Positions 1 to 36,352 of a DNA stretch of 36,352 bases are shown here, in pieces. Position numbers and translations under genes: made by a program. Numbering within the stretch: the stretch's first letter is position 1; every line of letters starts with the position of its first letter. The notes below the pieces were generated by a model. That model saw nothing but the letters and a program-made list of their open reading frames with translations, did not search any database and had not been told where the DNA came from. This stretch comes from Victivallales bacterium (GTDB lineage: Bacteria; Verrucomicrobiota; Lentisphaeria; Oligosphaerales; Oligosphaeraceae). The DNA lies in the NCBI GenBank assembly GCA_017554445.1, contig JAFZIJ010000019.1:1-36352 (forward strand). The letters are read 5' to 3'.

Positions 1-953
1 GCCAGTTCGTAAGTGATGATGCGTGCCGCATCATAGATATGCGCTTTGTCGAAGTCCGTGAGCGAGCCTTTGCAGTGCTGCTGATAGCCGTTGAGCAGTG
101 CAAAGCAAAAATCGACGTCAAAATAGATTTTCGTGAAATCAGTGCATTCTTCTCCGGCTGGATTGCAGCATGAGCGGAGGCAGTCGCCGATATCGTAAAG
201 GACGAGACCGGGCTTGACGGTATCAAGATCGATGATGGCGGTTCCTTTGGAGGTCGCGTCGTCGATCATGACATTTGCGGTCTTCGGATCGCCATGGATC
301 GGGCGGAGCTCCACTTCGCCTTTTGCTTTTGCGTCTTCAAGGAAACTGGACCATTCACGGCGCAGTTCAATGAATTTCATGACATTTTTGGCGACCTGCG
401 AGCTTTGGAGCCGTGCCTTTCCCGCTGGCGTGGCGAGTGCTTCATCCAGTTTTTTGAAATACTGCGGCGTAATATGGAAGCCGGGGAGGGTGTCGAACAA
501 TTGATCGCAGGGGAGGTCGGAAAGAATGTGATGGAAATTGCCGAGCACAGAACCGATTTCAAGGGCGTGGTTGATATTCTGGACGGCGTCGTAGGAATGT
601 GCGGAAGCAATGCGCGTGATGGCCCGCCAGTATTCTCCCTGATCGTCGACGATATAGTCCTTTCCAGATTTACTTGGAATGACTTTCGGCAACTGCCAGA
701 TGCGTTCTGCGTTGTCATGCTCCTCTCTGAGGCGCTGATGGGCGTGTTCCGTAACCAGATGCATATTCTGCATCAGTTCCACCGGCTTGGTGAACACAGT
801 TTTGTTGATGCGTTGGATGACGACCTTGTGTTCATCGAAGACGGTACGGAAGATGGCAATGTACGTGTCATTGACGTTGCCGCTGCCAAGCGGTTCGACG
901 CTGACAAGATAGCCTTCAATATCGAATTGCTGGGCGATGATTGCTGAAATCAT
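1..953 (-). CDS. Phosphotransferase-family sugar kinase, NahK/MdsC-like (partial at the window edge)
   Basis: Reading the minus strand from ATG at 953 gives an open frame to the window edge with no stop, so the C-terminus is missing. The protein begins MISAIIAQQFDIEGY and has a GSGNVNDTY nucleotide-binding loop. The catalytic segment HGDPKTANVMID is followed by IIDLDTVKPG and a YDIGD motif. These are the Brenner and DxD-type motifs of the aminoglycoside/choline phosphotransferase fold (APH). The form HGDxKxxNVMxD...DLDTVxPG is typical of the N-acetylhexosamine 1-kinase (NahK) and mucin-desulfatase MdsC-like subgroup, which phosphorylates amino sugars at C1. It lies downstream of the capsule phosphatase gene, across a gap of about 78 bp, in the same direction. 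The family is clear; the exact sugar substrate is inferred. Confidence 0.8.
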   Translation of the reverse strand, partial: MISAIIAQQFDIEGYLVSVEPLGSGNVNDTYIAIFRTVFDEHKVVIQRINKTVFTKPVELMQNMHLVTEHAHQRLREEHDNAERIWQLPKVIPSKSGKDYIVDDQGEYWRAITRIASAHSYDAVQNINHALEIGSVLGNFHHILSDLPCDQLFDTLPGFHITPQYFKKLDEALATPAGKARLQSSQVAKNVMKFIELRREWSSFLEDAKAKGEVELRPIHGDPKTANVMIDDATSKGTAIIDLDTVKPGLVLYDIGDCLRSCCNPAGEECTDFTKIYFDVDFCFALLNGYQQHCKGSLTDFDKAHIYDAARIITYEL

Positions 954-1031
954 ATTCTGCTATCCATGGTTAATGGTGTTGTAACGGAAGGAAGCCAGCT
1001 GGCGGCAATAAAGACACAGTTTTTTTGAAAA

Positions 1032-1760
1032 TCACTTGATTCCAAGAAGTTGCGCGGGCGTATCATGGGAGATAAGCGTCCAGGTGTCCTCTCCGAATGC
1101 TTCTGTGATTTTCTTCCGTGCATCAAACAGGCCAGCAGGGCGGTATTCAGGATGATGCGCGTCTGAACCGACGATAACCTGTTCCTTGGCGTACTCGATG
1201 AGCTTGAGGATGGCCTTGGGGATGGAGTTGTGGAGGAAGCCGCCTTTGAAGTTGTTGGAGTTGAATTGCAAATACAATCCCTTGTCCATCAAGTCTTTCA
1301 GAAAATCAATCTTCTTCAGGAAGCCGTCATAGCGTTCTGGATGCGCAAGAATCAGCGTGACGTTTTTGATTTGGGCGTTGAAGAGAAGGTTCGCCGCGAA
1401 ATCAAGATTGACGGTGAACGGAAGTTCCACGAGCATTGGGCGGTTCTTGACATCTGGATTACCGCAACGGCATTCCGGCGTCGCCAATGCGGAGTCCGAA
1501 GAATGGCCGTCAGCAGAGTATTCAAGGCCAGGAAGAACTGTCAGAGGAATTTGTTCATCCTTAAGGCGCTGACGGAATTCTCCAAGCAATTTGTCCCGCT
1601 TCGGTAGGAGGGCGGCGAGATCTGCACCGGAACCATGCGGTGTCGTCACGAGATGGGTGATGCCGAAATCCGCGCTTTGGCGGGCAAGCTTCATCGTCTC
1701 GTCCCAGTTTTGGGAACCGTCATCGATGCCGGGCAGTATGTGGATGTGGAAATCTATCAT
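1032..1760 (-). CDS. CpsB/YwqE-type PHP-domain protein-tyrosine phosphatase
   Basis: The 242-residue protein opens with the PHP metal-site motif MIDFHIHILPGIDDGS and continues with TTPHGSG, ILAHPERY and VGSDAHHPEYR. All are hallmarks of the manganese-dependent CpsB/CapC/YwqE family. Members dephosphorylate the tyrosine cluster of bacterial tyrosine autokinases and so control polymer length and export. It lies directly after such an autokinase with a gap of only 12 bp, the classic kinase-phosphatase pair. Length matches the family (about 240-255). No signal peptide is seen, so it should be cytoplasmic and act on the kinase tail. The call is firm; regulation of the polymer is inferred from the family and neighbours. 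Confidence 0.93.
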   Translation of the reverse strand: MIDFHIHILPGIDDGSQNWDETMKLARQSADFGITHLVTTPHGSGADLAALLPKRDKLLGEFRQRLKDEQIPLTVLPGLEYSADGHSSDSALATPECRCGNPDVKNRPMLVELPFTVNLDFAANLLFNAQIKNVTLILAHPERYDGFLKKIDFLKDLMDKGLYLQFNSNNFKGGFLHNSIPKAILKLIEYAKEQVIVGSDAHHPEYRPAGLFDARKKITEAFGEDTWTLISHDTPAQLLGIK

Positions 1761-1772
1761 GCGGAATGAAGG

Positions 1773-4040
1773 TTATTTCTTGGGGGCGGGAGGGGCTGCA
1801 TTATCCGCTTTATCCGACTTATCCGATTTGTCTGTTTCATTGTTGTTCGGGAGTTGGAGCTTGCGGTCGCTGTAACGGCTTCCTTTTCCGTATCCGTAAC
1901 CATAACCGTAACCATATCCATAACCGTAGCCATAACCATAGCCATACTTGTATCCATAGCCGTAGCCATACTTGGAGTAGGACGACTTGGGAACGTCCAC
2001 ATTATTGCAGATCAAGCCGGCGAGTTTGATATTCAACTGGAGCAGACGGTTGCGTAGATGCATGAGAACCGGCTTCGGCAAATAGAAGATACGGGATACG
2101 AGGATGAGCGAGACGTTCGGTTGAGCGATGAGCAACGTGTCGGAAACGGCGACAACTGGCGGCGTGTCGATGAACGTGATGTCGTATTCGGTCTGGACTT
2201 TTTCCAGAAGCTTCTGGAAGCTTACACTGCCGATAAGTTCGTTGGGGTTGGGGGGCAGAGGACCTGCGAGCGCGACATCGATCTTCAACTGGTCGATATG
2301 AATGACGACATCTTCCAGTTTGCAGTCACCGACGAGGACGTTACTGACACCTTGACGTTTCTTGACGTCTTCAGGCAGGAAATCCTTCAACAGACGATGG
2401 AGACGCGGCTTGCGGAGGTCGAGTTCAAGGAGGAGGATACGCTTATTGTCACGTGCAAAGCTTCTGGCGAGGTTGCATGTCGTGAAGGTCTTTCCTTCAT
2501 GCGGCAGGGCACTGGTGACGGCGATGATTTTCGTATTGCGCGTCATCATGGAAAGGTTCAAGCTTGTACGGATATCCCGGAATACTTCATCCACAGGCTC
2601 TTCACCATTACTTTGCAACAACTTGCCTTCAGGATCACTAAAGAGCGGGATGGAGCCGAAGACGGGGACGCTTTCATTGAAGGCCTGTGTGATCTGGCTG
2701 ATATCCGTGACTTTATTGTTGATGGAGACCAAGATGAAGGAGATGAGCGCGGCGAATGCAAGACCGCCGAGGAAGGCAAGACCGAGAACTTTCTTGGGTT
2801 GCGGGAAGACGGGTTTCTTTTCCGGCTTCGCATCGTTGATTTTGCTGATGTTGTAGTTGCCGATGGTCGTGGCGTCTGCGATCTGCAGTTCGTTGATACG
2901 ACTGGTGATCATGGTGATTGTTTCGTCCAGCTTGTCGCAGGCGGCTTCGCGCATGCGGTAATCGCCACCGATTTTATCCAGTTTGATGAGCTCCTGCTCT
3001 TTGTCGTTGATCTGGGCCTGAAGGGATTCGCAGCGTCTTTGTGCGCGTTGAAGCTTGAGTTTCAAGCCGTTGAGACTGACATCGACTTGTGCTTCGGAGG
3101 CGTCTTTGATCATCTGCTTGACTTCTTCATGGACCTTGACGGCCTTGTGCTCCATACTATAATTGGTAAGGAGTTCCGGAAGTTTCATCTGATGAGTGAG
3201 GAGAAGATGCTGGAGCGTGGAGAGGTTGCTGTTGCCATCCGGAATCAAGTAAGGGAGCATAACGACGGCATTGGCGCGGTTGTTGTTGACTTCATCCAGC
3301 GTGGTGGAGATTTCCTCACAATCCATCTTGGCATCGAAGAGTTTGGATTCCAGTTCATTCCGCTGATTGACAAGCGTGTTGTAACTCTGTTTCAGATCAT
3401 AGATGCCTTGTTCTTCCTTGAATTTCAGGAGATCTTCCATGGCTTTGTCGCGGTTGATCTGAACTTCCTTCAACTGGTCGCGCAGCAGGTTGGCACCAGT
3501 GCTGGAAATCGTGATTTTCCGCCTGTACATGAAATCCACATAGACTTCCGCGACGGTGTTGGCGAATTTTGCGGCCGCTTCCGGATTGAGGGATTTGACC
3601 GTGATGTTCACGAGATTTGTTCCGGGGATTCGGACAATGGACGGGATGCTGCAGCTGTTCGCCTCTTCTCCCAGCCGTTCATAGACTTTGGAGAGGACTT
3701 CGCTTGACTGGAGGACCTGAATTTGGGTTTTAATAAACGCTTCGCCGGCAATGCCGTAGGACGGATCGGCGATACCTTTCACGTCCAATGCGCGCATTTC
3801 ATTGCTGGCGATCATCATTTCAGCGGTGGAGCTGTAAATCGGGGTCGCCGTCCGAAGGAACAGTATGCCACCGGCAAGGAATAGAATCACAGCGGTTGGA
3901 TATAGCCACAAATATGGCCGGACAAATGTCGCGAAATATCCAAACAACGTCTGAAGAATATTGTCCTCATTCTCGGCGGAGGGCGAGGACATCTGCTGCT
4001 GCATTTGTTGCGGGATTTGCTGTGGTTGCTGTTCTGACAT
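1773..4040 (-). CDS. Wzc-like polysaccharide co-polymerase with tyrosine autokinase domain
   Basis: Starting at the ATG at 4040 (MSEQQPQQIPQQ) gives 755 residues; a TTG at 4088 would add 16. A Gln-rich N-terminus precedes TM1 (about residues 44-62), then a long Wzz-type coiled-coil periplasmic region, TM2 (about 418-440) and a cytoplasmic BY-kinase domain. Walker A is ALPHEGKTFTT, Walker A' is ILLLELDLRKP and Walker B is ITFIDTPP. In Walker A' the usual DxD is ELD, which is unusual. The C-terminus carries 16 tyrosines within 36 residues, mostly a (YG)n run, the expected autophosphorylation cluster in extreme form, and then a KSDKSDKAD tail encoded by a 9-bp repeat. The protein should control chain length and export of an extracellular polysaccharide with the Wza-like protein upstream and the PHP phosphatase downstream. 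Confidence 0.92.
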   Translation of the reverse strand: MSEQQPQQIPQQMQQQMSSPSAENEDNILQTLFGYFATFVRPYLWLYPTAVILFLAGGILFLRTATPIYSSTAEMMIASNEMRALDVKGIADPSYGIAGEAFIKTQIQVLQSSEVLSKVYERLGEEANSCSIPSIVRIPGTNLVNITVKSLNPEAAAKFANTVAEVYVDFMYRRKITISSTGANLLRDQLKEVQINRDKAMEDLLKFKEEQGIYDLKQSYNTLVNQRNELESKLFDAKMDCEEISTTLDEVNNNRANAVVMLPYLIPDGNSNLSTLQHLLLTHQMKLPELLTNYSMEHKAVKVHEEVKQMIKDASEAQVDVSLNGLKLKLQRAQRRCESLQAQINDKEQELIKLDKIGGDYRMREAACDKLDETITMITSRINELQIADATTIGNYNISKINDAKPEKKPVFPQPKKVLGLAFLGGLAFAALISFILVSINNKVTDISQITQAFNESVPVFGSIPLFSDPEGKLLQSNGEEPVDEVFRDIRTSLNLSMMTRNTKIIAVTSALPHEGKTFTTCNLARSFARDNKRILLLELDLRKPRLHRLLKDFLPEDVKKRQGVSNVLVGDCKLEDVVIHIDQLKIDVALAGPLPPNPNELIGSVSFQKLLEKVQTEYDITFIDTPPVVAVSDTLLIAQPNVSLILVSRIFYLPKPVLMHLRNRLLQLNIKLAGLICNNVDVPKSSYSKYGYGYGYKYGYGYGYGYGYGYGYGYGYGKGSRYSDRKLQLPNNNETDKSDKSDKADNAAPPAPKK
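1801..1827 (-). repeat. Nonamer tandem repeat within the kinase C-terminus
   Basis: Three 9-bp units (TTATCCGCT, TTATCCGAC, TTATCCGAT on the plus strand) lie in frame in the last codons of the autokinase and encode the repeated S/A-D-K/N tripeptides. The period matches the non-coding nonamer arrays found elsewhere in the window at gene ends. Confidence 0.7.
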
Positions 4041-4109
4041 TGATGGCTCTTTGCTTGTTCGTGCGGTATGGTGGATCGTTGAAACCAATAAACGAAAGAG
4101 TGGGGAAAA

Positions 4110-5192
4110 CTACCAGATGGACTCCTGGACGAAGATAATGTCGCCGTTGCGGAGCGTTTCGTCGCGTTCCATGTTTTCAATGGAAGTATAGAGTTTTTTC
4201 AGGTTGAGCTTCCTGATTTCCTTGTTGCGAATGAGCGTAATATCGTTCTGCTTGGCGACTTGTGTGAAGCCGCCTGCGAGGGCGATGGCCTGGGAGGCGG
4301 TGATCGTTTTGTCAGGCGGGAGGGTGAGCGGACCGGGCTTTCTGACTTCGCCGAGGACATAGATCTGTTCGGCGGCGCCGACGAGCACATAGTCACCGGG
4401 GGCGATGCGGACGTCATTTTCATAATTGCCAAGGACTTGCGACTTGAGCGAAGCGGAAATCATGTCCCGTTCGCCTTTGGCGTTTGCGCGAATGATGCAG
4501 ATATTGCCTGCGTCTGCGCCCGGTTTCATATTGCCTGCGCGGATGATGAGTTCGGAGACGAGCGGCGGACGCTGCGTGTCGATGAAAATGGTGGTCGGAT
4601 TGCCGACTTCGCCGGCGATGAAAACTGGCGGGGCTTTCGGAACGATGAGCGTGTCTTCCGGAAGGAGTTTGAAGTCGTCACCGCCGGACTGGCGGGAGAC
4701 GAGTGCGCTGACGTCGATCTTATGGCGGACAAGCTTGCCACCGGAACGTCTGAGGACGGCAACATTGTTGAGGTCCGCGCTTTCCGTGAATCCACCGGCC
4801 GCGCTGAGGGCCTGCAGGGCGGTCATGCGTCCATACGTGGGAAGTTCCATGGACTGCGAGGATTTGACTTCACCAAGAATATAGATGCGGCGGGGGCCCC
4901 AGTCTTGAACAAAGACATCGACATGGGGATCCTGGACTTGCTTGGCAAGGCGTTTTTCGATTTCCTCTGCGATGGCGCGGGCTGTCAGGCCGCTTGCCTT
5001 GATGGTGCCGCAGAACGGATAGCGGAAGGTCCCGTCTTCCTCGATGCGAATGACCTTGCTGAATTCCGAGACGCGGAAGACTTGGATGGATAGGACGTCG
5101 CCCGGCTGGAGGGTGGAGGCTTTCCAATCATCAGCATTCTGAGCCAACGTGAAACAGGAAATAAGAAGCAGGACGAGTGTCAGGTTGCGCAT
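4110..5192 (-). CDS. Wza-like outer-membrane polysaccharide export protein (SLBB domains)
   Basis: From ATG at 5192 the protein has 360 residues and starts with a signal peptide (MRNLTLVLLLISCFTLAQ). An in-frame TTG at 5246 would place 18 residues before the signal peptide, so the ATG is preferred. After the leader comes a Poly_export segment, LQPGDVLSIQVFRVSEF with the DGTFRYPFCGTI strand. Soluble ligand-binding (SLBB) repeats follow: RIYILGEVKSSQSMELP, PVFIAGEVGNPTTIF and QIYVLGEVRKPGPLTLP, each with a GGFT turn. No lipobox cysteine is evident, unlike E. coli Wza, and the C-terminus ends near FVQESIW. It should form the outer-membrane export ring working with the autokinase 69 bp downstream. 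Confidence 0.92.
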   Translation of the reverse strand: MRNLTLVLLLISCFTLAQNADDWKASTLQPGDVLSIQVFRVSEFSKVIRIEEDGTFRYPFCGTIKASGLTARAIAEEIEKRLAKQVQDPHVDVFVQDWGPRRIYILGEVKSSQSMELPTYGRMTALQALSAAGGFTESADLNNVAVLRRSGGKLVRHKIDVSALVSRQSGGDDFKLLPEDTLIVPKAPPVFIAGEVGNPTTIFIDTQRPPLVSELIIRAGNMKPGADAGNICIIRANAKGERDMISASLKSQVLGNYENDVRIAPGDYVLVGAAEQIYVLGEVRKPGPLTLPPDKTITASQAIALAGGFTQVAKQNDITLIRNKEIRKLNLKKLYTSIENMERDETLRNGDIIFVQESIW

Positions 5193-5242
5193 AATGGTTA
5201 TTCGTGGATTTTTATGACGTTTTATGATAAAGGAAAGAATTT

Positions 5243-6448
5243 TCAATAGGTGAGTTTGACTCCGAGCCAGATTTCATTGACTTCGTAGTCTCTGGACGGG
5301 AGGTATTTGTATTTTGTATGCTCGTATTCGTAGCCGAGATAGGTGGAGAAGCGTTCGGAGATTTTATAGTCCAGATTGGCGAAGGCGGTGTACTCCGTGG
5401 TGTCATATAGGGAGTTCCGTTCGTCTTGGACGTCTACGCTCACGCCAGGCGAGAAGGAAATTCTGCGGGTAATCTGCCAGGTGGCACGGAGGGAATTGAA
5501 ATATGCTACACGTCCGCCACGTCCTGAACCCGAATCTTCCCATTCAAGACTGGAAATATAGGAGAGGAAGAAATTGGAGACGGGATAATAGCGGAATGTC
5601 AAGTTGGCGACAGGTTCCCATTCACCATCGCCTTTGGTGTTTTTAGAACGTCCCTTGTATTCGGTACGGGATAAACCGCCGCCGAGATGGACGGAGAATT
5701 GTTTGCTTTGGCGATAGTCGATAAACGGCGCTATCGTGTAGGTTTTGGAATCGTCATGCGATTTGTTATTCGTATACTCGCGTTCTTTATAGGAACTGTT
5801 GATACCGAGTTTGATTTTTTCTGTCAAATTGTAGTATGGCGCGACTCCGAACGTGTATTTCTGGTAGGAATGGTTCTTGAATTCGGAATCTGTGTAGCGT
5901 CTGTTGTCATATTTCGCTGAAAAAGCTACACCCCAATGGGCAAATCGAAGCATATCATAGGTCACGCCAGCTGTATTGTCGATACGCTTGGCATGTTTTG
6001 TATTGGACGAATCGAATTTTTCATTGGCGCTGCGTGACGAGAGTGTGAACATGAGTCGGTCTTCGCCGAAGACGTCTACGCCGCCCAAGATAAACGGGGA
6101 AAGGTTCCATTTGAATTCGTTTTCATCATGGGAGTCCTTGTCGTAGTATTCGTAGGAGATATCTCCGACAAGGCCGTATTTCCCGTTTTCGTAGTTCTTG
6201 TACCAGTCAAGGGAGATGCCGGCTTCATTGATGAAGGAACCGATTTTGTTGGTCGCGGAATCATGGATGTTGTCGTTGTAGCGGATTTCCTCGAAAACAG
6301 AGAGAGTGAGTCTGTTCGGGATAGCCGCCGCGGCCGTCTCAAAATAGTCGCTCAGGAATGACTGGGCTTGGAGTTGAGACATGCAGATGCCTGAAAACAA
6401 GACAGCTGCTACGACTTTGAATGAACGGGAAATTCTCCTCATATCCAT
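5243..6448 (-). CDS. Outer-membrane beta-barrel protein of the export locus
   Basis: Starting at ATG 6448 (MDMRRISRSFK; a second ATG lies at 6442) gives about 401 residues. There is a signal peptide (VVAAVLFSGICMSQLQA/QS), then many alternating strands rich in Tyr, Phe and Lys, such as KYGLVGDISYEYYDKD and FFLSYISSLEWEDSG. The last residues are IWLGVKLTY, ending in an aromatic as outer-membrane barrels do. The length and repeated transmembrane-strand pattern resemble the beta-barrel porin-2/exopolysaccharide outer-membrane family found beside Wza-like genes. It probably helps export or anchor the polymer. The barrel assignment is firm; the specific family and role are inferred. Confidence 0.78.
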   Translation of the reverse strand: MDMRRISRSFKVVAAVLFSGICMSQLQAQSFLSDYFETAAAAIPNRLTLSVFEEIRYNDNIHDSATNKIGSFINEAGISLDWYKNYENGKYGLVGDISYEYYDKDSHDENEFKWNLSPFILGGVDVFGEDRLMFTLSSRSANEKFDSSNTKHAKRIDNTAGVTYDMLRFAHWGVAFSAKYDNRRYTDSEFKNHSYQKYTFGVAPYYNLTEKIKLGINSSYKEREYTNNKSHDDSKTYTIAPFIDYRQSKQFSVHLGGGLSRTEYKGRSKNTKGDGEWEPVANLTFRYYPVSNFFLSYISSLEWEDSGSGRGGRVAYFNSLRATWQITRRISFSPGVSVDVQDERNSLYDTTEYTAFANLDYKISERFSTYLGYEYEHTKYKYLPSRDYEVNEIWLGVKLTY

Positions 6449-6487
6449 GTTGTCGCCCCACAATGGTAAAAAATAAATGAAAAAAAA

Positions 6488-6522
6488 GGCTGGATTCCGG
6501 GATAAGAGGCCGGAAGCCAGCC
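6488..6522 (-). terminator. Rho-independent terminator after the small secreted protein gene
   Basis: A 13-bp stem with one mismatch (GGCTGGATTCCGG at 6488-6500 against CCGGAAGCCAGCC at 6510-6522) is followed on the minus strand by eight T residues (complement of 6480-6487). It lies 22 bp past the stop of the 6544-6978 gene and about 40 bp before the start of the barrel gene. Confidence 0.88.
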
Positions 6523-6543
6523 TAAATGATTAGTGCAAAACGA

Positions 6544-6978
6544 TTAGCGAGCGTTGACCGCGGGGTTGGTGCTCAGTGTGGGTTTTTCGACGGCGGCTTT
6601 GGGAATGTCTTCCTTGATGACAGAACCCGTCGTGGTGTCGGTTTCAATAATGGCGATGTTGTACTTGCCACCGGCGGCCTTGGTGACGGAGACATTTGCG
6701 AGCGCGTTGAGCTGCGCAACAGCGGCGGCGGCATAGCTCTTCAGCGTGGCGGTGTTGAGGGCCGTCTTGATGGCGTTCAGGATGACAGCCTTCTGTTTCT
6801 CTGTGGCGGTGTCGAGTTTGCTGAGCAGGTCGCAGGTTTCGGTTAGGTTACCGGACTTGATTTCGGCGGTGGCGATTTTCTTGATGGCGGTGGCGCTGTC
6901 GGAGACAGTCAACGCGTAGGCGCTGACGGAACCGAGCGCGAGGAATGCGACGAGCAGTGTTGCAATGTACTTCTTCAT
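6544..6978 (-). CDS. Small secreted protein of unknown function
   Basis: The 144-residue product has a textbook signal peptide (MKKYIATLLVAFLALGSVSAYA) and then a Thr/Ala-rich mature part of about 120 residues that looks helical at first (SATAIKKIATAEIKSG, LLSKLDTATEKQKAV). It ends in a strand-like portion (GGKYNIAIIETDTTTGS) and a Pro/Thr tail. I do not recognise a family. A good ribosome site (AGAGGTAGAGTC just before ATG 6978), a plausible promoter and a strong terminator suggest a highly expressed, separately transcribed gene inside the export locus. It might be a periplasmic or surface component tied to the polymer; this is inference from position only. Confidence 0.8.
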   Translation of the reverse strand: MKKYIATLLVAFLALGSVSAYALTVSDSATAIKKIATAEIKSGNLTETCDLLSKLDTATEKQKAVILNAIKTALNTATLKSYAAAAVAQLNALANVSVTKAAGGKYNIAIIETDTTTGSVIKEDIPKAAVEKPTLSTNPAVNAR

Positions 6979-7056
6979 GACTCTACCTCTTTTTGTTTTT
7001 GGGTTGTGGGAACTGGTTTATACTTTTGGACAATAAAAAATCAATCATTTACAATT

Positions 7057-7084
7057 AATATAGTTTTGTCTTTTCAATTGGCAA
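7057..7084 (-). promoter_or_regulatory. Putative sigma-70-type promoter for the small secreted protein gene
   Basis: On the minus strand TTGCCA (complement of 7079-7084) and TATATT (7057-7062) are separated by 16 bp in an AT-rich stretch. The predicted start leaves a leader of roughly 70 nt before the ATG at 6978. Confidence 0.4.
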
Positions 7085-7155
7085 ATCTTTTTTTTGTTTT
7101 TTTTTGATTTTTGCAAGAAAAAGCAATCCGGGGATATAAGCTGAAACAAACGTTT

Positions 7156-8022
7156 TCATGCGCTGACCAGTCTTTGGAGGTATTGACCGTATTCCGTTTT
7201 TAACAAATTCTCAATGGAATCAAGGACTTGGGCCTTCGTCATCCATTTATTCATAAAGGCAATTTCCTGCAGACAGGCGACCTGAAGCCCCTGGCGGGTT
7301 TCGATGGTGCGGATGAAATTGGCGGCGTCCAGGAGGGATTCATGGGTGCCCGTGTCAAGCCATGCGTATCCTCTGCCGAGGCGGACGACGCGGAGATCAC
7401 CGCGTCTGAGGTAGGCGTTGTTGACGTCCGTGATCTCCAATTCCCTTCTGGCGGAGGGCTTTAGAGATTTAGCGATGCCGATGACATCGTTGTCGTAGAA
7501 ATAAAGGCCTGTGACGGCGTAGTTGGATTTTGGATTCTGCGGCTTTTCCTCTATGGAGAGGGCTTTGAAATTCTCGTCGAATTCGACGACGCCGAAACGT
7601 TGCGGGTCTCGCACGTAGTATCCGAAGACGGTGGCTCCGGAGGTCTGGGCGGCGGCGCTTTGGACGAGATCTCCCAAGTTGGCTCCGTAGAAGATGTTGT
7701 CGCCGAGGATGAGGCAGACGTTGTCTTGCCCGATGAATTTTTCACCGATGATGAAGGCTTGCGCGAGGCCGTCGGGGCTCGGTTGGACGGCATAGGAGAG
7801 ATTGACGCCGAAGCGTGATCCGTCGCCGAGCAGTCGGATGAAGGCCGGTTGGTCTTCAGGCGTCGTGATGATGAGAATATCCCGTATGCCCGCGAGCATG
7901 AGGACGCTGACGGGATAGTAGATCATCGGTTTGTCATAGACGGGCAGGAGCTGCTTGGAAACTCCCATGGTGGTGGGATGCAGCCTTGTTCCTGCGCCGC
8001 CTGCGAGGACTATGCCTTTCAT
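7156..8022 (-). CDS. rmlA: Glucose-1-phosphate thymidylyltransferase
   Basis: The 288-residue protein has the nucleotidyltransferase signature [18 protein letters not shown], followed by [43 protein letters not shown] and the [20 protein letters not shown] segment. All are characteristic of RmlA/RfbA. It joins glucose-1-phosphate and dTTP to make dTDP-glucose, the first step to dTDP-sugars including dTDP-L-rhamnose. Length is typical (about 290). It follows rmlB in the same direction with an 80-bp gap. No rmlC or rmlD is visible in the window, so the final dTDP-sugar cannot be named. Confidence 0.96.
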
Positions 8023-8102
8023 GGAAAATGTATTCTTTTTTAGGATTCTATATTATTATATGGTAAAGGAAGGATGGCGTTTGACAGCGCTGTGGTGATC
8101 GG

Positions 8103-9158
8103 TCACGCCTTCCCGCCAAGCCGTTGGCCGGCGTATTTCTTTTCACGGATGGGTTTCCACCACCATGCGTTGTCCAGATACCACTGGACGGTTTTGCGGA
8201 TGCCTGTGTCGAAGTTTTCCTCCGGCCGCCAGCCGAGGTCCTTCTGGAGCTTGTCCGAATCGATGGCGTAGCGGAGATCATGTCCGGGGCGGTCTGTGAC
8301 GAAGACGATTTGGTCGGAATATTTGCCTTGCGCTTTCGGGCGGAGGTCGTCGAGAATGTGGCAGATGGTATTGACGACTTCAAGATTCGTCCGTTCGTTA
8401 TGGCCGCCGATATTGTAGGTTTCTCCGGGGACGCCTTTTTCATTGATGAGCCAAAGAGCTTTGGCGTGATCTTCGACATAGAGCCAGTCCCGTACGTTCT
8501 CGCCTTTTCCGTAGATGGGCAGTTGCTTGCCGTCCAGCGCGTTGAGAATGACGAGCGGAATCAGTTTCTCAGGGAAGTGGAAGGGGCCGTAGTTGTTGGA
8601 GCAGTTGCTGATGAGCACGGGGAGGTTGAACGTGTGGCCCCATGCGCGGACAAGATGGTCGCTTGAAGCCTTTGAGGCGGAGTAGGGGGATTTGGGATCG
8701 TAGGGAGTTGTCTCCTTGAAGAAACCTGTTGCGCCGAGGCTGCCATAGACTTCGTCTGTGGAAATGTGTTGGAAACGAAAAGCTTTTTTGCGGTCATCAG
8801 GAAGAGGGCGCCAGTATTCGAGGGCGCATTGAAGGAGATTGGCGGTTCCAAGAACGTTGGTTTTGACGAAGCAGAGCGGATCATCGATGGAACGGTCCAC
8901 ATGGCTTTCGGCGGCCAGATGCATGATGGTGTCTGGCTGAAAGTCGTTGAAGAGGCGTTTGACGGCGACTGGATCACAGATATCTGCCTGTTCAAAATGG
9001 TAGAGCGGTGATTTTTCGACGGATTGGAGGCTTTCCAGATTGCCGGCGTATGTCAGTTTGTCAAGATTGACGACTTCCGCAAGGCGATTGCCGACAAGAT
9101 GCCGGATGAGAGCGGAACCGATGAAACCCGCACCGCCTGTCACGATGACTTTTTTCAT
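8103..9158 (-). CDS. rmlB: dTDP-glucose 4,6-dehydratase
   Basis: The 351-residue product has the NAD-binding Rossmann motif [10 protein letters not shown], then [12 protein letters not shown], the [10 protein letters not shown] segment, the catalytic [15 protein letters not shown] (YxxxK) and [14 protein letters not shown]. All are specific landmarks of RmlB/RfbB. It converts dTDP-glucose to dTDP-4-keto-6-deoxyglucose, using the product of the neighbouring rmlA gene. A ribosome site (AGGAGAAAAC) precedes the ATG at 9158. The length matches the family. It is a core part of the sugar supply for the export locus. Confidence 0.97.
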
Positions 9159-9218
9159 GTTTTCTCCTGAAGTTATTATTATATTTTATAGTAGTATGCG
9201 AATGAAAAAGCGGTGCAA

Positions 9219-11087
9219 TCAGCAGTAGTCTTGCTCCATGCAATGGTAATGCGAGAGCCGGATATTGTTGTTTTTGCAGAACATGACCAGTTCGTCTCGT
9301 TCCTGTTGATGGAGATTGTCAATGCAGACGACGATTTTTCCAAGATGGTGCTTCTCATGGAGTTTAGCAAGGTCTTGTGGCGTGCCGAGCACGCGGAGCC
9401 CGTAGCAGAAGCTATGACTGTAACGTGGGTTGCGGTCGATGAAACCGATGATTTTTTCTTGACAGGCACAGTCGATACCGATCGTGGCGGCGTTGACATA
9501 CATACGCCCTTCCGGGCAGATTCCGTAGAGGAGCGTCGTTATGACGGGGGCTTTGTCCGCATAATATGCGGAGACATGCTGTTTAATAAGCGCTATTCGC
9601 AACGCATGGAACAACATGCGTTCACAGATGATGGCAGCGTCGGCCATGCCGACGGCCGCTGTGAATTCGCGAAGAGTGAAGGGGTAGAATTGGAAGATGG
9701 CATTGAAAATGCCGGATACGGCGAATGCGATGATGACGATGAGAAGCAGGCGGAAGTATTCTTCCGTGGACGGATAATTCCATAGGACGGAGTAGGTGCG
9801 TGAGATGATGAGAATTAGGAAAACAGGGATGAGGAATGCTGCGGTTTCAATGGGGTCGAGGCGGTTTCTGGCGATGATGAAAGCGGCTGTGCAGACACAT
9901 GCATCCCAGACGGGGTTCAGAATGTTGAGCAGGAGTCCGAAGCGTGGCTTTTGATAGTTTTTGAAGATGAATTCAGTCGAAAGCCATAGCTCGATAGTCG
10001 CGTAGCGAACGATGCAGATGGCGAGGCTGGCGAAGACGATGATGAGTGACAGCCACCACAGCCTTTGGGGGATGAAGAAGATGATGATTCCGACGAACGC
10101 CATGATGATTGCCAGCAAATAGATGCTGGAGACGGTCTTGGGCTGGTTTTTGTAGTAGGCGAGCAGGCGGTGATGGAGATGGTTGCCGTCAGCCTTTGTC
10201 AGGGCGGCGAGATGGCGCAAGATGCGTTTAAAGAGAGGAAGATGATGGTTCGGGTCATCTTCCACGGGGGCTATGATGCGTCTCCAGACTGCGAGGAAAA
10301 TGTCCAATGCGGGAACGCAGCAGAGCAGAAGCGGCATGACGATGGCGGAAATGCTGGTGATTTTTGATGTGGCGTTGAGACCCGCGATACCGAGTATGTA
10401 ACCGATGCACATGCTGCCCGTGTCGCCCATGAAGATTTTGGCGGGATGCCAATTGTAATAAAGAAATCCGAAAAGCGAACCGGTAAAGATGAGAAGAATC
10501 AGGGCGTTGAAGCGGCATCCCGTGAACCATGTGATGAACGCAAGGGAGATTGAGGAAATGACGCCGATGCCGCCAGCCAGTCCGTCCACGCCGTCTATCA
10601 TGTTGAACGCGTTGATCATGGTGGTAATCCAGAAGATGGTAATAAAAGCATTGATCGGCGTGGCGATGTGCCATTGCCCTGGTAGGTTGATGTGGACGCC
10701 GAGATACCATGCGATGGTGGCCGCAATGATGTGGAAGAGAAATTTCACTTTGGCCTTAAGGCGGAATCTGTCGTCGGCAATGCCCAACGGGATGAGGATG
10801 ACGAGCGGGATGAGAAGCTTGATGGAATGCCAGCTGGGCTGGCATGCGCCCATGTCGTGTCCTAGAAAGGCGTAGGCGAAGACGACGATGAGAAATGCCG
10901 CCATGATGGCGATGCCGCCGCCACGTGGGCACGTCTTTTCATGAATATGGCGGTCGCCCGGCATGTCAAGCATACCGGTTTTAATGAGGATCGGTATGAT
11001 GGCATGCGTCATCATCAGCGACAGCAGCAAAGCCGTCGCTGGCAAAATCAGGCAGATGACCAACGTTTGGATGCCTTCCTTGCTCAT
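9219..11087 (-). CDS. WecA/MraY-type glycosyl-1-phosphate transferase fused to a CoA_binding_3-like half
   Basis: The 622-residue polytopic protein begins as a WecA/TagO-type enzyme that loads a sugar phosphate on undecaprenyl phosphate. Its motifs are HEKTCPRGGGIAI, LGIADDRFRLK, the NMIDGVDGLAGG catalytic loop, KIFMGDTGSM and DGNHLHHRLL. From about residue 375 a second part follows: four further TM segments (FLIPVFLILIISRTYSVLWN and others) and a soluble Rossmann-like region with IGFIDRNPRYSHSFCYGLRVLGTPQDL and KIVVCID. This resembles the N-terminal membrane and CoA_binding_3 part of WbpM/PglC-linked sugar enzymes, without their C-terminal catalytic domain. It likely starts repeat-unit synthesis. 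The first half is firm; the second half is assigned by pattern. Confidence 0.88.
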   Translation of the reverse strand: MSKEGIQTLVICLILPATALLLSLMMTHAIIPILIKTGMLDMPGDRHIHEKTCPRGGGIAIMAAFLIVVFAYAFLGHDMGACQPSWHSIKLLIPLVILIPLGIADDRFRLKAKVKFLFHIIAATIAWYLGVHINLPGQWHIATPINAFITIFWITTMINAFNMIDGVDGLAGGIGVISSISLAFITWFTGCRFNALILLIFTGSLFGFLYYNWHPAKIFMGDTGSMCIGYILGIAGLNATSKITSISAIVMPLLLCCVPALDIFLAVWRRIIAPVEDDPNHHLPLFKRILRHLAALTKADGNHLHHRLLAYYKNQPKTVSSIYLLAIIMAFVGIIIFFIPQRLWWLSLIIVFASLAICIVRYATIELWLSTEFIFKNYQKPRFGLLLNILNPVWDACVCTAAFIIARNRLDPIETAAFLIPVFLILIISRTYSVLWNYPSTEEYFRLLLIVIIAFAVSGIFNAIFQFYPFTLREFTAAVGMADAAIICERMLFHALRIALIKQHVSAYYADKAPVITTLLYGICPEGRMYVNAATIGIDCACQEKIIGFIDRNPRYSHSFCYGLRVLGTPQDLAKLHEKHHLGKIVVCIDNLHQQERDELVMFCKNNNIRLSHYHCMEQDYC

Positions 11088-11203
11088 GTTGATTTGGTTC
11101 TTGTTGAATGCAGAATAGTCTCTTTATTTACATAATATGGCTTCATTTTACTGTTTTCATAGAAAAGAGTGTAAAAAAAGGTGAAAAATCGTGTGTGGCG
11201 ACA

Positions 11204-11230
11204 GGGATGGAAGCATTGCGCTGCCATCCC
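11204..11230. other. Inverted repeat in the divergent 297-bp intergenic region
   Basis: GGGATGG (11204-11210) pairs with CCATCCC (11224-11230), extended inward by AGC/GCT after one mismatch. There is no T-run on either side, so it is not a terminator; it may be a leader structure or a binding site. The rest of 11088-11384 is AT-rich promoter DNA. Confidence 0.35.
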
Positions 11231-11319
11231 TTGGGAATTGTGATGCCATCTATTTGGATATGAAAATAATGGCCATATAGACAGTTTCACTCCATGAAGT
11301 GTCTGGAAATAATGGTATT

Positions 11320-11347
11320 TTTACAAAAAAACTATATTTTATATAAT
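11320..11347 (+). promoter_or_regulatory. Sigma-70-like promoter of the O-antigen ligase gene
   Basis: TTTACA (11320-11325) and a perfect TATAAT (11342-11347) are separated by 16 bp. The implied start near 11354 leaves a leader of about 30 nt before the ATG at 11385. Confidence 0.6.
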
Positions 11348-11384
11348 AGAGGGAATTATTCAATGTCGAGTAAGAGACGTATCC

Positions 11385-14300
11385 ATGCCCAAAGAACATC
11401 AATCTGAATACGATTACCCTCGTCTGCACCTGCCGGGCGAGTCCGGTCATCACCACCATCACCACCACCATCATTCTTCTTCGTCGTCATCGTCTGCTTC
11501 ATCGTCTGCTTCGTCAGAGCCGCGGCACCATCATCATTCGAGAACGTGGGATATCATCCAGGAGAAGGCGAGCAAGGTGTTCCATACGATGGCGAAGCTT
11601 CCGTTCGCCTTTGCTCTTGGGCTGGTGATTCTCATGCCGTTGGCGTATTTCGGCGGTGAACGCTGGTGGATGCCGACCGTCTGGCTGGGATTGATTTTGG
11701 CATACGCGATGTGGGGGCTTTCCGTCTGGTGGTGCGGGAAGGACTACGCGCATGTTAAACTTTCTGCATGGGGGCTTCTGTTTCTTATTCCGCTGCTGGT
11801 CGGCGTGCTTCAGCTGGCACCTGTCAAAGGATTGACGAAAATGCTGTCGCCGAAGGCGTTCAGCCAATGGGAGAGCATGGCGGAATTGGCGAAGGACATG
11901 GAGACTCCTGAGCTAGAGCCGGAGGAGTCGGATGACGCAGAGGCGGCTGAGGAGGCTTTGAAGGAAGCTGAGAAGCTTGATTTAAAGCGCGGGAAGATGC
12001 GGACGCGGATAAGTGTTTCACCCGATGACACCAAACAGATGTGCAGTCTGTTGGGCATTTGTCTCTTCTTGTTCATTTTGCTGACAAGCAAGTTGCATCA
12101 TACATTCCAAATACGGCTCGTGCTTCTGGCCATTGTTGTGACAGCGCTGGGCAACGCGATATTTGCGTTTGTGGAATCATTTGGGACTGTGGCATCGGGA
12201 GTGAACCAAAGAGAGACGTTCAACGGCATCTTTGGCAACCGAAATCATTTCGCGTTCATGATGATGATGGGAGTCATGTCCACAGTCGGCCTGATGGGCG
12301 TCCTGACGGGGTCGAAGCGTCATGGCAGCAAGCTGGAAGCATGGTGGACGAAACTGCAGGCCCCGTTGGGCATCATCCTGTTTGTGCTGTTGACGGCGAT
12401 GGTCATGAGCCTCTCCCGTGGTGCGTTTATTTCGACCATCATATCTCTGCTGGTCTTCGGCGTGTTCTGGATGTTCAGCATTCGTGGGCAGTCCATGCAC
12501 ATGCGTCAGAAGACGTTCGCTTTGCTGGCGGTGGTGGCGGTGGCCTTTCTGATCGGCATGCCGTTTGTGTTGCAGCGGTTGTCTGAACGCTACGAGACGT
12601 TGGTGGCTGAAGATCTGACGATGGACGCGCGTGTCGCAGTGTGGAAGGATACGTGCCGTATGATTGGCGACTACTGGCGTTTTGGCGCGGGACTGGGCGG
12701 TTTTGAAACATCCATCCAGCCGTACGAGGCTGGCCGTTTCACTGAGGCGCGCATAGGCCATGCCCATAATGATTTACTGGAATTGACATCGGAGGTCGGC
12801 GTTCCGGTCGTTTTGCTTATGTTAGCCGTGGCGCTTGTGATGTGGTTCCGTTCCATGTACAGGATACTTCATCATCAGGAGAGGACGTATAGATGGGCTG
12901 GATTGGGCGCGTGTGTGGCGCTAATAGGCATCACGTTGCATGAATGTGTCGAATTCAACCTCCTTGCTTGGTCCAACGCTTTGGTTTTCACGGCGTTGCT
13001 GTCGGTTGTCGCAGTGTGCGGGAGCAGCCGCCACCGTCATTTGAAACGTGACAAGACGGAGGAGGAAAAGGCGAAGGAATCTGCGACGAATCGTGAGAAG
13101 CGGCGTCAGAACCGCCATGACAGATGGCGTTGGCGTCTTGCGCTTGTTCCGTTGTCTCTGGCGGTTCTGGTCATTGGGTTGCCGGTCTGCTGGAAGCGGA
13201 TACGCGCGGGTTGGCGGTATTCGGATTTTCTCGACGATCTGCGGCAGCCGATTGTCGAGGGAAAGCCTGTGAAATTTGACTGCGAACGCCGTATCAAGAT
13301 GTTGGAAGGAATCAAACGTTGCTGGCCGGACGACCATTACGTCCTTTGGCGCAGTTCGGCCGTGAAGGGGGAGGCCGCGGATGAATACAATGAAGCATAT
13401 TGGCCGGATGCCTGTGTCGAGAGTGCACGAGCCGTGATGACGGCGCCTGGCGATGGCGATGCGGCCTTGCAGTGCGCGATCTACTGGGAAGCCGCGAAGG
13501 ATTGTTCGCAAATCACGCGGACGCGGCGGCTGATTGTGAAATTGTACGACTGGGCTGTGCAGTGCCAGCCGACTCTGGCGGAGACACGCCGCCGGGCAGG
13601 TATGGCGGCCTATCGCGCCTATGTGCTTGCGGAGGGAGCAGAAGATCCGCAGGCTGCGTCATTTAAGCAAAAGGCCCATGATAATCTGCTGGCCGCTTTG
13701 GCATATGGCAGCAAGTCATATGACATGATATTCCCTGTTCTTGTTGATCTGCTTGGCGGAGTGAAACAGTTGGCGGAAATAATTCCAGACAATTTGGAAG
13801 CGCAGAAGTCCATGGTGCGTCTGCTGTTGCGTCGCCGACTCTTCGACGAGGCCCTGCAGTTGACGGATCGTCTGCGGAAAATGGATCTTGAGCCAAAAGA
13901 AGAGCTGGAGATGCTCAAGACGAAATGCACGATTCTCGAAATGTCCGGACGTCATGAAATGCGTGCGGAAACTTGGCGTGAGCTGGTCGCCTTCCAGGAG
14001 GCACAGCTTCCTTTGGATGAAGCATCTGCAAAATTCGCGGATGGCGAACCTCGTGAAGCCCTCAATCTTCTTTTGAAGAAACGCAGCGGTATCGTTCTCT
14101 ACCCGCGTGAGATTCTGCTTGAGGCTCAGTTGCAGTCTTTCCTTGGCAAGTACGAGGAGACGATTGATACGCTGATGCGTCTGGCATATATCGATGGCCC
14201 GGTCGAACATGAGATCATCGATGAAGCGGAGAAGCTTCTTGGTGGTTCCAACAGCTCTTGGAAGGAGGCGGTTGCATTGCGTGTCCGTTTCCTGGAGATG

Positions 14301-14993
14301 GCCTTGCGTGTGAAACGTGGTGTAATCGGCGAAAATCTCGCGAAAGATTTGGAAACATTGGCGAGAGAGCATGAAATGGCGCGGCCGCAGTGGCTGCAAC
14401 GTCATTTGATCTCCTATTACGCAGGTCTTGTCTGGGAAGGAATCGGCAAGAAGGACGAGGCGATCGCCGCCTACCGTAGTTGTCTGGAAATTTGCCCGAA
14501 CCATCTGTATTCGCTACGTCATATGGCGGCGTTGTCCTCGTCGTCGCTCAACAAAGAGGAGGTTGAATTGCTGGATTTGGCGACGCGTCGGCAGTCTCCG
14601 ATTGCGATGATGTCCCCCGGTCTTCTTTGGATTGGCATCAATTCGACGCCGGATACACTGACGGCGCTGCACATGCCATTGCGTTTCGAGTATTTGATTC
14701 TTTGCATTTCCGATGTGATGAGTCATTTACGCGCCTCAATGACGTTTGGCGACAAGCATGGCGCGGTGTTCTTCGACCGTATCGAATCGCATGATGGCAT
14801 GGAATACACAATGCGTGTCGGCGAAGTAATGCGTGTGGTACGCAATGAATGGCAGCCGATCAATCTGACATTGTCGACAAAGCGGCGGATGCTCGCCAAT
14901 GGCGATGTCGCGATCCATTATGGCGGATTTTCGGTTAAGGCCTTCACTGTGGACATTCAAGGCGTGTCCAAAAAGCGTCATTCAGAGAAATGA
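11385..14993 (+). CDS. O-antigen ligase/polymerase-family membrane protein with C-terminal TPR region
   Basis: The 1202-residue protein has three parts. Residues 1-55 are a low-complexity head with nine consecutive histidines, a Ser-rich run and a second HHHH. Residues of about 60-570 are polytopic, with a Wzy_C/WaaL-type region: a FNGIFGNRNHFAF segment, SLSRGAFIS, and RVAVWKDTCRMIGDYW followed by GAGLGGFE and a conserved-looking GHAHNDLLEL. After a last TM near 590-610, the C-terminal 570 residues are helical with TPR-like units (YAGLVWEGIGKKDEAIAAYRS). Such proteins polymerise or ligate polysaccharide chains at the outer face of the inner membrane. It is divergent from the other export genes, and its 3' end overlaps radC by 16 bp convergently. 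Whether it is polymerase or ligase cannot be told. Confidence 0.85.
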   Translation: MPKEHQSEYDYPRLHLPGESGHHHHHHHHHSSSSSSSASSSASSEPRHHHHSRTWDIIQEKASKVFHTMAKLPFAFALGLVILMPLAYFGGERWWMPTVWLGLILAYAMWGLSVWWCGKDYAHVKLSAWGLLFLIPLLVGVLQLAPVKGLTKMLSPKAFSQWESMAELAKDMETPELEPEESDDAEAAEEALKEAEKLDLKRGKMRTRISVSPDDTKQMCSLLGICLFLFILLTSKLHHTFQIRLVLLAIVVTALGNAIFAFVESFGTVASGVNQRETFNGIFGNRNHFAFMMMMGVMSTVGLMGVLTGSKRHGSKLEAWWTKLQAPLGIILFVLLTAMVMSLSRGAFISTIISLLVFGVFWMFSIRGQSMHMRQKTFALLAVVAVAFLIGMPFVLQRLSERYETLVAEDLTMDARVAVWKDTCRMIGDYWRFGAGLGGFETSIQPYEAGRFTEARIGHAHNDLLELTSEVGVPVVLLMLAVALVMWFRSMYRILHHQERTYRWAGLGACVALIGITLHECVEFNLLAWSNALVFTALLSVVAVCGSSRHRHLKRDKTEEEKAKESATNREKRRQNRHDRWRWRLALVPLSLAVLVIGLPVCWKRIRAGWRYSDFLDDLRQPIVEGKPVKFDCERRIKMLEGIKRCWPDDHYVLWRSSAVKGEAADEYNEAYWPDACVESARAVMTAPGDGDAALQCAIYWEAAKDCSQITRTRRLIVKLYDWAVQCQPTLAETRRRAGMAAYRAYVLAEGAEDPQAASFKQKAHDNLLAALAYGSKSYDMIFPVLVDLLGGVKQLAEIIPDNLEAQKSMVRLLLRRRLFDEALQLTDRLRKMDLEPKEELEMLKTKCTILEMSGRHEMRAETWRELVAFQEAQLPLDEASAKFADGEPREALNLLLKKRSGIVLYPREILLEAQLQSFLGKYEETIDTLMRLAYIDGPVEHEIIDEAEKLLGGSNSSWKEAVALRVRFLEMALRVKRGVIGENLAKDLETLAREHEMARPQWLQRHLISYYAGLVWEGIGKKDEAIAAYRSCLEICPNHLYSLRHMAALSSSSLNKEEVELLDLATRRQSPIAMMSPGLLWIGINSTPDTLTALHMPLRFEYLILCISDVMSHLRASMTFGDKHGAVFFDRIESHDGMEYTMRVGEVMRVVRNEWQPINLTLSTKRRMLANGDVAIHYGGFSVKAFTVDIQGVSKKRHSEK

Positions 14994-15700
14994 GCCAACT
15001 GCTTCTTTATGCCGTCCAGATCAAGCAAATTGTTCAGGCTGAATGAAAAGTAGCCTGGTTTGTCGGGAGCGGGACGAAGCGCGACGACCAGATGGTCCGT
15101 CATCTGGATGTCCATGATTTCGGCCGCCATGAGCAACGTGTAGGTCAATTGGATGTCTTCTGCGGACGGCGTAGGGTCGTCGGACGGATGGGTATGGCAT
15201 AGGATGAATGAGCGGCATGCTTCCCGGACGGCCGGGCGGAAGATTTCCCGTGGATGTAGGAGCGCCCTGTCAAGAATGCCGATGGAAATCAGTTCGTCTC
15301 GGATGAGGCGGCTTTGCGAGTCCAGCAGGAAGACATGGGTCTCTTCCTTTTCACGCGACTGGATGACGTCGCGCATGTAGTCGGCGATGAAATCCGGATT
15401 GTTGAAAAGCGGGCGCATGGCGAGACGGAGCTTGACCAGCCGTTTGGCCAGCGTGAAGGCGGCGCAGAGTCCGACGGCCTTTGCTTCGCCGATGCCGCCG
15501 ATTTCGCGGAGTTGCTGAACCGTCGCGGAACTTAAGTCCAACAAATTGCCGTCGAACGTGTTGAGTAGTTCGTTGGCAAGTTCGATGACATTTTTTCCCT
15601 GCGTGCCAGTACGTAGCAAAACGGCAAGTAGTTCGCTGTCTGTCAGCGAATCGGGCCCTTGGTTCTGGAAACGTTCGCGCGGTAAGTTGTTGTTGTCCAT
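14978..15700 (-). CDS. radC: RadC-family JAMM-domain protein
   Basis: The 240-residue protein opens with the conserved PRERFQNQGPDSLTDSELLAVLLRTGT block and a helix-hairpin-helix segment (LREIGGIGEAKAVGLCAAF). It ends with the JAMM metal site FILCHTHPSDDPTPSAEDIQLT. Length and domain order are those of the RadC/YicR family. The historical link to DNA repair is not well supported in the literature, and the true function of the family is uncertain. It reads against the end of the O-antigen ligase gene and lies just upstream of the queG-like gene's 3' end across a heptamer repeat. Confidence 0.94.
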   Translation of the reverse strand: MDNNNLPRERFQNQGPDSLTDSELLAVLLRTGTQGKNVIELANELLNTFDGNLLDLSSATVQQLREIGGIGEAKAVGLCAAFTLAKRLVKLRLAMRPLFNNPDFIADYMRDVIQSREKEETHVFLLDSQSRLIRDELISIGILDRALLHPREIFRPAVREACRSFILCHTHPSDDPTPSAEDIQLTYTLLMAAEIMDIQMTDHLVVALRPAPDKPGYFSFSLNNLLDLDGIKKQLAHFSE

Positions 15701-15722
15701 TGTTATTGCTAATTATTTTTTC

Positions 15723-15743
15723 GCTAACCACTAACCGCTAACC
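15723..15743. repeat. Heptamer tandem repeat over the queG-like stop codon
   Basis: Three 7-bp units, GCTAACC, ACTAACC, GCTAACC. On the minus strand this is GGTTAGC-type repeats that supply the last codons and the TAG stop (15731-15733) of the queG-like gene. Confidence 0.8.
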
Positions 15744-16768
15744 ATTGGCCGCGCAGGAGCGCAGCCCTCCCGCCAGGCTTCGATGGTCTGGCGGACGGTA
15801 GGGGAGGCGCAGAGCGCAAGCAGTTCCTGCTTGCGGGCGTTACGAATGTCTGGCGGAAGCTGCTGTCCGATGGCCGCCGCCGCATTGCGTTTCAAGACGG
15901 TCGTTCCCGTATGGTCGAGGGCGGTTCCTTTGATGAGCCGTGTGATCGCGGCAGACGGCATGCGCAGGAAATCTTCCGCGTCAACTGCCAATGGCTTGAC
16001 ATAGTTTGTTTTGGGACAAGAATTTGTGCATTTTCCGCAACCGTAGAGTGTTGGACCTAGAAGGATTTGCTCCTCCCATGTGAGCGGTTTACGGTATTCG
16101 CCGGAGAGCCATGCGCGGCAACGGCGGACTTGGAAGCCTTCGGCATCGCCGAAAGCTTTTGTGGGACATGCTTGAAGGCATTTGCCGCAATGCGGGCATT
16201 CCAGCGGAGCGTCTAGAATACGCGTCGGCAGATCATGCTCTGTGAACAGAATGGCGAGATTGATGCCGCAGGCGTAGCAATCATCGTAGATGAGCGAGTT
16301 CAATGCACGGGATCCAATGCCTGCAATTTGCGCAAGTGGCTTTTCCAGAACGGGTTCACTATCGACTCCAAGCTCCGTTTGAGCAGGGCCGAATTGCTGG
16401 AACAGCAGTTCTTCAAGCCGTTTGAGCTTTTCCCGACCCGTTTCGTGGTAATCTCGATCCAATGCGTAGGGGGCGATTTCCGCGAAGGGGCGTCCATCAT
16501 GGGCACGTGGCAGTTGGAGTAATGGCGAATTGTCCCGTTCCGGCAAGAAGCTTGCGATGATAAGCGACTTGGCCCAAGGACGTTGCGCAAATGGCGCAAC
16601 AAGAATGTCCCGTTTGGAATCGATATAGCTCAAGGCTCCTGCATTGCTTCGCAGCCAGTTGTCAAGATGGCTGGAAAGATAGCCGTCTGCCAGGCGTGGC
16701 GGTTTCAGGCAGGCGATTTTTACGAAGCCTGCCTGTTCCGCCAATGATATGTAGTCAGAAGGTTGCAC
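15731..16768 (-). CDS. QueG-like double [4Fe-4S] cluster protein
   Basis: The 345-residue protein, read from a GTG at 16768, has two cysteine motifs for iron-sulfur clusters, CPHCGKCLQACPTKAF and CGKCTNSCPKTNY, in the spacing of epoxyqueuosine reductase. The N-terminal half keeps the EPVLEKPLAQIAGIG block that corresponds to the QueG region EKALAEKAGLGWIGKN. The usual GWIGKN stretch is altered here (GIGSRALNS), and CYACGIN follows. QueG performs the last step of queuosine synthesis in tRNA and is B12-dependent. The altered loop means this may be a divergent QueG or a related reductase. The final residues are encoded by a tandem heptamer. No other queuosine gene is in view. Confidence 0.72.
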   Translation of the reverse strand: MQPSDYISLAEQAGFVKIACLKPPRLADGYLSSHLDNWLRSNAGALSYIDSKRDILVAPFAQRPWAKSLIIASFLPERDNSPLLQLPRAHDGRPFAEIAPYALDRDYHETGREKLKRLEELLFQQFGPAQTELGVDSEPVLEKPLAQIAGIGSRALNSLIYDDCYACGINLAILFTEHDLPTRILDAPLECPHCGKCLQACPTKAFGDAEGFQVRRCRAWLSGEYRKPLTWEEQILLGPTLYGCGKCTNSCPKTNYVKPLAVDAEDFLRMPSAAITRLIKGTALDHTGTTVLKRNAAAAIGQQLPPDIRNARKQELLALCASPTVRQTIEAWREGCAPARPMVSG

Positions 16769-16972
16769 GAATTGAAAAAGGCGTTGTTGAAACGGTTAGA
16801 TTAATTAATTAGTGGAAAGGACAATAAAAATCCATGCAGAACCGTTTTTTTCAATGGAAAACATGGAATATTTGTCATGTATATATTATGATAATAATAG
16901 TCTGAGACTTTGCCAGTCGCGAAGGCGATTTTTCATGGCGATAGGACGGATTTTGTTGACAGGAGTGAATAA

Positions 16973-18511
16973 ATGGACAATCATACACCAACGGAAAACA
17001 GTCGTGCGAGCGTGGAGGCTTGTTTTAAACGGGATGACATGCGCGGCATCTGGCCAAATGAACTGAACGCCGAAGTGGCACGTCTGACGGGCCACGCCAT
17101 GGCGGAACTACTTGCGGATAAAGCGGATGGAAAACCGGAAATCGTTCTCGGCCATGATGCGCGACTGGGTTCGTTTGATTTGCTGACGGCGTTTGCACGC
17201 GGCGTTGAAGAGGCAGGAGGACGTTGCACATCGATTGGACTAGCCTCCACGGAGCAGGTTTACTATGCATGCGGCCGTTATGCGGATCGTTTCGCAGGTG
17301 GCGCGATGGTCACGGCGTCCCATAATCCAAAAGATTATAATGGCTTGAAGATGATGCGTTCCGGAGCGGTGCCGTTTTCTGCGGATGATTTGGCATTCAT
17401 TCGCCGCCGTGTGCTGGAATTACTGGATCCAGTTCCAGAACTTCCTGTCGGTGAAGAGTTTGCAGAATACATGCTGGGCTTGGCGGGCTTTGACAAATGG
17501 AAGCCGTTGGGCTGTGGGCTGAAGATCGTCGTGATGGCCGGCAACGGCGTTGGCGCCGTTGCCTTCCGTCCGATAGCCAAACGACTGGATGCGTTTGGTT
17601 TGGAGACAATATTCGTGGAAGATACGCCGGACGGGAGTTTTCCGCGCGGCGTTCCGAATCCGCTGTTGCCTGATTACAATAAACGGTTGGCGGAAGCCGT
17701 GATGGCGAACAAGGCGGATTTGGGCATTGGATTCGACGGCGATGCGGATCGCGCGGGATTTGTCGATCACACAGGCAGGCCTGTCGAGGCATCGCACATT
17801 CTGGCGTTGGTTTCGTATAGGAAACTGTCATGTTGCAAGATTTCGAAACCAGTGGTATTGAGGAACATCTGTGGATCGCAACTCTTGAAACATCTGTTCC
17901 CCACAGGCGGTGATGTCGAACTGATTGATTTGCCAGTGGGGCATGGTCAATTCAAACGGCTGATGCGTCATGAGGCTTTCCAAGATCGTGTTGTTTTCGC
18001 GGGAGAACATTCCGGCCATTATTTCCATCCGGATTTCTTCTGCGCGGATTCGGGCATGCTGACGGCTCTGCATTTGATTGCGCAGGTGTGGCAGTGGAAG
18101 GCGGATGGCGAGACGCTGGCGGACAAGCTTGTGGAATGGCGTCAAAATTATCATTGGAGCGGCGAATTGAACTATGATCTGAAATCGCGTGAAGACATTC
18201 AGGCGGTCATCATAGACGTCGCGAATGAATTTGGCAAGACAATGACGCGCTATGAGATACGCAAGGATGAAGAGTTGGATTTGAATCGTTGCATGCCCGC
18301 CGTCGGCGGATATGATGCATCGAAACTGATGGCTCCCGACCTGAAGCTTGTGGAGGACAACGGCTCGCAGGGATGGTGGTTCTGCCTGCGTCCGTCTGGA
18401 AACGAGCCGAAATTGCGTTTGAATGTGGAGACATGGAACCGCGATGATTTGAAGGATTTGACGGCGCGTGTCGTCGCGATTTTGAAACGTTACGGAGCTA
18501 AAGAAGGCTAA
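16973..18511 (+). CDS. Phosphomannomutase/phosphoglucomutase (ManB/AlgC type)
   Basis: The 512-residue protein has the alpha-D-phosphohexomutase landmarks: DDMRGIWPNELN near the N-terminus, the phosphoserine loop VTASHNPKDYNG (residues 113-124), the metal loop GFDGDADRAGF, the sugar-binding GEHSGHYF and the phosphate-binding RPSGNEPKLRLNVE. It interconverts hexose 6- and 1-phosphates and so feeds nucleotide-sugar supply. RPSGNEP differs slightly from the common RPSGTEP/RPSNTEP. A ribosome site AGGAG lies eight bases before the ATG. The gene stands alone between queG-like and rhamnosidase genes. The family is sure; mannose versus glucose preference is not. Confidence 0.93.
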   Translation: MDNHTPTENSRASVEACFKRDDMRGIWPNELNAEVARLTGHAMAELLADKADGKPEIVLGHDARLGSFDLLTAFARGVEEAGGRCTSIGLASTEQVYYACGRYADRFAGGAMVTASHNPKDYNGLKMMRSGAVPFSADDLAFIRRRVLELLDPVPELPVGEEFAEYMLGLAGFDKWKPLGCGLKIVVMAGNGVGAVAFRPIAKRLDAFGLETIFVEDTPDGSFPRGVPNPLLPDYNKRLAEAVMANKADLGIGFDGDADRAGFVDHTGRPVEASHILALVSYRKLSCCKISKPVVLRNICGSQLLKHLFPTGGDVELIDLPVGHGQFKRLMRHEAFQDRVVFAGEHSGHYFHPDFFCADSGMLTALHLIAQVWQWKADGETLADKLVEWRQNYHWSGELNYDLKSREDIQAVIIDVANEFGKTMTRYEIRKDEELDLNRCMPAVGGYDASKLMAPDLKLVEDNGSQGWWFCLRPSGNEPKLRLNVETWNRDDLKDLTARVVAILKRYGAKEG

Positions 18512-18550
18512 TTCCTGGAGCGGCTGTTAGCCGCAACCAAATCATTTATT

Positions 18551-18617
18551 GAGGAACCACGAAAGTCACGAAAGAACACGAAATTTCAAACCACAGAATA
18601 CACTGAATACACTGAAA
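18551..18617. repeat. Short direct repeats (CACGAAA and ACACTGAA type)
   Basis: In the 306-bp gap after the mutase gene, the sequence reads ACCACGAAAGTCACGAAAGAACACGAAA and then AATACACTGAATACACTGAAAA. These are two runs of short direct repeats, each with a 9-10 bp period. No ORF or terminator is evident in them. Confidence 0.6.
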
Positions 18618-18720
18618 AAAGCCTCGCCGCCGGGCCGATGATACCACTAAGGATTCCATGTTGAAACAAGATGTTGGTCGTGAATGATGCAAACGTCTCC
18701 GGCGGCTGCGGCGGTTGTGA

Positions 18721-18748
18721 AAGCGCTTCGCGCGACAGAAAAGCGCTT
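18721..18748. promoter_or_regulatory. Paired AAGCGCTT palindromes upstream of the rhamnosidase gene
   Basis: The perfect palindrome AAGCGCTT occurs at 18721-18728 and again at 18741-18748, exactly 20 bp apart, about two helical turns, 70-97 bp before the rhamnosidase start. Such centres are typical of LacI/GalR-type operators, which often control sugar hydrolase genes. Confidence 0.45.
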
Positions 18749-18817
18749 GGAAAAAAGCTTTGTCAAAAAACAAGAGAATGAACAATAGTAGTATAGTAAT
18801 ATAAGGAGAATGAACAG

Positions 18818-21244
18818 ATGGATATGTTGCTGATGGCGTCATTGATTTGGCTAGGCGAACAGGTCGCCCCTGTGGATTCGTATTATCGTTTCCGCAAGAG
18901 CTTCCAACTGAAGGAAACAAAGGAAACCATGCTGCGGCTGTCGGCGGATTCCGACTATGTCGTTTATATCAACGGCAAACGAATCCATGTCATGCAGTTT
19001 CCGGATTTTCCGGATCGCAAGACATTTGCGACCGTTGATGTGACGGAATTTGTGAAGCCGGGCGACAACACGATCGCAGTGTTGGTACATCACATGGGAC
19101 AGAGCTTTTTCACGCATTACAAATGCGATCCGGGCCTGATGGCGATCGTTTCGCAGGCGGGAATGCCTGTCGCCGTGACGGATGCGACATGGAAATGCAG
19201 CATGGATCCGGGCTATACACAGAATCGAAAGGTTATTGTCAGCCCGCAGCTAGGCTTTACCTTTGAATATGATGCACGGAAAGAGGCCGATTGGATGGAG
19301 CCTTCTTTCGATGATAGCGGCTGGGAGGCGGCGACCGTCCACAAGCGGCCGACGGCCAACGGCCATTGGGCATCCATGGAGGAACGTCCAATCCTGCAAT
19401 TGAACCAACTGCCGCCCAAACCCGTGAAACTTGTCTGGCAAGGCTGGCGGATGAAAGCAGCGGGCGTCCCGTTCTTTGGATCGCGATTCGTTCAGGAGGC
19501 TTTCGATGTTCCCGAAGCAGAGCGGGCGGGCGTCAACCGCTTGAAGCCGTCACTACGGCCCGATGGTCCCGCATGGCGTTTCAAAAAGCCGCCACAGGCA
19601 GGTATGGAGTTGGCCTGCACGGTGGATTTCGGGAAGGAATCGACGGGATTTATCACGATTGACGTGGAAGCGGCGGCTGGAACGGTGGTGGAAATCCATC
19701 ATGGCGAACATCTGGACGACGGCCATCCGCGTTCCGTCATCGGACCGCGCAATTTCATCGATCGATATATCTGCCATGACGGCCGCAATCAGTTCACCTA
19801 TCCGCTCCGCCGCATCGGCGGTCGCTACATGCAGTTGATCTTCTCTGAATATGGCGAGACGATGCCCGCCGTCTATTACGCGGGCATCCAAGGCGTGTAC
19901 TATCCGTTGCCGCAGCCAACCTATTTGGACACGGCGGACCGTATGTTGTCCAAGATGCGCGACGTCGCCATTAACACGTTGTTGTGCTGTATGCATGACC
20001 ATTATGAAGACTGCCCGTGGCGCGAACAGTCGTTGTACGCATACGATTCCCGCAACCAGATGCTGTACGGCTACTATGTGTGGGGCAACTACGATTTCGC
20101 GAAAGCGTCGTTGGAACTGCTTGGCCGCTCGTATCTTGGCAACGGCTATCTGGAAATCTGCGCACCGGCGGAATCGTCGATTACGATTCCGTCGTTCACG
20201 ATGGTATGGATTCCATCGCTGCTGGAGCTTTACATGCATTCCGGCAGTCTGGACGAATACAAACGGCAGAAGGAAACAGTCAAGAAGATTCTGGAATCCG
20301 CTTTGGCGCGAAAGTCCCGCGTGGAAGGACTTTACGAGCCCGGCAACGAGAAGCGGATTTGGAATTTCTTTGAATGGACAGGCCGTCTGGACCGTTGCCC
20401 CGCATTCCCTGATTCGCTCTACAATATATATATGTACGAAGCGTTGGGCGCGGCGTCGAAATTGGCGGCGGCGGATGGCGATGAAGAGGCCTCCGCACGC
20501 TATGGCGCTGCGGCGAAGGAACTTGGAGCCGTCATTGAAAAAATGTTCTGGGACGAAAAGAAGCAGTGCTACGGCTATCTGCTGCCGTCCGAAAATGCGA
20601 ATCAAGAGGATTACGAGCATGTTCAGGCGTTGATGCTGTTCAACAATCTCGTGCCAGAGGAGAAGATTGATGCTGTCGTGAGATCCATTATCGGTGGCAA
20701 GTTGGTCGCCTGCACCTACAGTTCACTGCCGTATCTGGTTCGTGGCATGGCGGACAAGACGCCAAAAGCGCGGATGCACATCTACGATCGTATCTACGAT
20801 GAATTCAGTAAATGGACGATCAATGGCTTCACCTCCCTGCCGGAGACGCCGACTGGTCCGGACGATTTCTATTGGGCGGGGTCCTGCTGCCATGGTTGGA
20901 GCGCGATTCCCGCGTATTACATCAATTGTATCATACTGGGCGTTCGTCCGTTGGAGCCTGGATTCAAGAAGTTTGAAGTGAAGCCGTATCCGGGCAGACA
21001 GCGCCGCGCAGGCGGGATGATTCCCACGCCGAACGGCGACATTCAAGTCATGTGGGAGAAACGAAACGAAGACGATCCTGCCAAGATGGGCCTGTATGTG
21101 GAAGTCTTCTATCCGGAAGGCACGACGTTTGTGACGGATTCCTATCCAGAGTTCCCGATTCTGGAAGTTGTTCCCATGAAATACACGCTGGATCAAAAAA
21201 GCAAAATGCCGACCGGCGTGCGGCTTGAACCTAGGCGGAAATAA
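18818..21244 (+). CDS. GH78-type alpha-L-rhamnosidase
   Basis: The 808-residue protein has an N-terminal beta-sandwich region (YYRFRKSFQLKE, SADSDYVVYINGKRI) and a central domain with FGKESTGFITIDVEA and HHGEHLDDG. An (alpha/alpha)6-barrel follows, with the acid-rich EDCPWREQSLYAYDSRNQ, close to the DCPxRxE block that carries catalytic acids in GH78. The C-terminal part has the typical GPDDFYWAGSCCHGWSAIPAYY, and FEVKPYPG follows. It should release terminal L-rhamnose from glycans or plant polymers. No signal peptide is visible since IWLGEQVAP starts the fold, so it is likely cytoplasmic. AAGGAGA eight bases upstream supports the ATG at 18818. The family is strong; the substrate is inferred. 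Confidence 0.9.
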   Translation: MDMLLMASLIWLGEQVAPVDSYYRFRKSFQLKETKETMLRLSADSDYVVYINGKRIHVMQFPDFPDRKTFATVDVTEFVKPGDNTIAVLVHHMGQSFFTHYKCDPGLMAIVSQAGMPVAVTDATWKCSMDPGYTQNRKVIVSPQLGFTFEYDARKEADWMEPSFDDSGWEAATVHKRPTANGHWASMEERPILQLNQLPPKPVKLVWQGWRMKAAGVPFFGSRFVQEAFDVPEAERAGVNRLKPSLRPDGPAWRFKKPPQAGMELACTVDFGKESTGFITIDVEAAAGTVVEIHHGEHLDDGHPRSVIGPRNFIDRYICHDGRNQFTYPLRRIGGRYMQLIFSEYGETMPAVYYAGIQGVYYPLPQPTYLDTADRMLSKMRDVAINTLLCCMHDHYEDCPWREQSLYAYDSRNQMLYGYYVWGNYDFAKASLELLGRSYLGNGYLEICAPAESSITIPSFTMVWIPSLLELYMHSGSLDEYKRQKETVKKILESALARKSRVEGLYEPGNEKRIWNFFEWTGRLDRCPAFPDSLYNIYMYEALGAASKLAAADGDEEASARYGAAAKELGAVIEKMFWDEKKQCYGYLLPSENANQEDYEHVQALMLFNNLVPEEKIDAVVRSIIGGKLVACTYSSLPYLVRGMADKTPKARMHIYDRIYDEFSKWTINGFTSLPETPTGPDDFYWAGSCCHGWSAIPAYYINCIILGVRPLEPGFKKFEVKPYPGRQRRAGGMIPTPNGDIQVMWEKRNEDDPAKMGLYVEVFYPEGTTFVTDSYPEFPILEVVPMKYTLDQKSKMPTGVRLEPRRK

Positions 21245-21254
21245 GGCAAAAACT

Positions 21255-21298
21255 CTAGGCTCCTAGAAGGCTAGAATTCTAGAAGCCTAGAGGTCTAG
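21255..21298. repeat. Six-copy CTAG array with exact 8-bp period
   Basis: CTAG occurs at 21255, 21263, 21271, 21279, 21287 and 21295, each separated by four variable bases. It fills nearly the whole 56-bp gap between the convergent rhamnosidase and glutamine synthetase genes. Because CTAG is self-complementary, the array is nearly palindromic. Confidence 0.95.
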
Positions 21299-21300
21299 TT

Positions 21301-23439
21301 TTAATAAATAAACAGCATTTCGCGGTATTTGGGCAGAGGCCAGAGGTCGTCATCGACATCGAGTTCAAGCGTGTCGATGATGACGCGGAGGGCGCGAAGG
21401 GCGGCCATGATTTTCTCCGGACCGTCATGAAGAGCCGCCGCGAGACTGTCGTTGGCTTTGGCAAGCTGGTCGATGCCATCGCCGATTTTCTGTGCTTTTG
21501 TCTTCAGACCGGCCGTTCCCGCCTTGAGGCCGCAGGCCTTGGCGTTGGCAAGGGCGGCGGCGAGCCGCCCGAACTGCTGTTCGGCGGCGGGAGCGATCAT
21601 GCTTCGGGCGATTTCGAGACCGATTTCGCCTTCGATGCGAATCTTGCGGTGATAGACTTCCTGGAACACTTCGTAACGCGAATCGATTTCCGTGTTCGAC
21701 AGGACACCGTATTTCTGGAAGAGCGTTTTGGTGGTGGTTTTACGGAAGTTGTCGATGGCGGGGAGGGTGCTGGCCAGATTGGGAAGGCCGCGACGGGCGG
21801 CTTCGTCCAGCCATTCCTTGCCGTAGTTGTCGCCGTTGAAGATGATGCGGCGGTGTTTGACAAGACTTTCGTGGCAAAGCTCTTGCAGCTTCTTGTTGAA
21901 GTCCTTGACGCCGACAATCGGTTCGAGCCTGTCGGCGAAATAATCCAGTGATTCCGCGACGATGGTGTTGAGGACGAGATTGACCTCCGCGCAGGATTGG
22001 CTGGCGCCCGGTGCGCGGAATTCAAACTTGTTACCTGTGAAGGCGAAAGGACTTGTGCGGTTGCGATCCGTCGTGTCACGCGGCAGGACAGGAATGGAAT
22101 CGACGCCGATGCGCATTTTGGCGGGCTTGCGGTTGCCGACGGCGACGCCCGAACCAATGCGATCCAGTACTTCCGTGAGCTGTTCGCCAAGGAAGATGGA
22201 GATGATGGCGGGCGGCGCTTCGTGCGAGCCGAGACGGTGGTCGTTGTCCGCCGTGGCGGTCGCGGCGCGGAGCAGGTCGCTATGGATATCAACGGCGCGG
22301 ATGATGGCTGTGAGAAGCGTCAGGAAAATGGCGTTTTCCTGCGGCGTCTCGCCTGGATCAAGCAGGTTTTTCGTGCCGTAGGAAAGCCCCCAGTTGTTGT
22401 GTTTGCCGGAACCGTTGATGCCTGCGAAAGGCTTTTCATGGAGGAGGCAGACGAGTCCGTTTCGTTCAGAAACTTGTCGTAAGACCTCCATAATGAGCAT
22501 GTTATGGTCGATGGCAAGATTCTGGTCTTCAAAAATCGGAGCCAATTCGAACTGCGCGGGAGCGGTTTCGTTATGGCGCGTCTTGGCGGGAATGCCAAGC
22601 TTCCACAATTCGTTTTCGACTTCCTCCATGAAGGCGAGAACGCGTGGCTTGATGGAGCCGAAATAATGGTCTTCCAACTGCTGATGTTTGGCCGGCGGCG
22701 CTCCGAAAAGCGTTCGTCCCGCCTGGATGAGATCCGGTCGTTGCAGATAGAATTTTTTGTCGATCAGGAAATATTCCTGTTCGATGCCGAGCGTGATATG
22801 GACATGTTCGTCCGGCAGGCCGAAGCAATGCATCAACCGTTTCACGGCATGCGCTAAAGCCTGCTGCGAACGCAGAACAGGCGTTTTCTTATCCAGAACT
22901 TCGCCTGTATATGAGCAGAAGATGGTTGGAATGCAGAGCGTTGCGCCGTTGGCGTGGCGTTTGATGAAAGCGGGGCTTGTCGGATCCCATGCTGTATAGC
23001 CACGAGCCTCAAACGTGCTGCGCAAACCGCCGGACGGGAAACTGGACGCGTCCGGTTCGCCGACGATGAGCTTCTTGCCGGAGAACTCCATGATGACCTG
23101 TCCTTTTCCGGCAGGCTCGATGAAGGCGTCGTGCTTTTCAGCCGTGCCGCCGTTGAGCGGCTGGAACCAATGCGTGAAATGTGTCGCTCCTCTGGAGACG
23201 GCCCATTCCTTCATGGCCTGCGCGACTTCGTCGGCGATGTCCGGATCGAAGGGGGCTTCGCCTGAAATCGTCGCAAGAAGTTTAGCGGCAGTTTCTTCTG
23301 AAAGGAAACGCCGGATGGCGGCTTCTCCGAAGACATCCTCCGCATAGTGTTCCAACGACGCGGCGGCCGCGGGCATGGGGGGACGTGCCCGCAGTTCGGC
23401 GACGGCGTTGACGGCATGTTCGCGATTGCAACTGCTCAT
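21301..23439 (-). CDS. glnN: Type III glutamine synthetase (GSIII)
   Basis: The 712-residue protein has GSIII landmarks: the early FGEAAIRRFL block, THFTHWFQPLNGGTAEKHD, FSGKKLIVGEPDASSFPSGG, IEQEYFLID, RHNETAPAQFELAP, the GSGKHNNWG ATP/glutamate site, LGSHEAPPAIISIFLG and NRTSPFAFTGNKFEFRAPG. The length is typical of GSIII (about 700-730), far longer than GSI. It makes glutamine from glutamate and ammonium using ATP and would be a main nitrogen-assimilation enzyme. A ribosome site (AAGGAATG) precedes the ATG at 23439. It starts 24 bp after the endonuclease-family gene, so the two may be cotranscribed. Confidence 0.97.
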   Translation of the reverse strand: MSSCNREHAVNAVAELRARPPMPAAAASLEHYAEDVFGEAAIRRFLSEETAAKLLATISGEAPFDPDIADEVAQAMKEWAVSRGATHFTHWFQPLNGGTAEKHDAFIEPAGKGQVIMEFSGKKLIVGEPDASSFPSGGLRSTFEARGYTAWDPTSPAFIKRHANGATLCIPTIFCSYTGEVLDKKTPVLRSQQALAHAVKRLMHCFGLPDEHVHITLGIEQEYFLIDKKFYLQRPDLIQAGRTLFGAPPAKHQQLEDHYFGSIKPRVLAFMEEVENELWKLGIPAKTRHNETAPAQFELAPIFEDQNLAIDHNMLIMEVLRQVSERNGLVCLLHEKPFAGINGSGKHNNWGLSYGTKNLLDPGETPQENAIFLTLLTAIIRAVDIHSDLLRAATATADNDHRLGSHEAPPAIISIFLGEQLTEVLDRIGSGVAVGNRKPAKMRIGVDSIPVLPRDTTDRNRTSPFAFTGNKFEFRAPGASQSCAEVNLVLNTIVAESLDYFADRLEPIVGVKDFNKKLQELCHESLVKHRRIIFNGDNYGKEWLDEAARRGLPNLASTLPAIDNFRKTTTKTLFQKYGVLSNTEIDSRYEVFQEVYHRKIRIEGEIGLEIARSMIAPAAEQQFGRLAAALANAKACGLKAGTAGLKTKAQKIGDGIDQLAKANDSLAAALHDGPEKIMAALRALRVIIDTLELDVDDDLWPLPKYREMLFIY

Positions 23440-23451
23440 GATGGCATTCCT

Positions 23452-23466
23452 TGAGACAATGTCTCA
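23452..23466. promoter_or_regulatory. Palindrome between the endonuclease-family gene and glnN
   Basis: TGAGACA and TGTCTCA form a perfect 7-bp inverted repeat with a single central A. It covers the stop of the upstream gene and lies just before the glnN ribosome site, where it could be an operator or an mRNA hairpin limiting glnN translation. Confidence 0.45.
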
Positions 23467-24261
23467 GTAGAGATCCGCGACGAGCGGGAAGTGGTCGGAC
23501 GGATAGAGGTCGTTCTCACTGTCGTCGAAGACGAAGAGGTTGCGGACGTGGAATTCGTTGTTGACGAAGATGTAGTCGATCGGGCCTTTGTGCGGCGGTT
23601 CGACGCCGTCTTTCATGACGCGGTAGCCTGTGAACGTATAGGTCGGGCCGACGAGCGGCGTCTCCGTGATTTTCGTGGAGTTGCGCATGAATTTTTCGGC
23701 ATGCGCGATGACTTCGTCTTCCGGCAGGACGTTGAAATCGCCTGTGAGAACGACTGGGCCCTTCGGGGAGATTTCCTTCATCTTCTGGAAAATGAGCTTG
23801 ATGCCGTTGATCTGGGCAAGCTTGGAACGGTGGTCCAGATGTGTGTTGAAGTGGGTGAATTCAAGACCGGTCTTCTTGTCAGTGAACGTCGCCCATGTGC
23901 AGATTCGCGTGCAGGCGGTTTCCCATGAACGGGATCCTGCGACATCCGGCGTCTCGGAAAGCCAGAAGGTCTTGGAACCGTGGCAGATAAAACGGTCTTT
24001 GCGATAGATGATGCAGGAATATTCGCCTTTTTCGACGCCGTCTTCGCGAGCGACGCCTGTGTAGGCCCATGAACCTTCCGTCATGATGCCGTCGATTTGC
24101 ATCTTCATGGCCTCTTGAAGGCCCGCGATGGCGACGTCATGGCGATTGAGCAACGCGAGAAGGCGCGGCAGGCGGGAGACCCAGTCGTTTGGCGGCTTGT
24201 CGCACGGGTTGCGGATATTGTAGGAGGCGAGACGCAGGAAGGATTCGGGGACGTTGCTCAT
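23464..24261 (-). CDS. Endonuclease/exonuclease/phosphatase-family hydrolase
   Basis: The 265-residue protein has the EEP fold motifs in order: LRLASYNIRN, AIAGLQEAMKMQ, FTHFNTHLDHRS, VVLTGDFNVLPEDE, IDYIFVN and YPSDHFPLVADLY. The catalytic residues Asn, Glu, His, Asp/Asn and the final Asp-His pair are therefore all present. No signal peptide is seen. The family cleaves phosphodiesters in DNA, RNA or phospholipids, or acts on small phosphorylated molecules, so the substrate cannot be stated. It sits upstream of glnN in the same direction, and its stop lies in a palindrome. Confidence 0.9.
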   Translation of the reverse strand: MSNVPESFLRLASYNIRNPCDKPPNDWVSRLPRLLALLNRHDVAIAGLQEAMKMQIDGIMTEGSWAYTGVAREDGVEKGEYSCIIYRKDRFICHGSKTFWLSETPDVAGSRSWETACTRICTWATFTDKKTGLEFTHFNTHLDHRSKLAQINGIKLIFQKMKEISPKGPVVLTGDFNVLPEDEVIAHAEKFMRNSTKITETPLVGPTYTFTGYRVMKDGVEPPHKGPIDYIFVNNEFHVRNLFVFDDSENDLYPSDHFPLVADLY

Positions 24262-24439
24262 GATGGTGCCTTGGTGTTTGTGGTTTTTGTGAAAAAACGA
24301 ACGATAAAATAAAATATGTTAATTTAATGCGGAATGGCGATTTTTCATTCAATTGCTTTTTGGCAAAATGACGTTATTCTATGGTATAGGTTGTTTTCAT
24401 GTGTTTTTTAATTGAAAATCATCAATGAAAGGAGTCAAG

Positions 24440-25888
24440 ATGTTTAGAAAGATCATGGCGATGGCGGTGCTCATGTCGTTCTGCGCGATGGCGCAGGATG
24501 TCTTCATGGGCGACTACAAAGGCACGTTGAAGGACGCTGAAGGCAAGGAAAGCGCACTCTGCGCACAAGTCTGGGCGACTGGCAAAGGCGGCTATCAGGC
24601 GGTTTTCACGGAGACGATCTACGAAGCGCCGAAACCGAAAGTCCTGCTGAAGGTTGATGGCAAACTGGATGGCGACAAAGTCGTGTTCAATGACGGTGGC
24701 GCGACCATCGCCAACGGCGTGTTTGCGGGAAATATCGCATTGGGCGCAATTAACATGAAGTCGTTCAAGCTCGTGTCGCCAACGTTAGGCTTGCAGCCTC
24801 CGGAAGGCGCTGTTGTTCTTGTCGGCCCGGGCAAGCGTATGTCGCAGTGGCGCAACGCGACACGTGCGGCGGGCATTGTTGATTTGAACAGACGTCTAGC
24901 CCGTGCCGTCAATTGCGTCGGTTATTTGAGCAATACGATCATCAGCGACAAAGAGCAGAGCGTCATTATGCGCTCTGGATCAGATGACGGCTTGGTGGTT
25001 TTCCTGAACGGCCTGAAGGTTTATGAAAAGAACGTGCCGCGCAGTCTTGCGACGGATGACGACACGATTTCTCTCAATCTGAAACAAGGCGAGAACACGC
25101 TGTTGCTGAAGGTTTCGCAGGGCGGCGGCGACTGGCAAGCCCATGCCCGCATCTGCGGCGCGGACGGAAATGCCGTTCCCGGAATCTCCTACAAGCTTCA
25201 TCCGCAAGGACTTGCCATGGACAAGAAAGGCGCCATCATGGCGTGGAACATCGCCGGACCGTTCACCGTACAGGGCAAAGATGGTTTTGCGGCCATGAAA
25301 GCAGCGTTTGCTCCTGAAACTGGCGAGGCCGTCGAATGGAAACTTGTGGAAGACCGCCGTATGGGCGGTGAACGTTGGGGCGTCAGCGAAGACGGCGGCA
25401 CGCTGGAAGTCCGTCGTGGCGGCGGCAGCATCATCAGCGGTCCCGAATACGGCTCCTGCATCATGCACGTCGAATTCAAAACGTCCTACATGCCCGAAGC
25501 GCGTGGACAGGGCCGTTGCAACAGCGGCGTCTATACGCAGGGCCGCATCGAAATGCAGATTCTCGACAGCTATGCTCTCGAAGGCCGCGACAACGAATGC
25601 GGCGGCATCTACCAGCAGAGCCGTCCGATCGTGAACATGTGCCTCCCGCCTGAAACGTGGCAGACCTACGATATCGACTACACGGCGGCGAAATTCGACG
25701 CCGAAGGCAAGGTGATTGAAGACGCTATCCTGACGGTCAAGCAGAACGGCGTCATCATTCATGACCATCTCCGCGTCAAGCCGACGCCTGGCGGCCTCGG
25801 CGGAACCGCCGTGCCGAAAGGCCCGCTCATGTTGCAGGATCACGGCAACACGTTGTGGTTCAGAAATATATGGTTTAAGGAAAAATAA
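24440..25888 (+). CDS. Secreted DUF1080 (3-keto-disaccharide hydrolase) domain protein
   Basis: The ATG at 24440 is chosen because AAAGGAG lies just before it; an in-frame ATG at 24425 would add five residues. A signal peptide (MFRKIMAMAVLMSFCAMA/QD) leads a 482-residue protein. An N-terminal beta-rich part carries GDYKGTLKDAEGKES. The middle segment SGSDDGLVVFLNGLKVYE resembles a jelly-roll/PA14-like module. The C-terminal third has the DUF1080 signature: GRCNSGVYTQGRIEMQILDS, NECGGIY, PPETWQTYDIDY and MLQDHGNTLWFRNIWF. This domain has a concanavalin-like fold and is common in secreted sugar-active proteins of PVC bacteria and Bacteroidota. It probably works in the periplasm on glycosides; the reaction is inferred. 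Confidence 0.9.
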   Translation: MFRKIMAMAVLMSFCAMAQDVFMGDYKGTLKDAEGKESALCAQVWATGKGGYQAVFTETIYEAPKPKVLLKVDGKLDGDKVVFNDGGATIANGVFAGNIALGAINMKSFKLVSPTLGLQPPEGAVVLVGPGKRMSQWRNATRAAGIVDLNRRLARAVNCVGYLSNTIISDKEQSVIMRSGSDDGLVVFLNGLKVYEKNVPRSLATDDDTISLNLKQGENTLLLKVSQGGGDWQAHARICGADGNAVPGISYKLHPQGLAMDKKGAIMAWNIAGPFTVQGKDGFAAMKAAFAPETGEAVEWKLVEDRRMGGERWGVSEDGGTLEVRRGGGSIISGPEYGSCIMHVEFKTSYMPEARGQGRCNSGVYTQGRIEMQILDSYALEGRDNECGGIYQQSRPIVNMCLPPETWQTYDIDYTAAKFDAEGKVIEDAILTVKQNGVIIHDHLRVKPTPGGLGGTAVPKGPLMLQDHGNTLWFRNIWFKEK

Positions 25889-25904
25889 ACGGTTTTAAGC
25901 TTGT

Positions 25905-25942
25905 GCGCCCCCGCTGATGAATTTCGGCGGGGGCGCTTTTTT
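25905..25942 (+). terminator. Rho-independent terminator after the DUF1080 gene
   Basis: A perfect 10-bp GC stem (GCGCCCCCGC at 25905-25914 with GCGGGGGCGC at 25927-25936), a 12-nt loop and six T residues lie 16 bp past the stop codon. Confidence 0.95.
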
Positions 25943-25957
25943 ATAGGAAACACTTTG

Positions 25958-26046
25958 TTCTGGATATTCTGGAAGTTCTGGATATTCTGGAATGGCTTCT
26001 TGGCTGGACAATCCAGAACATCCAGAACATCCAGTAAATCCAGAAT
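25958..26046. repeat. Nonamer-built inverted repeat element 1
   Basis: The left arm has four 9-bp units of TTCTGGAWR type (25958-25993). The right arm has four 9-bp units of ATCCAGAAC type (26011-26046). The 17-bp centre contains GGCTTCTTGGC. The arms are complementary, so the element can fold into a long hairpin. It fills the gap between convergent genes and ends 2 bp before the stop codon of the minus-strand gene. Confidence 0.9.
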
Positions 26047-26048
26047 GC

Positions 26049-27329
26049 CTAATTATTTGGCACCAGTGCCAGATGGAAGCCGTAGAGTCTGTTTTGGAAG
26101 ACGTCAAGGCGGCGCCCAAGCCCTGAAAGACGCCCTTTGTATTGGATGACGGCGAGATTCCATTCGGCGTCCGTCGGCAGGGCGAAATGATAGCCTAGCG
26201 GGAGCTGATTCGCAAAATGGCTGTTCAGACGACGGCAGAAATCGTTCGCTTCGTCAAGACCGACGCCCAGCGTGTTCAACGGCGTCTGCATCAACGCCTG
26301 CCATTGGGATTGCGTGATTTCCTGTTCCGTCAGCCAGAAATCTTTCGGAATGGTGATTTGATAGGATGGGGCGGTGGTGCTTCCATACAGCGACACTGGC
26401 TGGTAGCTTCCGGCGTTGACTTTAACCAATTCCAACGGAATGTTTTGTGGAAGGAAAAAAGTCATTTTTGCACCGTCGAATTTGATTTCGGTGGGCTGTT
26501 TGACGATGTGGACGATTGGCGATACCGCCGCGACAACGGCGTTTTTCACGGCTTTCACAAGATGGATGAGGCCGCCGCCGATGATGCAGACAATCAACAG
26601 CATCAACAGGAAGAAATGGCTGCAGCAACAACCCCGTGGAGCCTTGCGTTTGGGTGTTTTTTGTGGTTGATCCTTCTGAAAGAGATTCGGCGGATTGGCG
26701 GTTTTGTTGCATGGCGGTTGATGCACGGGGCGTGATGTCGCCGTCGTGGTTTTCGGGGGGGGCGCAACATGGACGGCTTGCTTGGGCTTCGGTGCGTTTT
26801 TGTCCGTCGGCGTCGCCATGGGAATTGGTTTCGCAAGACGCGGGCCGATTTGCGTCGAAGCGATTCGCACGACCTGCAACCATGAGGGGAAGGCATCGAC
26901 GAGTTCATCTGGTGTCAGATAACAGTCGTTCCTTTGCGCGACATGGCGTTCCACGGCGGTTCCAAGGCTATGTTCGAAGCTTTGGAGCTTCTTTGGCAAG
27001 TCATTGTCTTCCAAGGAGGTGAGACTGTTTTGATGAATCCAGTCATACATGCCGACGGCGTTGCCGAGCATGTTGAATTTCAGCGTCAATTCAACCGTTG
27101 CGGTCTGCGGCTGGCCGTTGCATTGGACGTTTGGAAACAGCGTGGCGTTGAATTCCAGCGGCGTGACGAAGAACGAATTGGGCCATTGTTTCGTATTGCG
27201 GCAGGTCTGACGACCGAAAATCTGCCTGCCGGCGGCGTCCTGCGCAAGCAGATAGATATTCTGCTCCGCAAATGGAATTTGCAGAGATTCGATGTCGGAA
27301 TTGCTTGTGACTTTTTTCAGAAGAAGCAT
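26049..27329 (-). CDS. Membrane-anchored protein with a short, degenerate SUMF1/FGE-like domain
   Basis: The 426-residue protein has an unrecognised N-terminal domain (about 10-165, strands then helices, TVELTLKFNMLG and LPKKLQSFEHSLG). A Pro/Lys-rich linker follows (165-232), then GCCCS and one TM segment (238-258). Residues 298-424 resemble a trimmed formylglycine-generating-enzyme/SUMF1 domain: ELVKVNAGSYQ, DFWLTEQEITQSQWQALMQ, DEANDFCRRLNS, ALPTDAEWNLAV and the final GFHLALVP. That domain is about 127 residues, roughly half the usual size. It lacks the central GNVWEW region and the catalytic cysteines, so it is probably a binding rather than an enzymatic domain. It follows the 295-residue membrane protein gene by 24 bp and faces away from the ESCRT-like genes. 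Confidence 0.75.
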   Translation of the reverse strand: MLLLKKVTSNSDIESLQIPFAEQNIYLLAQDAAGRQIFGRQTCRNTKQWPNSFFVTPLEFNATLFPNVQCNGQPQTATVELTLKFNMLGNAVGMYDWIHQNSLTSLEDNDLPKKLQSFEHSLGTAVERHVAQRNDCYLTPDELVDAFPSWLQVVRIASTQIGPRLAKPIPMATPTDKNAPKPKQAVHVAPPPKTTTATSRPVHQPPCNKTANPPNLFQKDQPQKTPKRKAPRGCCCSHFFLLMLLIVCIIGGGLIHLVKAVKNAVVAAVSPIVHIVKQPTEIKFDGAKMTFFLPQNIPLELVKVNAGSYQPVSLYGSTTAPSYQITIPKDFWLTEQEITQSQWQALMQTPLNTLGVGLDEANDFCRRLNSHFANQLPLGYHFALPTDAEWNLAVIQYKGRLSGLGRRLDVFQNRLYGFHLALVPNN

Positions 27330-27353
27330 GGTCGGACGATAGTTGAGGCGTGG

Positions 27354-28241
27354 TTATTCTTCAAGACGCGTGGCATAGCTGAGCATGGCCAAATCGTAGA
27401 TGACGTTCGCGATGAATGCGATGAAGAAGAGGGCGGTCAGGGCGGGCGTCGCGAAGGAGCCGCCGATCATGAGGAAGGCGAGAATGCCGCCGATGGCGGC
27501 GTATAGTATGAGAACGACGGCGTTGGCTTGGTTGGAGCGTCTGGCGGCCGTGCTGCGGAAGAACGGGAAGGTGATCATGGGAAGGAGAAGGGAGATGAAG
27601 AGAAACGCGAGAATCCGCGCGTACAGCGGAACGGTCGCTTCATACGCTGAGACAGACGGGGCGGCTGTTTGTTCCGTAACAATGGGCGTTACTGACGTGT
27701 CTTGAGGCGGTTCCGACACGACGGCGTCCTGCGTCGATGAAATGGTTCCCGTGAAGCTTGTCTGCATGGTCTGCGCGTCGATGAGATGGAACTGTCCGTT
27801 GATGACGGCGGAATCGTCATTTGTCGTTTCATAAGCCGTCAACTGGCCCCAGATGACGAGATCCGTTCCAGCCTGGGCGGTGGCGTTTGTGGCTTCTTCC
27901 AGCGTGGCGTGCGTCGGAATGCGGAGATGGAGCTTGGCGCGGATACGGTCGATCAACGGGACTTCCTCCAAATCAAGAATGCCTGTGGAAAGGATCTGAT
28001 TGCGGAGCGAGTCTGAAACATAATTGGTCGGATCGTTGTCAAAGTGCAGCAGGATGGCGGTTTTGGCTGAACCGCGGTTCGCGCGGATATCCTCCATCAT
28101 GCGTTTGACGGCGGCATCCGCCACTTCCTTGCGGGAGGCGGCGAGCGGCATGGCGGACGGCGTCAGCCAATACCATGCCGTCACGCAGAAAAGACAGGCG
28201 AATACAACGATTTTGACGATGTTGAAGACAAGTTTGAACAT
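27354..28241 (-). CDS. Membrane protein with a CsgG/TolB-N-like extracytoplasmic domain
   Basis: The 295-residue protein starts after a strong ribosome site (AAGGAGGT). One N-terminal TM (LVFNIVKIVVFACLFCVTAWYW) precedes an extracytoplasmic domain of about 150 residues, and three TM segments close the protein (about residues 208-228, 242-262, 264-282). The soluble part has the strand-helix pattern of CsgG/LpoB/TolB-N-like domains: TAILLHFDN, SDSLRNQILSTGI, EVPLIDRIRAKL, ATAQAGTDLVIWGQLTAYE and LIDAQTMQTSF. I cannot assign a function. It is divergent from the ESCRT-like genes and shares their promoter region, so it probably belongs to the same system. Confidence 0.72.
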   Translation of the reverse strand: MFKLVFNIVKIVVFACLFCVTAWYWLTPSAMPLAASRKEVADAAVKRMMEDIRANRGSAKTAILLHFDNDPTNYVSDSLRNQILSTGILDLEEVPLIDRIRAKLHLRIPTHATLEEATNATAQAGTDLVIWGQLTAYETTNDDSAVINGQFHLIDAQTMQTSFTGTISSTQDAVVSEPPQDTSVTPIVTEQTAAPSVSAYEATVPLYARILAFLFISLLLPMITFPFFRSTAARRSNQANAVVLILYAAIGGILAFLMIGGSFATPALTALFFIAFIANVIYDLAMLSYATRLEE

Positions 28242-28288
28242 AATGGCGACCTCCTTTTTGAAAGGCGATGAAGTTTTTGCATAATACT

Positions 28289-28331
28289 AATATAGACATA
28301 AGTTGAGATTTTCTCAAAATGTTTTATTTTA
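28289..28331. promoter_or_regulatory. Divergent promoters sharing one palindrome
   Basis: The palindrome TTGAGATTTTCTCAA (28303-28317) supplies a TTGAGA -35-like box on each strand. On the minus strand TATATT (28289-28294) lies 17 bp away. On the plus strand TATTTT (28325-28330) lies 16 bp away. A regulator bound here would control both directions. Confidence 0.5.
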
Positions 28332-28395
28332 GAAAGAAGTATTTGTTGATTCATATAAGTAATAGGGCGGAGAGAGAACCGCAGGAAAAAAGACG

Positions 28396-29436
28396 ATGAA
28401 CAAAACGGAAAAACAACATAGCAGGACATGGCAGTCCGTCTGCGACGAATTCTTTTCGACGCAGCAGGCGAGCTATCAGGAGTCGCCGTGTCCGTTGCCG
28501 TCGATGCGTCTTCCGCTTTGGCTGCGGGCGTTGTTCTATCGTCCGGCGGCGGATGCCGCCGCGTTTGACGACGCGGAGATGGACATCACGGAAGACGTGT
28601 TGTTCCATTTTGCGAAAAACGGTCGAAAGGATGTTCGTTTGAAGGCGCGCGTCCATCGGATTCCCGTCGGCAAAAAACGCTGTTTCCGTGTTGTCAGCGC
28701 GTTTCTTTCGCCTGAAAGCGAACGGCTTGCGGATGGCGGCGATGTGACGATCCTGCGCGAATACGTTGAACGGAAATACGAATTGTTCCGTCGTGAGGAA
28801 GGCCTTCCGACGTTGCATTATTACTTTGTTATCGGTTCCGAACGGCCTTTTGACCAAGGCTGTCAGGCGTTGGCGCGGCCGACGGTCGTGCTCTGCCATC
28901 CGCTTGAATCCGGCCTGTGGGATTTCCGTCTGCCGCGTGGCGACATCGACATGCCGACGGCGGAATTCCTGCTGCATGTCCTACCGGGCATGCGCGAATC
29001 GTATGCTGACGCGATGGCCACGGAAATCGACCATTGGGACAAAAATAGTTTCATCACGCAAGATACGCTGCGCGAACGTCTGCGGCTGGATCCTTCGACC
29101 TACCACGGCTTCCTGTCGCGTTGGCTGGACACGCTGTTCGCACACGGCGGTTATGGTCGCGATTCTCGCGGCTACATCTATGGGCCGGGCATGACGTTGC
29201 CGCCGCGCAAATGGGCGATGCATTGCCGCCGTTATGATTTGACTTTTCTTAGAGTGTTGTTGGATAATGCGTTATGCTTCTTGATGATCCTGCTGATCAT
29301 CGGTTTGAATGCGTTATGGATTACCGGAAACATGGGCGACAATAACTGGATTAAAGCCGCATGGCTGTTGCCGGCTCTGTTGGGGCTCGCCTGCCAATGG
29401 AATATCTGGCGATTGCGAAACCGCAGTGTCAGATGA
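28396..29436 (+). CDS. Unknown protein with a winged-helix-like region and two C-terminal TM segments
   Basis: The 346-residue protein is not recognised. Residues 1-200 are soluble and mixed, with SESERLADGGDV-like turns, a strand HYYFVIGSERPF and helix ILREYVERKYELF. Residues of about 205-263 look like a winged helix: SFITQDTLRERLRLDPSTY with FLSRWLDTLFAHGG and a wing-like RDSRGYIYG. Two TM segments follow (about 285-309 and 320-338), with a short RLRNRSVR tail. It is the first gene of the rightward set leading to the ESCRT-III- and Vps4-like genes. A membrane-tethered winged helix would be a candidate adaptor or sensor, since winged helices occur in ESCRT-II and in archaeal CdvB; that link is inference. 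Confidence 0.7.
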   Translation: MNKTEKQHSRTWQSVCDEFFSTQQASYQESPCPLPSMRLPLWLRALFYRPAADAAAFDDAEMDITEDVLFHFAKNGRKDVRLKARVHRIPVGKKRCFRVVSAFLSPESERLADGGDVTILREYVERKYELFRREEGLPTLHYYFVIGSERPFDQGCQALARPTVVLCHPLESGLWDFRLPRGDIDMPTAEFLLHVLPGMRESYADAMATEIDHWDKNSFITQDTLRERLRLDPSTYHGFLSRWLDTLFAHGGYGRDSRGYIYGPGMTLPPRKWAMHCRRYDLTFLRVLLDNALCFLMILLIIGLNALWITGNMGDNNWIKAAWLLPALLGLACQWNIWRLRNRSVR

Positions 29437-29484
29437 TGGAAGATTAAGATTGTCAACAATTTAACATAAAGGACTGCAACAACT

Positions 29485-30078
29485 ATGGTACTGCCGGATT
29501 TTCTCATCAGACTGCTGGAGATTTTGCATTTGAAGGATTCGGAAGAGACGAAGCTGAAGAAACGGATCGCACAATGCGATGAAAACATCCGCTCTTTGAA
29601 CCAAGGCCTTGAAGGGCAGGTTAAAGTCATCAAAGATTTGGAAGCGGAATTTCGCGAATTGAAAGCGCAGTATGACGTCTCGAGCGGCCCCGTCCGCGAG
29701 ACGCTTGCCGTTCGCATGAAAAACATTTTGAAGCAGCGTGAGCGCATGGGCGAACAGCGTCAGATGGCCGAACAGCAGATGAACGCCGAAATGCTTGTCC
29801 GCCATAATCTTACACTCCAGTTGGAGCACCGCCAGCATCCCGACAATCACGATCTGGAAGAGATTCGTGACGAGAAATTGGATATCATCGATGATTTGAA
29901 AGAGCAGGCGAAGACCATCGAAGAGCTTGAGAAGACGACGATGAAGAAGTCGTCTGAAAAGGACGAAGACTTCGAGAAGGCCTTCCAGGCCGCTGAAGAC
30001 GAGTTCAAAGATGTGGATTTGTCTTTCTCCGCGCCGAAGCCTGAAAAGAAGGAAGAAAAAGAGAAGGATGAGGCATGA
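29485..30078 (+). CDS. Coiled-coil protein, candidate second ESCRT-III/PspA-superfamily subunit
   Basis: The 197-residue protein begins with a hydrophobic amphipathic stretch (MVLPDFLIRLLEILHL) like the membrane-inserting alpha-0 helix of PspA/ESCRT-III proteins. A long charged helical hairpin follows: residues 20-65 (KLKKRIAQCDENIRSLNQ), a turn at VSSGPV, and helix 70-115 (RETLAVRMKNILKQRERMGE). A shorter acidic helical part comes next (123-150), then an acidic FEKAFQAAEDEFKDVD segment and a Lys/Glu tail. The size and helix layout suit the ESCRT-III/PspA/Vipp1 superfamily, but sequence likeness is weaker than for the next gene. It lies 76 bp before the Snf7-like gene in the same direction. 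Confidence 0.6.
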   Translation: MVLPDFLIRLLEILHLKDSEETKLKKRIAQCDENIRSLNQGLEGQVKVIKDLEAEFRELKAQYDVSSGPVRETLAVRMKNILKQRERMGEQRQMAEQQMNAEMLVRHNLTLQLEHRQHPDNHDLEEIRDEKLDIIDDLKEQAKTIEELEKTTMKKSSEKDEDFEKAFQAAEDEFKDVDLSFSAPKPEKKEEKEKDEA

Positions 30079-30097
30079 GTTCCGGCGATGCCGGAAC
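30079..30097. other. Perfect 8-bp hairpin after the coiled-coil gene
   Basis: GTTCCGGC and GCCGGAAC pair perfectly around a GAT loop, starting at the base after the TGA stop. No T-run follows, so it may be a 3'-end processing or stability element within a polycistronic mRNA. Confidence 0.6.
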
Positions 30098-30125
30098 GCT
30101 TATGGCTTATGGCTTATGGCTTATG
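30098..30125. repeat. Heptamer tandem repeat, four units of GCTTATG
   Basis: Four exact 7-bp copies lie directly after the hairpin and before the ribosome site of the Snf7-like gene. Confidence 0.95.
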
Positions 30126-30154
30126 GAAATACAATAAAATAAAAAGGAGTTGTC

Positions 30155-30808
30155 ATGGGATTGTTTGATTGTTTCAAATCAAAGTCGGAGCGGGAGCGTG
30201 AACAGCGCCGCGAACGTCGCCGCAATGAACGCAGGGTGGAGCAGGACATCGAAAAGTTCGACGAAGCGATCGCCAAGCTGACGGAAGAACGCACAAAAGT
30301 CTGGAATCAAGCCCGCGAACTGTTGAAGAGCGGCCGTCGGGCGGAGGCTCAGCGCACGTTGCTTTTCTATAAAAAGTACGACATCGCCATCAACAAACTG
30401 GAAAAACAGAAGGTCTTCCTCAAGAGCCAGGCCTTGCAGGTCAGCACGGCGGGCAACGTCAACACGACGTTGAACGACATCAAGACGATGGCCGCAGACC
30501 ATGACATCGATCCCGACAAGCTTGCGGAAAGCCTCGACGATGTCGAGATGATCGCGGAGGACATTCTGGATTCCGACAAGGTCATGAACAAGGCTTTTGA
30601 CAAGGACTTGGACCATATGGCGCAGGAAGTCGCCGCCGGTGATATCAGCTACAAGGACGATGAACTGATGGCCGCGTTGGAGAACGAATGCGCGGCGGAA
30701 GTGCTCGGCCCGAAAGTCGCGGAAACGCCTGTGACGGACAAGCCGGTGAGCCATGACGACATCAGCGCGGGCGCGGAGCGTCTGAAGAAAATCATCAGCG
30801 AGAAGTGA
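30155..30808 (+). CDS. Snf7/CHMP4-like ESCRT-III protein
   Basis: The 217-residue protein matches the eukaryotic Snf7/CHMP4 layout from end to end. It starts MGLFDCFKSKSE, like the MSLFGKLFGG-type start of CHMP4. A very basic alpha-1 (12-57) and an alpha-2 hairpin follow, the latter with GRRAEAQRTLLFYKKYD (60-76), like the CHMP4 segment around ALQALKRKKRYE. Then come STAGNVNTTLNDIKTM (97-112), an acidic alpha-3/4 (DIDPDKLAESLDDVEMIAEDI, 118-137) and YKDDELMAALENECAAEVL (166-184), matching the CHMP4 block FDEDELMAELEELE. The C-terminus has AERLKKIISEK, close to a MIM1 core (RLxxL). ESCRT-III proteins polymerise on membranes and are disassembled by Vps4. AAGGAG precedes the ATG. This is pattern recognition by eye, but the matches are collinear. 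Confidence 0.82.
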   Translation: MGLFDCFKSKSEREREQRRERRRNERRVEQDIEKFDEAIAKLTEERTKVWNQARELLKSGRRAEAQRTLLFYKKYDIAINKLEKQKVFLKSQALQVSTAGNVNTTLNDIKTMAADHDIDPDKLAESLDDVEMIAEDILDSDKVMNKAFDKDLDHMAQEVAAGDISYKDDELMAALENECAAEVLGPKVAETPVTDKPVSHDDISAGAERLKKIISEK

Positions 30809-30839
30809 AAATCGTTGTCGCGCATGGAGTTGACGCAAC

Positions 30840-31946
30840 ATGAGCAATTTCAATTACGAAAAGAAACTGGAGCATGAGAAGGCGGCGGAAAAGGCGTTGT
30901 TGGAAGACGATTTCCCGTCGGCGTTCTATCATGTCGCGGAAGCGGCGAAATTCGCCTTAGCCCTTGCGAATCAATGTACAGGGCGCTTGCGTGATGCCTA
31001 TATGAGCAACGCGAACGAACTGATGGACCTGGCGGAAAAATGCAAGGCTAAATGCGCGAAGCGAAGCGGCGGCGAGAAGATGAGCGTGGAAGGCGACGAG
31101 TCGAAAAAGCTGAACGACTGCCTCGTGGAGCGTCCGTCCGTCCGCATGGCGGACGTGGCGGGCATGGATAATGTGAAACGGCAGATTCGCCTGCGGATGA
31201 TCGATCCGCTGCAGCATGCGGAGGAGGCTCGCAAGCATGGCCTGAAGGTCGGCGGCGGTATCCTGCTGTACGGTCCGCCCGGAACAGGCAAGACGTTTAT
31301 CGCGAAGGCGGTGGCCGGCGAACTGGATCTGCCATTTTACACAATCACGGCGGCGGATATCTTTGGAAAATACGTCGGCGAATCGGAAAACAACATTCGC
31401 ACATTGTTCGAAGAGGCTCGGAAAAATCCGCTGTCCGTCGTATTCATCGACGAATTAGAGACGATTTTCCGCAAGCGGACAGGTGACATTCACGAAACGA
31501 CGCAGAAGGTCATTTCCGTCATTTTGCAGGAATTGGACGGCGTGAAGGACGGCAAGAATCCGTTCCTGCTGCTTGGCGCGACAAATGCGCCGTGGATGAT
31601 CGACGAGGCGTTCATGCGGACGGGCCGTTTCGATGTGAAGGCGTATGTCGGTCTGCCGGATCTCCCTGCGCGCGAACAGATTATCCGCAACGCTTTCAAG
31701 CATGTGGAATATCCCGTCGATGAAGACGCCATCCTCTATTTGGCGTCCGCCACAGGCAAATGCAGCGGCGCGGACATCAACGGCATTGTGCAGTCGATTC
31801 GCCAGACGGCATTCGAACGCCATGCGGACCGCTACACGATTGAGCTGTTCCGTGCTTGTACGCAGCATATTACGCCGTCGTGCAACGAAGAGACGTTGCG
31901 CAAAATCGAAGAATGGGAGAGGCAGAACGAAATCAAACGGGAGTAG
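30840..31946 (+). CDS. Vps4-like AAA ATPase with N-terminal MIT-like domain
   Basis: The 368-residue protein has an N-terminal helical domain (about 5-75: AAEKALLEDDFPSAFYHVAE, then ANELMDLAEKCKAK) matching the three-helix MIT pattern of Vps4. A linker leads to the AAA core (about 97-330): Walker A GPPGTGKT (145-152), pore loop GKYVGESENNIR (176-187), Walker B VFIDELE (201-207), sensor LLLGATNAPWMIDEA (243-257) and Arg finger region RTGRFD (260-265). GATNxPW and GESE are Vps4-type. SGADINGIVQSIRQ and a final helix ITPSCNEETLRKIEEWERQ resemble the Vps4 C-terminal helix; the eukaryotic beta-domain insertion is absent, as in archaeal CdvC. It starts 31 bp after the Snf7-like gene. It should use ATP to remodel ESCRT-III filaments. 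Confidence 0.88.
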   Translation: MSNFNYEKKLEHEKAAEKALLEDDFPSAFYHVAEAAKFALALANQCTGRLRDAYMSNANELMDLAEKCKAKCAKRSGGEKMSVEGDESKKLNDCLVERPSVRMADVAGMDNVKRQIRLRMIDPLQHAEEARKHGLKVGGGILLYGPPGTGKTFIAKAVAGELDLPFYTITAADIFGKYVGESENNIRTLFEEARKNPLSVVFIDELETIFRKRTGDIHETTQKVISVILQELDGVKDGKNPFLLLGATNAPWMIDEAFMRTGRFDVKAYVGLPDLPAREQIIRNAFKHVEYPVDEDAILYLASATGKCSGADINGIVQSIRQTAFERHADRYTIELFRACTQHITPSCNEETLRKIEEWERQNEIKRE

Positions 31947-31958
31947 GTGGGACGGAAC

Positions 31959-33143
31959 ATGTCGAAGAAGCACAAGGCAGAAAACAATCAGGCGTTGACG
32001 GTGACGGGGCATGAGCCCTCGTCGTCGTTCGCCGTGACGTTGATGCGCGGCGAAAACGGCCGCGTCCTGCTGCCTGTGAAGACGGAATTGGCGAACGACA
32101 CGGCGGCGCAGGAAGCGGTTGTCGTGCGCGTTTTGCCGCAGGGCGTCCGCCGCGAAGTGTTGCGGCAACTGCAGGCGGAAGAGGAACGCCGTTCACCTGT
32201 GCAGTGGGCGTTGATCATCGCCGTTCTAGCGGTTTCATTGACGATTGTCTGGAGGTATTTTCCCGTCCAGCCGCCGATGGAGTCGCTGGATACGAAGATG
32301 GAGATCGAGACGACGGACATTCCGCGGAATAGCGAGTACTACGGTCTGTATGTCCTTTCAAAGGAGCGGTTTGAAGCGCAGAAATATGCCAAATGCGCTT
32401 CGGAGCTTGCGCCGAAGATTCCGGAGCTTTTGGACAGGCGTGAGCAGTTGGGCGAAAGCCATGACCGGCTGTTGTACTATTTCTTCGAATCCGTTCGCGT
32501 CGGTCGTGTCGATACGACGACGAAGCGGATGGCGGAGAAATACATCGATGTGTTCGCTTCCTTGAACCATGACGAAGTGAAATGGGACATCATGCGCATC
32601 AAGCTCTGCGCGAAGGAATATTTGAACGTGGAATTGCTCCATTCACGTCTCAGCCAAGGCCGCTACAAGCATATCTGGCAGCGGAAGCTGAGCGAAAATG
32701 AATTGTGGATCCATCGTGTCCGTCCACTGGTGGAAAGCGTTGAACGGCAGGCAAATGCCACTGACAGCACGGAGGAGACGCTGGAGAATCTCTATCAATT
32801 GAAATATTCGCTGGCGTGTCTGTTGACGGCGCGTTGGATGTTGGAAGGCGGAAAGGGAAAGAGCGTGTTCCCAGACGATTACGGCGATCCAGGCGTGGCC
32901 AGCCGCGAAGAGGCGATGCGGATCTGCCGCGAGACGGAGGACCGCTACCGTCCCGTCGGAAAAGTGAAACGGGAGCTCGTGGAGTATCTGCGGTTGCGGA
33001 AGTTCATCGCGGAGACGGTGATGGCGCAATCGAAGAACATCAATCGTTATTATTGGAATGGCGAGACGCATTCCACGAACGAGGCTTTGCGCATGGAGAT
33101 CACGATGGTGAACACGCGGTTGGAAAAAGGCGTGGGGCAATAG
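31959..33143 (+). CDS. Single-TM protein of unknown function in the ESCRT-like set
   Basis: The ATG at 31959 gives 394 residues; a GTG at 31947, directly after the previous stop, would add four. About 80 polar residues lead to one TM (VQWALIIAVLAVSLTIVW, about 83-100), preceded by EEERRSP, which suggests N-in/C-out. The remaining ~290 residues, mostly helical and rich in Arg/Glu (RLLYYFFESVRVGRVD, YQLKYSLACLLTARWM), could be TPR-like repeats outside the cytoplasm. I do not recognise a family. Its start lies 12 bp after the Vps4-like gene, which makes translational coupling likely. It could connect the cytoplasmic filament system to the envelope; this is inference. Confidence 0.78.
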   Translation: MSKKHKAENNQALTVTGHEPSSSFAVTLMRGENGRVLLPVKTELANDTAAQEAVVVRVLPQGVRREVLRQLQAEEERRSPVQWALIIAVLAVSLTIVWRYFPVQPPMESLDTKMEIETTDIPRNSEYYGLYVLSKERFEAQKYAKCASELAPKIPELLDRREQLGESHDRLLYYFFESVRVGRVDTTTKRMAEKYIDVFASLNHDEVKWDIMRIKLCAKEYLNVELLHSRLSQGRYKHIWQRKLSENELWIHRVRPLVESVERQANATDSTEETLENLYQLKYSLACLLTARWMLEGGKGKSVFPDDYGDPGVASREEAMRICRETEDRYRPVGKVKRELVEYLRLRKFIAETVMAQSKNINRYYWNGETHSTNEALRMEITMVNTRLEKGVGQ

Positions 33144-33177
33144 GATACGATTTATTGGGAATCACAATAATTGGTGA

Positions 33178-33258
33178 TTCTGGATGTTCTGGAGAACTGG
33201 ATGTTCTGGAGAAGGCGATATTCCAGAATATCCAGAATATCCAGAATAACCAGAAAAC
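33178..33258. repeat. Nonamer-built inverted repeat element 2
   Basis: The left arm has units TTCTGGATG, TTCTGGAGA, ACTGGATG (one base short) and TTCTGGAGA (33178-33212). The right arm has CCAGAATAT twice, CCAGAATAA and CCAGAAAAC (33223-33258). The sequence family and hairpin layout are as in the element at 25958-26046. It lies in the 185-bp gap between two same-direction genes, so it is not simply a convergent terminator. No other feature was seen in that gap. Confidence 0.9.
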
Positions 33259-33328
33259 ATTCCGCTTTGCATTGCGTAACGGATGATACAGAGAATATAA
33301 AAAGTAGAAAAACAAAGAAAAGACACAA

Positions 33329-34498
33329 ATGACGCAGCAACTGGTGACAACGGCAAGACGTGGATGGGACTGGATGTTCCAGCCGCGGCATCATGCCAAC
33401 GGCATATCGAGCTTCAGCGACAAGAAGTTCTATGTCGTGCTGTTCTTGTATCTTGCGTCGTTTCTTGTATTCGCGCATGATCCGTTCTTCCATCAGCATG
33501 GCGCGTTTGTCTATCAGCAAGGCTTGGTGACGTTGCTGTTGGCGGCGGTCATCGCCGCCGCCTTCAACTGGGAGATGTGTCTTTTCGGCAAGCCCGTGGG
33601 GGCGAATCTGTTGTTGCATGTCATACAAGTTTTTCCGCTGTCGTTGTTTATGGCGAGGATTACGGCGAAGGCGAGCGTTCCAGACGAACCGGAATCGCTT
33701 TTCGGCTACGCGGTGGAGATGATGAAAGGATGGTCCCACCGGCTGTTCGGTGATGTCATCAGCGAGATTCCTGTGTGGTTGACGGATTTGTTCACGAACT
33801 GGCGGATCTGCATCCTGCTGGCGTTTGTGCTGTTCTTCCTGTGTTTCCGCAACTTGCCGCTGAAGGTTGCCGCCGTCGTCTGCGCGTTGCTTGTTCCATT
33901 CGCGAGCGTCATCGCGAAAGGGCCCGTCGGTTATCTGATACCGGGCATGATCCTGCTTGGCGGCGGCATGGCGATGCAGTTCTGCCGTTATGACAAGATT
34001 CTCTATTTCGAGAATATCTTCCATCGTCTGCGCGCCTCAACAAGTCTTGATTCAATGCTGGCGGCAGTCATTCTGCGGACAATGACGGATTTGCAAAACC
34101 AGACACGCATGTCTGAAAAAAATCTGCTCAGTCTCGTGCGGGCGGAATACGACCCGGAAGGAAAAATGACGCCCGCCGATCTGCAAATCATTGCCGGCGA
34201 AGTACTACAGCGAATGGTCTATGAATACGATCTGGTCGTCATCCGCGGCGACGCGGAAGGACTGTTTTTGCAACCGAACGCGCTGTTGCGTTGCCACGAC
34301 AGCTTGCTGACGCAGCTGGCCGTCTTCCCGCGTGTCGTTTTGGCGTTGACGGCGGCGACCGTCTGGGTGCTGCTGCCTGTGGATTTGATTCCGGATTCGC
34401 TTCCGTTTTTGGGCATGCTCGACGATGTGACGGTGGCGATTTTTTCCGGAATCGTGCTGAAGAATTCGGTGGAGGGGCATGTTCAGCGTCGGCAGTGA
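33329..34498 (+). CDS. Polytopic membrane protein with C-terminal DUF1232 (YkvA-like) domain
   Basis: The 389-residue protein has about six TM segments in its first 220 residues (VVLFLYLASFLVFA, LLLAAVIAAAF, ICILLAFVLFFLCF and others) and a cytoplasmic-looking helical part of about 110 residues. A final hydrophobic region reads TVWVLLPVDLIPDSLPFLGMLDDVTVAIFSGI (about 347-379). The LxPVDLIPDxxPxLGxLDD motif is the DUF1232/YkvA signature. The role of DUF1232 is unknown. The 3' end overlaps the next gene's start by 20 bp, so the two are almost surely coupled. It belongs by direction to the ESCRT-like set, though 185 bp containing a repeat separates it. Confidence 0.83.
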   Translation: MTQQLVTTARRGWDWMFQPRHHANGISSFSDKKFYVVLFLYLASFLVFAHDPFFHQHGAFVYQQGLVTLLLAAVIAAAFNWEMCLFGKPVGANLLLHVIQVFPLSLFMARITAKASVPDEPESLFGYAVEMMKGWSHRLFGDVISEIPVWLTDLFTNWRICILLAFVLFFLCFRNLPLKVAAVVCALLVPFASVIAKGPVGYLIPGMILLGGGMAMQFCRYDKILYFENIFHRLRASTSLDSMLAAVILRTMTDLQNQTRMSEKNLLSLVRAEYDPEGKMTPADLQIIAGEVLQRMVYEYDLVVIRGDAEGLFLQPNALLRCHDSLLTQLAVFPRVVLALTAATVWVLLPVDLIPDSLPFLGMLDDVTVAIFSGIVLKNSVEGHVQRRQ

Positions 34499-35222
34499 TT
34501 TCAGCCGTGGCATCGGCTATGTGTTCAAAGGCATCATGGGCTTTTGGAAGCGACCACGCCTGTGGGTTTACGCGATTATTCCATTTATCTGCGTAAAGGT
34601 CTTGTTCGCAGCTATTTCGTACTACGTCCTGCATTCCCATGTGCAACCGTTGGTTGAACGATTGACGGCAATCATTTCCGGCTGGGGGATGGAGACACTG
34701 GCCGTCGTGGCGGGCTTCGTTGTGCATTGGGTGGCGGTCATCGCGTTTTTTCTGTTCATGGCGTCCATAACCAGCATGCTGTTTGAAGTGTTTGGCGGCG
34801 TATTCTTTACGTATATGGTTCGACGCTACGAACATATCGTGTATGAACGGCCGCTGGAGCCGCCTGTCACATGGCGGCAGGATATTCTGAACACGATTGG
34901 CTGTGTCGTCTATTCTGCTGGAACAGTGATCTTGAACATTCCGATTCTGCTGTTGGGCTTTGTGTTTCCGTTTTTCGCGCATGTCTTGGCGGCATGGCTT
35001 GTCGGATATCGCTATGGCATCAGTTATTGCGCGGAGTCAGGCTTCAACAAAGGATGGTCCATTGCGTTGTTGCAACAGCGCTTCGCAGGGCACCGCACCG
35101 TGCTGCATGGCTTTGGCATGATGGTTTTCCTGTTGCTGATGATACCGTATATATCCATCCTGCTGATTCCGGGATTTGTCATCGGCGGGACGATTCTAGT
35201 AAACGAGGAGCAAAGGCACTAG
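34479..35222 (+). CDS. EI24/CysZ-like membrane protein
   Basis: The 247-residue protein has about four to six TM segments (LWVYAIIPFICVKVLFAAI, VVHWVAVIAFFLFMASI, ILNIPILLLGFVFPFFAHVLAAW, MMVFLLLMIPYISILLIPG). Other features are the conserved N-terminal FSRGIGYVFKGIMGFWKRPRLW and the C-terminal IPGFVIGGTILVNEE. This layout matches the EI24 family that includes CysZ sulfate permease and eukaryotic EI24. Here the context is membrane proteins rather than sulfur genes, so sulfate transport is doubtful. The gene starts inside the end of the DUF1232 gene. The TAG stop lies at the head of a short 9-bp repeat. Confidence 0.83.
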   Translation: MFSVGSDFSRGIGYVFKGIMGFWKRPRLWVYAIIPFICVKVLFAAISYYVLHSHVQPLVERLTAIISGWGMETLAVVAGFVVHWVAVIAFFLFMASITSMLFEVFGGVFFTYMVRRYEHIVYERPLEPPVTWRQDILNTIGCVVYSAGTVILNIPILLLGFVFPFFAHVLAAWLVGYRYGISYCAESGFNKGWSIALLQQRFAGHRTVLHGFGMMVFLLLMIPYISILLIPGFVIGGTILVNEEQRH

Positions 35223-35237
35223 TAGCTCTAGAAGCTC
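35220..35237. repeat. Two-unit nonamer repeat at the EI24-like gene stop codon
   Basis: TAGTAGCTC and TAGAAGCTC lie in tandem, and the first three bases are the stop codon. A third degenerate unit (TACAGATCG) follows. Confidence 0.6.
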
Positions 35238-35281
35238 TACAGATCGGGGAGGCTGTTTTGGGGGCAATTTATGGCAAATCC

Positions 35282-35626
35282 ATGTTTAAAGGATATATTC
35301 TTTACAATGAAGTGGTGAAAGAAGGTATTTTGCTGGAATGGAATATGGATAGACAACATAACATGCAAGGCTTGATTTCGGATAATGGCTTTCCCGCGCC
35401 GACAGAGGAGGAGCTTCGGAATATCTTCGCGGCGTCTTGCGTGGAAGCCGCCGCACGGGAAACTGGTTGTACTGCGGCGGAGATGTATCGCCAGATGAAG
35501 GAGGCCAATCTTTTTGCTGAATTGATCTACCCATGTTATGAGACCTTGCATACGCAGAGCCGTCGAATTGTGACGGAAGATATTCTGACCGCCCTGAGGG
35601 CACGCCAGAAAAGGACGGCATCATGA
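35282..35626 (+). CDS. DUF3791-like small protein
   Basis: The frame is clear but the start is not. ATG 35282 gives 114 residues; ATG 35345 gives 93; neither has a good ribosome site. The C-terminal 70 residues fit the DUF3791 pattern: ELRNIFAASCVEAAARETGCTAAEMYRQMKEANLFAELIYPCYETLHTQS, with RRIVTEDILTALRAR at the end. This small helical family often accompanies DUF3990 genes. The stop overlaps the next gene's start (ATGA), as in many toxin-antitoxin pairs. It is probably the antitoxin or partner; the role is inferred. Confidence 0.62.
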   Translation: MFKGYILYNEVVKEGILLEWNMDRQHNMQGLISDNGFPAPTEEELRNIFAASCVEAAARETGCTAAEMYRQMKEANLFAELIYPCYETLHTQSRRIVTEDILTALRARQKRTAS

Positions 35627-36105
35627 GAGTTTATCATGGCGGCACAATGGTTGTTGAACATCCGCTTGTCCATGTCGGACGAAGAGGACTGGATTTCGGG
35701 CTGGGGGTCTATGTGACGGATATCCGGCGGCAAGCTGTCGCATGGGCGGATCGTATGGCTCGTGTGAGTAATGTTCACGGCATTGTGAACAGTTATGAGC
35801 TTGATATGGAAAGAGCCCGGCGTGAGTTTTCCTGCAAAACTTTCCCTGAATATGACGAGCAATGGCTTCAGTTCATTGTTGAAAATCGTTTGGGCATGGA
35901 CAGTGGAATGGCGTTTGATTTGGTGGAGGGCGGTGTCGCCGATGATCGTGTCATCGATACGGTGGAAGCTTATATGGCTGGGATGATGCCGCTGGAAATC
36001 GCGTTGCGCAACCTTGCGATGCATCGTCCGAACAACCAGATATGCATTCGCAACCAGCGTATTATGGATACATGTGTTGAATTTGCGGGCAGTCAGGAGA
36101 TTTGA
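35623..36105 (+). CDS. DUF3990 protein, probable ADP-ribosyltransferase-like toxin
   Basis: The 160-residue protein begins MRVYHGGTMVVEHPLVHVGRRGLDFGLGVYVT, with the YHGG and DFGxGxY motifs of DUF3990. This family is related to ADP-ribosyltransferase folds, in which the H and the G/Y residues would bind NAD. DDRVIDTVEAYMAG and NNQICIRNQRIMDT are further family-like segments. Its ATG overlaps the stop of the DUF3791-like gene, with AGGA upstream. A second DUF3791-like gene follows 6 bp later. DUF3990 genes often lie with DUF3791 genes in small accessory modules. Toxic activity is an inference from the fold and context. Confidence 0.8.
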   Translation: MRVYHGGTMVVEHPLVHVGRRGLDFGLGVYVTDIRRQAVAWADRMARVSNVHGIVNSYELDMERARREFSCKTFPEYDEQWLQFIVENRLGMDSGMAFDLVEGGVADDRVIDTVEAYMAGMMPLEIALRNLAMHRPNNQICIRNQRIMDTCVEFAGSQEI

Positions 36106-36111
36106 AGCCTT

Positions 36112-36318
36112 ATGCTTAGCGATTTATTGATATGGAACAAAATCGGGCGGATCGTCACGTTGCTGTCAAAGCGGCTTGACATCTCCGGCGAACGGGCCTT
36201 GGATATCTTCTATACATCCAAGACCAATGAACGACTGCATGATCCATCGACGTTCCTCTATGGATTTTCTGATTTGTACATCGTCGATGAAATCATCATG
36301 GAGCTGCAGAGGGGATAG
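36112..36318 (+). CDS. DUF3791-like small protein (second copy)
   Basis: The 68-residue protein (MLSDLLIWNKIGRIVTLLSK, DISGERALDIFYTSKTNERL, DLYIVDEIIMELQRG) has the full short DUF3791 layout: a first helix, a gene-family-like SGERALDIF, and a final Y-V-DEI helix. It follows the DUF3990 gene by 6 bp and is probably its antitoxin or partner. It is nearly free of extra sequence, unlike the first copy. The gene is followed by a heptamer array. Confidence 0.75.
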   Translation: MLSDLLIWNKIGRIVTLLSKRLDISGERALDIFYTSKTNERLHDPSTFLYGFSDLYIVDEIIMELQRG

Positions 36319-36323
36319 AAGTT

Positions 36324-36351
36324 AATGCTGAATGCTGAATGCTGAATGCTG
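36324..36351. repeat. Heptamer tandem repeat, four units of AATGCTG, running to the window edge
   Basis: Four exact 7-bp copies start 5 bp after the DUF3791-like stop and may continue beyond the window. Confidence 0.95.
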
Positions 36352-36352
36352 A

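Follow-up and report, generated by a model that had tools for sequence, protein, structure and literature searches.

Does a bacterium of the Victivallales encode a Snf7-type filament protein together with a Vps4-like motor of its own? Snf7 is a polymer-forming protein that eukaryotic and archaeal cells use to bend and cut membranes. To our knowledge, the combination of a Snf7-type filament and a Vps4-like motor is usually described as absent from bacteria. A first-pass annotation, made from the sequence, proposed such a combination in the stretch of 36,352 nucleotides analysed here as a whole (the window), with a second coiled-coil protein just upstream. The list of open reading frames agreed with it on the three genes and on the 31 bp between the Snf7-like gene and the ATPase gene. 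The features of the locus are as follows.

27354..28241, minus strand: divergent membrane protein, 295 aa, with hydrophobic stretches at the N- and C-terminus
28396..29436, plus strand: 346-aa protein that has a hydrophobic stretch close to its C-terminal end, its gene adjoining the coiled-coil gene on its 5' side
29485..30078, plus strand: coiled-coil protein, 197 aa, with an amphipathic N-terminus; putative distant second ESCRT-III-like subunit (ORF, profile)
30155..30808, plus strand: Snf7-type ESCRT-III protein, 217 aa, with MGLFDCF start, GRRAEAQRTLLFYKKYD and DDELMAALE (ORF, Pfam, profile, AlphaFold)
30840..31946, plus strand: AAA ATPase, 368 aa, with KYVGESENN and GATNAPW (Pfam AAA 1.9e-40, model, trees)
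31947..33143, plus strand: protein of no known family, one hydrophobic stretch; the gene follows that of the ATPase with no gap
33329..34498, plus strand: multi-pass membrane protein with DUF1232 (E 3.2e-8)
34479..35222, plus strand: EI24/CysZ-like membrane protein (EI24 E 4.1e-19)

In 12 of the 14 relative loci fetched, the family of the divergent membrane protein was found close to the Snf7 gene (iterated profile), and three of the four longer relatives of the 346-aa protein that were scanned matched a papain-like peptidase. Counterparts of the last three genes were present only in L001 and L002, the two closest of the loci compared.

Sequence evidence for a Snf7-type protein

The product of the Snf7-like gene comprises a short hydrophobic N-terminus, an alpha1-alpha2 hairpin, acidic middle helices, a flexible linker and a C-terminal helix (ISAGAERLKKII). 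Taken alone, it matched Pfam Snf7 weakly (E 0.0021, 18.2 bits for a cut-off of 27.3) and matched no PDB chain. Within its family, 17 of the 20 members scanned matched Pfam Snf7 at E <= 1 (best 8.7e-9), and precomputed PF03357 assignments were found on two of 28 database homologues (P0013 and P0014). Against the PDB, a 20-member family profile matched yeast Snf7 at E 1.8e-8 over 135 profile positions, and Asgard ESCRT-III chains at 1.3e-4 and 6.6e-4; with 36 members, the corresponding values were 2.0e-8, 9.7e-4 and 0.004. A TPR-like chain scored beside the Asgard hits (6.7e-4 and 0.0031, respectively). PspA or Vipp1 chains were absent from the 18 and 15 PDB hits of the two profiles, and PspA_IM30 from the best 25 of the 80 Pfam families listed for the 20 members. 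We conclude that, as judged by its sequence, the protein is homologous to Snf7 and closer to Snf7 than to PspA.

Two residues at the hairpin turn, G60 and A65, are invariant across the family (alignment A1, which omits the row of the near-copy of L001). A MIM-like tail pattern of the RL..LL kind was present in only 22 of 36 rows; the tail is no more than similar to the MIM1 motif.

Pairing, distribution and neighbours

In a census of 387 genomes of the phylum, a Snf7-like gene was found in 16, and in all 16 an ATPase with the same N-terminal domain (N-domain) lay within 4 kb of it; the pairing proposed by the first-pass annotation is thus more than a chance neighbourhood. In 15 of them the N-domain ATPase was detected at E <= 1e-85, a threshold picked to exclude FtsH. 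The sixteenth (L035) carries a fusion of the N-domain with a SpoVK/CbbX motor, a natural motor swap. Eight further genomes carry the ATPase: one is cut by a contig end, and in seven the N-domain is replaced by four to five hydrophobic stretches, the AAA module is the same and the Snf7-like gene is absent. Co-occurrence of N-domain and Snf7-like gene was therefore 15/0 against 0/7 (Fisher P = 5.9e-6, for lineages that are not independent). So patchy a distribution (16 of 387) speaks against the pair being essential. In one genome, a span of 10 kb contains four Snf7-like genes and two ATPase genes; L003 and L004 yielded ATPases only.

Among neighbours scanned in the 14 relative loci, SPFH was found in four, FHA in four (one just under the cut-off) and a kinase in three; SPFH/zinc-ribbon genes are among the neighbours in some loci. 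In four relatives an ECF-sigma-like gene and its partner precede the operon, the sigma domain being matched in two of these and above cut-off in one.

These data bear on the possibility that a PspA/Vipp1-type stress protein lies by chance beside a general AAA ATPase, its likeness to Snf7 reflecting the shared ESCRT-III superfamily. PspA and Snf7 are homologous, as stated in the available text of PMC8281802, and PspA genes beside AAA ATPase genes are described in that of Ravi et al. (PMC11237479). The sigma-like regulators point to envelope stress, the fold matches of the Snf7-like model include Vipp1 chains, and the host has no PspA gene above the Pfam cut-off, so that the Snf7-like protein could be its stand-in. 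Against this, the profiles match Snf7 and Asgard ESCRT-III with PspA/Vipp1 missing from both sets of PDB hits and from the Pfam families listed above, and the N-domain ATPase is paired in 16 of 16 genomes. We therefore rejected an identity with PspA on the profile hits, and regard the explanation as a whole as unlikely.

Phylogenetic position of the ATPase and origin of the locus

The ATPase consists of an N-terminal three-helix domain (residues 3-75), a linker, a single Vps4/spastin-like AAA module and a C-terminal helix (350-362). In the tree, the PVC ATPases, Vps4, spastin, CdvC (8 of 13 non-redundant sequences) and two Heimdall modules formed one clade, apart from Cdc48, FtsH and PAN (100/97); FtsH or Cdc48 as nearest kin was rejected. 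In its sequence the ATPase thus sides with Vps4 and spastin, and not with FtsH or other unrelated AAA proteins. Together with the Snf7 profile and Pfam matches, this upholds the earlier claim that a bacterium encodes a Snf7-type protein next to a Vps4-like ATPase. In two of the trees, the bacterial ATPases branch next to the Vps4/spastin/CdvC group as sampled (outside Asgard and euryarchaeal Vps4) and not within it. Two near-identical ATPases were left out of the trees. When IetA-type ATPases were added, in a tree also without the two Heimdall rows, the order among PVC, Vps4 and IetA was not settled and three PVC modules fell outside the PVC clade. In viral contigs, AAA relatives were found in at least 26 loci (best listed E 7e-41, 31% identity).

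The locus might instead be an anti-phage defence akin to IetAS, in which the ATPase would correspond to IetA and the helical proteins would act as its effectors. PADLOC IetA models do match the ATPase (137 bits), IetA-type ATPases belong to the same wider clade, the presence of the pair is patchy, and one locus has a PD-T4-6-related kinase (222 bits). The NCBIfam IteA score, at 125.6 bits, is also a match, but far below the cut-off of 510. The IetA rows form a separate clade (100/100, branch 2.45), the subtilase partner IetS was absent among the nine window proteins scanned, and IetA leaves the Snf7-type protein unexplained. An IetAS identity was rejected on the score and the separate clade, and we consider a relationship of this kind very improbable.

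The first-pass annotation had also raised horizontal transfer. In the form of a recent import from the sampled archaeal CdvC this was not supported, as the ATPases lie beside that clade and the composition fits the window. The three genes have a GC content of 0.495-0.557 and a third-position GC of 0.64-0.75, close to the range of 0.57-0.73 in the other nine genes measured, with the Snf7-like gene highest; recent import was rejected on this fit. Similar loci occur in two other assemblies, one of them titled Victivallales (ATPase best-segment identity 98% and 87%), and P0036, a related ATPase, is encoded on a contig of 2.7 Mb, which makes a mis-binned archaeal contig unlikely.

Predicted structures

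The AlphaFold model of the Snf7-like protein, of modest confidence (pLDDT 64), has helices at 10-58, 62-96, 102-115, 120-128, 133-160, 169-183 and 200-215, the last after a low-confidence linker. It contains the ESCRT-III-type alpha1-alpha2 hairpin, whose absence would have told against the first-pass reading, followed by alpha3 to alpha5. Foldseek returned nothing at E <= 0.001 for this model (best 0.059, eisosome Lsp1). In VIA, BAR domains scored as high as Snf7 or higher and Vipp1 was among the rows listed; for these reasons the predicted fold cannot separate Snf7 from PspA. That the protein is some other long helical scaffold, BAR-like or a structural coiled coil with convergent similarity to Snf7, is the least credible explanation, given the Snf7 profile match over 135 positions, the invariant turn residues, and a predicted hairpin that superposes in register on the Snf7 core (0.9 A over 78 residues, 19% identity) when the BAR rows listed gave 3 to 8 A.

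For the ATPase model (pLDDT 83), the nearest solved folds were spastin, Vps4 and Cdc48 D2, within 1 Z of each other in VIA. The first Foldseek match was p97, with yeast Vps4 at rank 40, and the rows hardly reach the N-domain. The C-terminal helix follows the lid, and spastin and Vps4 align up to model residue 360-366; such a helix is also found in Cdc48 D2 and is not specific to Vps4.

The N-domain had been called a MIT domain. A three-helix domain of the right size and place is indeed predicted (helices 3-21, 25-45 and 48-75, block pLDDT 83-95), but sequence homology to MIT was not detected: MIT was absent from the best 25 of 66 Pfam families listed for the N-domain and from its 16 PDB hits (best a designed protein, 1.2e-5), and the hhalign score against a MIT profile was 17.2, below the shuffle maximum of 19.7. 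The positive control, a comparison of archaeal with yeast MIT, reached 26.8.

The upstream coiled-coil protein

The coiled-coil family was present in 13 of the 14 relative loci (iterated profile; alignment A3 omits the row of L034, with masked letters). The N-terminus of the protein has a hydrophobic moment of 0.57. Its proposed role as a second ESCRT-III-like coiled coil was borne out in part: the family profile scored 35.1 against the Snf7-like family, above the maximum of 23.8 in 40 block shuffles, at an hhalign probability of 51%. Against the PDB, designed coiled coils came first (1e-4), with Snf7 at 0.12.

Comparison with known systems

The archaeal ESCRT/Cdv systems (CdvB-CdvC; euryarchaeal main, Halo_FHA and Meth_adaptin groups), as presented in the accessible text of PMC10936438, share with this locus an ESCRT-III gene adjoining that of a Vps4-like ATPase, which has a helical domain at its N-terminus and a single AAA module. 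For some archaeal loci that text names kinase, FHA, coiled-coil and zinc-ribbon SPFH genes as neighbours, and some of our loci have similar ones. ESCRT genes near the ATPase gene, which the same text uses as its second criterion for Vps4, are found here. In contrast to the archaeal systems, the bacterial ATPase lies beside the sampled CdvC/Vps4, its N-domain is not recognisable as MIT by sequence, and membrane proteins of no known family are nearby. With eukaryotic Snf7/CHMP4 and Vps4, the pair shares the best profile match, the hairpin fold and an AAA fold with C-terminal helix; it differs in its distant sequence, the undetected MIT and a tail that is only MIM1-like.

PspA/Vipp1 shares the ESCRT-III superfamily, Vipp1 fold matches and probably a membrane stress setting, but not the profile hits; PspA is described as acting without a clear Vps4 homologue in the available text of PMC7615534. 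That bacteria normally have only PspA/Vipp1, as the first-pass annotation held, is too strong: in the portion available, Ravi et al. 2024 (PMC11237479) report some bacterial Snf7-clade and Vps4-like genes, and Vps4-like ATPases in which snf7 is displaced by a TPR-6TM gene. Unlike the cases in that portion, the snf7-like and ATPase genes are here both present and linked. Among the open-licence titles and abstract openings listed in our literature searches, none mentions Snf7 paired with a Vps4-like ATPase for Lentisphaerota, Kiritimatiellae or Verrucomicrobiota.

Proposed mechanism and implications

Overall, the first-pass interpretation is partly supported. With a probability of roughly three in four, the pair forms a machine for membrane remodelling, its ATPase being predicted to pull subunits from membrane-bound filaments; a two-part membrane machine thus likely exists in this bacterial group. 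The Snf7-like protein would insert its hydrophobic N-terminus in the inner membrane and then polymerise; the upstream coiled-coil protein may join it as a partner subunit or nucleate the filament. The ATPase would dock by way of its three-helix N-domain, with the C-terminal Snf7-like helix as the binding site, in the manner of MIT and MIM, and its AAA ring would thread and remove subunits with ATP. The filament would remodel or seal the membrane and then be recycled. Repair of the envelope, or the sorting of proteins at the membrane, is the likely purpose, because an ECF-sigma-like pair lies ahead of the operon in four relatives and SPFH, FHA or kinase genes lie near others.

More tentatively, and at somewhat less than even odds, the locus may represent a separate bacterial ESCRT branch. 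Its filament would be a composite of the Snf7-type protein and a second, often zinc-ribbon-bearing coiled coil; the three-helix docking domain would be fixed and the motor exchangeable (Vps4-like in 15 genomes, SpoVK/CbbX-like in one), and in some loci, links to kinase, FHA and SPFH proteins would put sorting or repair at the bacterial membrane under the control of phosphorylation. If this is true, ESCRT-III with a dedicated motor is not solely an archaeal-eukaryotic invention. A conserved bacterial pair would reopen the question of the origin of the ESCRT core, and would offer both a system small enough to reconstitute and, in the motor swap, a natural experiment on how an AAA ring docks to an ESCRT-III filament.

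The locus and its genome

The coiled-coil, Snf7-like and ATPase genes adjoin one another at the positions given by the first-pass annotation, as the ORF coordinates bear out, in a host genome of 4.9 Mb (234 contigs, 90.5% complete).

Genes at the locus
28396-29436, + strand: 346-aa gene, preceding the coiled-coil gene
29485-30078, + strand: coiled-coil protein, 197 aa (ORF)
30155-30808, + strand: Snf7-like small protein, 217 aa (ORF)
30840-31946, + strand: AAA ATPase, 368 aa (ORF, 31 bp after the small-protein gene)
Divergent from the three-gene set: 295-aa membrane protein

Downstream of the ATPase gene, on the same strand, are three more genes, whose products have hydrophobic stretches. Within 26049-28241, a sulfatase-modifying-factor-like membrane protein (Pfam E 1.8e-5) adjoins the divergent gene, and phmmer found ORFs matching it in the relative loci L028, L029 and L031 as well. 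The other strand holds, at 1773-11087, a set that we take from sequence to be of exopolysaccharide type, presumably a chain-length/tyrosine-kinase-like protein with a glycine-tyrosine-rich tail, an export protein and dTDP-sugar enzymes.

Kinship of the small protein

Taken by itself, the small protein scored below the cut-off against Pfam Snf7 (E 0.0021) and matched no PDB chain; a search of the whole host genome for Snf7 gave no match at E <= 0.001. By protein search, the family is present in 15 of 288 genomes of the phylum, host genome counted. We aligned 20 members (18 proteins from 14 relatives, the window protein and one from a closer locus), 17 of which matched Pfam Snf7 at E <= 1, the best at 8.7e-9. 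The profile of these 20 retrieved yeast Snf7 from the PDB three times (1.8e-8, 2.9e-8 and 5.1e-8); two Asgard ESCRT-III matches followed at 1.3e-4 and 6.6e-4, and an unrelated TPR-like chain at 6.7e-4. With 36 rows the values were 2.0e-8 for Snf7, 9.7e-4 and 0.004 for Asgard and 0.0031 for the TPR-like chain. Since the family matches both Pfam Snf7 and yeast Snf7, we conclude that the small protein is Snf7-like by sequence; the family comparison decides, and the Snf7-type identity first proposed for it holds.

The AlphaFold model (36 rows, pLDDT 64) has helices at 10-58, 62-96, 102-115, 120-128, 133-160, 169-183 and 200-215. Foldseek returned nothing at E <= 0.001; eisosome Lsp1 ranked first in a list made up largely of CdvB2, Snf7, Vipp1, Ist1 and Asgard ESCRT-III, with probabilities up to 0.98. 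In VIA, 78 residues of the predicted hairpin superpose with the core of Snf7 at 0.9 A, and BAR domains scored equal or above by looser alignments. The predicted fold thus supports membership of the ESCRT-III superfamily, but it does not separate Snf7 from PspA, given these BAR scores and the presence of Vipp1 rows as well. That the system serves PspA-type membrane repair instead is the weaker reading; PspA and Vipp1 were absent from the 18 PDB matches of the 20-member profile.

Pairing with the ATPase N-domain

The Snf7-like gene occurs in 16 of 387 genomes (11 of the 311 good ones). Under a profile threshold of E <= 1e-85, which we set so that FtsH drops out, the ATPase was found in 23 of the 387. 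Fifteen of these carry the three-helix N-terminal domain (N-domain), and all 15 have the Snf7-like gene, whereas none of the seven in which hydrophobic stretches replace it does; in the remaining genome the ATPase is cut at a contig end.

Variant ATPases in relatives
L104-L110: in seven genomes, a related ATPase has 4-5 hydrophobic stretches in place of the N-domain; no Snf7-like gene
L035:8895-9995: N-domain joined to an AAA motor of the SpoVK/CbbX class (SpoVK score 301 bits, below the cut-off of 423)

The last of these lies in the 16th Snf7 genome, where the N-domain gene (N-domain E 2.5e-7) starts 10 bp after the Snf7-like gene. It amounts to a natural motor swap. Taken with the 15/15 versus 0/7 pattern, it indicates that the N-domain tracks the filament protein even with a different motor. 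Snf7-like and N-domain-bearing genes lie <= 4 kb apart on the same strand in 16/16 genomes. The association of the two gives a Fisher p of 5.9e-6, which is a guide only because the lineages are not independent. In one locus (L024:6679-16088), two genes for N-domain ATPases share <10 kb with four for Snf7-like proteins, and one of the two ATPases bears a second AAA module. The tree also places the two AAA modules of P0074, a protein labelled Heimdallarchaeota, amid the PVC ATPases (bacterial relatives of the window ATPase) on long branches.

The first-pass annotation had called the N-domain MIT. The domain does behave in an MIT-like way, in that it co-occurs with the filament protein, but the label found no match: MIT was absent among the 25 Pfam families listed (of 66) for the ATPases and among the 16 PDB matches of a 15-row N-domain profile (best, a designed protein at 1.2e-5), and hhalign against 47 MIT rows scored 17.2, no better than shuffles (maximum 19.7).

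Other members of the loci

Iterated profiles found the coiled-coil family in 13 of the 14 fetched relative loci, and a membrane protein of the 295-aa kind nearby in 12. Against the Snf7-like family the coiled-coil profile scored 35.1 (reversed controls 22.0 and 22.3; 40 block shuffles <= 23.8); in the PDB, designed coiled coils came best and Snf7 stood at 0.12 over most of the length. The second coiled-coil protein noted earlier is thus kept across loci and, judging by profile score, is likely a distant second ESCRT-III-like protein. Longer forms occur in seven loci, most starting with a cysteine-rich, zinc-ribbon-like part.

A short-gene pair heads the operon in L024, L025, L029 and L037. Sigma-70 region 4 was found in L024, below cut-off in L025, and not in the leading pair of L029 or L037. 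The two partners of sigma-like genes inspected have an Hx3Cx2C motif, of a kind known in anti-sigma factors.

Among the subset of proteins scanned with Pfam, SPFH/Band 7 occurred in L030, L031, L033 and L036, and all of these but L030 also showed a zinc ribbon that passes its cut-off; the L028 protein of the SPFH cluster, cut by the end of the fetched stretch, had no Pfam match. FHA was found in L028, L030 and L033 (L031 just below cut-off, 20.5 of 20.7 bits), and protein kinases in L027, L031 and L035. None of the three was found among the window proteins scanned. The available text of PMC10936438 describes kinases, FHA proteins and zinc-ribbon SPFH proteins in archaeal ESCRT loci too, a likeness to some of the relative loci.

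Relation to known systems

In the portions available, Makarova et al. describe ESCRT with both genes as archaeal and eukaryotic (PMC10936438), and a review states that clear Vps4 is absent from bacteria (PMC7615534). A bacterial pair of Snf7 and Vps4-like proteins was foreshadowed by Ravi et al., whose text, as far as available, reports Vps4-like ATPases in bacteria where snf7 is displaced, as well as some Snf7-clade genes that bacteria have together with AAA ATPases (PMC11237479). The titles and abstract openings retrieved from open-licence literature contained no linked Snf7 and N-domain ATPase operon in the host's phylum, no multi-TM ATPase relative without Snf7, and no motor swap.

A possible mechanism

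IetAS-type defence, as another alternative, is also a weaker explanation than an ESCRT-like system. The C-terminal tail of the Snf7-like protein presumably resembles MIM1; a MIM1-like pattern is present in 22 of 36 rows and missing in 14, including L031, L033 and L035. In an ESCRT-like system, filaments on the inner membrane would be built from the Snf7-like protein and maybe the coiled-coil protein too; the N-domain would dock on the C-terminal helix of the former, and the docked ATPase would pull subunits out in an ATP-driven manner.
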